From: Thalassovita litoralis
GTDB taxonomy: Bacteria > Pseudomonadota > Alphaproteobacteria > Rhodobacterales > Rhodobacteraceae
Direction of reading: 5' to 3'
NCBI RefSeq assembly: GCF_900182725.1
Contig: NZ_FXTO01000023.1
Location: 1 to 53,959 of the forward strand
Length of the DNA stretch: 53,959 nt
Position numbers and translations under genes: made by a program
Notes under the pieces: model-generated
What the model was told of the DNA's origin: nothing
The model's database searches: none
Seen by the model: the letters and a program-made list of their open reading frames with translations, nothing else
Part shown: positions 1-53,959 of the stretch, piece after piece
How the letters are laid out: every line of letters starts with the position of its first letter
How positions within the stretch are numbered: the first letter of the stretch is position 1

Positions 1-99
1 GGCGGCGGGTCGCCACCCGATATGACCGCTGCCCCGAAGTCTTCCTCTCGGCCATCGCTCTCGCCGCAACAGTCATGTTTTGGTTATGAGTCCTGAGCC
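1..99 (+). mobile_element. IS5-type insertion sequence, terminal 99 bp
   Basis: The first 99 bases are the 3' end of an insertion sequence, ending in GAGTCCTGAGCC and followed by TA. The same 99 bases plus TA recur as the exact reverse complement at 53859-53959, and the match stops at position 102. The fragment codes the last 28 residues of a DDE transposase. The TA dinucleotide at both junctions fits the short TA target duplication of IS5-family (IS427-like) elements. The family is assigned from the protein C-terminus and is not certain. Confidence 0.75.
3..89 (+). pseudogene. IS5-family transposase, C-terminal fragment
   Basis: Frame 3 is open from the window edge and codes 28 residues ending ATRYDRC...ALAATVMFWL before a TGA at 87-89. 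This tail, with an ATRYDR motif and a hydrophobic SAIALAATV(I/M)FWL end, is typical of IS5-family DDE transposases of alphaproteobacteria. The rest of the gene lies outside the window, so activity cannot be judged. An identical fragment lies at the other end on the opposite strand. Confidence 0.75.
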
Positions 100-246
100 T
101 AGGGTCAGCACGCGTTCGAAGCAGGTAATCGCTTCCTCGTGATTGAAACCGTATTGCCAAACTAATCCCCTATCGAACCAGACTTGCGCTTCGGCAGAGG
201 TATTGTTCAACGGGCGCCCAAACGAACCGAGATTGAAATAAGTCAT
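73..246 (-). pseudogene. TPR-repeat protein, N-terminal fragment cut by the IS
   Basis: Reading leftwards from ATG at 246-244, 49 codons (to 100) precede the IS junction; the frame then runs 8 codons into the element and stops at TGA 75-73. The peptide has the pattern NLGSFGRP...AEAQVWFDRGL followed by a helix GFNHEEAITCFERVLTL. This is the start of a conserved family of roughly 500-residue tetratricopeptide proteins, in which a WFDRGL...YGFNHEEA motif opens the first repeat. Everything after about residue 48 is missing, so the gene is very probably inactivated by the IS insertion. The family assignment rests on motif recognition only. Confidence 0.65.
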
Positions 247-601
247 CACGATAACTCATCCCTCTGTTGAAGGCCAAATCATGAATTGAGAATACATTAA
301 AATGCCTAACCGAGATAGATGCGGTGCAGGTCAGGCTGGCATTTCCGGTGGGAACGATCCTGCGGAACGCCATGTTTGCGGCGCGGCGTATGGTTTCGCC
401 GTCAAGGCACAACAGTACTGACGCCAAATTATCTGGCGGGGTGCGAGGGCATAAATAACATGTTTTCCGTGCATTACGCGGATTTATCCGGGCCGTTGTT
501 TTTCAGCAAAAAGTGGGTGGGTGAAAATCTGCATTAGATGCCCTTGAAGACGCCGATTGAAATCGTGGATGGTGTTCCGAGAGGACAAGGGAGTTGGGGA
601 A
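247..601. other. 355-bp stretch without a convincing gene
   Basis: This lies between the divergent truncated TPR gene and the acyl-CoA ligase and must hold their promoters. Short open frames on both strands have no recognisable motif or ribosome-binding site. I see no tRNA, repeat or convincing operator. Confidence 0.4.
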
Positions 602-2203
602 TTGACAGATCAAAATTTGCGTTGGGAGGCACCGCTGCGGCGGGAACGTCATTATGGGAACCGGGTTGTCGCGTGCTATCCTGACCGACCGGCGAATGTG
701 TATGCGATGTTCGCGCAGGCCGTTGCCAAATGTCCCGACAACACAGCGATCGTTTTCGGGGATCAAAGGCTGACCTATGCCATGCTGTCCGATCAGGTGG
801 CCCGCGTGGCCGCCGGGCTGGCCGCGCGCGGGCTGGGGCAGGGGGACAGGATTGCGCTGCTGCTGGGCAACGGGATTCCCTTTGTGGTGGTGGTTTATGC
901 AGCGGCGCAGATCGGCGCGGTGGCGGTCCCGCTTAGCACCCGCGACCAGCGTCCGGGGCTGCTTCATGCGCTGACCAATTCGGGAGCCAAAGCGATTGTC
1001 ACCGACGATGAATTTACCCATCTGGTGCCGGATGCCGCCGATGCCCCCGATCTGGTGATCCGTCTGTCTGTTGGCGGCGCCGACGGGTTCGAGGAATATC
1101 AGGCCTTGCTTGCCGCGCAGCCCATGATTGGCGTGGCAGAAGTGGCAGAGGAAGACCCGGCTTTTATCCTGTACACATCGGGAACGACAGGGGTTCCCAA
1201 GGGGGCCATGCTGACGGGCCTTGGGGTGGTGCATTCCGCGACGAACTTTATTCAGATCATGGATCTGGGGCCGGATGATTGCACGATCCTTGTGGTTCCG
1301 ATGAACCATGTGACGGGGCTGGTGGCGGGGATTTTGACGATCCTTCGGGCTGCGGGAACGCTGGTGGTGATGCGTGAATTCGCGGTTCAGCCTTTCCTTG
1401 AAACCGCCGCGCGCGAGGGGCTGACGTTCAGCGTTCTGGTTCCGGCCATGTATAACCTGTGCCTGCATCGCGCGACCCTTTCGGATTACGATCTGTCCGC
1501 GTGGCGGATCGGTGGGTATGGCGGTGCGCCCATGCCTGCGGCCACGATCGAACGCATGGCGGATGCCCTGCCGGGGCTGGGGCTGATGAATGTCTACGGC
1601 GCGACAGAGCTTAGCTCGCCCGCGACGGCGATGCCTGTGTCAGAAACGGCGCAACGGCGGCTGTCGGTCGGGTTGCCCGTGCCGGGGGCCGAAATTTGCG
1701 TGATGGACAACGACGGGCGCGAGTTGCCTGCCGGTGAAACCGGCGAACTGTGGATCAGGGGGGCCATGACGGTGCCGGGGTATTGGAACAACCCCGAAGC
1801 CACCGAACGCGAATTCGTTGCCGGGTTCTGGAAATCCGGGGATATGGGCATGATCGACCAACAGGGTTTCGTCCACGTTCAGGACCGCAAAAAGGATATG
1901 GTGAACCGAGGTGGTCACAAGATTTTCTCGTCCGAAGTGGAAAGCGTCCTGACCGCCTATCCCGGTGTGTTCGAGGCCGCAGTCGTGGCCAAGCCCTGCC
2001 CGATCCTTGGGGAACGCGTTCATGCTGTGCTGTCCGTGGCCGCAGGCGGGATCGACGAAGAAGGGCTGAACCAGCACTGCGCTGAACGGCTTTCGGATTA
2101 CAAATGCCCGGAAAGCTTTACCTTGCAGGAAACGCCTTTGCCGCGAAATGCGAATGGCAAGATCATGAAACGCGAAATCAGGATAGAGCTGGGATACGCC
2201 TGA
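602..2203 (+). CDS. Class I AMP-forming acyl-CoA synthetase (acid-CoA ligase)
   Basis: Member of the acyl-adenylate superfamily: it activates a carboxylic acid with ATP to an acyl-adenylate and then to the CoA thioester. The 533-residue reading carries the P-loop YTSGTTGVPKG at about 191-201, the A5 motif VYGATE, the hinge region around GDMGMIDQQGF...DRKKDM, and the catalytic C-terminal lysine (K520) in RNANGKIMKR. I chose TTG at 602 because GGGAG lies 8 bases upstream; the frame is open to TTG 557 and an ATG at 569 is also possible. It is monocistronic, followed by a hairpin at 2231-2259. The substrate is unknown. It is less like the ligases at 16399 and 25913 than those are to each other. 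Confidence 0.85.
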   Translation: MTDQNLRWEAPLRRERHYGNRVVACYPDRPANVYAMFAQAVAKCPDNTAIVFGDQRLTYAMLSDQVARVAAGLAARGLGQGDRIALLLGNGIPFVVVVYAAAQIGAVAVPLSTRDQRPGLLHALTNSGAKAIVTDDEFTHLVPDAADAPDLVIRLSVGGADGFEEYQALLAAQPMIGVAEVAEEDPAFILYTSGTTGVPKGAMLTGLGVVHSATNFIQIMDLGPDDCTILVVPMNHVTGLVAGILTILRAAGTLVVMREFAVQPFLETAAREGLTFSVLVPAMYNLCLHRATLSDYDLSAWRIGGYGGAPMPAATIERMADALPGLGLMNVYGATELSSPATAMPVSETAQRRLSVGLPVPGAEICVMDNDGRELPAGETGELWIRGAMTVPGYWNNPEATEREFVAGFWKSGDMGMIDQQGFVHVQDRKKDMVNRGGHKIFSSEVESVLTAYPGVFEAAVVAKPCPILGERVHAVLSVAAGGIDEEGLNQHCAERLSDYKCPESFTLQETPLPRNANGKIMKREIRIELGYA

Positions 2204-2230
2204 GCAGAGTGTTTGTGATCGTGGGCTGTG

Positions 2231-2259
2231 TCGGGTGAATGCTTTTCGGATTCACCCGA
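2231..2259 (+). terminator. Perfect hairpin after the ligase gene
   Basis: A 10-bp perfect stem, TCGGGTGAAT paired with ATTCACCCGA around a 9-base loop, lies 28 bases after the ligase stop. There is no clear T-tract, so termination is plausible but not proven. Confidence 0.45.
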
Positions 2260-2384
2260 TCCGCCGCAGCAATTGCCTGCCACCCCATCCTTTCGATTGC
2301 GGACGCCTGCGGCGATGGCTCTGGTCAGGGGCGGTGTTGCGATGTAGAAGATAGCCTTCCTTGCTATTTAGTGCGTGCTGCCCG

Positions 2385-4037
2385 ATGCCTGCTGTTGATC
2401 CCAATCCCCGTAAATCCGAATTGCTGATGCCTGCCGGTTCCCTTGAACGGCTAAAGGTGGCGGTGTTGTATGGGGCGGATGCGGTGTATCTGGGCACGCC
2501 GGACATGTCGCTGCGGACGAAATCCAAATTCTCGCTGGAGGATATCAAGGAAGGCGTTGCTTTTGCCCATGCGCATGGGGTGCGGGTGTATCTGACGCTG
2601 AACCTGTTTACCCATAACAAGGACGTCCCAAAGCTGGACGCCTATCTGGGGACGCTGCGCGAAATTGGTCCCGATGGGGTGATCGTGGCCGATCCCGGCG
2701 TGTTCCATTACCTGCGTAAACACGCGCCGGAATTGCCGCTGCATGTATCCACGCAGGCGAATGTCTGTTCTTGGCTGACGGTGGATTTCTGGGCCGATCA
2801 GGGGGCCGAACTGGTGGTTCTGGCGCGTGAGGTGACATTCCCGGAAATGCAGGAAATCCGCGAAAAATGCCCCGATATACGGCTGGAAAGCTTTGTTCAC
2901 GGGGCCATGTGCATGACCTATTCGGGGCGCTGCCTGTTGTCGAACTTTCTGGCCGAACGCGGGGCCAATCAGGGCAATTGTGCTAACTCTTGCCGCTGGC
3001 AATACAAGGTCCACATGAAACTGAAGGACGGCACGATCAAGGAACTTCCCCTGTCCGAAGAAAACGCCGAACTGTTTGAATTCGTGCTGGAGGAAGGCGT
3101 GCGCCCCGGTGAATTCATGCCCATCGAAGAAGACATGCGCGGGTCGTATATCCTGAATTCCAAGGATATGTGCCTGATGCCGAAACTGGATGATCTGCTG
3201 CGTGCGGGTATCGACAGCCTGAAGGTCGAAGGCCGCAACAAAAGCCCCTATTATGTGGCGACGGTGGCGCGGGCCTATCGGCGGGCGATTGACGCGTGGT
3301 ATGCCGATCCCGAAGGCTGGGATGCCACGACCTATATGCAGGAATTGGATGCGGCCACGAACCGGGGCTATACGATTGCCTTTCATCAGGGGCGGTTGCA
3401 GAATTTCGCGCACGGGTATGAACACACCAAGGCGATGGCCCCGTGGGAATTCGCGGGTATCATCGAAGAAACGCACGAGGACGGGTTGGTGCTGGCGGTG
3501 AAAAACCAGCTAGAGGCAGGCGAGGTGCTGGAATTCCTGCCGCCCGATCCCTTGGCCGAGCCGGTGCTGCTGCGCCTGTATGCGTTCCAGATTGGTGGTG
3601 AACAGCGCGACGCGGCCTTTGGCAGTCGTCAGGACCGGGTGTTTATTCCCTATAGCGCTTTTGACCGCGAAACACCGGATTCCGTGCGCCGTCGGTTCCC
3701 GCCCTATACCATCGTGCGCAAGGAATCCCTGCTGGCCGAAGACGAATGGCGTCGCCTGAAGCTGGATAAGACCGCGCAGAAGATCGAACTGGGGCAGGTG
3801 GGGCGCGAAACGGCCTATCGCCGACAGACTCGCTTGCTGCAAGAAGCGATCGGCGACGAAACAATGGAAAAACGTGCCCGCACATCGCGCAAGGGGGCCG
3901 AAGGCTGCTGTGGGCGTGGCTGCAACGGGTGCCTGATGTTCTGGAATGACCCCGAGTATGCCAAGGCCCGCGCCTTGCTGGCGCAAAAGAAACCGGGACA
4001 GTTGTTGGACCGCGACATGCGCGAAGAAAGCGCCTGA
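2385..4037 (+). CDS. U32 peptidase-family protein (RlhA/TrhP-like RNA hydroxylation factor)
   Basis: The 550-residue protein opens with LLMPAGSLERLKVAVLYGAD and contains the U32 signature ESFVHGAMCMTYSGRC at about 168-183. Cysteines 176, 183, 199 and 203 are placed as in family members proposed to bind an iron-sulfur centre. Although named peptidases, characterised bacterial members (RlhA/YdcP, TrhP/YegQ) act in prephenate-dependent hydroxylation of 23S rRNA or tRNA. The C-terminal tail has an extra cysteine cluster CCGRGCNGC. Length and the long C-terminal domain fit RlhA-like better than the short UbiU/UbiV types; which RNA it serves cannot be told. ATG 2385 is preferred over in-frame TTG 2361 because homology begins just after it. 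It is a housekeeping-type gene among catabolic ones. Confidence 0.8.
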   Translation: MPAVDPNPRKSELLMPAGSLERLKVAVLYGADAVYLGTPDMSLRTKSKFSLEDIKEGVAFAHAHGVRVYLTLNLFTHNKDVPKLDAYLGTLREIGPDGVIVADPGVFHYLRKHAPELPLHVSTQANVCSWLTVDFWADQGAELVVLAREVTFPEMQEIREKCPDIRLESFVHGAMCMTYSGRCLLSNFLAERGANQGNCANSCRWQYKVHMKLKDGTIKELPLSEENAELFEFVLEEGVRPGEFMPIEEDMRGSYILNSKDMCLMPKLDDLLRAGIDSLKVEGRNKSPYYVATVARAYRRAIDAWYADPEGWDATTYMQELDAATNRGYTIAFHQGRLQNFAHGYEHTKAMAPWEFAGIIEETHEDGLVLAVKNQLEAGEVLEFLPPDPLAEPVLLRLYAFQIGGEQRDAAFGSRQDRVFIPYSAFDRETPDSVRRRFPPYTIVRKESLLAEDEWRRLKLDKTAQKIELGQVGRETAYRRQTRLLQEAIGDETMEKRARTSRKGAEGCCGRGCNGCLMFWNDPEYAKARALLAQKKPGQLLDRDMREESA

Positions 4038-4225
4038 ATCGCGTGCCGCCTTGATGTGTTGCTCGGCGGCTCCCCCAAATCTGTGGTTCCGGTTTTGGGC
4101 GGGCTGGTCTTGATGATGACCGGTCTGGTGGCATGGTTGCCCTTTGCGTGGGGTTCGGGCAGTAGACCGGCGCCATCGGGGATATGATTGAGGGGCGATC
4201 CAGTTTTGCCTAGCAATATATATTT

Positions 4226-4271
4226 TTGATAGGCATAGTTGTGCCAAGCATTAATGGAAATTGATAGGCAT
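4226..4271 (+). promoter_or_regulatory. Direct repeat TTGATAGGCAT, 35-bp period
   Basis: TTGATAGGCAT occurs at 4226-4236 and again at 4261-4271, the second copy overlapping the probable start codon of the nucleotidyltransferase gene. Just upstream GCCTA (4208-4212) faces TAGGC (4230-4234) across an AT-rich tract containing TATATAT. This could be promoter plus operator. No regulator gene is adjacent. Confidence 0.35.
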
Positions 4272-5286
4272 GATCCCCCTGAGCAGCATCGCGATGAGCG
4301 CCTATACCGATCTGGTCCGGCTTTTGCGGGACGAGGCCGCAGCCGGTATCAAGGGCAAACCCATCCTGAAACAGCGTGGGAAACGGGGGTATTGGTACGC
4401 CGCGCGCCGGGTCGGGTCCGAAATGAAATTCTTCTATATCGGGGAAGATACGGATGAAACGCAGGCGCGGATTAACCGGATCGAGGAATTGCGCGCCACC
4501 GCCAAAGCCCGGCAGTCCGAACGATCCCGATTGGTCCGGTTACTGCGCGCCGAGGGGATGACGCCCACCGACCGGGCCACCGGCGCGATCCTGTCGGCAA
4601 TGGCGGATGCGGGTACGTTTCGTTTGGGCGGCACGATTGTCGGAACGAATGCCTTTCGCCTGTACGAGGGCGAGCTTGGTCTTCGGCTGCCCTTGGGCGG
4701 GATGGCAAATACCGGGGATATTGATATTGCACAGTTTGAAAAACTGAGCGTCGCGCTGGAGGATCAGGTCGAACCCAGTCTGGCGGCCGCCTTTTCAGCG
4801 CTGAAGTTTGAACCTGTTCCCGGCCTGAACCCTCGACAAACCTGGCGCTGGTCGCAGGGCGGAAGCGGCCAGTTGGTTGAATTTCTGACACCGGCCTTTG
4901 GTGAAGAAACCATCCGCGATTTGCCCGCGCTGGGGGTGAATGCGCAGGCGCTGAATTTCCTGAATTTTCTGATAGCAGACCCGATTTATGCGGCGGCGCT
5001 CTATCGGTCGGGCGTTCTGGTGCAAATCCCCCGCCCCGAGCGGTACGCGATTCATAAGCTGATTGTCGCAGACCGCCGCCGGGACGGGGACGGAACCCTG
5101 AAAGCATCCAAAGATCGGGAACAGGCTGCCTTTTTGATCGAAGCGCTGGCCGAAGATCGCCCCGATGATCTGACCGAAGCATATGAAACGGCAATCGGGG
5201 TTGGCCCACGCTGGCGTGAACACATTGCAAATTCACTGAAACGGATGCCCGAAACGGCCAAGAGGCTTGGCAGCCTGAGCGGCTAA
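4270..5286 (+). CDS. GSU2403-type nucleotidyltransferase-fold protein
   Basis: The 338-residue protein has an N-terminal helical region rich in charged residues (about 60-95), then GTIVGTNAFRLYEG (121-134) and TGDIDIA (148-154), whose Asp-x-Asp pair matches the metal-binding core of a minimal nucleotidyltransferase fold. This resembles proteins annotated as GSU2403-family nucleotidyltransferase fold proteins, whose role is unknown. ATG 4270 is used; TTG 4261 and ATG 4294 are alternatives and no strong ribosome-binding site decides. It stands alone between the U32 gene and the convergent aldo/keto reductase. Such proteins are sometimes found in accessory regions, but no partner toxin or antitoxin gene is visible here. 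Confidence 0.65.
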   Translation: MIPLSSIAMSAYTDLVRLLRDEAAAGIKGKPILKQRGKRGYWYAARRVGSEMKFFYIGEDTDETQARINRIEELRATAKARQSERSRLVRLLRAEGMTPTDRATGAILSAMADAGTFRLGGTIVGTNAFRLYEGELGLRLPLGGMANTGDIDIAQFEKLSVALEDQVEPSLAAAFSALKFEPVPGLNPRQTWRWSQGGSGQLVEFLTPAFGEETIRDLPALGVNAQALNFLNFLIADPIYAAALYRSGVLVQIPRPERYAIHKLIVADRRRDGDGTLKASKDREQAAFLIEALAEDRPDDLTEAYETAIGVGPRWREHIANSLKRMPETAKRLGSLSG

Positions 5287-5408
5287 GAGCCTGACAACAC
5301 CCGAACGAAGCCCGTCTTGCCAAAACATTCGGCGCAACCCAAGACTGCCCTTGGAGGATGACAGACGGGGTAGGACCGGGGAACCGTCGTCCCCGATCCA
5401 TAAGTTTA

Positions 5409-6272
5409 TCAAATACGTCCGCCATAGACGGGGAACATGCTGGCCTCGCCATAATCCTTGATGCGGTCCACTGATTTCAGCGTTTCCATATCCGTGTCCG
5501 ATATCTGGAAATCCAGCGCAGCATTGTTGCGCATGTGATCCGGGTTGGCCGTTTTCGGAAGGGGCAAAAGACCCAGTTGCAGACAATAGCGGATACCCAG
5601 CTGAGGCACGGACACGCCGTAGCTTTCGGCGATTGCTGCGATCTGGGCATTTTTCAAAAGCTCGCCGTGGCCGACCGGGGAATAGGCTTCGACCAGCAAC
5701 CCCTTAGCTTTTGAATAGTCGATCAGATCGAACGGCGTGTTCGAGATATGCGCTAGGATCTGGTTCAGCATTGGGGCGACCGCGGCATTGTCGATAAGAT
5801 TGTCGAGATCGGCTTGCAGGAAGTTTGAAACGCCGATGGCGCGCAGCTTTCCTGCGTCATAAGCGTCTTCAAGGGCTTTCCACGCTGCAAGGTTGCCTGC
5901 GAAAAACCGATCCGCGTCGTGGAAGTTCTGCCAAGGGGTCGGGCTGTGGATGATCATCAGATCTATGTAGTCAAGCTGCATCGCGGCAAGCGAGGCATCA
6001 ATGGCTGCTTTCGCGCCTTCATAGTCCTTGATGCCAGCGTCAAGCTTGGTGGTGACGAAGATTTCGCCGCGCGGAACGCCGCAGGTGCGCACGCCTTCTC
6101 CGACGCCACGTTCGTTGCCATAGGCTTGGGCGGTGTCGATGTGGCGATAACCGATCTTGGCGGCGGCGCGGACAGCCTGTGCCGCGTCGTCGTCGGGGAT
6201 CATCCAAGTGCCAAGCCCCAGCTTTGGGATTTCGACGCCGTTGGATAGGGTATAGGTTTCATCGAGGATCAT
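5409..6272 (-). CDS. Aldo/keto reductase
   Basis: The 287-residue NAD(P)H-dependent oxidoreductase of the AKR superfamily keeps the full catalytic tetrad: D46 and Y51 in HIDTAQAYGNE, K76 in VTTKL and H109 in IIHSP. C-terminal LPLPKTANPDHMRNN is the usual nicotinamide-phosphate-binding segment. The start at ATG 6272 is backed by GGAGA 6 bases upstream. It is the second gene of a two-gene operon with the cupin (68-bp gap), divergent from a LysR regulator. Likely job is reduction of a carbonyl compound in the cytoplasm; the substrate is unknown. Confidence 0.88.
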   Translation of the reverse strand: MILDETYTLSNGVEIPKLGLGTWMIPDDDAAQAVRAAAKIGYRHIDTAQAYGNERGVGEGVRTCGVPRGEIFVTTKLDAGIKDYEGAKAAIDASLAAMQLDYIDLMIIHSPTPWQNFHDADRFFAGNLAAWKALEDAYDAGKLRAIGVSNFLQADLDNLIDNAAVAPMLNQILAHISNTPFDLIDYSKAKGLLVEAYSPVGHGELLKNAQIAAIAESYGVSVPQLGIRYCLQLGLLPLPKTANPDHMRNNAALDFQISDTDMETLKSVDRIKDYGEASMFPVYGGRI

Positions 6273-6340
6273 TGCTGTCTCCGGTATTTTGAAATTGGTT
6301 CGGTATCGTTGGGGGCGGGTTTGCCCTATGGGGGATTGGG

Positions 6341-6736
6341 TTAGCGGTTGTAGGTTTCGTCCGGGACTTTCTCCATCCAATCAACGGCCTTGCCATCGAG
6401 TACTTCCTGAATCGCCATGTGGGTCATCGCGCTGTCGGGGGCGGCACCGTGCCAGTGCTTTTCACCGGGGGCGAACCAGACCACGTCACCTGTGCGGATT
6501 TCCTCGATTGGACCGCCCCAACGCTGCACGCGGCCCGTACCGGCCATGACAACCAAGGTCTGTCCAAGCGGATGGGTGTGCCATGCGGTGCGCGCCCCCG
6601 GCTCGAACGTTACATTGGCGCCTTGCACCCGTTCCTTGTCAAAGGCGTTGAAAAGCATCTCGACCTGCACCGCGCCTGTAAACCAGTCTGTCGGTCCGGG
6701 CATGGTTGGCCGTTTTTCCGAGCGGATAATTTCCAT
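6341..6736 (-). CDS. Small manganese-type cupin, hydroxynitrile-lyase-like
   Basis: A 131-residue single-domain cupin. The metal-ligand pattern H53, H55, Q59 and H94 (in WHTHPLGQT and GEKHWHG) and the flanking segments DWFTGAV, FEPGARTAWHTH and GDVVWFAPGEKHWHGAAP closely recall the (R)-hydroxynitrile lyase cupins described from Granulicella and related bacteria. The natural role of those proteins is unsettled. ATG 6736 follows AAAGGAT. It is first gene of the operon with the aldo/keto reductase, so the pair may handle an aldehyde or ketone together. Longer in-frame starts upstream lack a ribosome-binding site. Confidence 0.8.
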   Translation of the reverse strand: MEIIRSEKRPTMPGPTDWFTGAVQVEMLFNAFDKERVQGANVTFEPGARTAWHTHPLGQTLVVMAGTGRVQRWGGPIEEIRTGDVVWFAPGEKHWHGAAPDSAMTHMAIQEVLDGKAVDWMEKVPDETYNR

Positions 6737-6787
6737 GGAATATCCTTTCCTGTTTCGCTGCATCTGCTGGCAATTTAGTGGAGATTC

Positions 6788-6803
6788 ATCTATGCAATTA
6801 GAT
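6788..6803. promoter_or_regulatory. Inverted repeat in divergent LysR/cupin promoter region
   Basis: ATCTA-TGCAAT-TAGAT is a perfect 5-bp dyad in the 104-bp space between the cupin start (6736) and the LysR start (6841). LysR-type regulators commonly bind such dyads in divergent promoters. Binding by the adjacent regulator is inferred. Confidence 0.45.
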
Positions 6804-6840
6804 GCGATAATCGACATGATCTATTGAGTTGGATTCAGTA

Positions 6841-7746
6841 ATGGCGCGTGATCAATTCAGCGAATTACGTGCATTCATCGCCGTTGTGCAGGAACGAGGC
6901 TTTGCAAAGGCTGCGACACGGCTTGGGGTTTCTGCTTCTGCGCTCAGCCACACGATCCGGAGGCTGGAAGAGCGGCTTGGATTGCGGCTGTTGTTACGCA
7001 CGACGCGTTCGGTCTCTACGACCGAGGCGGGTGAGCGTCTGTTCCACGCGATTGCACCGCATTTCGAGCAGATTCATGCTGAACTGGATGCGCTAAGCGA
7101 ATTACGGGACAAACCGTCCGGTTCGCTGCGGATCAGTTCGGGGATACATGCGGCGCAAACGATCCTGCAACCCAGATTGGCGGAATTCCTGCCGCGCTAT
7201 CAGGACATCAATGTGGAGGTGTCCATCAATGATGGTTTCGTTGATATTGTGCGCGACCATTTCGATGCCGGTGTTCGGCTGGGGGAATCCGTTAGCAAAG
7301 ACATGATCGCCGTGCGGATCGGGCCGGACTTTCGGTTTCTTGTTGTCGGTACACCGTCCTATTTTGCCCGCCGCTCGGCCCCTGAACATCCGCGGGATCT
7401 TACCAACCACCAGTGCATCAACCTGCGCATGGCTGCGGCGGGTCATCTGTATGCGTGGGAGTTTGAAAAAGATGCGCGAGCATTAGAGGTCCGGGTTGGT
7501 GGCCAGCTTGCCTATGACAGTATCATGTTGGTGGTTCAGGCCGCGCTGGATGGGCTGGGCCTTGCCTTCATTCCAGAGGATCTGGCGCAGCCTCATATCC
7601 AAGCCGGACGGCTGCAAAGCGTTCTGAACGACTGGTCCGCGCTGGTGCAAGGGTATCACCTGTATTACCCCAACCGGCAATTGGGTTCACCGGCTTTCGC
7701 CCGACTGCTGGATGCGCTGCGGTATCGGGACAAGTCGCATATCTAA
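6841..7746 (+). CDS. LysR-family transcriptional regulator
   Basis: The 301-residue protein has an N-terminal winged helix (about 5-65) with the helix-turn-helix GFAKAATRLGVSASALSHTIRRLEERLG, followed by a type 2 periplasmic-binding-like effector domain. The sequence SVSTTEAGERL after the HTH is the usual LysR continuation. ATG 6841 is preferred to TTG 6829 because the family starts a few residues before the HTH. It is divergent from the cupin and aldo/keto reductase genes, which are its probable targets. The effector is unknown. Confidence 0.9.
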   Translation: MARDQFSELRAFIAVVQERGFAKAATRLGVSASALSHTIRRLEERLGLRLLLRTTRSVSTTEAGERLFHAIAPHFEQIHAELDALSELRDKPSGSLRISSGIHAAQTILQPRLAEFLPRYQDINVEVSINDGFVDIVRDHFDAGVRLGESVSKDMIAVRIGPDFRFLVVGTPSYFARRSAPEHPRDLTNHQCINLRMAAAGHLYAWEFEKDARALEVRVGGQLAYDSIMLVVQAALDGLGLAFIPEDLAQPHIQAGRLQSVLNDWSALVQGYHLYYPNRQLGSPAFARLLDALRYRDKSHI

Positions 7747-7755
7747 ACTGGGGGC

Positions 7756-7796
7756 GCGGGGTAAGGCACAGATGCGGGTATCCGTGCCCTACCCGC
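7756..7796. terminator. Stem-loop between convergent genes
   Basis: An imperfect GC-rich stem pairs GCGGGGTAAGGCAC (7756-7769) with GTGCCCTACCCGC (7784-7796), with one bulge and one mismatch, between the stop codons of the LysR gene and the flavoprotein gene. It could serve both strands. Confidence 0.45.
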
Positions 7797-7802
7797 CGGG
7801 GA

Positions 7803-9506
7803 TCAGGCGTTCCGCGCCAGATGCGACGCGGCGATATAGCCAAAGGTCAGCGCCGGGCCAAGCGTGATACCGGGGCCGGGGTAGCTGCCTGCCATAATCG
7901 AATTCATGTCATTTCCGGCGGCATATAGCCCGCTGATCGGGGTGCCGTTGGCATCCAGAACCTGCGCGTTTTCATTGGTCACGATCCCGATACTGGTGCC
8001 AATATCGCCGGGATAAATCCGCAACGCATAAAACGGCCCCTGATCAATCGGGCGCAGGCAGGGGTTGGGGGTATTCTGCGGATCGCCCAAATAACGGTTA
8101 TAGGCGCTGCCGCCCTTGTCAAAGGCCGTGTCCGTGCCGGTGGCGGCATCGGTGTTATAGCGCGTTACGGTTTGGGCGAACGTATCCGCCGGAAGCGACA
8201 GCGCCCCACCCAGATCGGCCAGCGAGGCCGCCTGCGTGACATAGCCGTTGCGGATGAACGGCGACAGGCGACCGGGGAACGGACGCACCGCACCCAGCCC
8301 GTAGCGGCGGATAAAACGGTGGTCACAGATCAGGAAGAAATCCTTGGCCCCGGTTTCCATCGCCCGTAACATCCCCGACACGAAATCGTGGTACGAGGCG
8401 CTTTCGTTCACGAACCGCTGGCCGTCGGCAGTCACGGCAATCAGTCCCGGCTTGGCACGGTCCAGAAACAGATGCGGGAAGGGAACCTTGGTCCCATCCG
8501 GGCGGCGCAGTTTGGAAACCGGGGTCCAGAACGCAGCGTTCAGGTTATTTTGCCCACGGATTGCGCCTGCGGCTTCGGCGGCGGTCAGCCCGTCACCCGT
8601 ATTGCCCATGGGTGACATGGAATGATGTTCCCCGCCGTTGCGGGCGTGATCCATGACCTGCTGGCGCAGGCTGTCGGATTGCGGAAACCCGCCCGAGGCA
8701 AGGATCACCCCATGGCGCGTGGCAATGCGATGGGTTTGCCCGCCTTGTTCTACAGTGACCCCCTGCACACGGCCTGTTTCGTCCTGTTCCAACCCGGCCA
8801 AGGCGGATTCATAGTAAATCGGGATGCCCAGATCATGCACAGTTTTGCCCAGACGGGCGGCCAGCGCGTTGCCCATCACCGACCGGGTGCCGCGCCCGAA
8901 CCGCAGCAAATCGTTCAAATGCCGCAGCACAACGCGCGTGGTATACACGAAGGACGACAGCGAGCGGTGCATATTCGGCAGTTGCCCCAAATCGGTGCGC
9001 CCCACCATCATGCCCTTTAGCACGGTAAATTCGGGGATCGGTTTGCGCAGGCGCGACAGGGCCGAACCCAGTTTCCGGGCATCGTAATCCAGCGGGTCCA
9101 TCACCCGCCCGCCCAATGTTCCTCCGGGCAAATCGGGGTGATAATCCGGGCCAAGCGCCCGCGCGGCAAAGCGGGCTTCGGTTTCGGTTTCCAGAAAGCG
9201 CACCACTTCGGGGCCGGTGTCCAGAAAGGCATTGACCAGCGGCGCGTTCATGCGGTTGCCCATTTCGGCGGACAGATAGGTGAGCGCCGCCTCTTTGCTG
9301 TCGTCGGCGTGGCCCACTTCGGCGGAATGGGGGTTACAGGGAATCCAGACCGCCCCGCCCGAAACAGCGGTCGAACCGCCAAACGCATCGGTTTTTTCCA
9401 ACAGGATCGGGGACAGCCCCAGTTTTTTCAGACGGATTGCGGCGCTCATACCGGCGGCGCCGGTGCCGACGACGATGGCATCGGCCTGCGTGGGAAGCTG
9501 GGTCAT
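7803..9506 (-). CDS. FAD-dependent dehydrogenase, KstD / fumarate-reductase flavoprotein type
   Basis: The 567-residue flavoprotein begins with the dinucleotide-binding motif [12 protein letters not shown] (about 12-23), has [13 protein letters not shown], and ends with GLYAAGND...[16 protein letters not shown]. That last segment is the hallmark of 3-ketosteroid delta-1-dehydrogenases and related enzymes that introduce a double bond next to a ring ketone; the tyrosine of YPGPG corresponds to a conserved active-site tyrosine of KstD. The start ATG 9506 overlaps the stop of the preceding SDR gene (ATGA), implying translational coupling. Last gene of an operon with three SDRs and a TRAP transporter. 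Likely role: desaturation of a cyclic ketone made by the SDRs; a true steroid substrate is not shown. Confidence 0.8.
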
Positions 9507-10288
9507 TGCGCGGGTTCCTTTGGGGCAGGGGCCAGACGGCCCGTCATCCAACCGCCATCGACCTTCAGGATTTCGCCGGTGATGAACCCGGCCCGATCCG
9601 AGGCCAAAAATGCAATGGCGTCAGCGACTTCTTCGGGTTGACCGGTGCGGCCAAGCGGGGTGCCTTCCAGCATGACGCGCTGTGTCCATGCGCCGGATTT
9701 GATCCTGCCATCGGTGAGCGGGGTATGGATCAGGCCGGGCGCCACGGCGTTGATGCGTACCCCATCGCGGCCAAATTCACAGGCCAGTTGCGTGGTCAGG
9801 GCCGCCACTGCGCCCTTGGACATGGAATAAGCCGAGGTGCCACCGACCCCCGTCAGCCCAAAGACAGAAGCGACATTGACAATCGCCCCGCGCCCCTGCG
9901 CTGCCATCACCGGCAGCGCGGTACGACACAGACGGAAGGTGCCAGCGATGTTGATGTCCAGAAACCGGGCCAGATCGTCATCCGTTGTGGTGATGATCGG
10001 CGGCGAGGCGGCAACCCCTGCGTTATTCACCAGAACCGCCCAGTTCAGCCCGGTTGCGGCCACGGCATCCGCAATGCGGGCGGGGCTGTCGGGGGCCGCG
10101 ATGTCACAGGCCAGACGCCCGGCCAGCGGGGTTTTGAAACGGTTGTCAGGCAGCGCATCCAATGCCGCCGCGTCGCGGTCAACCAACAACACCCGCGCCC
10201 CGCGTTCGGATAGCAGCGTGGCGGTGGCCAGCCCAATGCCGCTGGCCGCGCCGGTTACAACGGCAATCCCTGTGATCCGATCAGACAT
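9503..10288 (-). CDS. Short-chain dehydrogenase/reductase (classical SDR)
   Basis: The 261-residue Rossmann protein has the cofactor motif TGAASGIG near residue 12, an acidic residue after the second strand (VDRD) suggesting NAD(H) preference, NNAG, a catalytic Ser and the YSMSK motif, and a C-terminal [15 protein letters not shown] 10288 overlaps the end of the upstream SDR gene by 8 bases, and the stop overlaps the next start. It is one of three SDRs in this operon and probably oxidises a secondary alcohol or reduces a ketone or oxoacyl intermediate of the imported substrate. Confidence 0.88.
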
Positions 10289-11012
10289 TGCCACCCCCAA
10301 CAGAACGGCCACCGTCTACGATGATCACTTGTCCGGTGATGTAATCGGTGCGCGGGCTGGCCAGCATGGACGCCACATTTGCCACGTCCTTGGGCTGCCC
10401 GATCCGGCCCAGTGGTTGATACGAGGCAAGCTTCGCGCGCTCTTCGTCGCTCCAACCTGCCAGAATGGGGGTTTCGATCACACCGGGCGCAATGGCGTTC
10501 ACAAGGATATTGTCCGGGGCCAGTTCCAGCGCCATGCAGCGGGTCAGGGACACGACCGCACCCTTGGATGCCGCATAATGCGCCACGTTGGGCGATCCCA
10601 GATAGGCGCGGGATGCGATATTCACGATCCGCCCGCCCGATTGCGCCATCCGCTGCATCGCCAGTTTGCTAAGCTCAAACAGGGCGATCGTGTTGATGTC
10701 ATACATGCGCGAAAAATCAGCGCCAGTCAGGTCGGCAATCGGGGCAGGGTTGAAAATTCCGGCGTTGTTGACCAGCGCGAACAGATCCCCAGCGCGATCA
10801 ATCAGGGCGGTGCGGGCGTCGGCATCGCCCAGATTGGCGGTGAAATACTCGACCGAGCCGGAAATCCCTGCTGCCGCTTCGGCCAGTGCCGCTTCGTTCA
10901 TATCTGTCATCAGGACGTGAAATCCGTCCTCGGCCAAGCGGGCTGAAATGGCCCGCCCCATACCCCCGGCAGCGCCGGTGACGATTGCGGTTTTTCCGTT
11001 GCTTGCTGTCAT
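10281..11012 (-). CDS. Short-chain dehydrogenase/reductase
   Basis: A 243-residue classical [11 protein letters not shown] cofactor loop (the usual GxGIG reads GGMG), MTDMN acidic residue pointing to NAD(H), NNAG, IASRAY then YAASK, and [11 protein letters not shown]. It starts at ATG 11012, 90 bases after the TRAP binding-protein stop, with a strong stem-loop (11032-11059) in that gap. Second-last SDR of the operon leading into the KstD-like flavoprotein. The substrate is unknown. Confidence 0.87.
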
Positions 11013-11031
11013 GTTTGCCTCTTGCGTCAGT

Positions 11032-11059
11032 GGGCTGCGGACCCAATTGCCCGCAGCCC
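11032..11059 (-). other. Intercistronic stem-loop after TRAP binding-protein gene
   Basis: GGGCTGCGG (11032-11040) pairs perfectly with CCGCAGCCC (11051-11059) around a 10-base loop. On the minus strand it lies after the dctP-type stop and has no U-tract. It may partially terminate or protect the upstream mRNA so that the abundant binding protein is made in excess. Equivalent hairpins follow the other two solute-binding-protein genes. Confidence 0.55.
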
Positions 11060-11102
11060 GTTTTGCAGCCGCCCACGGAAGGTCAGGCGGTGCAGATTTG
11101 CC

Positions 11103-12239
11103 TTATTCCATGCCGTAGGTGGACACGTTGATCTGATCGAACAGGTTTTCTTTGATCACCTTGGTCACGGCTTCTTCGTCGTGCCGATCCACATTCGCAA
11201 ACAGGCCCTGCCATTTGGCAACATAGGGGCGGAAGCGGGCATACAGTGCTTCGGGGTCTGCAATGCCGTGGGTGGATTTGGCAATCTCGGCCATGCCGCC
11301 CACGCCGCCAGCGGCCCAATCGTCATAGGCCTTTTGCAGGGTTGCGTCCGGTTCGATCAGGGTAACGCCAGCGGCCTTGGCTTTTTCCAGCGCGTCCTGG
11401 GCTTCTTTGTCGTAATGGATTTGCATCCGGGCCATCGCGCGGGCGGATTGATCGAACAGGGTCCGGCGCTGTTCGTCTGTCAGGCCTTTCCAGAAGGTTG
11501 GGTTATAGGCATAGGTCACACCGGCATAGAAGGGGCTCATCTTCAGCAGGGTGACGGATTTCGCCACTTCCATCAGCGTCGCGCCGGATGTCAGGTGTGT
11601 CGGGTCCGAGGCGGTGCAATCAACAGAGCCACGCTCAAATGCGGTATAGATTTCCGAGGATGGTACGTTCACACCAACCACGCCGATTTCCTGACCGAAC
11701 CGCGCCCAACCGCCGCCGGGCATCCGCACGCGTTTGCCTTTGACGTCAGCCAGCGTTTTGACGGGTTCGCGGCAGATGAAATAATAGATCGGGGTGGAAT
11801 AGCTGCCGCCAAAGATCACGCCGTTTTTGCGCCAGTCATTATAGCCTTCGGCGTCGTTCATCATGAAATCGCCAAAGGCCAGCGACATGACATAGGCATC
11901 GGGGGTTTCAAACCCCATGTCGGCCAGCGCATTCGAGACCGGCAGGTCCGACGGGGTATAGGTTGCGGTATGGAACCCGACCTGTGCCAGCCCGTCAGCG
12001 GTGCCTTGCATGGTGGATTTCGCCGGGATCAGCGCGCCGCCCACGAAGACCTCGAAATCAATTTCGCCTTTGGTGGCTTCTTTGACCAGATTGGCCCAGC
12101 CTTGGTGGGCTTCCAGCGTGATGATGTGATTGGGTTCCAGCCATGTGGACAGCATTTGCTGTGCGCTGGCGATCTGGCTGCCCAGTGTCAGGATGGCCGA
12201 ACTGGTCAGCGCCAGCGCCAGTGTCTTCATAGGTTTCAT
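11103..12239 (-). CDS. TRAP transporter substrate-binding protein (DctP family)
   Basis: The 378-residue periplasmic protein has a Sec signal peptide (MKPMKTLALAL...IASA, cleavage near residue 26) and a DctP-type fold with GALIPAKSTMQG, ADVKGKRVRMPG and the DctP-family GVNVPSSEIYTAFERG segment. The conserved arginine of the RMPG region normally binds the carboxylate of the ligand, so an organic acid is expected. It follows the membrane subunit genes (order Q-M-P) with a 24-bp gap to dctM. The exact ligand cannot be read from the sequence; the operon context suggests a cyclic or branched acid. Confidence 0.88.
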   Translation of the reverse strand: MKPMKTLALALTSSAILTLGSQIASAQQMLSTWLEPNHIITLEAHQGWANLVKEATKGEIDFEVFVGGALIPAKSTMQGTADGLAQVGFHTATYTPSDLPVSNALADMGFETPDAYVMSLAFGDFMMNDAEGYNDWRKNGVIFGGSYSTPIYYFICREPVKTLADVKGKRVRMPGGGWARFGQEIGVVGVNVPSSEIYTAFERGSVDCTASDPTHLTSGATLMEVAKSVTLLKMSPFYAGVTYAYNPTFWKGLTDEQRRTLFDQSARAMARMQIHYDKEAQDALEKAKAAGVTLIEPDATLQKAYDDWAAGGVGGMAEIAKSTHGIADPEALYARFRPYVAKWQGLFANVDRHDEEAVTKVIKENLFDQINVSTYGME

Positions 12240-12263
12240 TTTACGTCTCCTCCTTGTTTGGAT

Positions 12264-13571
12264 TCATTGCATCTGGGCGGGAAGCCACAGAACGATGGCC
12301 GGAAAGGCCACAAGTATCGCGATGGTCAGAACATCCATCGCCATAAACCACAGCGCCCCGCGAAAGATCGTGGGCAGCGCCACCTGTCCGCGCAGCGCGG
12401 AATTGATGACATAGACATTCAACCCCACCGGCGGCGTGATCAGGCCGATTTCCAGCAGCTTGATGACGATGATGCCGAACCAGATCATGTTCACATCGGC
12501 AGCATTCAGCAGTGGCATCAGGATCGGCAGGGTCAGCAGCATCAGGCCGATTGAATCGATGAACATGCCCATGACGATATAAATGATGGCAATCATCAGG
12601 ATCAGCGTCAGCGGGTCATCCCCAACGCTTAGCATGGCGTTGGCAACCACCTTTGGCACGCCGGTCAGCCCCATGAAGCTGGTGAACATGCTGGCCCCCA
12701 TCGCAATGATGAAGATAACCGAGGTTCCCGCCGCTGCATCTTTCAGCGCGCTGCGCATCATTTGCAGGTTCAGCGTGCGGCGCATGGCGGCGATCCCCAC
12801 CGCGATGAAGGCACCGACAGCCCCGGCCTCGGTTGGGGTCATGATCCCCAGAAAGATACCGCCAAGCACGCCGAAAATCAGCAGGGGCAGCGGCCAGATT
12901 TCACGCAATGCGGCCTTTAGTTCACCGGGTTCAATCCGCACGTCGGTTGGCGGGGCCAGCGACGGGGTGAATTTTACCCGAGCCACGATCATGCCCATAT
13001 AGATCGCCGCCGACAGCACGCCGGGCAGGAAACCCGCCATGAATAACTGGCCCACCGATTGCTGGGTAAATACGCCATACAGCACCATCAGGATCGAGGG
13101 CGGGATCAGCGATCCCAGCGTCCCGGACGCCGCAACGCAGCCGGTGGCCAAGGCCTTGTCATAGCCGGATTTGATCATTTCCGGCACGGCAATCCGGGCC
13201 ATTGCGGCTGACGTGGCAACGGATGACCCCGAAGCGGCGGCAAACAATGCGCAGGCGCCAACGGTAGAACAGGCCAATCCGCCCGGCACCCGCGCCAGCA
13301 TCACCCGCATGGCGCGGAACAATCCGTTGGTCAGCCCCGCGTGGCTGGCGATATAGCCCATCAGCAGAAACATCGGCACCGCGCTGAAAGACCATGTTGC
13401 GATGAATTGATAGGGAACCGCGCGCACCAGACCCCAGGCGGCAGTCAGGTTCGTGCTGGCCCAGATACCGCCGAAGCTGACAAGGGCAAGAACGACACCA
13501 ATGGGCATACGCAGCCCGATCAGGGTCAGCACCGCACCGATGCCGATAAAACCGATTTCAAGACGATCCAT
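12264..13571 (-). CDS. TRAP transporter large permease (DctM family)
   Basis: The 435-residue inner-membrane protein is hydrophobic throughout with about twelve predicted membrane segments. Family features include LLMGYIASHAGLTNGLFR, ASGSSVATSAAMARIAVPEM and GLITPPVGLNVYV. It imports the solute delivered by the binding protein using the sodium gradient. Its ATG overlaps the stop of the small permease gene (ATGA at 13571), so the two are translationally coupled. Confidence 0.92.
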   Translation of the reverse strand: MDRLEIGFIGIGAVLTLIGLRMPIGVVLALVSFGGIWASTNLTAAWGLVRAVPYQFIATWSFSAVPMFLLMGYIASHAGLTNGLFRAMRVMLARVPGGLACSTVGACALFAAASGSSVATSAAMARIAVPEMIKSGYDKALATGCVAASGTLGSLIPPSILMVLYGVFTQQSVGQLFMAGFLPGVLSAAIYMGMIVARVKFTPSLAPPTDVRIEPGELKAALREIWPLPLLIFGVLGGIFLGIMTPTEAGAVGAFIAVGIAAMRRTLNLQMMRSALKDAAAGTSVIFIIAMGASMFTSFMGLTGVPKVVANAMLSVGDDPLTLILMIAIIYIVMGMFIDSIGLMLLTLPILMPLLNAADVNMIWFGIIVIKLLEIGLITPPVGLNVYVINSALRGQVALPTIFRGALWFMAMDVLTIAILVAFPAIVLWLPAQMQ

Positions 13572-14110
13572 CAGACCGTTCCTCCGTCCGTATGATTGCC
13601 CAGAATGCGGCGGCGCGCATCGGCGTTGGTGATAAGCAGGATCAGATGATAGGCGCAGGCCAGCGCCCCCAGCGCAAAGCTGATCGGCAGCACGAAACGG
13701 CTGGGCCAGACAACAACGGTCACAGGCCCCATCACCACCTCGCCACTGTTAAAGGACCGGATGGCATCGCCATAGGTGATCCAGCCCAACCCGGCATAAA
13801 CCGCCGTGCAAAGCGCCAGCACCAGCCCCATGCACAGGATTTGGAAGGGGCGGGAAAACTTGTCATAAAACAGGTCAACCGCCACCGATCCGCGTGTCAT
13901 TTCCACAAAGGCGATCGGCAGGAAGACGGCCCCGACCATGTAGTAATAGGACACGACCTCTAGCGTGCCGGGAACGGGCTGGTTGAACAGGTATTTCATG
14001 CCCACGTCCAGCGTGACATGCAGCATCATGACCAACAGCAACAGCCCGCCGATTTCCAGCAAACGATTGGACAGCCAGTCCAGAATATTTGGGCGCGGTT
14101 GGGTGGTCAT
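13571..14110 (-). CDS. TRAP transporter small permease (DctQ family)
   Basis: A 179-residue four-helix membrane protein with the DctQ pattern: first helix around LLEIGGLLLLVMMLHVTLDV, then FNQPVPGTLEVVSYYYMVGAVFLPIAF and a conserved RGSVAVDLFYDKF. It pairs with the large permease. Its start at 14110 overlaps the stop of the upstream SDR gene, again as ATGA. Confidence 0.9.
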   Translation of the reverse strand: MTTQPRPNILDWLSNRLLEIGGLLLLVMMLHVTLDVGMKYLFNQPVPGTLEVVSYYYMVGAVFLPIAFVEMTRGSVAVDLFYDKFSRPFQILCMGLVLALCTAVYAGLGWITYGDAIRSFNSGEVVMGPVTVVVWPSRFVLPISFALGALACAYHLILLITNADARRRILGNHTDGGTV

Positions 14111-14862
14111 TGCATCCGGTATCCGCCATTGACGTCAATCACGCCGCCGGTGACATAAGACGCATCTTTGGAAATCAGGTATTCGACGGCGGCAGCCACG
14201 TCCTGCGGCTGACCGATCCGGCCCAGCGGGATGTTGCTGGCGGCGGCGGCTTCGTCACCTTCGGCCAGTGACAGGCGCAGCATGGGGGCGTCGATCAGGC
14301 CGGGCGCGACGGCATTGCAGGTGATACCCATTGGCGCGGCTTCGCGGGCGGTGGCCTTGGTCAGGCCGATAACGCCGGATTTGGATGAAATATAGGATGC
14401 CGAACTGCGGAACCCGCCCAGTTGCGCGGCACTGGAGGTAAAGGTCACAATCCGGGCATTGGATACAGGATTGGATTTCCGCCGCCGCAGAAATTCCCGG
14501 ATCGTCAGGAATGTGCCGGTCAGGTTGACGGTATGCGTGCGCTGCCAGTCGTCCATATCCATGTCGATAATCGGGGTGCGATCACCGTCTGGTCCGAACA
14601 GCAGGATACCGGCGTTGCACACAACGGCGGTCAGTGGCCCGTCCGCTTCGGCGGCATCGAACCCAGCGGTGACGTCTGTTTCGTGGCGCACGTCCATTGC
14701 AATGCCGATATGGCCCTGTCCGGGCAACGTGGCCGCTGCTGTCTGGGCCTGTTCGGCGTCCAGATCGGCGATTACGATGCTGTCGCCGCTGGCTGCCAGT
14801 CTGGCCGCAATTCCTAATCCGATTCCACGGGCGCCACCCGTTATCAAGATACGTCGAGTCAC
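14107..14862 (-). CDS. Short-chain dehydrogenase/reductase, first gene of the TRAP operon
   Basis: The 251-residue SDR has TGGARGIG, IADLD (acidic, NAD-type), CNAG in place of NNAG, TSSAAQ and YISSK, and [11 protein letters not shown]. The start is a GTG at 14862, preceded by AAGGAGGGG at good spacing. It is the first gene of a seven-gene minus-strand operon (SDR, dctQ, dctM, dctP, SDR, SDR, KstD-like) and is divergent from an FCD regulator. Being first, it is probably the initial oxidation step after import. Confidence 0.87.
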   Translation of the reverse strand: MTRRILITGGARGIGLGIAARLAASGDSIVIADLDAEQAQTAAATLPGQGHIGIAMDVRHETDVTAGFDAAEADGPLTAVVCNAGILLFGPDGDRTPIIDMDMDDWQRTHTVNLTGTFLTIREFLRRRKSNPVSNARIVTFTSSAAQLGGFRSSASYISSKSGVIGLTKATAREAAPMGITCNAVAPGLIDAPMLRLSLAEGDEAAAASNIPLGRIGQPQDVAAAVEYLISKDASYVTGGVIDVNGGYRMQ

Positions 14863-14890
14863 CGGCCCCTCCTTCTGCTCGCTCGTAAAA

Positions 14891-15000
14891 TTGTATCCAA
14901 AAAGGGTGTCGAATCGTTAATATGTCAACAAAAAAATTAAGATGTGTTCTAGATTGGATAAAATCTTGCGCTCGGAAAAATTGTCTGTAAGTTGTATCAA
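14891..15000. promoter_or_regulatory. Recurrent TT(G/T)TATCCAA-like motifs in divergent promoter
   Basis: TTGTATCCAA (14891-14900), TTGGATAAAA (14954-14963, reverse complement TTTTATCCAA) and TTGTATCAA (14992-15000) lie in the AT-rich 169-bp space between the SDR operon and the FCD regulator. They share a core related to the TTGTATACAA-like sites of FCD-type GntR regulators. The FCD protein encoded at 15032 is the likely binder. Confidence 0.4.
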
Positions 15001-15031
15001 GCGCCTTCGAACCACAGGAGGAACAGGCCAC

Positions 15032-15745
15032 ATGTCTGCAACAAGTACCGAAGAAGTCACGAATATTTTGCGCGAACATATCATGTGCGGGCAGATACAT
15101 CCGGGCGAACGATTGCAGCAAGAACGGCTTGCGCGGGCCTTGGGGGTTTCCCGCACACCGCTGCGCACGGCGCTGGCGAATCTGGCGAACGAAGGGCTTT
15201 TGCAATACGAGGCGAACCGCGGTTATACCGTGCGGGCGTTCGACCGTAAGGACATTATTGACGGCTACGCCGCGCGTGCCGTTCTGGAAGGTCTGGCCGC
15301 CTCCAGCGTGGCCACTGCGGGGATTGATTTTAGCACGCTAGAGAAAATGGAACGCTGGCTGGACATTGGCGACACCGCTTTGGCAAAAGGAAAATTGGAT
15401 CCAAAAGACATTGATGCCTATCGACGGATGAATGTCTGTTTCCATGATGAAATCATCGCGCGTGCCGATAATCGCTGGATCTCTGAACTGGTGCGGCAAA
15501 CGCAATTGATCCCTTTTGCGTCAAACCGGATGATCGTCTGGCAGGATTTTGACATCATGTATCGCACCCATGACGACCATCACCGGATACTGGAGGCGCT
15601 GAAGCGCCGCGATCCGATCCGCGCGGATTATCTGATGCGGGAACATGTGAATTTCGCCGGGGAATATCTGGCGCAATGTATCGAAACCGGGCGGATCATA
15701 ACCGCGCCCGATGTTTCAGCCTCAACAACGGAGCTTGTCCAATGA
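15032..15745 (+). CDS. GntR-family regulator, FCD subfamily
   Basis: The 237-residue protein has a winged helix (about 1-75) with PGERLQQERLARALGVSRTPLRTAL and a C-terminal all-helical FCD effector domain containing HDEII and HDDHHRIL, whose histidines are the usual metal and ligand site. ATG 15032 follows AGGAGGAAC; homology starts here although the frame is open upstream. It is divergent from the SDR/TRAP operon, which it probably represses until an organic acid binds. Its stop overlaps the start of the GST-like gene (ATGA). Confidence 0.9.
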   Translation: MSATSTEEVTNILREHIMCGQIHPGERLQQERLARALGVSRTPLRTALANLANEGLLQYEANRGYTVRAFDRKDIIDGYAARAVLEGLAASSVATAGIDFSTLEKMERWLDIGDTALAKGKLDPKDIDAYRRMNVCFHDEIIARADNRWISELVRQTQLIPFASNRMIVWQDFDIMYRTHDDHHRILEALKRRDPIRADYLMREHVNFAGEYLAQCIETGRIITAPDVSASTTELVQ

Positions 15746-16338
15746 AAGTGTATTTTTCGCCCTTTTCGCCCTATGTGCGCAAGGTCATGATGGTGGCCGC
15801 TGAAACCGGGCAAACGGTTGAAAAACTGGATTCCGCCGCCAGCCCGATCCAACGCGACCAGACGATCGTGGCCAAAAATCCCACGGGCAAAGTCCCCACC
15901 GCCATTCTGGATGATGGCAGCGCATTGTATGACAGCCGGGTTATCACCCGTTGGCTGGATGCGCAGCACGATGGCCCGCGTATGTACCCGGATGGGGATG
16001 CGCTTTGGACGGTCTTGCGGCGCGAAGCTGTGGCCGACGGATTGCTGGATGCCGCTTTGTTGGCGCGCTATGAAACGGCCATGCGTCCGGCGGAAATGCT
16101 GTGGCAGGAATGGCTGACCGGGCAGATGGACAAGATCGAAAGTTCGCTGGATCAGATGGAATCCGAAGCCGCAGGGTTTCAGGGGGTCGATGCCGGGCTG
16201 ATCGCGATTGCCTGCGCTTTAGGGTATCTGGATTTCCGGTTCCCGGATCACGATTGGCGCACTGGCCGCCCTGCGCTGTCCGGGTGGTTCGGTGATTTTT
16301 CCAAGCGGGCGTCGATGCAGGACACCCGCCCGGATTAA
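15742..16338 (+). CDS. Glutathione S-transferase-like protein
   Basis: The 198-residue protein opens with the thioredoxin-fold N-terminus KVYFSPFSPYVRKVMM, where a serine sits where Cys or Ser activates glutathione, then NPTGKVPTAILDDG (cis-proline) and LYDSRVITRWLD with the glutathione-binding D-S pair, and ends in the helical domain. It is coupled to the FCD regulator gene by an ATGA overlap. Roles in such operons include glutathione conjugation or isomerisation of an intermediate. Which one applies is unknown. Confidence 0.82.
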   Translation: MKVYFSPFSPYVRKVMMVAAETGQTVEKLDSAASPIQRDQTIVAKNPTGKVPTAILDDGSALYDSRVITRWLDAQHDGPRMYPDGDALWTVLRREAVADGLLDAALLARYETAMRPAEMLWQEWLTGQMDKIESSLDQMESEAAGFQGVDAGLIAIACALGYLDFRFPDHDWRTGRPALSGWFGDFSKRASMQDTRPD

Positions 16339-16358
16339 CGGCAGGGCCGTCACACCTG

Positions 16359-16385
16359 TGGCAGGCCGCACCTAACGGCCTGCCA
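16359..16385. terminator. Terminator between convergent genes
   Basis: TGGCAGGCCG and CGGCCTGCCA form a 10-bp perfect stem with a 7-base loop, followed by ATATTT on the plus strand. It lies between the GST-like gene and the end of the convergent ligase gene. Confidence 0.65.
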
Positions 16386-16398
16386 TATTTCATAAGGG

Positions 16399-17952
16399 TC
16401 AGTTGATCGCGCGGTCGCGGTTTTCCCAGAACTTGCTGCGAATATCGCGTTTCAGCACTTTGCCAACGGTGCTGCGGGGCAGATCGTCCCAGATTTCCAC
16501 CGTTTTGGGGGCTTTGACGCTGCCCAGCAGGGCCTTGGCGTGGTCAATCAGCGTCGCTTCGGTCGTGGTTTGACCACCGCGTAGCTGCACCACGGCCTTG
16601 ACGGCCTCGCCCCATTTGTCATCGGGAACGCCGATCACGGCGCAATCCTGAACGGCGGGGTGTGACAGCATCGCCTGTTCCACTTCGGTGGAAAACACGT
16701 TGAACCCGCCGGTGATGATCATGTCTTTCATACGGTCAACAAGGTGGTAGTAGCCATCCGCATCCTTGAACGCGATATCCCCGGTCAGATGCCAGCCATT
16801 GACGGTTGCCGCTGCGGTGGCCTCGGGGTTTTTGTAATAGCCCATCATCACCAGATCGGACCGCACGGCCAGTTCCCCCCGTTCCCCATCGGGAACAGGA
16901 TTGCCACCTCCGTCCAGAATGGCCAGCTCCACATAGGGCGTGGCCTTTCCGCAGCTTGACAGAACCGAGTCAGAGGCGGGAACGCCGTTGGGGATATGTT
17001 CGGCGGGCGACAAATGGGTGCAGGTACAGGGGGCCTCGGACTGACCGAAGAACTGGGTCATGACGGGGCCAAAGACCGTGATCGCCTCTTTCAGCTTGGC
17101 AACAGACATCGGGGCGGCGCCATACAGGAAATACCGCAGGGAACTGTAATCGAACTGGCTGACCTGCGGATGGGCCAGCATCATGTAAATCACGGTCGGC
17201 GGCAGGAACAGATCGGTGACGCGGTGACGCGCAATCAACTGCATCAGGTTCAGCGGATCGGGCGAGGTGGTGATCACCGTCGTTCCCCCCTGCGCCATGA
17301 TCGGAAAGCAGATCAGCCCCGCCGCATGGGTCAAGGGTGCTGCCGCCAGATAGACGGGCGGTTCATCATGCGGGCAAAGTTCTACGACCGTGCGGCAAAA
17401 GACGGCGATGCTGTGGCGGCTGAGCATGGCCCCCTTGGGCATACCCGTGGTCCCACCCGTAGGCAGGATCATAGACAAGCTGTGGGGGTCTTGTTGTGCG
17501 GGGGCGGCAATGTCAGAAACATCACCCAGCCAGTTTTCAAGACTGGGGTCCCCGTTCATTGGTTGATCCACACACACGAAGATTTCCACTTTGGGCAGGC
17601 CATCGCGAATGTCCTGTACCGTGGCGGCCATGCTGGAGTGATAGAACAACACCTGCGCATCAAACGCATCACACAGGTAACGGTTGTTGTCCGGTGTGTT
17701 CTTGGCGTTCAGCGGCACCCATGTCATGCCCGCCTTCAGAATGCCAAACACACAGGTAAAGGCGATGGCGTCATTGGGGCTGAGGACCGCACCTTGTACG
17801 CCATCCTGATACCCACAAGCGTTCAGCTTGTTGGCGATACGGTTGATCAGGCGGCCAACCTCTTGGTAGGTCCAGCTTTGGTCGCCAAAGATAAAGCAGG
17901 CCCGATCCGGGTGGTTTGCCAAACCTTTTTCAAATGCAGAAATCGCGTCCAT
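16399..17952 (-). CDS. Acyl-CoA synthetase (class I adenylate-forming)
   Basis: The 517-residue ligase has the P-loop PTGGTTGMPKG (164-174), FFGQSEAP as the A5 region, LTGDIAF...DRMKDMIITGG and catalytic K498 in RSTVGKVLKRD. It shares start pattern (LANHPD/LANPDK), length and motif positions with the ligase at 25913-27463, so they are paralogues. It follows the thiolase gene by 11 bp and closes a five-gene operon: TRAP P-Q-M, thiolase, ligase. The likely role is CoA activation of the acid imported by that TRAP system, followed by thiolytic cleavage. Confidence 0.87.
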   Translation of the reverse strand: MDAISAFEKGLANHPDRACFIFGDQSWTYQEVGRLINRIANKLNACGYQDGVQGAVLSPNDAIAFTCVFGILKAGMTWVPLNAKNTPDNNRYLCDAFDAQVLFYHSSMAATVQDIRDGLPKVEIFVCVDQPMNGDPSLENWLGDVSDIAAPAQQDPHSLSMILPTGGTTGMPKGAMLSRHSIAVFCRTVVELCPHDEPPVYLAAAPLTHAAGLICFPIMAQGGTTVITTSPDPLNLMQLIARHRVTDLFLPPTVIYMMLAHPQVSQFDYSSLRYFLYGAAPMSVAKLKEAITVFGPVMTQFFGQSEAPCTCTHLSPAEHIPNGVPASDSVLSSCGKATPYVELAILDGGGNPVPDGERGELAVRSDLVMMGYYKNPEATAAATVNGWHLTGDIAFKDADGYYHLVDRMKDMIITGGFNVFSTEVEQAMLSHPAVQDCAVIGVPDDKWGEAVKAVVQLRGGQTTTEATLIDHAKALLGSVKAPKTVEIWDDLPRSTVGKVLKRDIRSKFWENRDRAIN

Positions 17953-17963
17953 TGTCTTACCCC

Positions 17964-19190
17964 TCAGTTGGTTCCAAGAATTGTTACGCAGGCGCTGGCC
18001 TCTTCCACGCCCAGCAGGCCGCCGCCGTTTTCGGCAATGCCGAAACGTGCGTTTTCCACCTGCCGCGCCCCGGCCTGTCCGCGTAGCTGATGTGTCAGTT
18101 CATAAATCTGGCCCAAACCCGTTGCGCCGATCGGGTGGCCCTTGCTTTCCAATCCGCCCGACGGGTTGATCGGGATGCGCCCGCCCAACCGGGTTGCGCC
18201 GCTTTCCGCCAAGGCACCGCCTTCGCCGATGGGGGCGAAGCCCAGACATTCGGACTGGATGATCTCACCAAAGGCGGCGGCATCGTGAACTTCGGCCACG
18301 CTCATGTCTTGCGGGCCGACACCGGCCTGTTCATAGGCGGCTTTCGCGGCCAGCGCAGTGATGTGGTTGGCGTAATCGCGTGGGTCGCGTACCGTGCTGG
18401 ACCGCATGATTGCGGCCAGAATTTTCACGGGCTGACCTGTGAACCGGGGCAGCATATCCGCGCTGACAACCACGGCTGCCGCCGCCCCATCGCTGACCGG
18501 GGAACACATTGGCACTGTCAGCGGCCCGGTGACGACCGGCGCGGCCAGCACCTCTTCGATGCTCATGTCTTTCTGATACTGGGATTTCGGGTTCATCGTG
18601 GAATGGAAATGGTTTTTCGATGACACGGCGGCCATCTGGCGCTGCGTGGTGCCGAAGGCGTCCATGTGGTGCCGCGCCATGTGGTTGTAGAGATCCATAA
18701 ACATGGAACGTTTCTGCGCCGCACCCGGCGGGGTGTCGGGGGTGAAATAGCCACCGATCAGGGTTTCGATATTCTGCTCTGGCGTGTGAACATCCCAGCC
18801 CGCGCTGAAAATCCCAAAGCTTTTGGCCTTGTCCTCGGACAGCAGTTTTTCCGCGCCAACGGCCAGCACCACATCGGCAGCGCCGCTGCGCACATGATTG
18901 ACGGCCATATGCAGCGCGGTGCTGGCGGTGGCACAGGCGTTTTCGACATTGACCACTGGAATGCTGTGAATGCCCATCGCCCCCAGCGCGATCTGACCGG
19001 GGATGATATATTGCCCCTCCATGATGCCTTGTGCGGTGTTGCCGAAATAGGCGGCCTGTATATCGTCAACCGTTGCACCCGCGTCTTGCAGGGCGTCGGT
19101 GACGGCTTCTTGGGTCAGTGATTTCACGCTTCGGGTCAGGTGGCGGCCAAACTTCGTCATGCCGACGCCGATGATGTAAACGTCTTTCAT
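17964..19190 (-). CDS. Thiolase-fold acetyl-CoA acetyltransferase (SCP-x/lipid-transfer type)
   Basis: The 408-residue protein belongs to the SCP-x-like thiolases lacking the sterol-carrier domain. It starts with YIIGVGMTKFGRH, has the nucleophilic cysteine C86 in NACATAS, an HDAA motif in place of the usual NEAF, and ESKGHPIGATGLGQ with the second active-site region. It would cleave a 3-oxoacyl-CoA with CoA. It lies between TRAP dctM (48-bp gap) and the ligase (11-bp gap). A paralogue of 393 residues is encoded at 23816. Confidence 0.85.
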   Translation of the reverse strand: MKDVYIIGVGMTKFGRHLTRSVKSLTQEAVTDALQDAGATVDDIQAAYFGNTAQGIMEGQYIIPGQIALGAMGIHSIPVVNVENACATASTALHMAVNHVRSGAADVVLAVGAEKLLSEDKAKSFGIFSAGWDVHTPEQNIETLIGGYFTPDTPPGAAQKRSMFMDLYNHMARHHMDAFGTTQRQMAAVSSKNHFHSTMNPKSQYQKDMSIEEVLAAPVVTGPLTVPMCSPVSDGAAAAVVVSADMLPRFTGQPVKILAAIMRSSTVRDPRDYANHITALAAKAAYEQAGVGPQDMSVAEVHDAAAFGEIIQSECLGFAPIGEGGALAESGATRLGGRIPINPSGGLESKGHPIGATGLGQIYELTHQLRGQAGARQVENARFGIAENGGGLLGVEEASACVTILGTN

Positions 19191-19238
19191 GGGTATGCTC
19201 CTGTTGAATGGTTGGTGCGCCCTTGGCGGCGGGGGGGG

Positions 19239-20519
19239 TTAGAAAAGCATCCCCGGCAGCCAAAGCACGATTTGCGGAAAGACCGTGAAAAGGACGACCG
19301 CCCCCAACATGATCAGGAAGAAGGGAAAAGTGGCGCGGGCGATTTCCCCGATGGGTGCATTCGAGATGGATTGCACGATGAACAGGTTGAACCCCACCGG
19401 CGGCGTCATCAGCCCCAGTTCAATCATCAGCACAAGGAAAACGCCGAACCAGATCGGATCAATTCCGGCGGCCATGATGATCGGCATGACCAGCGGCAAA
19501 GAGACCACCATGATCGAAATGCCATCCAGAAACAGACCCAGAAAGATATAGAATATCGCAATGGCAATCAGCAGCATGGTCATGCTCAGGTTCAGGCTGA
19601 GGACCCAGTTCACCAAGGCTTGTGGGATGCCCACGATCCCAGCCGCAGCGGACATGAAGGACGCCGCGATCACCACAGCCCCCATGACACAGGTCAGCCG
19701 CGTGGCTGCAATGAGCGAGTCACGGATCAGTTCCCACGTCATGCGCCGTTCGATCAGGATCAGCACAGCCGCCCCGGCAACGCCTACGGCTGCCGCTTCG
19801 GTCGGGGATGCGATACCGCCGTAGATACTGCCCAGCACGGCCACCACCAGCGCAAGGATCGGCAACAGACCGAACAGCGCCCGCATATTCGCGGGTTTGG
19901 GATCGACCGTGGCCTTGCCGCCGCGCAGGGCGATATAGGCGGAATACATCAGCGCCAGCACCAGACCGGGCACCAGCCCCGCCGCGAACAGGCGCAGGAT
20001 GGAAACATCCCCGATTACGCCGTACACGATCATGGCAATCGACGGTGGGATCAGCAGTCCAAAAGACCCAGCCCCGGCCAGCGATCCCAACACAAGGCGG
20101 CGATCATACCCACGCCCCAGCAATTCCGGCACACTGATCCGCCCGATGGTGGCCGTTGTCGCCGCAGACGACCCGGACACAGCGGCAAAGGTGGTGCAGC
20201 CCGCCACGTTCACATGCAGCAACCCGCCCGGAAAATGCCGGAATATCGGCACCAGCCCCTCGAACAGACGTTTGGACAGATCGGCCCGAAACAGCATTTC
20301 CCCCATCAGCAAAAACAGCGGAATGGCTGACATTTCCCATGACCGGGATGCGCGTACAGATACCTTGGCCGCCAGAATCCCCGCTTTGTCAAAACTAAAA
20401 TCTCCGCCCAGCACCATGATCAGCGTGGCGACGACGAACAGTGTGGCAAAGGCCCAAAGCCCCAGCGCCAGCCCGCCGATAAAGATGACAAACAGGATAA
20501 GTGCGATTTCAAATTCCAT
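19239..20519 (-). CDS. TRAP transporter large permease (DctM family)
   Basis: The 426-residue multi-span membrane protein carries family segments AIPLFLLMGEMLFRADLSKRL, SGSSAATTATIGRISVPELL and GLMTPPVGFNLFIV. It forms the transport channel with the small permease whose gene end it overlaps by 11 bases (20509-20519). It is followed by the thiolase gene, linking transport to beta-keto acid cleavage. Confidence 0.92.
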   Translation of the reverse strand: MEFEIALILFVIFIGGLALGLWAFATLFVVATLIMVLGGDFSFDKAGILAAKVSVRASRSWEMSAIPLFLLMGEMLFRADLSKRLFEGLVPIFRHFPGGLLHVNVAGCTTFAAVSGSSAATTATIGRISVPELLGRGYDRRLVLGSLAGAGSFGLLIPPSIAMIVYGVIGDVSILRLFAAGLVPGLVLALMYSAYIALRGGKATVDPKPANMRALFGLLPILALVVAVLGSIYGGIASPTEAAAVGVAGAAVLILIERRMTWELIRDSLIAATRLTCVMGAVVIAASFMSAAAGIVGIPQALVNWVLSLNLSMTMLLIAIAIFYIFLGLFLDGISIMVVSLPLVMPIIMAAGIDPIWFGVFLVLMIELGLMTPPVGFNLFIVQSISNAPIGEIARATFPFFLIMLGAVVLFTVFPQIVLWLPGMLF

Positions 20520-21027
20520 GATCGGATGCCCCTTTGGTGGTGCTTGGGGTGGGCAGCAGCAGGCTTAGCCCGTGAAACAGCAGGATCAGCGCCAATGCTG
20601 AAACCCCGAACAGGGCAACCGCTTCGGGCAACCACAGCGGAAAGGGGACCACCCCATAAGATGTGGCACCCCGATCGAACAGCTTCAGCGTGGCGCGCAG
20701 GATGTAGCGCGCCCAAAACAGGGCAAAGCCAAGAGCAACCAGCGTCATGCACAGTTCCAGCGCCCGTTGCTGGCGTTTGCCCAGCCGGTCGCTGACCAGG
20801 GTCAGCCGGATCATGGCCCCGTCTTTGAACGTCGGGGCCAGCGCAAGAAGGATCGCTGCGGACACCAGATACCCCGCGACTTCCTCGGTCACGAGCAATG
20901 AACTGCTAAAGACGGACCGCAGGACGATCTCAGTCAGGATCAGGATCACCAGACCGGCGACTGCGGTCGCCGCGCCGATCATGCAAATTGCACAAATACT
21001 GTTGGAAAGGCGTCGAACAAAAGCCAT
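20509..21027 (-). CDS. TRAP transporter small permease (DctQ family)
   Basis: A 172-residue protein with four hydrophobic segments in the DctQ arrangement, including the TEEVAGYLVSAAILLALAPT region and LFDRGATSYGVVPFPLWLP before the last helix. It lies 90 bp after the binding-protein gene; that gap holds a strong stem-loop at 21054-21082. Confidence 0.88.
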   Translation of the reverse strand: MAFVRRLSNSICAICMIGAATAVAGLVILILTEIVLRSVFSSSLLVTEEVAGYLVSAAILLALAPTFKDGAMIRLTLVSDRLGKRQQRALELCMTLVALGFALFWARYILRATLKLFDRGATSYGVVPFPLWLPEAVALFGVSALALILLFHGLSLLLPTPSTTKGASDHGI

Positions 21028-21053
21028 GTCATTCTCCGGGCAAAGGGAATGCG

Positions 21054-21082
21054 GCAGGCGGCCAGCCTGTTGGGCCGCCTGC
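21054..21082 (-). other. Intercistronic stem-loop after TRAP binding-protein gene
   Basis: GCAGGCGGC (21054-21062) and GCCGCCTGC (21074-21082) form a perfect 9-bp stem with an 11-base loop, placed between dctP-type and dctQ-type genes. There is no U-tract on the minus strand. It parallels the hairpins at 11032 and 41258. Confidence 0.55.
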
Positions 21083-21117
21083 GGATGTTTTCGAACGGTT
21101 GTCGAAAGATCGGGGAA

Positions 21118-22101
21118 TTATTTGTTCTGGATCTGGTTGAACAGGGCTTCGCCTTTGGGGCCAGCCTGCTTCACCCATTCCGCCGCCGACTGGCGCGAAA
21201 TTTCCCCGAACCGGGCTTTCAGCGCATCATCTGCGGTTTCGTGGATGGTGATCCCGTTTTCACGGAACGCGGCCTTGAAGGTTTCAATCGCGGCCTGTGC
21301 TGCGGTCCAGTTGGTTTCGGTGTAGACCTTCCCGGCCTGAATCAGAGCGTCCTGATATTTTTCAGGCAGATCGTCAAACGCATCCCGCGACACATGCAGC
21401 AGGGTGACAGGGGTGGAATACCCGATATCGCTGAAATCGGTAATGCCCAGATCCCATGCCTTGATCGTTGCGCCGCCAACTGACGAGGTCAGAACCGCGT
21501 CAATGACACCCGAGGACAGCGAAGGTACAACATCGCTCCAGGCCAGTTGCACGGGGGTCGCGCCAACCTCGCTAAAGGCATTGGCGGAAAATGAATCGTA
21601 GGTGCGGATTTTCACTCCGGCGAAATCCTCGACGCTGGTCATCTTGTGCTTGCCGAAAATGCCGACGGCGGGGAACGTCCCCCAGCCGATCATGATCTGA
21701 TCGTGATTTTCAAACGCCGCCTGAAATTCAGGGGTCACGATGGCCATCATGCGCTGCACATCGTCATTCGTCGGCGCGACAAAGGGCAGACCGACAACGC
21801 CGAACACCTGCTCATACCCGATCAGCGCCGCTGCCCCGGTTTCGGCCACTTCGACCACACCATCGCGCACAACTTCGAAATTGTCTGCGGCTTTGAAGCC
21901 CAATGAACCGTCAAGGTTCAGTTCAAGGGTAAAGCCGCCGTCGGTCAGACGCGACAGTTCTTCGGCCATTGCGGTGAACGACGCCCCGACATGGGATTTC
22001 GACGGATAGTCCGATGTCACCCGCCATTTCACATCCTGCGCGGACAGGGTGGTTGCGGTCAGCGTGGCAGCAACGCTGCCGATTAGCAGTGCGGTTTTCA
22101 T
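21118..22101 (-). CDS. TRAP transporter substrate-binding protein (DctP family)
   Basis: The 327-residue periplasmic protein has a signal peptide (MKTALLIGSVA...LSA, cleavage near residue 25). It shows TSDYPSKSHVG, EDFAGVKIRTYDSFSANAF with the ligand-binding arginine, and VGATPVQLAWSDVVPSLSSGVIDA. ATG 22101 has AGGAGGAG upstream; the frame is open further but without signal-peptide logic. First gene of the operon, 157 bp from the divergent MarR gene. It is only distantly similar to the DctP protein at 11103, so a different acid is expected. Confidence 0.9.
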   Translation of the reverse strand: MKTALLIGSVAATLTATTLSAQDVKWRVTSDYPSKSHVGASFTAMAEELSRLTDGGFTLELNLDGSLGFKAADNFEVVRDGVVEVAETGAAALIGYEQVFGVVGLPFVAPTNDDVQRMMAIVTPEFQAAFENHDQIMIGWGTFPAVGIFGKHKMTSVEDFAGVKIRTYDSFSANAFSEVGATPVQLAWSDVVPSLSSGVIDAVLTSSVGGATIKAWDLGITDFSDIGYSTPVTLLHVSRDAFDDLPEKYQDALIQAGKVYTETNWTAAQAAIETFKAAFRENGITIHETADDALKARFGEISRQSAAEWVKQAGPKGEALFNQIQNK

Positions 22102-22171
22102 GTCTCTTACTCCTCCTGAAGAGTTCGGGCGCCGAATCTGGCAGCTCACAAGAAAGCTATCCATTGCAGAA

Positions 22172-22192
22172 TATATATGCAAGACATATATA
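22172..22192. promoter_or_regulatory. Perfect 21-bp palindrome, probable MarR operator
   Basis: TATATATG-CAAGA-CATATATA has two perfect 8-bp arms and a 5-bp spacer. It sits between the divergent starts of the TRAP binding protein (22101) and the MarR regulator (22259), where it could overlap the promoters of both. Size and symmetry fit a dimeric MarR site. Confidence 0.7.
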
Positions 22193-22258
22193 CTATGTAC
22201 TGCATTGTTGCTATTTATGCGGCGGCGCGGCAAAACGGATGGAACAGGAAACAACTTG

Positions 22259-22777
22259 ATGCGCGACATGACAGATTTTCACGAACTCCCGGATGCCGTG
22301 CATATTTGCGCTTCGGAACTTGCGTTCTGGGGGCCGCGTTTTGCGATGGTTGCCGCGAATGAAAAGCTGGCCGAAATGGGGCTGACGCGGTCGCATTTTC
22401 GCGTGATGTATTTCGTGCGGTTTCGCGGCGGTATCCGCACGAACGAACTGCAAGAACTGTTGATGATCAACGCCGCCAGCCTGAATCGCGTGATGAAGGA
22501 ACTGGTTCGCGATGGCATGATTGAGCAGGTCACAGATAACGAGGATCGGCGGTTTCGCCATCACTATGTTACTGACAAAGCGATAAAAGTTTTGGACATC
22601 GCCTTTGCAGAGCAAAAGGCGACGCTGGACAAGGCCTTTGCCGAGGTTGGCGAAACTGCGATCCGTCATTTCCTTGAGGTGCTGTATCATCTGGTCCCGC
22701 CGGAACGGCGGGCTTATCTGACGATCCAGCCACAGGATATTCCTTCTGGTGCTTTTGCAAACCCGACGGAACGCTAG
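22259..22777 (+). CDS. MarR-family transcriptional regulator
   Basis: The 172-residue winged-helix protein has helices around HFRVMYFVRFRGGIRTNELQ, recognition region INAASLNRVMKELVRDGMIEQV and a wing with DNEDRRFRHHYVT, the D-x-R signature of MarR proteins. ATG 22259 follows AGGAAA. It is divergent from the TRAP/thiolase/ligase operon with a perfect palindrome between, so it is probably a repressor relieved by the transported acid or its CoA ester. Confidence 0.88.
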   Translation: MRDMTDFHELPDAVHICASELAFWGPRFAMVAANEKLAEMGLTRSHFRVMYFVRFRGGIRTNELQELLMINAASLNRVMKELVRDGMIEQVTDNEDRRFRHHYVTDKAIKVLDIAFAEQKATLDKAFAEVGETAIRHFLEVLYHLVPPERRAYLTIQPQDIPSGAFANPTER

Positions 22778-22822
22778 CGGCACCCTTGTCACTACGATCT
22801 GATAATGTCCGGCAACCGGCTG

Positions 22823-23719
22823 TCATCCTGTGGGTGGGAACCGGATCAGCGCGGCCACCAGCCTGCGCATGATGGCAGTGTTGCGCAGCGATTTCTGAAC
22901 CGCCACGGCCATTGGGATCGGGGTGCCTAGTTTGAAATTCAGCGCCACGAACCGTTGATTGAACCCCTGTGTCCGCGCGAAATTGTCTTGGACAATGCCG
23001 ATGGCGTCACCCGTTTCAACCAGCCGCGAGGCGATTTGATAGCTGCCAATGATATGCAATCGTCGCATCGGATCACCCCCAAGCGATGCCAGAACCTCCA
23101 GCAATGGGGGGACAATCGGGTTTTGGGTATCCGGTGCGACAATGGGATAGCGGGTTATGTCATCCACGCTTAGCCCGCCCCGTGTCGTCAGCGGGTGGCC
23201 CTTGCGGACATAAAGCAGCGGTTTCAGATCGGGCAGGGGGGTGCAAACCGTGCGGGGGTCTTCGTCCAGCACGCGGCGGGGGCCGACAACGGCATCGACA
23301 TCCCCCTGCCGAAGCTGTTGCAGCGACACATCCAGCGGCATGGCAAACAGATGCAATCGCAAATCTGGGTCCGAAGCGATCACATCCAGCACCGCCCGGT
23401 TCATCAGCCCCTCAAGCGACGCCGGTGTGACAGCCACGCGCAACAGCGCCTCGCGTTTCTGGCGGGCGGCGGCCATGTCCGCGCCCAGCGTTTCCACATC
23501 AGACAGGATACGGGCGGCGCGGTCGATAAAGGCACGACCATCCGGCGTGGTATCAACCCCACGGGCGCGACGGTCAAACAGGGTCAGGCCCAGTTCGGTT
23601 TCAATATCCGCAACGGCCTTTGTCACCGCGGATTGGCTGATGTTCAGCGTTTTAGCAGCGACCGAAACCGATTGCGCGCGATCCACCGCGACAACATATT
23701 TCAGCTTGGTGAAATTCAT
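22823..23719 (-). CDS. LysR-family transcriptional regulator
   Basis: The 298-residue protein starts with the LysR helix-turn-helix (SVSVAAKTLNISQSAVTKAVADIETELG) and continues with LFDRRARGVDTTPDGRAFIDRA and a periplasmic-binding-like effector domain. It is divergent from the thiolase gene at 23816 across 96 bp. That arrangement points to regulation of the thiolase; the effector is unknown. Confidence 0.9.
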   Translation of the reverse strand: MNFTKLKYVVAVDRAQSVSVAAKTLNISQSAVTKAVADIETELGLTLFDRRARGVDTTPDGRAFIDRAARILSDVETLGADMAAARQKREALLRVAVTPASLEGLMNRAVLDVIASDPDLRLHLFAMPLDVSLQQLRQGDVDAVVGPRRVLDEDPRTVCTPLPDLKPLLYVRKGHPLTTRGGLSVDDITRYPIVAPDTQNPIVPPLLEVLASLGGDPMRRLHIIGSYQIASRLVETGDAIGIVQDNFARTQGFNQRFVALNFKLGTPIPMAVAVQKSLRNTAIMRRLVAALIRFPPTG

Positions 23720-23727
23720 GCGCTATT

Positions 23728-23747
23728 CCAAACTTAGATATCTTTGG
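23728..23747. promoter_or_regulatory. Imperfect dyad in LysR/thiolase promoter
   Basis: CCAAA and TTTGG flank a 10-base centre that contains AGATATC. It lies 9 bases upstream of the LysR start and 69 bases upstream of the thiolase start, a usual place for an autoregulating LysR site. Confidence 0.4.
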
Positions 23748-23815
23748 ACAAAATTCTATTTGTTGAATTGATCGGTCAAGCGCAGAATTCGCCCGCACCA
23801 GACGGAGGAGCCACG

Positions 23816-24997
23816 ATGACCAAGACTATTGTTGCCGGTGTCGGCATGACCAAATTCGCCAAACCCGGCGCATCCGAAACCTATGACGTGATGGCCGAGG
23901 ATGCGATCCGTCAGGCATTGAAGGACGCCGGGATCGGGTTCGAAGATATTCAACAGGCCTATGCCGGGTATGTTTATGGCGACAGCACCTGTGGGCAAAA
24001 AGCGATTTATCGCGTTGGCATGACCGGGATTCCGGTGGTCAATGTGAACAATAACTGCTCCACCGGATCGACGGCGCTGTTTCTGGCGCGACAGGCGATT
24101 GAATACGGGATTGCCGATTGCGTGCTGGCTGTAGGGTTTGAACAGATGCAGCCCGGCGCGTTGGCATCGGTCTTTACTGACCGGCCCAGCCCGTTCGCGG
24201 ATTTCGATACCACCTGTGATGCGCTGGTCGACAATGCCGATATTCCGCTGGCGTTGCGCTATTTCGGGGGCGCAGGCAAAAGCCACATGGACAAATACGG
24301 CACCACGCTGGAAGATTTCGCCCGCATCCGCGCCAAGGCCAGCCGCCATGCCACCCGCAACCCGCTGGCGCTGTTCGATAAGGAAGTCTCGGTCGAGGAT
24401 GTGATGCAGGCGCCGGTGATGTGGCCCGGCGTGATGACGCGCCTGATGGCCTGCCCGCCCACCTGTGGCGGCGCGGCGGCGATCCTGTGTTCCGAAGATT
24501 TCGCACGCAAACACGGGATCGACAGCCGGGTTCAGATCACCGCGCAGGCGATGACCACGGACACCCCCGCCACCTTTGACGCGCGGGACATGATGCAATT
24601 GGTTGGCTACGACATGACTGCCGATGCCGCCCGTCAGGTTTACGAAGCCGCCGGGATCGGGGCCGAGGATGTGGATGTGGTCGAACTGCATGACTGTTTC
24701 GCCCATAACGAATTGATCACCTACGAAGGGCTGGGCCTGTGTCCCGAAGGTGGGGCGCAGAAGTTCATTGCCGATGGCGACAACACCTATGGCGGGAAAT
24801 ATGTGACGAACCCATCGGGCGGGCTGCTGAGCAAGGGGCACCCGCTGGGCGCGACCGGGCTGGCACAGTGTTATGAACTGACAGGTCAATTGCGCGGCAC
24901 CGCCGGGCAGCGGCAGGTTGAAGGCGCCAAAGTGGCGCTACAGCACAATCTGGGCCTTGGCGGGGCTTGTGTGGTCACGCTGTATCAACGCGCCTGA
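23816..24997 (+). CDS. Thiolase-fold acetyl-CoA acetyltransferase (SCP-x/lipid-transfer type)
   Basis: The 393-residue paralogue of the thiolase at 17964. It has VAGVGMTKFAKPG at the start, nucleophile C81 in NNNCSTGSTA, HDCFAHNE and LLSKGHPLGATGLAQCYELT. ATG 23816 follows GGAGGAG. It is transcribed alone, convergent with the carboxylase-type operon whose last gene ends at 25046. The gene lies directly beside an operon predicted to make a beta-ketoacyl-CoA, so it is the natural candidate for the cleaving step, though separate regulation by LysR leaves this open. Confidence 0.85.
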   Translation: MTKTIVAGVGMTKFAKPGASETYDVMAEDAIRQALKDAGIGFEDIQQAYAGYVYGDSTCGQKAIYRVGMTGIPVVNVNNNCSTGSTALFLARQAIEYGIADCVLAVGFEQMQPGALASVFTDRPSPFADFDTTCDALVDNADIPLALRYFGGAGKSHMDKYGTTLEDFARIRAKASRHATRNPLALFDKEVSVEDVMQAPVMWPGVMTRLMACPPTCGGAAAILCSEDFARKHGIDSRVQITAQAMTTDTPATFDARDMMQLVGYDMTADAARQVYEAAGIGAEDVDVVELHDCFAHNELITYEGLGLCPEGGAQKFIADGDNTYGGKYVTNPSGGLLSKGHPLGATGLAQCYELTGQLRGTAGQRQVEGAKVALQHNLGLGGACVVTLYQRA

Positions 24998-25005
24998 ATG
25001 AATGC

Positions 25006-25027
25006 GGCGGGGCATAACTGCCCCGCC
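25006..25027. terminator. Terminator hairpin between convergent genes
   Basis: GGCGGGGCA-TAAC-TGCCCCGCC is a perfect 9-bp stem just after the thiolase stop; AATTTT follows a few bases later on the plus strand. It separates the thiolase from the convergent SDR end. Confidence 0.65.
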
Positions 25028-25045
25028 ACCGCAATTTTGGATGCC

Positions 25046-25873
25046 TTAGCCCCGGCCTTCGTGATGCCGGATTGCGGCTTCCATGACCCGGCGCATGGCC
25101 TTGCGGCGAAAACCCCAGACCTGCGCGAACCAGTTGCCGAAACGTGGGAACCAGATGAACGGCATATGCGTCCATGCCGGAACCGTGTTGCGGCGTTTGC
25201 GGCCCATGATCATGCGTTCTGCCGTCCATGCCGCCCACGACAGCGGGAATTCAAAGAACAACAGTTTCGAAGTCGACTGGATCAGCCCGCCATAGGTATC
25301 TTCGTAGATCGCGCCGTCAATCAGTGGGGTGCGGATAAAGGTGGGGTGGATCGTGCCGACCTCGACCCCCCAGCCATACATTTCGCCGCGAAAGGATTCC
25401 GCCAAATTCAGCACCGCCGCTTTGGAGGCAACATAGGAGCCAGCAAAAGGCAGTGCCACTGTTGAACTGATGGAGGACGTGATCAACACATACCCGGCGC
25501 TGTCGCGCAGATAGGTGGCTGTCGCCCTGAGTGTGCGAAACACGCCGTTCAGGTTGATGTCGATCACCTGAAGCCATTCGTCCTCTTCGGCCAGCATCAG
25601 GGGCTTGGCCCGCGCGATTCCGGCGTTGGCCCAAACCACATCAATCCGCCCGAAGTGGGCCGCGGTCTTGTCGGCGGCGGCCTGAAGCCCGGCCATGTCG
25701 CGCACCGATCCTTCGATCGTCAGAATGTCGCCGCCTAATTGAGCGGCTAAAGCATCCAGTTCCGGTTTGTTGATATCAAACAGCGCCAGCTTGCAGCCCT
25801 TACGGTGCAGCCGTTCAACCGTTGCCCGCCCGATACCTGTTGCCGCCCCGGTGACAAAAACCACCTTGGTCAT
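25046..25873 (-). CDS. SDR-family oxidoreductase with basic/hydrophobic C-terminus
   Basis: The 275-residue SDR has TGAATGIG, LFDIN (acidic, NAD-type), ANAG, TSSISS and YVASK with IHPTFIRTP. After about residue 205 it has an extension rich in tryptophan, phenylalanine and arginine (FEFPLSWAAW, MPFIWFPRF, WGFRRKAMRR), which suggests peripheral membrane contact, as in SDRs that handle lipid-like substrates. Last gene of the eight-gene carboxylase-type operon, 39 bp after the ligase. It may oxidise the alcohol to the ketone that is carboxylated, comparable in role to phenylethanol dehydrogenase of the acetophenone pathway. That comparison is inference. Confidence 0.83.
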   Translation of the reverse strand: MTKVVFVTGAATGIGRATVERLHRKGCKLALFDINKPELDALAAQLGGDILTIEGSVRDMAGLQAAADKTAAHFGRIDVVWANAGIARAKPLMLAEEDEWLQVIDINLNGVFRTLRATATYLRDSAGYVLITSSISSTVALPFAGSYVASKAAVLNLAESFRGEMYGWGVEVGTIHPTFIRTPLIDGAIYEDTYGGLIQSTSKLLFFEFPLSWAAWTAERMIMGRKRRNTVPAWTHMPFIWFPRFGNWFAQVWGFRRKAMRRVMEAAIRHHEGRG

Positions 25874-25912
25874 GTGTTATCCCTCCCTTTTTTGGCCTTG
25901 CGGCGCCAGATG

Positions 25913-27463
25913 TTAAATCTGACGCCCGGCGCCTTCCCAGTATTGTTGGCGCAGGTCTTTTTTCAGCAGCTTGCCGACCGGGCTTTTGGGCAGGGTGTCT
26001 ACGAAATCCACCGTTTTGGGGGATTTGACGCTGCCCAGTTCGCCTTTGCAATAGGCGATCAGATCATCCGCGCTGATCTCGGCCCCGGCTTTCAGTTGTA
26101 CCACGGCTTTGACCGCCTCGCCCCATTTGTCATCCGGCACACCAATCACGGCGGCTTCGTGGACTGCGGGGTGCTGCATCAGCCAGTTTTCGATTTCCGA
26201 CGGGAACACGTTCAGCCCGCCGGTGATGATCATGTCCTTGGTGCGGTCCAGAATGCGCAGGTATCCGTGGTCGTCCAGCGTGCCGACATCGCCGGTATGG
26301 TGCCAGCCGTGGGTGGATACTTCGGCGGTGGCTTCGGGGTTTTGGTAATATTCAGACATCACCAGCGCCGAGCGGCAGACGATCTCGCCCTTTTCCCCGG
26401 CGGGCAGGATGTTCCCGTCTTCGTCCATGATCGCCACCTTGGCAAAGGGCGAGGCGCGGCCCACGGTATCCATCCGATCCGCGCGCAAGGTGCCATTCGC
26501 GTCATAGCAATCGGCAGGGGTCAGCACCGTCAGGATCGCCAGCGCCTCGGTCTGGCCATAAAGCTGCACCCAGACCGGGCCAAGCAATTCGGCCACTTCG
26601 CGGGCACGGTCGGGGGCCATCGGCGCGCCGGTGGAAATGAAGCTGCGCAGCGACGAAAAATCAGCTTCGGCCACGTTCGGCTGGGCCATGATCGCGAGCG
26701 TGGCGGTGGGCGGCAGGAAGGTTTCCGTCACCCCGTATTTCGCAATATCCGAGATGAAAAGCTGTGGGTTGATGCCGTCGTGGAACAGGATCGTGCCGCC
26801 CATCGTCATCACCGGAAAGGCGTAGGCGCCTGCGGCGTGGGTCATCGGTGCGGCGGCCAGATACACGGTGTCGGCGTCAAAGGTCAGCGTCGACAGCATA
26901 TTGGCGATAAAGCAATCCCATGACCGACACGGCATGACCACGCCCTTGGGTTTGCCCGTCGTGCCGCCGGTGCCTGCAATCACCTGCGCGCGTTCATCAT
27001 CCCACGGCAGTGCGATGGGATCGGTGCCTGCGTCCTTGATGAATTCCGCAAGGGTGGGGCCGTGATCGCTGTTGTCGTCCAGACAGACCAACAGTTTCAG
27101 GCTTGGCACTTCGGCTTTGATGCGATCCAGAATGCCCTCGTACGCTTTGGTAAAGAACAGAACCTGCGCTTCGACCAGCCCCAGAAAATCGCAATGCGCC
27201 TGCACCGCGTTCTTGGCGTTGACCGGCAACCAGATACAGCCCGCCCGCAGGATGCCAAGACAGGCGTTAAAGGCCAGCGGGTTGTTATCGCTCATCACCG
27301 CGCATTTGTCGCCCAGCCCGAACCCGTTATTGCGCAGCGCGTTGGCGATGCGGCTGTTTTGGTCGGCTGCCTGGGCATAGGTGGTTTCGGTGCCGTCAAA
27401 GATAAAGACGGGTTTATCGGGGTTGGCCAGAACGCCACGGTCAAAATGTTCGATCAGGTTCAT
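25913..27463 (-). CDS. Acyl-CoA synthetase, probable beta-keto acid CoA ligase
   Basis: The 516-residue class I adenylate-forming enzyme has P-loop AGTGGTTGKPKG up to residue 174, LYGQTEAL, HTGDVGT...DRTKDMIITGGLNVFPSEIE and catalytic K498 in KSPVGKLLKKD. ATG 27463 has AAGGAGAG upstream. It sits directly after the carboxylase-like subunits (13-bp gap), the same place as the benzoylacetate-CoA ligase after apcABCDE in Aromatoleum. It therefore probably activates the unstable beta-keto acid product of the carboxylase. Paralogue of the ligase at 16399. Confidence 0.87.
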   Translation of the reverse strand: MNLIEHFDRGVLANPDKPVFIFDGTETTYAQAADQNSRIANALRNNGFGLGDKCAVMSDNNPLAFNACLGILRAGCIWLPVNAKNAVQAHCDFLGLVEAQVLFFTKAYEGILDRIKAEVPSLKLLVCLDDNSDHGPTLAEFIKDAGTDPIALPWDDERAQVIAGTGGTTGKPKGVVMPCRSWDCFIANMLSTLTFDADTVYLAAAPMTHAAGAYAFPVMTMGGTILFHDGINPQLFISDIAKYGVTETFLPPTATLAIMAQPNVAEADFSSLRSFISTGAPMAPDRAREVAELLGPVWVQLYGQTEALAILTVLTPADCYDANGTLRADRMDTVGRASPFAKVAIMDEDGNILPAGEKGEIVCRSALVMSEYYQNPEATAEVSTHGWHHTGDVGTLDDHGYLRILDRTKDMIITGGLNVFPSEIENWLMQHPAVHEAAVIGVPDDKWGEAVKAVVQLKAGAEISADDLIAYCKGELGSVKSPKTVDFVDTLPKSPVGKLLKKDLRQQYWEGAGRQI

Positions 27464-27476
27464 TTCAGTCTCTCCT

Positions 27477-28286
27477 TCACAGGCCACGATGCAGGCGCAA
27501 ACGGGCCAATACTGTTTCGGGTTCCGCATCGGCGGGGATGGTCGCATAGATCGCCTGAGCAACCGGATCGGCCTGCAATCCGTTCGCGGCCCAAACGCCA
27601 TCCAACCCCTTGGGGGTGAATACGATGTCGGCGCTCATGGGGCTTGTGATATCCGCCTGCGTTGCCAGTGCCAGATGCCAGCGCATGTGACTGGCAAGGT
27701 TTGACAGCGGGTTCAGCGCCCATTTGTAATTCGCATCCGCCGCTTCGCCATCGGGATCAACGATCATGATAAACGCCCCGGCGGGTTGCCCCAGCGACCC
27801 AAGGAAATCGGTCAGGTAGACCGCCGCACGTTCGCAATCGTCTTCGCCAATCTGCGGCAGGGGGGTGCCATAGGCGAATTCATGCGCCATATTCAGCAGT
27901 CGCAGCGGCGACGACACCGACAAGGCCAGCGGCTTTGATTTGCGGGCATCTGCCGTAACATTACACAGCCCCGATACCAATGCCCGCAGGCCGGGATCCC
28001 CCATCAGCGTTTTGAGCGGATAGCTGGACCGCGCCCGATAGGTCATTTTATCCTTCATATGCGGGTTGCGGTGCAGATAGGCCGCAATCACCCGGTCCAG
28101 ATCAATCGGTGCAATCGCCGGGTCCAGCAGGCCCAGAATTTGGCGGTAAAACCCATCAAATTCGCCGGGGGTCAGCCAAGGGGCTTCGCCGCCTTTCAGG
28201 AACAGGGTTTGGGCGTAGTCCCAGAAGTCCAGCCATACCAGCGGGCTTTCCAATCCGGGGAATTTTTCGGTCAGGTCGCGTGTCAT
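27477..28286 (-). CDS. Unknown 269-aa protein in the ApcE position
   Basis: I recognise no family. The protein is about 30 kDa, acidic, without signal peptide or membrane segment. It has a tryptophan-rich N-terminal part (VWLDFWDYAQTLFL, EAPWLTPGEFDGFY) and a segment YLHRNPHMKDKMTYRARSSY. The start ATG 28286 follows GAGGG; it lies 10 bp after the HyuB/UbiB fusion gene and 13 bp before the ligase. In acetophenone carboxylase a fifth subunit of about 34 kDa is encoded at exactly this place (apcE). Position and size suggest an accessory subunit, but sequence similarity to ApcE could not be tested. Confidence 0.6.
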   Translation of the reverse strand: MTRDLTEKFPGLESPLVWLDFWDYAQTLFLKGGEAPWLTPGEFDGFYRQILGLLDPAIAPIDLDRVIAAYLHRNPHMKDKMTYRARSSYPLKTLMGDPGLRALVSGLCNVTADARKSKPLALSVSSPLRLLNMAHEFAYGTPLPQIGEDDCERAAVYLTDFLGSLGQPAGAFIMIVDPDGEAADANYKWALNPLSNLASHMRWHLALATQADITSPMSADIVFTPKGLDGVWAANGLQADPVAQAIYATIPADAEPETVLARLRLHRGL

Positions 28287-28296
28287 TGTGTTGCCC

Positions 28297-31200
28297 TCAA
28301 ACATATTCGCTGTCATCCACATCCACCCCAAGCGTGCGGCGGATTTCGCGCAGCAGGTCGCGCCGCGACGCCGCCAGCAGGAAGGGATCGTTCAGTGGTA
28401 GCTTGCCATCGCGGAAAATCAGCCGCGGCAGTTCGTGCCGTGTGTATTCCACCACATCAAATTCCGGGTCGATTTCATGGACGAGGCCGGAAATCGTGAT
28501 GTCGCCCACCATTAGCATCACCAGTTCACGATCCAGCGGGACACGGTGTTTGCGCAGGTTCATCATGATCTGGAGCCAGAGTGTGGTCAGGTCTTTGGTG
28601 TGGCCCTTGGCGCGGTTTTTGTCCCAACGCTGATACATCTTGTGCAGATCGTGGCTTAGGGCTTCCTTGGTTTTTTCATCCGCCATCCACGGACGGTCCC
28701 CAAGATAGTTGTCGCCCTGTAACCAGCCATCCACAGCCGCCACGCACAGATAGGCGCGCAACTGGCGTTTGATGTAATAGTTGGGGAATTCATGGGCCAG
28801 CCCGGTATCCAACAGCACCGCCTTGCCCTCGCCCTCGATCAGGATGTTGCCCGAGTGCAGATCGGCGTGGAAGAACTTGTTGGAAAAGGCCATGTCGAAA
28901 TACATCGAATAGATGTTCCGGGCCAGGTCCGGGTCATGCTTGCCGCGCTTGCGCACGTAATCCAACGCCTTGTCGCCATTGATGAATTCCATCGTGATCA
29001 CTTCGCCCGATGAAAACGCGTCATAGACGTCCGGCAGACGCAGCCAGTCCTTTTCGGCGAAGTCGCGGGCAAAGCGGCGGTTGTTGTCGATCTCCAGCCG
29101 GAAATCCATCTGCCCGCGCACGGCCGCGCCCAGTTCGCTCAGCATTTCGCGGGGGTTCATGCCCTTGAAGCCCGGAACGATGGCGCTCAGAACGCCAGTC
29201 ATGGTGCCAAGCGCCTTCAGGTCGTCGGTCACACCTGCTTCCAGATTGGGGCGCTTGACCTTCACGGCCACTTCGCGCCCGTCTTTCAGCCGTGCCTTAT
29301 GCACCTGCGCGACCGAGGCCGAGGCGATAGGCGCATCTGGGAAGTCGTCGAAAATCTCCTCGACCTTGCGGCCAAGGCTGCGTTCGATGATCTGACGGGC
29401 AAGCCCGTGTTTCATTGGCGGCACGTTGTCCTGAAGGTTGCGCAACTGTTCTGCCACCCGCACACCCAACAGGTCTGGCCGGGTCGAAAGCACCTGCCCC
29501 AGCTTCACAAAGGTGGGGCCACAGGCCACCAGATAGCTGACCAGATGCTTACCGATTTTATCTTGCCAGCGCCCCATGCGGGTGCCGCGCTTGGCCAGAA
29601 GCGAGGTAGCCCCCGACGCCGCGACTTTCGTCAGCATCCACCCCAGAAGCCCTTGCACGCGCAGGAACTTGCGGAACGAAGACAGCGTCCACGGTTTTTT
29701 CATTTCCTCGGCGATGGGATCGTATTCGATCTCGTCATCTGTCGAAACGCCCGACACCACGCGGCGGTTCAGGACTGCCTCGTACACCATTTTGGGGTCG
29801 GGTAGCATGATTTCACGCGGGAATTCGCCGGGCATTTCCTTGTACATGCCGCCATAGATTTCCGGGTCATCATTCCATCGCCCGAAATACAGCAGCCCCA
29901 CGGGCGGCGAGGGTTTGACGTGATCCGCAACAAACTGATCCCATGTTTTACCGCGTTTGATGCGGGCCATGCGTTCAGCGCGGCGGGCCTCTTGGGTCTT
30001 TGCCTCGTCTACCAGCATCGTTTTGGGGTCATAGGCGATGTGATAGATATGGCTGGCGGTCCAGTCGGAAATCAGCCCTTCGCGCAGATCCTTGATGATC
30101 GCCGCAGGTTCGCGTTCCAGACAATCGCCATAGGCCCCGGCGGCACCCTGATGGATGACGTATAGTTCCCCCTCGAACGCCAGTTCAAATTCCAGCGCCC
30201 CGGCGCAGGTTTCGTAACTGGCCCCTTTGAAGGGACGTTTGTTCAGCAGATCAACGACATCCGCATCATATCCTGCGGTGCCTTCGGCCAAGGCCTCGAA
30301 GACGTTTAAGCCTTTGATTTTCGTGATCGGATAGCAAGGCGATCCATAGCCGCCAAAAATCCCAAAGGTTGACGGAAAACGCGACCCGTTGGTGATCGCC
30401 TGAAAGCCGAACGTCGATTTGCCATAGCGTGCGTGCATCGTCTGATACCCGGCGCCACCGCGGTATTTGCCGAATGTGGACAGGTCACGGTTAAACTTTT
30501 TCGACGAAAACATGACGATCGGCAGGTCTTCTTCGGTCTGTTCGGTTTCGCCCACGTCGTTCATCTGGGCAAAGTTGGCACAGATCGAATGTTCACCATC
30601 CCGGTTCCAGCGCGCGCCGCCCGCCATGCCGTTCAGGTCGGCGCAGACATTACCCACCTCGTTGCCGTGCTGGGTTGTGCCGCCGTACATCATGCCTGCG
30701 GGCTGGTTATACCACGGTGCCTTGATCGTCGCGTGTTTCTGCGGCACCTGAAACATCAGCTTGGTCAGCGCCAGTTCGGTCGCTGTGATCAGCTTGAACC
30801 CGGTGGATACGTTTTGTGAGTTTGGCACGTCATAGGAACAATCCAGCAGGCTTTTGGGATCGGTGACAAATTCCACATGTTCGATGATCGCCGGGGATTT
30901 GGGCAGGTCCGGCCAAAAGAAGTTCATCAGCGGCACCATCGTGCCCAGTTTGGCGGTGACAATCGTGGCGTTGATCGAACGGTTGTGCAATTCGGGCGAG
31001 GAGCCGCGCAGATCAACCACGATCCGGTTATCCGGGGTCACGGTGATGGCAAAGTTGACCTTTAGCATCGCCGTTTCGCGCGAGGTTGAATCGATATAAA
31101 ACTGGCTGCGCACCGTGCCGCGCGGCAGTTCAGCAATACGGCGCTTGGTTTCGTCGGCCACCAGTTCCATCGTGTGACGCATGGTGCCAACGACCGCGTC

Positions 31201-32019
31201 CAGCCCGTAATCGGCGACCGCCTTGTCGTATTCTTCGGCCAGTCGCACACAGGTTGCCAACCGGGCGCGCAGGTCGACCAGCATCACCTCTTTTTCGCGG
31301 ACCGAGTTTTGAAGCAGCGTGACCAGATCGGATTTAAGTTGATAATTCTCGGCAATCTTGATGGGTGAACCGCGGAAGCCTTCCTCGTAGGGGCTTTCGA
31401 TGGACGGCCCCATGCCACCGGGCGCACGGGCGCCGATTTCGCCTTCGTGCATGGCGCAGACGGTCCATGACACTAGCTCGCCATCCACAAAATGCGGCAT
31501 GACCATCGACTGATCGGGGTTATGAATGCCACCAAACCGTGCGTCGTTCATGATGAAGGCATCGCCGGGGCGGATGCTGACGGTGGGATCGTTTTGCCAG
31601 TACTTCAGGATGTGGCGCACCGGATAGTGCATGACCACGGCAAAGGCCGCCACGCCCCGGTTCGCCAATAGCGCCACATCGCCAATCGACGTCATATAAG
31701 CGGTGGACAGGTCCGCGACCTTGGCCGCAGGCGCGGCCACGGTCTGTTCCGCGATTTCGAAATTTTCATCCAGAACCGAAGTCAGCCGCGCGCGGATTTC
31801 CTGAAACAGGTTCAGGTCAATATCGCCAGACAGAACCCGCTCTTCCCGTGCGCTGCGCGGGCCAAGGCGGTGGTCATACAGGATGTCCGAATCCGGCCCG
31901 ACGAAACCTGAATTGGTGGTCAGGAAGTCATCGAACAGTTTTTGTTCTTCGGCGTTGAAGCCAAAGTCATTTTCATCCGCAAAGGCCCCATTCAGCCCGG
32001 TTTGCAAATCAAGTGTCAT
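28297..32019 (-). CDS. HyuB-like carboxylase subunit fused to UbiB/ABC1/AarF kinase-like domain
   Basis: A single unbroken 1240-residue frame. Residues about 50-770 are hydantoinase B/oxoprolinase-like, as in the large subunits AcxB and ApcD, with FIMNDARFGGIHNPDQ (155-170), AMHEGEIGARAPGG (189-202) and a glycine-rich GGYGSPCYPITKIKG. Residues about 785-1200 are a UbiB/ABC1/AarF protein-kinase-like ATPase: the signature FVKLGQVLSTRPDLL (K839, Q842), alanine-rich loop PIASASVAQVH (897-907), invariant lysine K920 in VAVKV, HADLHSGN (D1053, N1058) and LDTG with D1071 in the DFG position. All key kinase-fold residues are kept, so it is probably an active ATPase. ABC1 proteins normally act alone in ubiquinone biosynthesis; fusion to a carboxylase subunit is unusual. 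The ATG at 32019 is 14 bp after the HyuA-like gene. Confidence 0.88.
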   Translation of the reverse strand: MTLDLQTGLNGAFADENDFGFNAEEQKLFDDFLTTNSGFVGPDSDILYDHRLGPRSAREERVLSGDIDLNLFQEIRARLTSVLDENFEIAEQTVAAPAAKVADLSTAYMTSIGDVALLANRGVAAFAVVMHYPVRHILKYWQNDPTVSIRPGDAFIMNDARFGGIHNPDQSMVMPHFVDGELVSWTVCAMHEGEIGARAPGGMGPSIESPYEEGFRGSPIKIAENYQLKSDLVTLLQNSVREKEVMLVDLRARLATCVRLAEEYDKAVADYGLDAVVGTMRHTMELVADETKRRIAELPRGTVRSQFYIDSTSRETAMLKVNFAITVTPDNRIVVDLRGSSPELHNRSINATIVTAKLGTMVPLMNFFWPDLPKSPAIIEHVEFVTDPKSLLDCSYDVPNSQNVSTGFKLITATELALTKLMFQVPQKHATIKAPWYNQPAGMMYGGTTQHGNEVGNVCADLNGMAGGARWNRDGEHSICANFAQMNDVGETEQTEEDLPIVMFSSKKFNRDLSTFGKYRGGAGYQTMHARYGKSTFGFQAITNGSRFPSTFGIFGGYGSPCYPITKIKGLNVFEALAEGTAGYDADVVDLLNKRPFKGASYETCAGALEFELAFEGELYVIHQGAAGAYGDCLEREPAAIIKDLREGLISDWTASHIYHIAYDPKTMLVDEAKTQEARRAERMARIKRGKTWDQFVADHVKPSPPVGLLYFGRWNDDPEIYGGMYKEMPGEFPREIMLPDPKMVYEAVLNRRVVSGVSTDDEIEYDPIAEEMKKPWTLSSFRKFLRVQGLLGWMLTKVAASGATSLLAKRGTRMGRWQDKIGKHLVSYLVACGPTFVKLGQVLSTRPDLLGVRVAEQLRNLQDNVPPMKHGLARQIIERSLGRKVEEIFDDFPDAPIASASVAQVHKARLKDGREVAVKVKRPNLEAGVTDDLKALGTMTGVLSAIVPGFKGMNPREMLSELGAAVRGQMDFRLEIDNNRRFARDFAEKDWLRLPDVYDAFSSGEVITMEFINGDKALDYVRKRGKHDPDLARNIYSMYFDMAFSNKFFHADLHSGNILIEGEGKAVLLDTGLAHEFPNYYIKRQLRAYLCVAAVDGWLQGDNYLGDRPWMADEKTKEALSHDLHKMYQRWDKNRAKGHTKDLTTLWLQIMMNLRKHRVPLDRELVMLMVGDITISGLVHEIDPEFDVVEYTRHELPRLIFRDGKLPLNDPFLLAASRRDLLREIRRTLGVDVDDSEYV

Positions 32020-32033
32020 TGGTGTTTCCTCCC

Positions 32034-34193
32034 TTACCCTTGCCCATGATTGCGCATCAGCCAGACCGCGCCATTGGCGGCGGCCTCCATGCGCCAGCCG
32101 GGTTCAACCAGATATGTGGTATTGCCGGGGTTGATGATTGCCGGGCCTTGAATGACCGTGCCGGGGGTCAGCGCCTGCCCGTCGAAACAGGGCGTTTCAA
32201 CCGCGCCTTCGGTGCCGACAAAATGGCAGGTGCGCATGTTCACCGGCTTTGGCGCGGCGATTTTCTTGTGCGGCGGGATCACGTTGCCCATGTCCACGCC
32301 GTCATCATCAACAAAGGTGGCGACCCGGAAATTGACGATCCAGACACCGCTTTCGGGGGCAGGGGTGCCTTTGCCGAACCGCTGTTCAAAATTGGTGGCC
32401 AGCTTGCCCACCAGATCCAGCAGATCGCGAATACCTTCAAACCGGCTTTTGTCGACGATAACGGCGGCTTCCATTTTTTGGCTGCCATAGCGCATGTCGA
32501 CCTCAAGCCGATGGCGGGCTTTGTCTGCACCGATCCCCTGCCGCGCCAGTTCATCCCGGCCACGGGTTTCCAGCTTTTCGACGATCTTATTCAGCGCGTC
32601 GAAGTCCTGCCAGAACACCATTTTCTTGGGCTTGGTACCGATCTTGCGCAGGTTGCAGATCGGGATCATCTGGGTGTGTTCATGGAAATGCAGCGGGCTC
32701 ATGGATGCGCCGCCCGCTGCGGAAAACACCGACGAATAGGGCGGCACCAGAACCTTGTCGATCCCGGCCACCCGCGCAATGCCGCAGGCGTGCAATGGAC
32801 CGTTGCCGCCATAGGCCAGCATGGTGAAATCCTGCGGCAGATAGCCCTTGGTGCGCAATTCGCGCTGCACCCCGGTGGCCATGTCGCGGTCGGCGGTGGA
32901 TTTAATCAGCTTGGCTGCCTCGATCTCATCAATGTCCATATCGTCGGCGATGTCCTCCATCGCCATCAGGGACCGCACCCGCCGCAGCGGGATCTTGCCC
33001 GAGGCATAGTTATCCACGTCCAGATAGCCCAGCAGCAGGTCGGCGTCCGTCACCGTGGGGTTCAGGCCGCCCCGGTCGTAACAGGCGGGGCCGGGCTGCG
33101 AGCCTGCGGATTTCGGGCCGACCTTGATCGCCTTATAGACCGGATCGTAGCTGGCGATGGACCCACCCCCCGATCCCAGCGTGACAAGATGCACCATCGG
33201 CGTTGTCACCAGCCAGCGGCCAATGACCGGCTGAAAGTCGTAATGCTTCACCCCGCCTTCGGTGATCAGGCCAATGTCAAAGGACGTGCCGCCCATATCG
33301 GTGGCTATCACATTCCCCAGCTCCGAAGTTTTCGACAGGTGTTCAGAGGCATGAATGCCCGCCACCGGCCCCGAATGCACGGTTTGTAGCGCGTCGGTGG
33401 AATTAAGCTGGGCCATGCCGCCAGTGTTGTGAACCAGCAGCATCGGCTTGGTATAGCCCTGCTCGCCCAGGTTGACCTCAAGATCGGCCATCGCGTGATA
33501 CATGATGCCGTGCAGATAAGCGTCCATGATGGTGGACGATGCGCGGACATATTCGCCTTTGCGCCCCGAAACCTGATGCGACAGGATCACCGGGATCGCC
33601 CCCAAAAGATGCGAGGGGTATTCTTCGGCCACGATTTCCTGAACCCGCAATTCATGCGCGGGGTTGGATGTGGCATGGGCCAGACACACCACAAGCACCT
33701 GAATGCCCTCGTCCATCAAATCCTTGAGCTGATGGCGCAGGCGGTCTTCGTCAAATGCCTGAATGACGTGGCCCGAGGCGTCCATACGTTCGTTCACACC
33801 GCGCACCAGCGACAGCGGGATCAGTGCTTCGGGGCGGTCGGCGTTGGTCAGGTCGCGGACGGTTTCCAGATCCAGCCCTTCGCCATAGCCGCGCCCGCGT
33901 GAAATGGCAGTTGTCGCCTCGAACCCGTGGGTGACAAGCAGGCCCATCTTCGGTCCCGTGCGTTCGATAATCGCGTTGGTGCCAAGCGTGGTGGCATAAC
34001 GGATCGAGTCAACATTGCGATACAGCGTGTCGGGCGCGATATTCAGCGTTTCACAGGCGTTTTTCACCGCCTCGTTAAAGCCAAGCGCAAGGTTGAAATG
34101 CGTGGTCAGGGCCTTGGACTGCACGATCTGGCTGTTGTGGATGACAAGGCAATCGGTGAAGGTGCCGCCGATGTCTACTGCAATACGGTTCAT
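32034..34193 (-). CDS. HyuA/AcxA/ApcC-like ATP-binding carboxylase subunit (719 aa)
   Basis: This protein belongs to the hydantoinase A/oxoprolinase family, which also contains acetone and acetophenone carboxylase subunits. The N-terminal acetate-kinase-like fold starts with VDIGGTFTDCLV (about 6-17); further sites are TTLGTNAIIERTG, HNTGGMAQL, ATDMGGTSFDIGL and LGSGGGSIA. These bind ATP and phosphorylate the enolate or bicarbonate in the known ketone carboxylases. The length of 719 matches the larger HyuA-like subunits (AcxA, ApcC). It is between the small zinc subunit gene (18-bp gap) and the HyuB fusion (14-bp gap). A hydantoinase or oxoprolinase function is unlikely because of the zinc-subunit partner. 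Confidence 0.88.
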   Translation of the reverse strand: MNRIAVDIGGTFTDCLVIHNSQIVQSKALTTHFNLALGFNEAVKNACETLNIAPDTLYRNVDSIRYATTLGTNAIIERTGPKMGLLVTHGFEATTAISRGRGYGEGLDLETVRDLTNADRPEALIPLSLVRGVNERMDASGHVIQAFDEDRLRHQLKDLMDEGIQVLVVCLAHATSNPAHELRVQEIVAEEYPSHLLGAIPVILSHQVSGRKGEYVRASSTIMDAYLHGIMYHAMADLEVNLGEQGYTKPMLLVHNTGGMAQLNSTDALQTVHSGPVAGIHASEHLSKTSELGNVIATDMGGTSFDIGLITEGGVKHYDFQPVIGRWLVTTPMVHLVTLGSGGGSIASYDPVYKAIKVGPKSAGSQPGPACYDRGGLNPTVTDADLLLGYLDVDNYASGKIPLRRVRSLMAMEDIADDMDIDEIEAAKLIKSTADRDMATGVQRELRTKGYLPQDFTMLAYGGNGPLHACGIARVAGIDKVLVPPYSSVFSAAGGASMSPLHFHEHTQMIPICNLRKIGTKPKKMVFWQDFDALNKIVEKLETRGRDELARQGIGADKARHRLEVDMRYGSQKMEAAVIVDKSRFEGIRDLLDLVGKLATNFEQRFGKGTPAPESGVWIVNFRVATFVDDDGVDMGNVIPPHKKIAAPKPVNMRTCHFVGTEGAVETPCFDGQALTPGTVIQGPAIINPGNTTYLVEPGWRMEAAANGAVWLMRNHGQG

Positions 34194-34211
34194 GTGATAC
34201 CTCCGGGCCTA

Positions 34212-34610
34212 TCAGAATTGCGGGCGGTCAGATGGGAAATCGGCGTCTGATCCACGGTCCAACACCTGCGGGCCACGTTTGGCCCATTGTGCCTTGAGCG
34301 CGTCGATATCGAGTTCGATGTCATGCACCGGCATATGGCCCGGCACCTGATATTCGGTTTCGATCATCGTGCCGCAGCCGGGGCAGTAGAATTCATAGAT
34401 CACGCACAGTTCAGGATCGGGTGCGAAGGTGTAATCGAAGCTTTTGTCGTCGATCAGCGGGCGATGCACCTCGCGCGGGTCGCGGGCATGGATCAGAGTG
34501 CCCTTTTTGTAGTTCTCATGCGCCGAGATCAGCTTGTGCCCGCAGCATTTGCATTCCCAATGCTCATGTTGAAGGTCGATGACCAGATATTCGGTGACCT
34601 GGATTTTCAT
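34212..34610 (-). CDS. Acetone carboxylase gamma / ApcB-like zinc-ribbon small subunit
   Basis: The 132-residue protein matches the acetone carboxylase gamma subunit pattern: EHWECKCCGH near the N-terminus (C20, C22, C23), an IHARDPREVHRP strand, then EFYCPGCGTMIETEY (C76, C79) and a final HDIELDIDALKAQW. The two cysteine pairs would hold a zinc ion. In known enzymes this 15-kDa subunit is part of the core complex with the HyuA-like subunit. ATG 34610 follows GAGGGAA; a GTG at 34625 would overlap the upstream stop. This small subunit is the strongest argument that the neighbouring HyuA/HyuB genes form a carboxylase and not a hydantoinase. Confidence 0.87.
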   Translation of the reverse strand: MKIQVTEYLVIDLQHEHWECKCCGHKLISAHENYKKGTLIHARDPREVHRPLIDDKSFDYTFAPDPELCVIYEFYCPGCGTMIETEYQVPGHMPVHDIELDIDALKAQWAKRGPQVLDRGSDADFPSDRPQF

Positions 34611-34621
34611 GGTTGTTTCCC

Positions 34622-36544
34622 TCACCTGTAAGTCAGTTCAATGTCGCCCGCCGGAGTGACCGCAAAGGTCCAGCCGGGCAAAACGGGCAGGGTGAAATAG
34701 GCGTCTTCGATGATTGCGGGGCCGCTGGCGGTCATGCCTGCGCGCAGGTCATCCACCAGATACAGCGGTACGGTGTCATCCTTGCCGCCGCTGAACCGCA
34801 CCGTGCGCTTGCCGCGCGGTTTGATTGGTTCCGACGCGGTGGTGCCGTTGGTCCGGTGGTTGTGACCCAGTGAATAGCTGGCGACCAGTTCCAGCACGGA
34901 TGATCCCGGTGCCAGTTTGGTCAGGGTCGTGGCCACGTCGTCGCCCGCGATTTTTTGCGCCGGGGCGTCGCCCGTGGTGAGGGTCCATGCCAGCGTGCAA
35001 TCGTCCAGCGCGAAGCCTTCGGCGAACATATCTTGCCGCGCGCGGGCCAACAGGGCCGCAATGCGCGCCTGTGCCGCTTCGGGGCTGTCTGGCCCGGTCA
35101 GCAGATCATCATAACGGTGGCCGATGTCGCTTTCACCAATGCCGGATGCAGAAAACACCGCCGCCATTGATGGCACGATGATGCGCTTCGCACCCACGGC
35201 TTCGGCTACGGCACAGATCGAAAACGGTCCCGCCCCGCCAAAAGCACCCAGAACGGTTTCCGGTGTCATATATCGGCTCAGGTGTTGGGCCACGGCTTTG
35301 ACCCAGGCATCCTCAGCCGCGTCAACGGCTGCGGCCAGATCCAGCCCCAAAGGTTCGGCAATATCGCGCAGGATTGCCGCCTCGGCCCGCTTGCGGTCAA
35401 GCTGCATCCGCCCGCCGAAGTAATGGTCGGGATCAATCACGCCTTTCAGCAGTTTCACATCGGTGATGGTGGCCTGCGTGCCACCGAACCCGAAACAGGC
35501 CGGGCCGGGGGCTGCGCCCACGCTTTGCGGGCCGACCTTGATTTCGCCGCTGTCCGCCCGGATCACGGACCCGCCACCCACACCGATCGAGCGCAGATCA
35601 GACATCGGGATCGACACGCCGACAGTTTCCAGTTTGCCAAAGGCATGGCGCACCGCCTGCCCCTTGTCCACCACGCCGAAGTCGGTGGTCGTGCCGCCCA
35701 CATCGACCGTCACCAGATGGTCATAGCCATGCGCCCCCGCCAGCGCCACGGCACCGCAAACCCCGCCTTCGGGACCGGAGCCATAGGTCTTGATCGCCGG
35801 GGTTTTCGCCACGCGCCCGGCCAGCCCGTCATTGCGGAACACCAAAAGCGGCGCGGAAAAGTTCATCGCTTTCAGTCGGTTGTCGGTGTTGAACAGGAAC
35901 CGTTCCATCGCCGGATGCAGGAACGCGTTCAAAACGGCGGTCCATGTCGCGCGGGCGCGATCCGGGTCTGCCGTCACGTCCGAGGTTTTCAGGATCGGCA
36001 CAGTCCCCAGAAGATGTTGCGGGAAACGACGTGCTGCCAGCCGTTGCAGCGCCTTTTCAGCCCGGCCCGAACCAAAGCTGACCACGATCCGATTGGCCCC
36101 GCGTGCGGTCAGGCGGTTCACGACCTCCATCACCTGTGCGCCGATCAGGTCGTCATCCTGTGCGGCCTCTTCCAGAACAACGGGGTCCATGACCTCGATC
36201 CGGTCGCCGATCAGGGTTTCAAACATCTCGGCGGTTTCGCTGTCGCCCTCGCGCATTTCGGTTGCCGTGGCTTTGGAGGCCAAGATCAGACCAATGCGCG
36301 GCCCCTTGCGCTGTACCAGCGCATTGGTGCCTTGGGTGGTGGAATAGCGGATATATTTCGTATCCGCCAAAAGCCGCCCGATATCGGGTTTGCGATAGAT
36401 GTCTTCGGACAGCAGGCGCAGCCCTTCGAACAGGCATTCCGACAGATCGTGTGGTGTGGTGCGGGTTTTTACGCGGAATTTACGCTCCGCATCAAAGGCC
36501 CAGAAATCGGTGAACGTGCCACCGTTATCGACATTGATATACAT
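34622..36544 (-). CDS. HyuA/ApcA-like ATP-binding carboxylase subunit (640 aa)
   Basis: Second hydantoinase A-type protein of the operon, only distantly similar to the one at 32034. It has VDNGGTFTDFWAF at the start (Asn where the usual motif has Ile), TTQGTNALVQRKG, TVDVGGTTTDFGVV and SIGVGGGSVIR. About 68 kDa, close to the 70-kDa ApcA of acetophenone carboxylase, and it stands first in the A-B-C-D order as apcA does. Having two different HyuA-like subunits plus a gamma-type subunit is the special feature of acetophenone carboxylase compared with acetone carboxylase. It starts 34 bp after the SDR gene. Confidence 0.87.
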   Translation of the reverse strand: MYINVDNGGTFTDFWAFDAERKFRVKTRTTPHDLSECLFEGLRLLSEDIYRKPDIGRLLADTKYIRYSTTQGTNALVQRKGPRIGLILASKATATEMREGDSETAEMFETLIGDRIEVMDPVVLEEAAQDDDLIGAQVMEVVNRLTARGANRIVVSFGSGRAEKALQRLAARRFPQHLLGTVPILKTSDVTADPDRARATWTAVLNAFLHPAMERFLFNTDNRLKAMNFSAPLLVFRNDGLAGRVAKTPAIKTYGSGPEGGVCGAVALAGAHGYDHLVTVDVGGTTTDFGVVDKGQAVRHAFGKLETVGVSIPMSDLRSIGVGGGSVIRADSGEIKVGPQSVGAAPGPACFGFGGTQATITDVKLLKGVIDPDHYFGGRMQLDRKRAEAAILRDIAEPLGLDLAAAVDAAEDAWVKAVAQHLSRYMTPETVLGAFGGAGPFSICAVAEAVGAKRIIVPSMAAVFSASGIGESDIGHRYDDLLTGPDSPEAAQARIAALLARARQDMFAEGFALDDCTLAWTLTTGDAPAQKIAGDDVATTLTKLAPGSSVLELVASYSLGHNHRTNGTTASEPIKPRGKRTVRFSGGKDDTVPLYLVDDLRAGMTASGPAIIEDAYFTLPVLPGWTFAVTPAGDIELTYR

Positions 36545-36578
36545 CGTGTCCTCGATTGTTCGTTCAGAGAGGGCCGGA

Positions 36579-37349
36579 TCAATAGCCGGTCAGAAGTTTG
36601 TAGATGCCGCGCGACCACGATCCCAAAAGCCGCACGATGATATTCAGCGCCACGGCATCAAGCCCGACACGGTGCAACACGCCGCGCTTGTGCGCCGCTT
36701 TCCAAACCGCTTGGGCGAGCTTGGTGGGTTTGACCTTGACGCCCAGCTTGTCGACGGACGCGGCCTTTTGCGTGGCCTCAAGGATCATCGGCGTTTGCAC
36801 ATAGGCGACCAGAATGGCGCTGACGTTGATGTCATGACGTGCCCATTCGATATTCATCGCCTCGGTAAAACCGCGCACAAAGAACTTGGTCCCCGAATAG
36901 ATCGCGTGATCCGGCGTGCCATATTCGGCTGAGGTGGAGGACATCGAAATCACATGCGCCCCCGGTGTGGATTTCAGCGCCTTGAAGGCCGCATTGCAGC
37001 AGTTGACCACGCCCTTGATATTGACGTCGATTGTCAGGTCTTGCTGTTCTTGGGGGATGGTTTCGTTGGGTGCCATGAACACCACGCCCGCGCTGTTGAA
37101 CAGCACATCCAGTCGCCCGCCGGTTCTGTCTGTGAAAGCCGCGACCATGTCGCGCACGCTTTCGATATTGCGGACATCCACCGTCAGGGGAACCGCGTTG
37201 GGGCCGATTTCGTCGGCGGCGGCCTTGGCCGCAGCACCGTTCACGTCGGCAATGCCCACAAGCCAGTTTTTCGATGCAAAAAGCCGGGCCGTTTCCCGAC
37301 CAATTCCAGACCCCCCACCCGTGATGAGGATCGTCTTTTGGTGTGCCAT
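36579..37349 (-). CDS. SDR-family oxidoreductase, first gene of the carboxylase-type operon
   Basis: The 256-residue SDR has TGGGSGIG (12-19 region), IADVN (NAD-type), FNSAG instead of NNAG, SMSSTSAEYG and YSGTK, and LVAYVQTPMI in place of the common PG motif. The C-terminal VALNIIVRLLGSWSRGIYKLL is hydrophobic and basic, again suggesting membrane association. ATG 37349 is preceded by GGGAGGAAAAT. As leader gene it may supply the ketone by oxidising a secondary alcohol. A second SDR ends the operon. Confidence 0.85.
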   Translation of the reverse strand: MAHQKTILITGGGSGIGRETARLFASKNWLVGIADVNGAAAKAAADEIGPNAVPLTVDVRNIESVRDMVAAFTDRTGGRLDVLFNSAGVVFMAPNETIPQEQQDLTIDVNIKGVVNCCNAAFKALKSTPGAHVISMSSTSAEYGTPDHAIYSGTKFFVRGFTEAMNIEWARHDINVSAILVAYVQTPMILEATQKAASVDKLGVKVKPTKLAQAVWKAAHKRGVLHRVGLDAVALNIIVRLLGSWSRGIYKLLTGY

Positions 37350-37420
37350 ATTTTCCTCCCACACGCCTCCACGTGTGAGAAACAGATTAGCGCCGCCGCA
37401 GAACGGGGGGTTCGTCCGAA

Positions 37421-37461
37421 GGGATGAGAAAAGGGATGAATTTCGGGGCTGGCGGGGATGA
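37421..37461. promoter_or_regulatory. Three GGGATGA direct repeats resembling MalT boxes
   Basis: GGGATGA occurs at 37421-37427, 37433-37439 and 37455-37461, all on the plus strand, in the 120-bp gap between the LuxR/MalT-like regulator gene and the carboxylase-type operon. MalT boxes read GGGGA(T/G)GAGG, with GGA(T/G)GA as core. Spacings of 12 and 22 bases are close to one and two helical turns. On the minus strand a TAATCT at 37384-37389 is a possible -10 element for the operon. Confidence 0.6.
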
Positions 37462-37469
37462 ATATCCGC

Positions 37470-40187
37470 TCAGGCGGTGCCGATCAGCCCCAGACGCCGC
37501 GCCGTTGCCGCGGCTTCGGTACGATTCGCGGCCATCAGTTTGCCGTTGATATTGCGCAGATGGGTTTTCACCGTGGGCAGCGAAATGGACAGCACATCGG
37601 CAATGGCCTGATTGCTGCATCCCTTAGACATTTCCTGTAACACCGCCAGTTCCCTGCGGCTTAGCGGTTCCAGCGGAAGATGCTGACGATAGGGGGGCAG
37701 ATCACGGGCCGGGCCGCTGGGGTCCAGCCGGTCCAGCCCCCCGGCGGGCAGGTCGATTTGTTGCGCGGTGGCGCACTGAACAAAGGCCCGCCGCACAGCA
37801 TCGGGGGCGCGTAATACCGGACGCGTCAGCCCTTCGCGGCGGATCAGCACCAGCACCTCGGCCATTGTGGTTTCGGCGGCGGTGGTGTTGCCCGCCTGCA
37901 TTTCCAGTTCGACAAGCAGCACATTCAGCCTGCACAGCGCCAGAATATTCCCGGCCTTCCGGGCCGCGATTATGGCCGCATCCAAAATCACGCGCGCGGC
38001 GTCTTGCCTGCCGCCGATCATTTCCCCCAAGGCGCGGGTTTCGGCCACGAACGCGCCATCGTAATGCGCCAAACGGTCGTCAGTTCCCGCGCGTTCCAGA
38101 TAATCCTGCGCGGCCCCCAGATCACCGCGTCGCGCTGCCATTTGTGCCTGCATGGCCCAAGCTGCGGCTTCGATCCGGCCATTTCCACGGGTCCGCCCGG
38201 TTTTGCGCAATTGCCCCAACAACCGGCACGCGCCCGCATAATCATCCCCATCAAAGGCCAGTTCGGCCTGTATCAGGAAAAAATCCAACACTTCGTATGG
38301 CGGGGCAAGCTGTTCCACCAACCCGGCCCAAGGGGCGCATAAATCCAGCGCGTCCTGATCCCGCCCCGTTTCAAAGGCAAGCCGCATCGACAGCATGGCC
38401 GCCGCCATCCGGGCCATCGTTTCGGTATGGGCTTCTTCGGCTACGGCCACCACGGTTTCGGCGTGCATCCGGGCGCTTTCCACGCGGCCTTGCGCCAGTT
38501 CCAACCGGCTAAGGAACCCCTCGGCATAGGTCAGCCCATAGGAAGACCCGCTTTTGCCGTGTTCCACGCGGGCGGCTTGTGCCGTTTGCGCCGCGCCGGA
38601 ATAATCCTGTGCGCAAAGCCGGGCGTAGGATGCGATGTTCCACAGCACGCCCTTGGAAAAGGCCGACATTTCATGATCCGCGGCGATCACGGCGGCGCAA
38701 TGGTCTGCCAGCCCTTCTAATCTGTCGGTCAGCGCGTCGTGGAACGGCCCCAAATAGGCAATTTCGTTGCGCAATTCCCGGCTAAGATCGTTGCGCCGTT
38801 CCAGACTGTCGATCAGCGTCTTTGCGGTGTCGGGCTGTTTTTGCTGGGCGATCAGGCTCCAGGCATAGGCCAGCATGATCTGCGGATATTGGTCCCGCAG
38901 GGGGGCAGGCAATGGTCGCACCCAATGTTCAATCGTCGAAAGCCGCCCGGCAGCGAAGAAATCCATCGCAGAGGCATCAATCAACTGCGCGGCAAGATCC
39001 ATGTCCCCCGCCGCCAGCGCATATGAAATTGCCGTGGATGGGCGCCCCTGTTCGGAAAACCAATGCGCCGCGCGGCTGCGCAGGTGTTTGACCCGATCCG
39101 CGCCCAAGCTATCCACACGCGACAACAGGAAAGACCGGAACAGGTTGTGATACCGAAACCAATCGGTTTCCTGTTCATAGCCGGACAGAAACATGTTGCT
39201 TCGGGCAAGGGTCTGCAACAGCGCGGCGCTGTCATCACGGCCAAGGATCGTATCGCATAATTCAGGCGAAAACTGATCCAGCAGCGCGCTGGCCAGAAGA
39301 AATTCGCGGATACCGGGGCTTTGGCGTTCAAACAGATCCTCGGCCAGATATTCGGCCAGCTCGGTATTGGTGCCGTTGAAGCTGGACAGGACGCTGTCCA
39401 TGTCACGGCTGGACTTGGCGCTAAGAATGGCCATCTGAATGGACCCGATCCAGCCTTCGGTGCTGGAATACAGCGATTCAAGGGTTTGCTTACCGATCCG
39501 CTGCCCCGGCAGTTCCTGACGCAGGACTTGTGCCACTTCGTCTGGGGTAAAGCGCAGATCGCCCGCGCCCAGTTCCAGAAACTGCCCGTGCATCCGCAGG
39601 CGTCCGAATGGCAGATCAGGATAGGTCCGCCCGCCCAGAACCAGCGAACACCCGTTAGGCATTTCTTTCATGATGCGGCTGATGATCCCCAACGCCGCAG
39701 GGTCATGCAACTGGTCCAGATCATCCAGAAACAGGCAAAACCCATCCCGCAACCGCCGCAATACGGCGCTGAGCCGGGAAATCTGGTCCGAGGATGTGAC
39801 GATTTTATCCAGCCCCACGGTTTCCAAGGGGTGCTCTGTTTCGGCATCGCCAAGGGCGGCCAACAAATGAAACAACAGCCGACCGGGATCGTTATCCGCC
39901 GCATCAAGCGTCAGCCACGCTGCATTTTCCGGGTCACGGGACAGAAACCCCTCGCGCAGCAATGTTGTTTTGCCAAACCCGGCAGGGGCATGAACCAAGG
40001 TGACACGGGAAATTGCATTGGCGGCAAAGGTTGTCAAAAACCGCGGACGCGCCAGAGTTTCGCCAAAAACCCGCGGGGGTTCCAGCTTGGAGCGTAGCAA
40101 TACAGGACGAGCGGACCGCGGCACGAGTTTTGAGTATTCCCCTGACTGTAGCGGCCCAAGGCCGCCCCCCTGCGTTGGAAAAACCAT
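37470..40187 (-). CDS. LuxR-family regulator of the MalT-like (LAL) type
   Basis: The 905-residue STAND-ATPase regulator has Walker A HAPAGFGKTTLL (66-77), a Walker B-like LFLDDLDQL, a winged-helix and a long middle part of helical repeats (about 380-820), then a LuxR helix-turn-helix LSRRELAVLQEMSKGCSNQAIADVLSISLPTVKTHL in the last 65 residues. MalT-type proteins oligomerise with ATP and inducer and activate from repeated GGA(T/G)GA boxes. Such boxes lie just downstream, in front of the carboxylase operon transcribed in the same direction. It is thus the probable activator of that operon. It starts 88 bp after the GlxA-type regulator gene. Confidence 0.88.
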   Translation of the reverse strand: MVFPTQGGGLGPLQSGEYSKLVPRSARPVLLRSKLEPPRVFGETLARPRFLTTFAANAISRVTLVHAPAGFGKTTLLREGFLSRDPENAAWLTLDAADNDPGRLLFHLLAALGDAETEHPLETVGLDKIVTSSDQISRLSAVLRRLRDGFCLFLDDLDQLHDPAALGIISRIMKEMPNGCSLVLGGRTYPDLPFGRLRMHGQFLELGAGDLRFTPDEVAQVLRQELPGQRIGKQTLESLYSSTEGWIGSIQMAILSAKSSRDMDSVLSSFNGTNTELAEYLAEDLFERQSPGIREFLLASALLDQFSPELCDTILGRDDSAALLQTLARSNMFLSGYEQETDWFRYHNLFRSFLLSRVDSLGADRVKHLRSRAAHWFSEQGRPSTAISYALAAGDMDLAAQLIDASAMDFFAAGRLSTIEHWVRPLPAPLRDQYPQIMLAYAWSLIAQQKQPDTAKTLIDSLERRNDLSRELRNEIAYLGPFHDALTDRLEGLADHCAAVIAADHEMSAFSKGVLWNIASYARLCAQDYSGAAQTAQAARVEHGKSGSSYGLTYAEGFLSRLELAQGRVESARMHAETVVAVAEEAHTETMARMAAAMLSMRLAFETGRDQDALDLCAPWAGLVEQLAPPYEVLDFFLIQAELAFDGDDYAGACRLLGQLRKTGRTRGNGRIEAAAWAMQAQMAARRGDLGAAQDYLERAGTDDRLAHYDGAFVAETRALGEMIGGRQDAARVILDAAIIAARKAGNILALCRLNVLLVELEMQAGNTTAAETTMAEVLVLIRREGLTRPVLRAPDAVRRAFVQCATAQQIDLPAGGLDRLDPSGPARDLPPYRQHLPLEPLSRRELAVLQEMSKGCSNQAIADVLSISLPTVKTHLRNINGKLMAANRTEAAATARRLGLIGTA

Positions 40188-40275
40188 TGCAGGATTTGGC
40201 GGGAAATAGATGCAGAAATCCGGCCTTCTGTCAAACTGGTCACGCTGCGCAGTCGAAAACCGGCACCGCGTCCAC

Positions 40276-41235
40276 TCAGTTCAGCCGCCCCCGTTGCATC
40301 ATTGGGGTAACGCTGAAAGCACGGCGATAAACCCGCGAAAAATGGCCGGGGCTTTGGAAACCACAGGCCATAGCGATGTCTGTCACGGAAAGCTCGGTTT
40401 GCAACAGCAGGTGTTGCGCCCGCTCCAGCCGCATTTCCATGTAGTATTTCTTGGGTGATGTGTTCAGGTATTTGCCAAAAAGCCGCTCTAGCTGGCGGGT
40501 GGAAATGCCCAGATCGCGGGCCATAAGCGAAGGCGCGACAGGATCATCCAGATGGGTGCGCATGATGTCAATGGCGCGTGACAAATAGGCATTGCGCATC
40601 CCATGCCGCGATTGCAGAGATACCTTTTGCGCGGACGAGGATTCCCGCACGGCGTTGTAAACCATCTGATCGGCCACGGCGACAGACAGATCATAACCGT
40701 GGTCGCGTTCAATCAGGTGCAGCATCAGGTCAGCGGTTGCGGTTCCGCCGGACGCGGTGATGTATTTTTCATCGGCGACAAACACATTGCGCAGCAGAAC
40801 CACCTCGGGGAATTCTTCCATGATGCTGTCATGGTATTCCCAGTGAATTGCCATGTCGCGCCCGTCCATCAGCCCGGCCTTGGCCAGCACATAGGCCCCG
40901 GAACACAACGCGCCGATCCGGGTGTTGCTGTTGCGATCCAGCCGCCGAATGGCGTTGATCAGGGTTTTATGATCCTTGCGCTGCATATTGATGCCGGACA
41001 TGACAAACATCCGGTCACAGGCAGGCAGGTCATCGAAACGGTGGTGGGTTTGCATCACGGTGCCATCGGAACTGGTGGCGGTTTCACCGTCCAGTGACGC
41101 ATAGGACCATTTATATAACGGTCGCCCGGAAATCAGGTTGGCAATGCGCAGCGGATCAACCGCACAGGCAAAGGCCAGATGGGTGAAATCCTCGACAAGG
41201 GCAAAGACGAAATGCTGCGGGTCGTTCGATTTCAT
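40276..41235 (-). CDS. GlxA-type AraC-family regulator (DJ-1/PfpI domain + HTH)
   Basis: The 319-residue protein joins an N-terminal DJ-1/PfpI-like domain (about 8-170, with IGALCSGAYVLAKAGLMDG) to a C-terminal double AraC helix-turn-helix (about 220-319, AYLSRAIDIMRTHLDDP...LGISTRQLERLFGKYL and DIAMACGFQSPGHFSRVYRR). Regulators of this build, such as GbdR and CdhR of Pseudomonas, respond to glycine betaine, dimethylglycine or carnitine. It lies 63 bp after proX, with a hairpin in between, which agrees with a betaine role. ATG 41235 is chosen because homology begins there. Confidence 0.88.
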   Translation of the reverse strand: MKSNDPQHFVFALVEDFTHLAFACAVDPLRIANLISGRPLYKWSYASLDGETATSSDGTVMQTHHRFDDLPACDRMFVMSGINMQRKDHKTLINAIRRLDRNSNTRIGALCSGAYVLAKAGLMDGRDMAIHWEYHDSIMEEFPEVVLLRNVFVADEKYITASGGTATADLMLHLIERDHGYDLSVAVADQMVYNAVRESSSAQKVSLQSRHGMRNAYLSRAIDIMRTHLDDPVAPSLMARDLGISTRQLERLFGKYLNTSPKKYYMEMRLERAQHLLLQTELSVTDIAMACGFQSPGHFSRVYRRAFSVTPMMQRGRLN

Positions 41236-41257
41236 AACGTCATGCTCCGACGGGGAT

Positions 41258-41286
41258 ATGCCGCGCAAGATACCCCTGCGCGGCAT
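41258..41286 (-). other. Stem-loop after proX
   Basis: ATGCCGCGCA (41258-41267) and TGCGCGGCAT (41277-41286) form a perfect 10-bp stem with a 9-base loop, 12 bases after the proX stop on the minus strand. It has no U-tract. It may limit read-through into the regulator gene and stabilise proX mRNA. Confidence 0.6.
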
Positions 41287-41298
41287 TTGCGCAGGTGA

Positions 41299-42282
41299 TT
41301 ATTTCACAGCGCGGGCCGCTGCCAGCCAGCTATCATAGGCTGCGCGGTGGTCCGCGATCCACTGATCAACGTGACGGTCGATGTCAGCCGAGCTGTCCTC
41401 GCCGTCGGACATTTTTTTGTTCTGAGCAGAAACGTCGTTTACGTCAATCTTGGCAACTTCGAACAGTTTGGCCGCAGCCGGGTTGTCCGCCAGAAAGCTG
41501 TCTGTTGCCATGATATAGATGTTGTCGACCGCGAAGCCCAAATTCTTGCCACCAAATTCGGTTTCAGCTTTCACGCCATCGGGCAGCGAGGTGTAAGGAA
41601 CCGAAAGCCATTCCACGTCCTTGCCGGGGACCAATGCACCGGAAACCCAATAGGGGGTCCAAGTGTAATACAGGATTGGTTTGCCGGTTGCGTTGCGGGC
41701 GATGGTGTCCGCCATGATCGCGTTATAGGCGCCTTGGTTGTGGGTCACGGTATCACGCAGGCCGAATTCGGTCAGTTGATGTTCGATCACACGTTCGCAC
41801 CCCCAACCGGGAACACAGCCCGCCAGATCGGCGGTGCCGTCACCGTCCGAGTCGAATTTCGCCGCAATGGCCGGGTCTTTCAGGTCGCCCAGATTGGTCA
41901 CGCCGCTGTCATAGGTGGCTTTGTCGATCAGATAGCCCTGAAGTGTGCCTGCCACGAACGGGCCGACCTTTTCCAACACGTCCTCACCGCCCGATTCTTC
42001 AAAGAATGCGTGTTGCAGGGTGCCCCAGTGGATCGGGTAAAAATCTGCATCGCCAGTGCCAACAGCCAGGTGCGCCGTCTGAATTTCCGCTTCCAGCGGT
42101 TCTTCGACGGTGTAGCCCAGATCTTCCAAAGCACGGAACAGGATGCGGCTTTGGAAATATTCTTCGGCAATCAGGCCGATCACGGGGCGAACGGTGTGGC
42201 CTTTGCCGGGGGTGTCGTTCGCCAGCAGCGGGCCAGCGGCCACCGAAAGCGCCAGTGCCGAAGCAAGAGTCAGATGTTTCAT
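41299..42282 (-). CDS. proX: Glycine betaine/quaternary-amine ABC transporter binding protein ProX
   Basis: The 327-residue periplasmic protein has a signal peptide (MKHLTLASALAL...LLA, cleavage near 22) and an OpuAC/ProX-type fold. DADFYPIHWGTLQHAF, AGCVPGWGCERVIEHQL and YYTWTPYWVSG place the tryptophan and tyrosine residues that form the aromatic cage for a trimethylammonium group. ATG 42282 follows AAGGAGGAAC. Last of the proVWX genes. It could bind glycine betaine, proline betaine or related compounds; the neighbourhood with an HpbD-like epimerase makes the latter plausible. Confidence 0.88.
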   Translation of the reverse strand: MKHLTLASALALSVAAGPLLANDTPGKGHTVRPVIGLIAEEYFQSRILFRALEDLGYTVEEPLEAEIQTAHLAVGTGDADFYPIHWGTLQHAFFEESGGEDVLEKVGPFVAGTLQGYLIDKATYDSGVTNLGDLKDPAIAAKFDSDGDGTADLAGCVPGWGCERVIEHQLTEFGLRDTVTHNQGAYNAIMADTIARNATGKPILYYTWTPYWVSGALVPGKDVEWLSVPYTSLPDGVKAETEFGGKNLGFAVDNIYIMATDSFLADNPAAAKLFEVAKIDVNDVSAQNKKMSDGEDSSADIDRHVDQWIADHRAAYDSWLAAARAVK

Positions 42283-42317
42283 GGTTGTTCCTCCTTGTTG
42301 AGATGTCGTTCCAATGG

Positions 42318-43259
42318 TTATGGATTTTTGCCTGCCAGCCGCAGAACCAGACCAACGGGTCCGCCCTGCCACCAATGACGATGACCGCGGTCGCGGCCGG
42401 ATTGGCCCATGCCTTGGGTGATACGGTCCAGCACGATGGCCAGAATGACGATGCCCAGACCGCCAACGATGGCCTTGCCTGCATCCAGACGGCCCATGGC
42501 GCGCAGCACCTCGTTGCCCAGCCCCTTGACCGAAATCATCGAGGCAATTACCACCATCGACAGCGACAGCATGATGGTTTGGTTCACGCCTGCCAGAATG
42601 GTTGGGGTCGCCAGCGGGATTTCCACCTTGAACAGGATTTGCCGGGGGTTGGCACCAAAAGCCCGCGCCGCTTCGACGACCGAAGGGTTCACGCCGCGAA
42701 TGCCCAGTGATGTCAGGCGCACCAGCGGCGGCAGGGCAAAGATGATGGTCACGATCACGCCCGATACGTTGCCGATCCCCACCAGCATCACCACCGGCAC
42801 CAGATACACAAAGGCCGGGATGGTTTGCATCGTGTCCAGCACGGGGCGGATTGATTTATCGAACGTGTCGTTCTTGCCCGCCAGCACGCCAAGCGGCAGA
42901 CCGATGAAGAAGCACAGGATCACGGCCGAAACCACAATCGCCAGCGTTGTCATCGCCAAGCCCCATGCGTGGGGCGACAGGAACCCAAGGCCGAACATGC
43001 ACAGCCCCACCAAAATCGCGGTGCGCCGTCCGGCGGCCTGCCATGCGATCAGAACCAGAAGGGCCAGCATCACCAGCGGCGGGACCGCATTCAGCCCCTT
43101 ATCAATGCCGACGATCAGATCATTCAGGACGCTCTTGATCGGCTGGATTACCTCGCGATTGGAGATCGCCCATTGCTTGATGCCATCGGCGCTGTCTGCA
43201 ATTCCCAGATCAACCGAGGAAAACGGATCAAGGATATTGAAGGTCTTTTCTTCTGCCAT
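42318..43259 (-). CDS. proW: Betaine ABC transporter permease ProW
   Basis: The 313-residue inner-membrane protein has a soluble N-terminus of about 60 residues, as in E. coli ProW, then about six membrane spans. The BPD-transport EAA loop is seen at VVEAARAFGANPRQILFKVEIPLA. PVLDTMQTIPAFVYLVPVVMLVG is a family hallmark. It lies 14 bp after proV and 35 bp before proX. Confidence 0.9.
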   Translation of the reverse strand: MAEEKTFNILDPFSSVDLGIADSADGIKQWAISNREVIQPIKSVLNDLIVGIDKGLNAVPPLVMLALLVLIAWQAAGRRTAILVGLCMFGLGFLSPHAWGLAMTTLAIVVSAVILCFFIGLPLGVLAGKNDTFDKSIRPVLDTMQTIPAFVYLVPVVMLVGIGNVSGVIVTIIFALPPLVRLTSLGIRGVNPSVVEAARAFGANPRQILFKVEIPLATPTILAGVNQTIMLSLSMVVIASMISVKGLGNEVLRAMGRLDAGKAIVGGLGIVILAIVLDRITQGMGQSGRDRGHRHWWQGGPVGLVLRLAGKNP

Positions 43260-43273
43260 GTCTTTGATCCTTC

Positions 43274-44353
43274 TTATGCGGCCTGACCGGAATCGTCGGC
43301 TTCGCCCTTGATGCCGCGCAGCAGAGCGTTTTTGGTGATGATGCCTTTCGGCTTGCCATCGACCTTGACGACAATCGGGTGCTGGGTGGCGATGGACAGG
43401 TCCACAAGATCGTTCAGGGAATGTTCGGGCTGGGCTTCGGGCCAGTTTTCCACGTCAACAGGGCCGCGACGTTGTGTATAGGCGTCCAGCGGTTCCATGA
43501 TTTTGCCAGCGGACACCAGTTCCAGTTTTGAAATACCAGCCACGAAATCCGCCACATACTCATCTGCTGGGTTCATCACGATTTCTTCGGGCGTGCCGAT
43601 CTGCACCAGAACCCCGTCTTTCATAATCGCGATGCGGTCGCCGATGCGGATGGCTTCGTCCAGATCGTGTGTGATGAACAGTGTGGTTTTGTGCATTTCC
43701 GCCGACAGGGCCATGAACTGATCCTGCAACTGCCGCCGGATCAGCGGGTCCAGTGCGGAAAACGGTTCATCCATCAGCAGGATCGCCGGATCGGCAGCAA
43801 TGGCACGGGCCAGCCCCACGCGCTGCTGCATCCCGCCCGACAATTCATCGGGGTATTTGCTTTCCCAGCCTTGCAGGTCCACCGCTTCGATGGCGCGCAT
43901 TGCGTTTGCGGTGCGTTCTTTGACGTCATGCCCGCGCACTTCCTGGCTGAAGGCCACGTTTTCCAGAACGGTGCGGTGCGGCATCAGGGCCATGTTCTGA
44001 AACACCATGCCGATCTTTTCGGCCCGCAGGGCGCGCAGGTCTTTTTGCGAAAGCTCGTTGATGTTCTGGCCTTCGATATAGATCGCGCCAGCGGTCGGTT
44101 CTATCAGTCGGTTGATATGGCGGATCAGGGTCGATTTGCCGGACCCGGACAGGCCCATGATGCAGAAAATCTCGCCTCGGGCGACCTCGAAGGACGCATC
44201 GCGCACGCCTACCACGCAATCAAAGCGGTCGCGGACCTCTTCTTTGGTCAGTTCGTTTTTATTGATCGCTTCCAGCGCTTCTTTGGAGCGTTTGCCGAAA
44301 ATTTTCCACACGCCTTCGCAGCGGATCACGGCCTCGTCAGTGTTTTGGTTCAT
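43274..44353 (-). CDS. proV: Betaine ABC transporter ATP-binding protein ProV
   Basis: A 359-residue ATPase with Walker A GLSGSGKST, Q-loop MVFQNMALMPHRTV, signature LSGGMQQRVGLARA, Walker B ILLMDEPFSALDP and H-loop THDLDEA. It keeps the ProV/OpuAA family insertion before the Walker A motif and a C-terminal CBS-like region, though shortened. ATG 44353 follows GGGAGGA. First gene of the proVWX-glxA group; divergent from the GntR-type regulator at 44485. Confidence 0.92.
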   Translation of the reverse strand: MNQNTDEAVIRCEGVWKIFGKRSKEALEAINKNELTKEEVRDRFDCVVGVRDASFEVARGEIFCIMGLSGSGKSTLIRHINRLIEPTAGAIYIEGQNINELSQKDLRALRAEKIGMVFQNMALMPHRTVLENVAFSQEVRGHDVKERTANAMRAIEAVDLQGWESKYPDELSGGMQQRVGLARAIAADPAILLMDEPFSALDPLIRRQLQDQFMALSAEMHKTTLFITHDLDEAIRIGDRIAIMKDGVLVQIGTPEEIVMNPADEYVADFVAGISKLELVSAGKIMEPLDAYTQRRGPVDVENWPEAQPEHSLNDLVDLSIATQHPIVVKVDGKPKGIITKNALLRGIKGEADDSGQAA

Positions 44354-44394
44354 AGGGTCCTCCCTTGAGGCGATATAAAATGCAGAAATTTCTA

Positions 44395-44404
44395 TTGTAG
44401 ACAA
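44395..44404. promoter_or_regulatory. TTGTAGACAA dyad, probable FCD regulator site
   Basis: A 4-bp-arm palindrome TTGT-AG-ACAA in the 131-bp AT-rich space between proV and the GntR regulator gene. It matches the general shape of GntR/FCD operators (TTGTANACAA). It could control both divergent operons. Confidence 0.45.
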
Positions 44405-44484
44405 CATGTATTTTTTGAAAGTACAAAGAAGATACGAAATACCGAACGAGTCAGAAATCGAACTTGTTCAAATTGGAGACCCCC

Positions 44485-45207
44485 GTGACCGAAGCGCCCA
44501 CATCAAAGAAAGCGATTTGCCTGGAAGATCTGCGCCGGAAAATCCTGACGCAGGAATTCGAGCCGGGCAGCTATCTGGAAGAAGCGCAACTGGCGGAAAA
44601 ATATGAAATTTCCCGCACCCCGCTGCGCGAGGTCCTGAACCAGTTGGCGGGCGAGGATTACATCACGCTGCACAAAAATCGTGGTGCGCAAGTGGCCCCG
44701 ATGACCCATAAAACCATGCGCAATTTCTTTGTCGCGGCACCCATGATTTATGCAGCGGTTTCCCGGCTGGCGGCGGAACATGCCACCCCCGCCCAGATCA
44801 TGCAAATCAAGGATACGCAGCTTTTATTCCGCAAGGCGATTCGTGATGGCAACGCCGCAGAACGCGCTTTGATGAACCAGCGGTTCCACGAAATCATCGG
44901 TGAAATGGCGGATAATGAATATCTGACGCCCAGCCTGCGCCGTCTGCTGATCGACCACACGCGCATTGGCATGACCTTTTATAACCCGCGTAATCAAACG
45001 CTGGCCGCGCAACGGAACGTGGCCGCCGATCAGCACGACCAATTCATTGCGCTGATCGAGGCAGGCAATGCCGACGGTGCCGCTGATCTGGCAGTGGCGC
45101 ATTGGGAACTGTCCCGCGCCGAAATCGAAAGTTTCGTAACACCCCAGGGAATGACCATTCCGCTTGGCACCGCGCCAGGCGCCATGACGCAAAGAGGAGC
45201 CTCATGA
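44485..45207 (+). CDS. GntR-family regulator, FCD subfamily
   Basis: The 240-residue protein has the N-terminal winged helix (PGSYLEEAQLAEKYEISRTPLREVLNQLAGEDYITL) and a helical C-terminal effector domain with FHEIIGEMADNEYL. The start is GTG 44485 with GGAG upstream; the frame is open to TTG 44464. The stop overlaps the start of the DapA-family gene (ATGA), so regulator and lyase are co-translated. Probable repressor of both the catabolic genes and the divergent transporter. Confidence 0.85.
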   Translation: MTEAPTSKKAICLEDLRRKILTQEFEPGSYLEEAQLAEKYEISRTPLREVLNQLAGEDYITLHKNRGAQVAPMTHKTMRNFFVAAPMIYAAVSRLAAEHATPAQIMQIKDTQLLFRKAIRDGNAAERALMNQRFHEIIGEMADNEYLTPSLRRLLIDHTRIGMTFYNPRNQTLAAQRNVAADQHDQFIALIEAGNADGAADLAVAHWELSRAEIESFVTPQGMTIPLGTAPGAMTQRGAS

Positions 45208-46106
45208 AGTTCGAAGGTATCTATACACCTGTCATCACGCCGCATGGCGAAGATGGCAGCATCGACCGCGACGCCTTTGCCGCGATGATTGAACACCTGA
45301 TTGCATCGGGCGTTCACGGGCTGATCAACGGCGGGTCCACCGGCGAATATTATGCCCAATCCATGCAGGAACGTCAGGACATGGCCAGTTTCGCCAAGGA
45401 CGTTATCGGGGATCGGGTGCCGCTGATGGTGGGCACCGTGGCTATCCGGCTGGAAGATTCGATTGCTATGGCCGAACATGCCGCCAAGATTGGCGCGGAT
45501 GCGATCCTTCTGGGTTCGCCGCCCTATTCGGTGCCGACGGAACGCGAAAATGCGCTGAACGCGCTGGCTATCGACCGCGCCGCCGATCTGCCGATCATGC
45601 TGTATAACTATCCGGGCCGGATGGGCATCAACATGGGCGAGGAATTTCTGGACCGCGTGGGCCGCAGCCGCAATTTCTGTGCGATCAAGGAAAGCTCGGG
45701 CGATATCAACCGGGTTCACCTGCTGGCGCGGGATTATCCGCATATCCAGATGTCCTGTGGCATGGACGATCAGGCGCTGGAATTTTTTGCCTGGGGTGCG
45801 CGGAGCTGGGTTTGCGCCGGGTCGAATTTCCTGCCGACCGAACATATCGCGCTGTGGCGGGCCTGTGCCGTCGAAGGCAACTTTGACAAGGGCCGCCGGA
45901 TCATGTCCGCAATGATGCCGCTGATGCGGGTTCTGGAACAGGGCGGCAAGTTCATTCAATGCGTCAAACATGGCTGTGAGATGTCAGGCAACTACGCCGG
46001 GCCACCCCGCCCGCCGCTGAAGGGGCTGAACAAAGACGACAAGCGGCAGCTTGAACAGGTGGTGCGCGTACTGAAACGCACCGTGGCCGAAATCGAAGCG
46101 GAGTAA
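45204..46106 (+). CDS. DapA/DHDPS-family lyase
   Basis: The 300-residue class I aldolase-fold protein has GGSTGEYY (43-50), the tyrosine Y134 in YNYPGRMG and the Schiff-base lysine K162 in AIKESSG. A lysine-biosynthetic DapA role is unlikely because it sits in a catabolic operon after a GntR gene and before an aldehyde dehydrogenase. In hydroxyproline breakdown a DapA-family enzyme deaminates pyrroline-4-hydroxy-2-carboxylate to 2-oxoglutarate semialdehyde, which an aldehyde dehydrogenase then oxidises; the gene set here (lyase, aldehyde dehydrogenase, amino-acid oxidase) fits that logic. Sugar-acid lyase activity is the main alternative. Confidence 0.85.
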   Translation: MKFEGIYTPVITPHGEDGSIDRDAFAAMIEHLIASGVHGLINGGSTGEYYAQSMQERQDMASFAKDVIGDRVPLMVGTVAIRLEDSIAMAEHAAKIGADAILLGSPPYSVPTERENALNALAIDRAADLPIMLYNYPGRMGINMGEEFLDRVGRSRNFCAIKESSGDINRVHLLARDYPHIQMSCGMDDQALEFFAWGARSWVCAGSNFLPTEHIALWRACAVEGNFDKGRRIMSAMMPLMRVLEQGGKFIQCVKHGCEMSGNYAGPPRPPLKGLNKDDKRQLEQVVRVLKRTVAEIEAE

Positions 46107-46111
46107 GCGAC

Positions 46112-47608
46112 ATGACCGATCTTCTGACGACCGAGGAATACAAGGCCATCGCCAAAGGCCTGAGCCTGCCGACACAGGCGTTTATTGACGGCGCATTCCG
46201 CCCGGCCATTTCTGGCGCGACCTTTGACAGCATCAACCCCGCCACCGGCGAGGTTCTGGCCCAGATCGCAGCATGTGATGGCGCAGACGTGGATTTTGCC
46301 GTTCAAAAGGCCCGCGATGCGTTCGAGGATGGTCGCTGGTCCCGCCTGCACCCGTCCGAACGCAAAGAGGCGCTGATCCGTCTGGCCAAGCTGATGAAGC
46401 GTAACGCGCGTGAACTGGCGGTGATGGAAAGCCTTGATTCCGGCAAAACCATTTACGACTGCGAAACCGTAGATGTGCCTGAAACCATCCACTGCCTGAC
46501 GTGGCACGCCGAACTGATCGACAAGATTTACGATCAGGTGGCCCCGGCCTCGGACGATCATATTGCCATGATCGTGCGCGAACCTGTTGGCGTTGTCGGT
46601 CTGGTGCTGCCGTGGAATTTCCCGCTGCTGATGCTGGCGTGGAAAATCGGCCCGGCACTGGCGGCTGGCTGTTCGGTGATCGTGAAACCGGCACAGGAAA
46701 CATCGCTAACCGCGTTGCGTCTGGCCGAACTGGCGATGGAGGCGGGGATTCCCTCAGGCGTGTTCAACGTGCTGCCCGGTGGCGGTGCGGATGTGGGCGA
46801 ACCGCTGGGCCGTCACATGGATGTGGATATGGTGTCGTTCACCGGGTCCACGGCCACCGGGCGGCGGTTCCTGTCCTATGCGGGGGAATCGAACCTCAAG
46901 GAAATCACGCTGGAAATGGGCGGTAAAAATCCGGCCATCGTTCTGGATGACGCCGAAAATCTGGACCGCGTTGCCGCGCATATCGTCAACGGGGCGTTTT
47001 GGAACATGGGGGAAAACTGTTCCGCCGCGTCGCGCCTGATCGTGCAAAAGGGCGTGAAGGATGCGCTGATTGACCGGATTATCGCCCATGCCCGCGAATG
47101 GCCGATGGGTGATCCGCTGGACCCGGTGAACCGCGTGGGTGCCTTGGTCAGCCCCGCCCATTTCGCCAAGGTCTGTTCGTATCTGGAGGATGGCCCGAAA
47201 ATCCTGATGGGGGGCGCTGCCGAAAACGGCTTTGTCGAACCTACGGTTCTGGAAGTCGATCAAAACGCCAAACAGGCGCGCGAGGAAATCTTTGGCCCGG
47301 TTCTGTCGGTGCTGACGGTCGACAGCTTTGATCAGGCAATCGCGCTGGCCAACAATACCGAATACGGGCTGGCGGCGTCGATCTTTACCGCCAATGTCAA
47401 ACGGGCGATCCGTGGCGCGCGTGCCGTGCGGGCGGGAACCGTGACCGTCAACAGCTTTGGCGAAGGCGACATTTCCACGCCCTTCGGCGGGTTCAAGCAA
47501 TCGGGCTTTGGCGGGCGTGACAATGGCATTCATGCCCATGATCAGTATACCCAGTTGAAAACCATCTGGGTGGACCTGAGCGATGACAGCGACGAGGCCG
47601 TAGATTGA
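46112..47608 (+). CDS. NAD(P)-dependent aldehyde dehydrogenase
   Basis: A 498-residue ALDH-superfamily enzyme with the oxyanion asparagine N169 in LPWNFP, cofactor loop FTGSTATGRRF, general base E268 in LEMGGKNP and catalytic cysteine C303 in GENCSAAS. The C-terminal PFGGFKQSGFGGRDNG is typical of PuuC-like gamma-aminobutyraldehyde dehydrogenases. It begins 5 bp after the DapA-family gene. Likely substrates are a semialdehyde from the DapA-family enzyme or an aminoaldehyde released by the downstream oxidase. Confidence 0.92.
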   Translation: MTDLLTTEEYKAIAKGLSLPTQAFIDGAFRPAISGATFDSINPATGEVLAQIAACDGADVDFAVQKARDAFEDGRWSRLHPSERKEALIRLAKLMKRNARELAVMESLDSGKTIYDCETVDVPETIHCLTWHAELIDKIYDQVAPASDDHIAMIVREPVGVVGLVLPWNFPLLMLAWKIGPALAAGCSVIVKPAQETSLTALRLAELAMEAGIPSGVFNVLPGGGADVGEPLGRHMDVDMVSFTGSTATGRRFLSYAGESNLKEITLEMGGKNPAIVLDDAENLDRVAAHIVNGAFWNMGENCSAASRLIVQKGVKDALIDRIIAHAREWPMGDPLDPVNRVGALVSPAHFAKVCSYLEDGPKILMGGAAENGFVEPTVLEVDQNAKQAREEIFGPVLSVLTVDSFDQAIALANNTEYGLAASIFTANVKRAIRGARAVRAGTVTVNSFGEGDISTPFGGFKQSGFGGRDNGIHAHDQYTQLKTIWVDLSDDSDEAVD

Positions 47609-48945
47609 CACGCTATCAGGCCCGCCGTTTGCCGACCCTGTTGGGACCGGCTGGGTGGAACACACTATTGGGGCCGCAACCTGCGGCCCCGGACCTGACC
47701 GGATCGGAAACCGCCGACGTTGTGATCGTTGGCGGCGGGTTCGCCGGGCTGTCCGCCGCGCGGCGGGTCCGGCAATTGCAACCCACCGCACGGGTTCTGG
47801 TGCTAGAGGCGGGACGCATCGCCGACAGCTCTGCCGGGCGCAATTCCGGTTTCATGATCGACCTGCCGCATGAACTGACCTCCGAGGATTACGCGGGGGC
47901 GGGCGATGACCGGGTGGTGATCGCACTGAACCGGCAGGCGCAGGCCTTTGGGCGTGCTGCGGTCGAAGATTACGGGATTGATCCGAATTATTTCGATCAG
48001 GCAGGTAAGGTGAACGGCGCGGTCAGTCCCACCGCGCAGGCGCATAACGAAAGCTACGCGCAACATCTGGCCTCGCTTGGGGAACGCTGTGAAATGCTGG
48101 ACCAGCGCCAGATGCAGGATATGACCGGATCGGCGCATTACATATCCGGCCTGTATACACCGGGAACGGTGATGTTGCAGCCCGCCGGGTATATCCGGGG
48201 GCTGGCGGCTGGGCTGCGGGCGCAGGGCGTTGGGGTTTATGAAAACTCGGCCGTGACCGCGCTGGAACGGCAGGGCGATGCCTGGCGGGTGGAAACGCGC
48301 GGGGGTCAGGTCAGCGCCGGGCGCGTAATCCTGACGGTCAACGGCCATCTGGAAAGCTTTGGCTTTGAAGAGGGGCGGTTGATGCAACTGTTCCTGTATG
48401 CGGTGATGACTCCGGAACTGGATGCCGATGCGCTGGCCCGGCTGGGCGGGCAACCGCGCTGGGGGATCACCCCGTCCGATCCGATGGGCACCACGGTGCG
48501 GCGGATTGATACGGGGCAGGGCGGTAATCGCATTGTCACCCGCACCTGTGCCACGCTGAAACCGGGCCTGGCCCTGTCCAAGGGCCATGTCGCCCGCGCC
48601 GCCCGCGTGATGCAGCAGAAATTCGATCAACGCTTTCCGCAATTGTCGGGGCTGCGGATGGAACACGCTTGGGCGGGGCATCTGTGCCTGAGCCTGAACA
48701 GCGTGTCCGTGATGCGCCAGTTGGACGACGGGCTGTTCGCGGGCTGTGTGCAAAACGGGCTGGGAACGGCACGCGGCACCCTGACCGGGATCGGCGCGGC
48801 GGAACTGGCCTGTGGGGTGGACAGCCAGATCACCCGCCATTTCACCGCCGAGGCACGGCCCAAACGCCTGCCGCCGCAGCCGTTTCTGGAAATCGGGGCG
48901 AATGCCGTCCTGCGTTGGAAAGAATGGAAAGCCCGCGACGAATAA
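47605..48945 (+). CDS. FAD-dependent amine/amino-acid oxidoreductase (DAO family)
   Basis: The 446-residue flavoprotein has the FAD-binding motif VIVGGGFAGLSAARR (40-54) and SSAGRNSGFMIDLPHE, as in DAO/PuuB-type oxidases that act on secondary or primary amines. The start is TTG 47605, whose last two bases form the TGA of the aldehyde dehydrogenase, so translation is coupled. It would remove electrons from an amine or a D-amino acid such as a hydroxyproline epimer, producing the imine used upstream in the pathway. It closes the operon; a strong terminator follows. Confidence 0.85.
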   Translation: MTRYQARRLPTLLGPAGWNTLLGPQPAAPDLTGSETADVVIVGGGFAGLSAARRVRQLQPTARVLVLEAGRIADSSAGRNSGFMIDLPHELTSEDYAGAGDDRVVIALNRQAQAFGRAAVEDYGIDPNYFDQAGKVNGAVSPTAQAHNESYAQHLASLGERCEMLDQRQMQDMTGSAHYISGLYTPGTVMLQPAGYIRGLAAGLRAQGVGVYENSAVTALERQGDAWRVETRGGQVSAGRVILTVNGHLESFGFEEGRLMQLFLYAVMTPELDADALARLGGQPRWGITPSDPMGTTVRRIDTGQGGNRIVTRTCATLKPGLALSKGHVARAARVMQQKFDQRFPQLSGLRMEHAWAGHLCLSLNSVSVMRQLDDGLFAGCVQNGLGTARGTLTGIGAAELACGVDSQITRHFTAEARPKRLPPQPFLEIGANAVLRWKEWKARDE

Positions 48946-48974
48946 TCCCGCGCTGACAGGTCCATATATCAAAG

Positions 48975-48999
48975 AAAAGGGGGCGCAATGCCCCCTTTT
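48975..48999 (+). terminator. Rho-independent terminator after the oxidase gene
   Basis: AAAAGGGGGC-GCAAT-GCCCCCTTTT is a perfect 10-bp stem whose 3' arm ends in TTTT, 29 bases after the oxidase stop. Confidence 0.8.
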
Positions 49000-49016
49000 G
49001 CATGTCCATCACCACC

Positions 49017-49043
49017 AAAAAAGACCCGCCATAACGGCGGGTC
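49017..49043 (-). terminator. Rho-independent terminator of the mttB-like gene
   Basis: On the minus strand GACCCGCC-GTTAT-GGCGGGTC is followed directly by TTTTTT. It lies 15 bases after the stop codon at 49059. The two terminators back to back isolate the convergent operons. Confidence 0.85.
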
Positions 49044-49058
49044 AGGTTGGGGATGATC

Positions 49059-50615
49059 TTAGTACGTCTGGTTCAGTTCCGACGCGGCGGGGATTTCGCG
49101 TTCCCGGCGGGCGATGTAGTCCAGCAAGGCTTCGTTTTTGGCCTCGTCCAGTTTTGGTTCTTCGTAATCGGCCAGCATTTTCCGGGCATATTCCAACGCC
49201 CGCTGGGTGATTTCCTTGGACCCTTCGGCCATCCATTGTTCGATGGAATTATTGTCGAACAGTTCCGGCATAAAGAACGCCTGTTGGAAATTATCCTGCG
49301 TGTGCGGATGGCCCAGATAGTGACCGCCGGGGCCAACATCCGGCACTGCGGCCAATGCCTGATCGAAATCGTGCCATTGCGGGCCGCGGGCCATTTTATA
49401 GGCCATCGCACATTGTTCCGCGTCCACCACGAACTTGGCGACAGAACAGTGCATCCCGGCCTCGTTCCAGCCAGCGGAATGCCAGATATAGTTCGCCCCG
49501 GCATGGATCACCGAAGACAGGGTGGTTGCGGATTCATATCCGGCCTGCGCATCGAATGTTTTGGCCCCGCCCAACGTGTTCGAGGTCCGCCACGGCACCC
49601 CATAGAACCGCGCCATTTGCCCGATCATGAAATTCATCAGGCTGATTTCAGGCGTTCCCGCCATCGGTGCGCCGGATTTCATGCTGACGGTGGACAGGTA
49701 ATGGCCGTAAATCGCGGGTGCGCCGCGCCGGATCACCTGCGTATAGGCCAACGCGCTTAGGGCTTCGGCGTTCAATTGGGCCACGGTTGCGGGGACGGAC
49801 GCGGGGGTATTCGCGCCGCCCAGCACGAAGGGCGAACACAGCACGGGCTGATTGCGTTTGCAAAACGCCCGCATCGCACCCAGCATGGTTTCATCCCAGA
49901 CCAACGGCGAGTTGCCGTTACAGTTGCCGGTGGTGACGGGGTGGGTTTCAATGAAATCTTCCCCGAACAGGATGGCGCACATGTCCATCACGTCCTCGGC
50001 GTTCTTGGGGCTGGTGGTCATGCCCATAAACATCTTGTCGGAATGTTTCATCGACGAATAGGTGATGCGCAAATGCCGCTGGCTGATCGGGTGATCATAG
50101 GGTTCTACGATATGATGCGCGGTGGAATGCAGCGCGGGCGACATGTGCGACAGCTTGTGGAACATCGCCAGATCGTCCAGTGTGGGATTGCGCCGCACGT
50201 CATCCAGATCGCGCAGAAACGGCGCGCCGGTCATCGGCACGAAGACCGAATGCGGCCCACCCAGACGCAGGTTATTGGCGGGGTTGCGGGCGTGATAGGT
50301 GAAATCCGACGGGATCGTGGAAATCAGATCGCGTACCAGACCGCGATCCAGATAGACCATTTCGCCAACAACCTTGGCCCCGGCGCGTTTCCAGTCTTCT
50401 ATCGCGATTGGGTCGCGGAACTGCACGCCTACGTTTTCCAGAATATCCATCGACGCGGCGTCGATCTTTTCAACCTGCGAGCCGTCCATCACCTCGCAAT
50501 AGGGGATGGCGCGGGTCAGCCCCGGCAGCATGGTGATGTCGCGGGTGCTGCGCAATGTACGGCGGGCGCTGCGGCCACCGCTGCGCGACCGGGCGCGTGT
50601 GTTGGTATCAGACAT
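49059..50615 (-). CDS. Trimethylamine methyltransferase (MttB)-family protein, non-pyrrolysine
   Basis: The 518-residue protein is an MttB-superfamily methyltransferase. Segments include SMDILENVGVQF near the N-terminus, TTGNCNGNSPLVWDETML, GGANTPASVPATVAQLNAE, MSLKSGAP-like VSMKSGAPMAGTPE and GGHYLGHPHTQDNF near the end. The long frame contains no in-frame TAG, so it is a non-pyrrolysine member like the glycine betaine (MtgB) or proline betaine (MtpB) demethylating enzymes, which pass the methyl group to a corrinoid protein. No corrinoid protein or reactivase is in the window. The N-terminus is Arg/Ser-rich (RARSRSGGRSARR). It has its own terminator and a 128-bp upstream gap, so it is probably a single-gene unit. 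Confidence 0.87.
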   Translation of the reverse strand: MSDTNTRARSRSGGRSARRTLRSTRDITMLPGLTRAIPYCEVMDGSQVEKIDAASMDILENVGVQFRDPIAIEDWKRAGAKVVGEMVYLDRGLVRDLISTIPSDFTYHARNPANNLRLGGPHSVFVPMTGAPFLRDLDDVRRNPTLDDLAMFHKLSHMSPALHSTAHHIVEPYDHPISQRHLRITYSSMKHSDKMFMGMTTSPKNAEDVMDMCAILFGEDFIETHPVTTGNCNGNSPLVWDETMLGAMRAFCKRNQPVLCSPFVLGGANTPASVPATVAQLNAEALSALAYTQVIRRGAPAIYGHYLSTVSMKSGAPMAGTPEISLMNFMIGQMARFYGVPWRTSNTLGGAKTFDAQAGYESATTLSSVIHAGANYIWHSAGWNEAGMHCSVAKFVVDAEQCAMAYKMARGPQWHDFDQALAAVPDVGPGGHYLGHPHTQDNFQQAFFMPELFDNNSIEQWMAEGSKEITQRALEYARKMLADYEEPKLDEAKNEALLDYIARREREIPAASELNQTY

Positions 50616-50743
50616 CTCGATTCCTCCTGAGTCTGGGGGAATTTGCCTGTCTGGTGGCCCCTTGACGTGTAGGAATGCGAAATTCTGTTGCAGGAAACGA
50701 CTTGGCCCACCCTGTCGCTGGTTCGGGTGAGCCGGATCACGCT

Positions 50744-51478
50744 TTACGGCAGGCTAAGCTTTGCCATGCGCCCGCCGTCCACAGTCCAGACCTGTCCGGT
50801 GACGAAGCCCGCGTCGTCCGATCCAAGCCATGCCACTAGCGCGGCGACTTCGGCTGGTTTTCCGGTGCGGCCAACGGGGTGGATACGGCCGATGTTTTGC
50901 CGGAACGCGCTTGGGTCGGGCATGTTTTCGATGAACGCTTCGTTCAACTCCGTGTCAATCCAGCCGGGCGCGACCGCGTTGCAGCGGATACCCTCGGCAC
51001 CGTGATCGACCGCAATCGCCCGCGTCAGCCCGTGCAGTCCGGCCTTGGAGGCGCAATAGGCGGCGTGCTGCGGGTTCGCCCCCAGCCCCTCGATCGAGCC
51101 GATGTTGACGATTGCGCCTTGCGTGGCACGCAGATGCGGGAGAGCGGCCTTGATCAGCAGGAAGGGCGCCGTCAGGTTCACCCGCATCGTGCGCTCCCAA
51201 TCGGCAAGGCTCATGTCCTCGGCCAGCGCCTCTTGCATCAGGCCCGCGTTGTTCACCAACAAATCCAGCCGTCCGGCCTTGGCGATGACCTCGGCCACCA
51301 CCTGCGCGGGGGCGAGGTCATCGGTGAAATCCGCCGCGATGCCCTCAAACGCCGCATCACCACCCCGTTGCGCGGTGAAGACCCGCGCGCCCTCGGCGGC
51401 CAGACGGGTGGCAATCGCCTGCCCGATGCCGCTGCGCCCGCCGGTAACGAGCGCAACCTTTCCCCCGTAGCGGCTCAT
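50744..51478 (-). CDS. Short-chain dehydrogenase/reductase
   Basis: The 244-residue SDR has TGGRSGIG, NNAG, IGSIEG and YCASK, NAVAPGWIDTE and a closing VWTVDGG. The residue after the second strand is in FTAQRGG, with arginine and no acidic residue, which points to NADP(H). ATG 51478 overlaps the stop of the preceding, broken SDR gene (ATGA). It belongs to the TetR/hpbD-like group and its role there is unknown; it may now carry the function alone if the neighbour is dead. Confidence 0.85.
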   Translation of the reverse strand: MSRYGGKVALVTGGRSGIGQAIATRLAAEGARVFTAQRGGDAAFEGIAADFTDDLAPAQVVAEVIAKAGRLDLLVNNAGLMQEALAEDMSLADWERTMRVNLTAPFLLIKAALPHLRATQGAIVNIGSIEGLGANPQHAAYCASKAGLHGLTRAIAVDHGAEGIRCNAVAPGWIDTELNEAFIENMPDPSAFRQNIGRIHPVGRTGKPAEVAALVAWLGSDDAGFVTGQVWTVDGGRMAKLSLP

Positions 51479-52034
51479 TTGACCGGCTTCCCGCCATTCA
51501 CCTCAACCACCGCACCGCACATGTAGCGCGCCGCATCCGAGGCGAGGAACAGGATCACATCGGTAATATCCTCAGGCTCGGCGATGCGCCCCAAAGGCAC
51601 GGTTTTGCCCAGTTCCGCCACGGCGGTATCGGGGTCAAACCCGCGTTTGGCAAAGCCCGTGCGCAGCATCGGCGTGTTCACCTCGTTCGGCGCAACGGCG
51701 TTGATCCGCACGCCCTGATGCGCGTGATCCATCCCCATGCATTGCGTGAGCGAGGCAATCGCCGCCTTGGTCATGCAATAAACCGCGTGATAACGCCCGC
51801 GTTGTTCGCCACAATATCAAGCCGCCCCAAGGCCTTGGCCGCCGCTGCGGGCAGGCCATCGGCATAGGCCGCATCAAGCAAATTGCCATCCAGATGCGCC
51901 TCGGCCTCAATGGCTGATGTATCGCGATCCGCCACCGCCACGCGCGCGCCTTCGGCCCTGAGCGCCCGCACAACGGCCGCACCAATCCCGCCCGCTGCCC
52001 CGGTGACGAGGGCGGTTTTTCCTGTAAATCTCAT
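51475..52034 (-). pseudogene. SDR gene with internal deletion and frameshift
   Basis: From ATG 52034 the frame codes a normal SDR N-terminus (TGAAGGIGAAVVRAL, VADRD, NNAGVI) and then stops at 51771-51773. The C-terminal part resumes in another frame with HAVYCMTKAAIASLTQ, NAVAPNEVNTP and VEVNGGKPVK, ending at 51475. A normal SDR has about 55-65 residues between NNAG and YxxxK, including the catalytic serine; here the two are directly joined near 51785, so roughly 190 bases are missing and the frame has shifted. The product cannot be a working dehydrogenase. The hpbD-like gene ends 10 bp upstream. An assembly error at this spot is possible. Confidence 0.8.
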
Positions 52035-52044
52035 GTTGGTCTCC

Positions 52045-53154
52045 TCAGCCAAACGATGCGATGGGCGCGCCGAAGATGCCTTCGTCGGGCACCACGCCCA
52101 GACCCGGCCCCTCGGGCAGTTTGATATGGCCACCCTCGATGCGGATGCCATTCTTGCTGTCGTAATTGCCCTCGACGTAAGGCGCGGCGAGCCAGACGCC
52201 CTCCATCAGACGCGGTGAGACGGTGGCACCGATATGGGTGCAGGCGGCGTTGATGATGTCGCCCCCCCAGGCATCGTCGCAGGTATGCGGCAGGGTGCGC
52301 GCCTCGCAAATATCGCGGAAGGTGGCCATGGCGTGCAATCCGCCAATGCGCGTGACCTTCATGCCAAAGCCATCAACCAGCCCCTGCCCCACGGCGCGAA
52401 TGACCGTGGCCAGATCTTCGCCGTTTTCGTCCATGTAGATGCCGTGATGCACCTGCGACCGGATCGCGGCGATTTCCTCAAGCGTGTTGCAGGGCTGCTC
52501 CATGATGAAAGGAATATCCGGGCATTCGCGCGACAGGCGCAGCGCGTCGCGGGTGGGCAGGCCACGGTTGCCATCGGCCGCCAAACGCATACCGCTGTCC
52601 CGGATCACCTCCCAGACCTTGCGCAGCACTTCGATGTCTACCTCCACCGGGCGACCACCGATTTTGACTTGCATACGCGGGTAGCCCTCGGCCATCTTCT
52701 CGGCGGCAATGCGGGCAATTTCGTCGGGGGCGCCCACGCCGCTGGCGTAATAAGAGGGCACGCGCTCGGTGACCGCGCCGCCCAAAAGATCGGCCACGCG
52801 CAGCCCCGTTGCCTTGCCCAAGAGGTCATAGGCGGCAATGTCGATGGCGGCCTTGGCGTAGCGGTGGCCGTTCAGCAAGCCATCCATGCGACGGCGCAGC
52901 AAAAGCGGGTGCAGCGGGTTCGCACCGATCAGCCCTTGCGCCATCTCGATCAGCGCCGCGCGCGCACCAAGCGCATGTTGGGGCTGATAGGTCGGGCCAA
53001 CCGGGCAGGTCTCGCCCCAGCCCACAAGGCCGGTATCGGTGACGATGCGCACAAGCGTGGTGTCAAGCGACCAGACCTCGGCATTGGCCATTTTGTAAGG
53101 GCCGTTTTTGACCGGAAGCTGGTGGGAGTAGAGATGAATTTCCGTGATCTTCAT
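52045..53154 (-). CDS. hpbD: Enolase-superfamily epimerase, probably 4-hydroxyproline betaine 2-epimerase (HpbD-like)
   Basis: The 369-residue mandelate racemase/muconate lactonising enzyme-type protein has the paired acid-base lysines K164 (MQVKIGGR) and K266 (GMKVTRIGG) and metal ligands D194 (ADGN), E219 (MEQP) and D242 (MDEN). Stretches such as [42 protein letters not shown] and [13 protein letters not shown] closely recall HpbD from Pelagibaca bermudensis, which epimerises 4-hydroxyproline betaine and proline betaine; this is from memory, not alignment. It lies 31 bp after the TetR gene. cis-3-hydroxyproline dehydratase-like or other MLE functions are alternatives. Confidence 0.75.
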
Positions 53155-53185
53155 GATCGGCCCTGTTGGATGGTTGCGGTGGAAT

Positions 53186-53737
53186 TCAGGTAATGCCTTC
53201 GGCGGCAAGGGCAGCACGGGCGGCGCGCATGGCGGCCTCGGTCGCGCGCTCGCGGCCTTGCAGCCGGGCGGCCTGCGTCACGCCCTCGTGCAAGAGAAAC
53301 AGCGTTTCGGCCAGATCGGCGGTGTCACGATCAGGCACGACCCGCGCAAGCCGCTGGCGGAACTCATCAGCAAGCCGCGCTTTGTGGTCGGTGACGATGG
53401 CGGCAATCGCTTTGCTTTCGGGGTATTCGGCCCAGGCGTTCAGGAACAGACAGCCGGTATTCGCCACCTCGGCCAGCCAGTCGCACAGCCGCACAAGGGG
53501 GTGCAGAATATACTCGACCCCTTCTTTCGGCCCGCCTGCCAGCCACTCGAAATACGCGGCGTCGCGGTGTTCCAGCGCCCCTACGATCATCGCCTCGCGG
53601 CTGGGGAAATGTTTGTAAAGCGTGCGCAGCGAGACATCGGCCTCGGCGCGCAGGGCTTCGACGCCCTGATCGGCAAAGCCGGCCTCGGCAAAGGTGCGGT
53701 CAAGTTCGGTGGCGATTCTGAGTTTGGTATTGGTCAT
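53186..53737 (-). CDS. TetR-family transcriptional regulator
   Basis: The 183-residue protein has an N-terminal TetR helix-turn-helix (about 5-50, [31 protein letters not shown]) and a helical ligand domain. ATG 53737 is used; a TTG at 53743 would add two residues. It heads the group TetR, hpbD-like, broken SDR, SDR, and its upstream region carries two identical palindromes. Probably an autorepressor of that operon. Confidence 0.88.
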
Positions 53738-53745
53738 TGCCAAGT

Positions 53746-53798
53746 GGTAGAGCGATCACTCTACCTCGTGCAAGAAAAAAGTAGAGCGATCACTCTAC
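53746..53798. promoter_or_regulatory. Tandem TetR operators
   Basis: GTAGAGCGATCACTCTAC occurs twice, at 53747-53764 and 53781-53798. The arms GTAGAG and CTCTAC are perfect inverted repeats around CGATCA. The two copies are 34 bp apart centre to centre, about three helical turns, directly upstream of the TetR start. Confidence 0.8.
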
Positions 53799-53860
53799 CC
53801 TCCAATATCGAGAGTACCCCGTGTGTATCAGGATGGCCCAGTTAAAGGCGTGACGCTTTA

Positions 53861-53959
53861 GGCTCAGGACTCATAACCAAAACATGACTGTTGCGGCGAG
53901 AGCGATGGCCGAGAGGAAGACTTCGGGGCAGCGGTCATATCGGGTGGCGACCCGCCGCC
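53861..53959 (-). mobile_element. IS5-type insertion sequence, terminal 99 bp (inverted copy)
   Basis: Exact reverse complement of positions 1-99, again flanked by TA (53859-53860). The transposase 3' end points into the window from both sides, so the 53.8-kb interior is bounded by inverted copies of one element. Confidence 0.75.
53871..53957 (-). pseudogene. IS5-family transposase, C-terminal fragment (second copy)
   Basis: Codes the same 28 C-terminal residues as positions 3-89, on the opposite strand, with the stop at 53871-53873. The rest lies beyond the window. Confidence 0.75.

Follow-up and report, generated by a model that had tools for sequence, protein, structure and literature searches.

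A putative Apc-type ketone carboxylase operon with a UbiB/ABC1 domain fused to the beta subunit

An operon for a putative five-subunit, ATP-dependent ketone carboxylase of the acetophenone carboxylase (Apc) type, whose beta subunit continues in the same open frame into a UbiB/ABC1 domain, is present in the window, a stretch of 53,959 nucleotides of Thalassovita litoralis DNA (contig NZ_FXTO01000023.1). The five subunits are assigned from sequence and predicted fold, and the motifs indicate that alpha, alpha' and the UbiB domain have retained their ATP-site residues. The beta-UbiB fusion was not seen in the relatives examined and occurs once in the sample. The genes are ordered short-chain dehydrogenase (SDR), alpha', gamma, alpha, beta-UbiB, epsilon, CoA ligase and a second SDR, with a thiolase beyond.

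The fused gene

The fused Apc-beta-like (HyuB) and UbiB/ABC1 gene, recognized from its open frame and domain matches, occupies positions 28297..32019 of the minus strand and encodes 1240 amino acids. The sequence-only reading had described a single unbroken 1240-codon frame joining a HyuB-like part to a UbiB-type domain, and both statements are borne out. The gene has no ambiguous bases, and the probability of 1240 codons without a stop is about 10^-18 from base composition alone. The Pfam matches to Hydantoinase_B (residues 75-632, E 4.4e-69) and ABC1 (residues 862-1088, E 1.9e-61; PF03109 score 207.8 bits against a gathering threshold of 22.9) are far over the cut-off. NCBIfam gives an ApcD-like match at 57-717 and a UbiB-like match at 816-1197, both below the equivalog cut-offs.

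Three parts can be delimited, all on the minus strand. The Apc-beta/HyuB part comprises residues 1-756 (29752..32019), as defined by blastp against unfused relatives, and the linker comprises residues 757-784 (29668..29751), as defined by an alignment of 14 C-termini. The relatives' C-termini align at about 757-769 of the fused protein in 12 of the 14, the other two having longer tails, and the first part of the linker coincides with the final residues of some relatives. The UbiB/ABC1 domain, residues 785-1240 (28300..29667), is defined by Pfam, the fold match and conserved columns. Internal start codons such as M773 were noted by eye, and the UbiB part may be made separately from one of them.

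The operon

The carboxylase genes are all on the minus strand. The Apc-alpha'-like and Apc-alpha-like ATP-binding subunits (A and C in the gene order) are encoded at 34622..36544 and 32034..34193, respectively, with the Apc-gamma-like subunit at 34212..34625 and the Apc-epsilon-like subunit, a protein of 269 amino acids with no significant Pfam family, at 27477..28286. The order alpha'-gamma-alpha-beta-epsilon matches apcABCDE as published (PMC5214803, available sections). The same sections describe ASKHA phosphate and adenosine motifs in the alpha-type subunits of Apc and an R/KERiDsxG fingerprint in alpha only. By eye, the ASKHA motifs are DIGGTFTD, DMGGTSFD and GGNGP in the window's alpha and DNGGTFTD, DVGGTTTD and GGAGP in alpha'. 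For the fingerprint, alpha has NERMDASG and alpha' nothing similar by eye, and a pattern search gave no full match in either. The gamma subunit has six cysteines, four of which (C25, C28, C81 and C84) form CX2C pairs. The AlphaFold model of epsilon (pLDDT 82.5) has ApcE, 9fou, as its best match (E 7e-6, 15% identity), followed by uroporphyrinogen decarboxylase; a PDB sequence search with the epsilon-like protein did not find ApcE. The NCBIfam acetophenone carboxylase equivalogs were not reached by beta (268 of 1500 bits), alpha (510 of 1500), alpha' (313 of 1250) or gamma (141 of 250).

Two other assignments were rejected. Acetone carboxylase (Acx) has one alpha subunit, three genes and no epsilon (PMC5214803, in part), and is ruled out by the two alpha-type subunits and the epsilon-like gene found here. 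The UbiB domain as a stand-in for epsilon is ruled out by the presence of the epsilon-like gene, which has its own predicted fold.

The nearest known system is ApcABCDE of Aromatoleum aromaticum EbN1 (core structure 5l9w; ApcE, 9fou), with which the window shares the gene order, two ATP-binding alpha-type subunits, a cysteine-rich gamma, beta, an epsilon of like predicted fold and a CoA ligase gene behind, the last described for the apc-bal operon (PMC4729919, in part). It differs in the UbiB domain of beta, in subunit scores below the equivalog cut-offs and in regulation: the available text of PMC4729919 reports two-component systems as the EbN1 regulators, whereas the window has a MalT-type LuxR regulator (37470..40187, minus strand), with similar sequences close to 7 of the 17 relative operons. 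In EbN1 the dehydrogenase gene ped belongs to the same cluster as apc-bal but to a different operon (same source).

In the window, the acyl-CoA ligase (AMP-binding) gene lies at 25913..27463, its start set at 27463 behind AAGGAGAG. The PRK08267-like first SDR (36579..37364) and the second SDR, with a basic aromatic tail (25046..25873), are, like the ligase, on the minus strand. Their C-termini had been described as hydrophobic and basic; the composition is as described, but neither SDR has a 19-residue stretch of at least 1.6 on the Kyte-Doolittle scale. The SCP2/lipid-transfer-type thiolase is on the plus strand at 23744..24997 (PRK08256 over the cut-off, match from residue 25). The epsilon gene and the thiolases were absent from the sequence-only reading. 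They mark the pathway better than the SDRs do.

The UbiB/ABC1 domain

The residues previously singled out in the domain (K839, Q842, K920, D1053, N1058 and D1071) were all found at their positions. The KxGQ motif, the part of the COQ8 fold responsible for excluding larger protein substrates, is KLGQ (residues 839-842, 29494..29505); the kinase-type lysine K920 lies in VAVK (29260..29262) and D1053 and N1058 in HADLHSGN (residues 1051-1058, 28846..28869), all on the minus strand. In place of DFG the domain has DTG (residues 1071-1073, 28801..28809, minus strand): the D and G are kept, and of the 34 other ABC1 proteins compared, 32 have F at the position that is T1072 here. Among 35 columns at least 95% conserved in those 34 proteins, 32 are kept, including K839, Q842, K920, E976, D1053, N1058 and D1071; the replaced residues are now Q970, K1048 and H1076. 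The domain had been called complete; it keeps the main ATP-site residues but not DFG, and near-complete is the better description. Over its whole length it is 25-31% identical to nine selected ABC1 proteins, and over the core mostly 33-40% identical to UbiB proteins among the matches listed.

In the fold search the domain model matched 7cyr (MSMEG_1954), the best PDB match, and COQ8A entries with TM 0.65-0.70 by target length, and other mycobacterial ABC1 entries with TM 0.48-0.63. Its mean pLDDT is 64.7, with residues 700-828 below 50, and it is poor outside the kinase core; the model gives no picture of the placement of the domain on the carboxylase complex.

The fused domain is, as judged from sequence, distinct from the ubiquinone UbiB of the genome, for which a separate gene of the usual clade is present on another contig (C51). 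Membrane helices are a feature of the UbiB of ubiquinone synthesis, and hydropathy indicates none in the fused domain. The score against TIGR01982 (UbiB of ubiquinone synthesis) is 269.5 bits, below the cut-off of 487.55, and the tree (100/100) leaves the domain outside the UbiB clade of the family, whose 23 rows include one protein twice. The equivalog score, the clade and the hydropathy all speak against assignment to ubiquinone synthesis, and the tree also rules out that the domain was recently duplicated from the organism's own UbiB. The domain shares with UbiB/COQ8/ADCK3 proteins the fold, KxGQ, the kinase lysine, HAD-H-GN and the D of DFG; it differs from them in being joined to an enzyme, in DTG, in the missing membrane helix and in its place outside the UbiB clade of the family.

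Unfused relatives

None of the 20 beta relatives with a complete C-terminus (of 21 found) is fused. The beta part is 39.8-45.5% identical by blastp to the closer 17 of the 21 and 28.8-34.4% identical to the remaining four. An adjoining ABC1 gene turned up for none of the 21; in 17 loci of 10.7-22.2 kb the search gave no match, which rules out that these unfused relatives keep ABC1 as a neighbour. The order alpha'-gamma-alpha-beta-epsilon recurs in unfused Apc-like operons on Rhodococcus jostii pRHL2, in Neorhizobium petrolearium, on Cupriavidus necator pBB1 and in genomes of the same class, with a beta 41-46% identical to the window's; on pBB1 beta and epsilon are separated by an SDR-like match. 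In these operons beta ends near the window's linker, with no ABC1 match nearby.

Eight scans with the fused protein, covering 1637 genomes in total with repeats between scans, found the fusion only in the window's genome among the matches listed; four of the scans scored at most two first-look candidates among the matches listed, and a weaker copy could escape them. A genome-contig scan with the single protein matched nothing but an ABC1 protein from an Acidobacteria bin. A common fusion would have spoken against the earlier interpretation; in the sample it is rare. The earlier statement that the known Apc and Acx enzymes have no UbiB domain agrees with the available sections of the Apc structure paper (PMC5214803), and in the full-text literature nothing was found that pairs UbiB with acetone carboxylase, acetophenone carboxylase or hydantoinase.

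The mean identity of the window's subunits to the other 13 members is lower than that of the next lowest member by 7.9 points for beta, 5.9 for alpha, 3.6 for gamma and 1.0 for alpha'; for epsilon the window does not rank last. A distant lineage may be all that the extra divergence of beta and alpha reflects.

Proposed function and alternatives

Our preferred reading, held tentatively and at a little under even confidence, is that the operon encodes an Apc-type five-subunit ketone carboxylase whose beta has gained, on its C-terminal arm, a UbiB ATPase acting in cis as a helper for hydrophobic ketone uptake and/or movements of the complex. By analogy with EbN1, an SDR would oxidize a secondary alcohol to the ketone, the carboxylase would convert ketone, HCO3- and 2 ATP to a beta-keto acid, and CoA ligation and thiolysis would follow. 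The UbiB domain would take up the hydrophobic ketone at the expense of ATP, and/or drive the closing movements and the epsilon cycle, as COQ8 streamlines the ubiquinone enzymes. COQ8B with ATP raised CoQ1 output about five-fold, and its ATPase was stimulated ten-fold by the COQ6:COQ3 pair; it co-eluted poorly with partner enzymes and raised single-enzyme activities marginally or not at all (PMC7615680, in part). The single occurrence, which leaves no other fused genome for a comparison of selection, counts against a helper role, as do the DTG triplet and the replacements at Q970, K1048 and H1076.

Extraction of a lipid-like ketone or extra ATP-driven remodelling by the domain, as first proposed, would be reasonable by analogy with COQ8 (PMC7615680 and PMC8346625, both in part). 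The evidence gathered gives no pointer to an isoprenoid ketone in particular. The narrower proposal, that ATP hydrolysis by the domain serves to bring a ketone of low solubility from the membrane side to the active hollow of the carboxylase, is doubtful, a role in membrane extraction being weakened by the lack of a membrane helix. If delivery were nevertheless correct, one polypeptide would link a UbiB ATPase with a defined chemical step, so that its use of ATP could be followed in a simple carboxylation assay. The ATP use of UbiB/COQ8 proteins is still debated (PMC7615680 and PMC8346625, both in part) and assays of their usual partners are difficult; in the fused protein the domain is joined to an enzyme whose product could be measured, and a point mutant would provide a direct test. 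For the ketone carboxylases, the fusion points to the least understood part of their action, the large movements and the supply of hydrophobic substrate.

A passenger role is rather unlikely for the domain. In that case an ABC1 gene would have come by chance to lie between those for beta and epsilon and been joined on, with little effect on a carboxylase that works as in the unfused relatives. The restriction of the fusion to one genome among the matches listed, the unfused relatives, the DTG triplet and the three further changed positions are consistent with this. A free passenger should decay, yet 32 of the 35 conserved columns are kept despite 25-31% identity, which suggests that selection acted through most of the divergence of the domain, perhaps before the fusion.

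Also unlikely is a third ATP site that drives only a conformational change of the complex and handles no substrate. In Apc the C-terminal arm of beta wraps around gamma and about 50 A separate the kinase sites; movements of tens of angstroms, with epsilon attaching and detaching in a cycle, have been postulated (PMC5214803, in part). The UbiB domain is attached to that arm, and the largest extra divergence is in beta and alpha; the unfused relatives, however, presumably move likewise without a UbiB domain.

That the domain serves as a regulatory protein kinase, with carboxylase subunits or partners as its targets, is improbable: the fold is kinase-like and COQ8B phosphorylated COQ3 in vitro (PMC7615680, in part), but the COQ8 fold is described as excluding larger protein substrates from the active site (PMC8346625, in part) and KxGQ is kept in the fused domain. 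An assembly or sequencing artefact joining two genes is very improbable even for a fusion found in a single genome, because the two parts have similar GC3 values (about 0.70 and 0.76) and there is synteny on both sides: with epsilon and the ligase directly behind, an artefact would need an exact, in-frame insertion between beta and epsilon.

Other ABC1 proteins

Stand-alone ABC1 genes on plasmids were rejected as markers of ketone degradation clusters, no hydantoinase or ketone carboxylase being annotated in eight neighbourhoods from 25 listed PLSDB matches among 256 records (the PLSDB gene tables are incomplete). The mycobacterial Rv3197 and MSMEG_1954, named MABP-1, are unfused, unlike the window's domain; they include its best fold match, 7cyr, and an erythromycin complex is among the PDB titles of an ABC1 protein. 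Against NF050082 (macrolide-binding ATPase MABP-1) the window's domain scores 119 of 800 bits. Among the long ABC1 frames of the bacterial family, L061 was rejected as a further fusion, its extra length being judged spurious by eye. A Pfam scan (L061, L063 and L064 were outside it) found a second domain in L060 and L062, which resemble the window's gene in having ABC1 in one frame with another enzyme domain. Their partners differ from the window's, an ATC-hydrolase-like part in L060 and a class-III aminotransferase in L062. The tree pairs the fused domain with L062 weakly (84/74, two long branches), a pairing not relied on here.

Architecture and rarity of the fused protein

By gene content, the system is a putative ketone carboxylase of the acetophenone carboxylase (Apc) type with a UbiB ATPase in cis. 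Its chief novelty is the beta-UbiB architecture; the mechanism is a proposal. The fused gene (28297-32019, minus strand) is an open frame of 1240 codons with no ambiguous bases. Both Pfam domains of its product, Hydantoinase_B (residues 75-632) and ABC1 (residues 862-1088), are far above the cut-offs, confirming the claim of the sequence-only reading that a single frame joins HyuB-like and UbiB-type parts. The best solved relative of residues 53-717 by sequence is 5l9w_A, the Apc subunit named delta in the deposition and beta in the structure paper, and those of the remainder are mycobacterial and COQ8-type ABC1 proteins. GC3 in 62-codon blocks ranges from 0.61 to 0.85, with means of about 0.76 in the UbiB part and about 0.70 in the beta part. 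A chance misjoin in assembly is unlikely to have made the fusion. The UbiB domain is placed in frame exactly between beta and epsilon and the operon continues beyond; a misjoin would need to have dropped the domain there without disturbing either flank.

The fusion was rare in the genomes and loci sampled. The query protein P0001 was scanned against overlapping groups of genomes (genus, 9; family, 295; order, 390; class, 385; phylum, 398; other families, 4, 7 and 149), and among the matches listed only the window's genome matched over both parts. None of the eight other genomes of the genus had a match at 1e-60, and no single place covered 80% of P0001 in the 1124 plasmid records with a match. 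An ABC1 match was found at none of the 21 loci of beta relatives, 17 of which were viewed across 10.7-22.2 kb. The C-terminal end of beta is complete at 20 of these loci, where the frame stops 2-53 residues past the match; at the 21st, L047, the frame runs off the contig. In 12 of 14 aligned relatives the beta C-terminus falls at about window residues 757-769, and the other two (L041 and L043) have longer lysine-alanine tails. In open-licence full texts, no paper combined UbiB with hydantoinase or with either acetone or acetophenone carboxylase, and the hydantoinase term was absent from all 14 papers that a looser search brought up.

The operon and its subunits

On the minus strand, the fused gene is preceded by SDR1 (36579-37364), alpha' (34622-36544), gamma (34212-34625) and alpha (32034-34193), and followed by a 269-residue Apc-epsilon-like gene (27477-28286), an acyl-CoA ligase, the start of which was placed at 27463, behind AAGGAGAG, and SDR2 (25046-25873). 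An SCP2/lipid-transfer-type thiolase (23744-24997) lies on the plus strand. In published work, the order of apcABCD(E) is alpha', gamma, alpha, beta, epsilon (PMC5214803). In Aromatoleum, another account places the CoA ligase gene bal in the apc operon and the alcohol dehydrogenase gene ped in a neighbouring operon, not in the apc operon (PMC4729919).

Blast relatives of the 269-residue gene occur in 13 of 17 other operons, the match at L048 being weak (5e-5). A dissimilar 295-residue gene occupies its position at L026, the contig of L047 ends before that position, and the genes found elsewhere at L049 and L051 do not resemble it. The AlphaFold model of the protein (11 sequences; mean pLDDT 82.5, pTM 0.85) has a predicted fold close to ApcE, its first fold match (9fou, E 7e-6, 15% identity, TM 0.62/0.60); the second is uroporphyrinogen decarboxylase. 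ApcE was not recovered by a sequence search of the PDB. The protein is taken from its model as the putative epsilon subunit, so that all five Apc parts would be present. Since the gene has no significant Pfam family and its predicted fold is near those of ApcE and uroporphyrinogen decarboxylase, a family model could be built from alignment A2.

When mean similarity to the rest was compared among 14 members, the window's beta lay 7.9 points under the second-lowest member; the gap was 5.9 points for alpha, 3.6 for gamma and 1.0 for alpha', while epsilon was not the least similar of the members compared. The end branch of the window's beta is the longest of 22 rows in the beta tree (1.71). The extra divergence of beta and alpha speaks for real adaptation but may also reflect no more than a distant lineage.

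A MalT-type LuxR regulator is encoded at 37470-40187. Similar sequences lie near seven of 17 Apc-like operons (L027, L042-L046, L048), and these regulators may serve as ketone-responsive activators. The region 11103-22269, beside the carboxylase operon, holds two sets of TRAP transporter genes (DctP/M/Q and DctP/M), another CoA ligase (16399-17952) and another SCP2-type thiolase (17964-19190), which together suggest a larger catabolic island. Upstream of the operon, the segments 41299-44407 and 49059-50615 hold ABC transporter genes of the glycine-betaine type and a homologue of MttB-family trimethylamine methyltransferase.

Proposed role of the UbiB domain

By analogy, we infer that the fused domain would be a helper ATPase for the carboxylase, loading a hydrophobic ketone into it or driving movement of the Apc-type complex. 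According to the published account of Apc, about 50 A separate its two kinase sites, the complex is thought to close up, binding and releasing epsilon in every cycle, and beta has a C-terminal arm that embraces gamma (PMC5214803); in the fused protein, unlike Apc, a UbiB domain is attached at this arm. In a rebuilt enzyme set, CoQ1 output rose about five-fold with COQ8B, an effect that depended on ATP; the COQ6:COQ3 pair stimulated the COQ8B ATPase ten-fold, and no phosphorylated intermediate was seen (PMC7615680). Other results of the same study speak against a simple helper role: COQ8B co-eluted poorly with its partners, raised single-enzyme activities marginally or not at all, and phosphorylated COQ3 (PMC7615680). 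UbiB ATPases have also been proposed to take either CoQ or a CoQ precursor out of membranes, or to deposit CoQ in them (PMC8346625). No membrane helix was found by hydropathy in the fused protein, no 19-residue stretch reaching 1.6 on the Kyte-Doolittle scale (maximum 1.59, within the beta part), and this absence counts against membrane extraction by the fused domain.

Conservation and relatives of the UbiB domain

The fused domain retains 32 of the 35 columns that are at least 95% conserved in 34 other ABC1 proteins, departing at Q970, K1048 and H1076, and DTG replaces DFG. It thus stands at the diverged end, since five other divergent members, each left out likewise, keep 35/35, 35/35, 35/36, 34/36 and 32/37. 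Across the aligned domain it shares 24.6-31.1% identity with nine selected ABC1 proteins. The model of residues 700-1240 (20 sequences) is good in the core only (mean pLDDT 64.7); its matches to 7cyr (MSMEG_1954) and the COQ8A entries have a target TM of 0.65-0.70, compared with 0.48-0.63 for the remaining mycobacterial ABC1 entries.

In a 36-row tree, the fused domain falls outside the UbiB clade of the family, which includes the one other ABC1 gene of the genome. It pairs with an ABC1-aminotransferase frame from locus L062 (84/74), a pairing not relied on because it joins two long branches. That frame (L062:6643-9513, genome G211, same bacterial family) unites ABC1 with a class-III aminotransferase, and its neighbours are MMPL, LolA-like, ketosynthase-III-like and phosphopantetheinyl transferase genes. 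Another single frame (L060:6757-9417, genome G258) unites ABC1 with a C-terminal ATC-hydrolase-like part.
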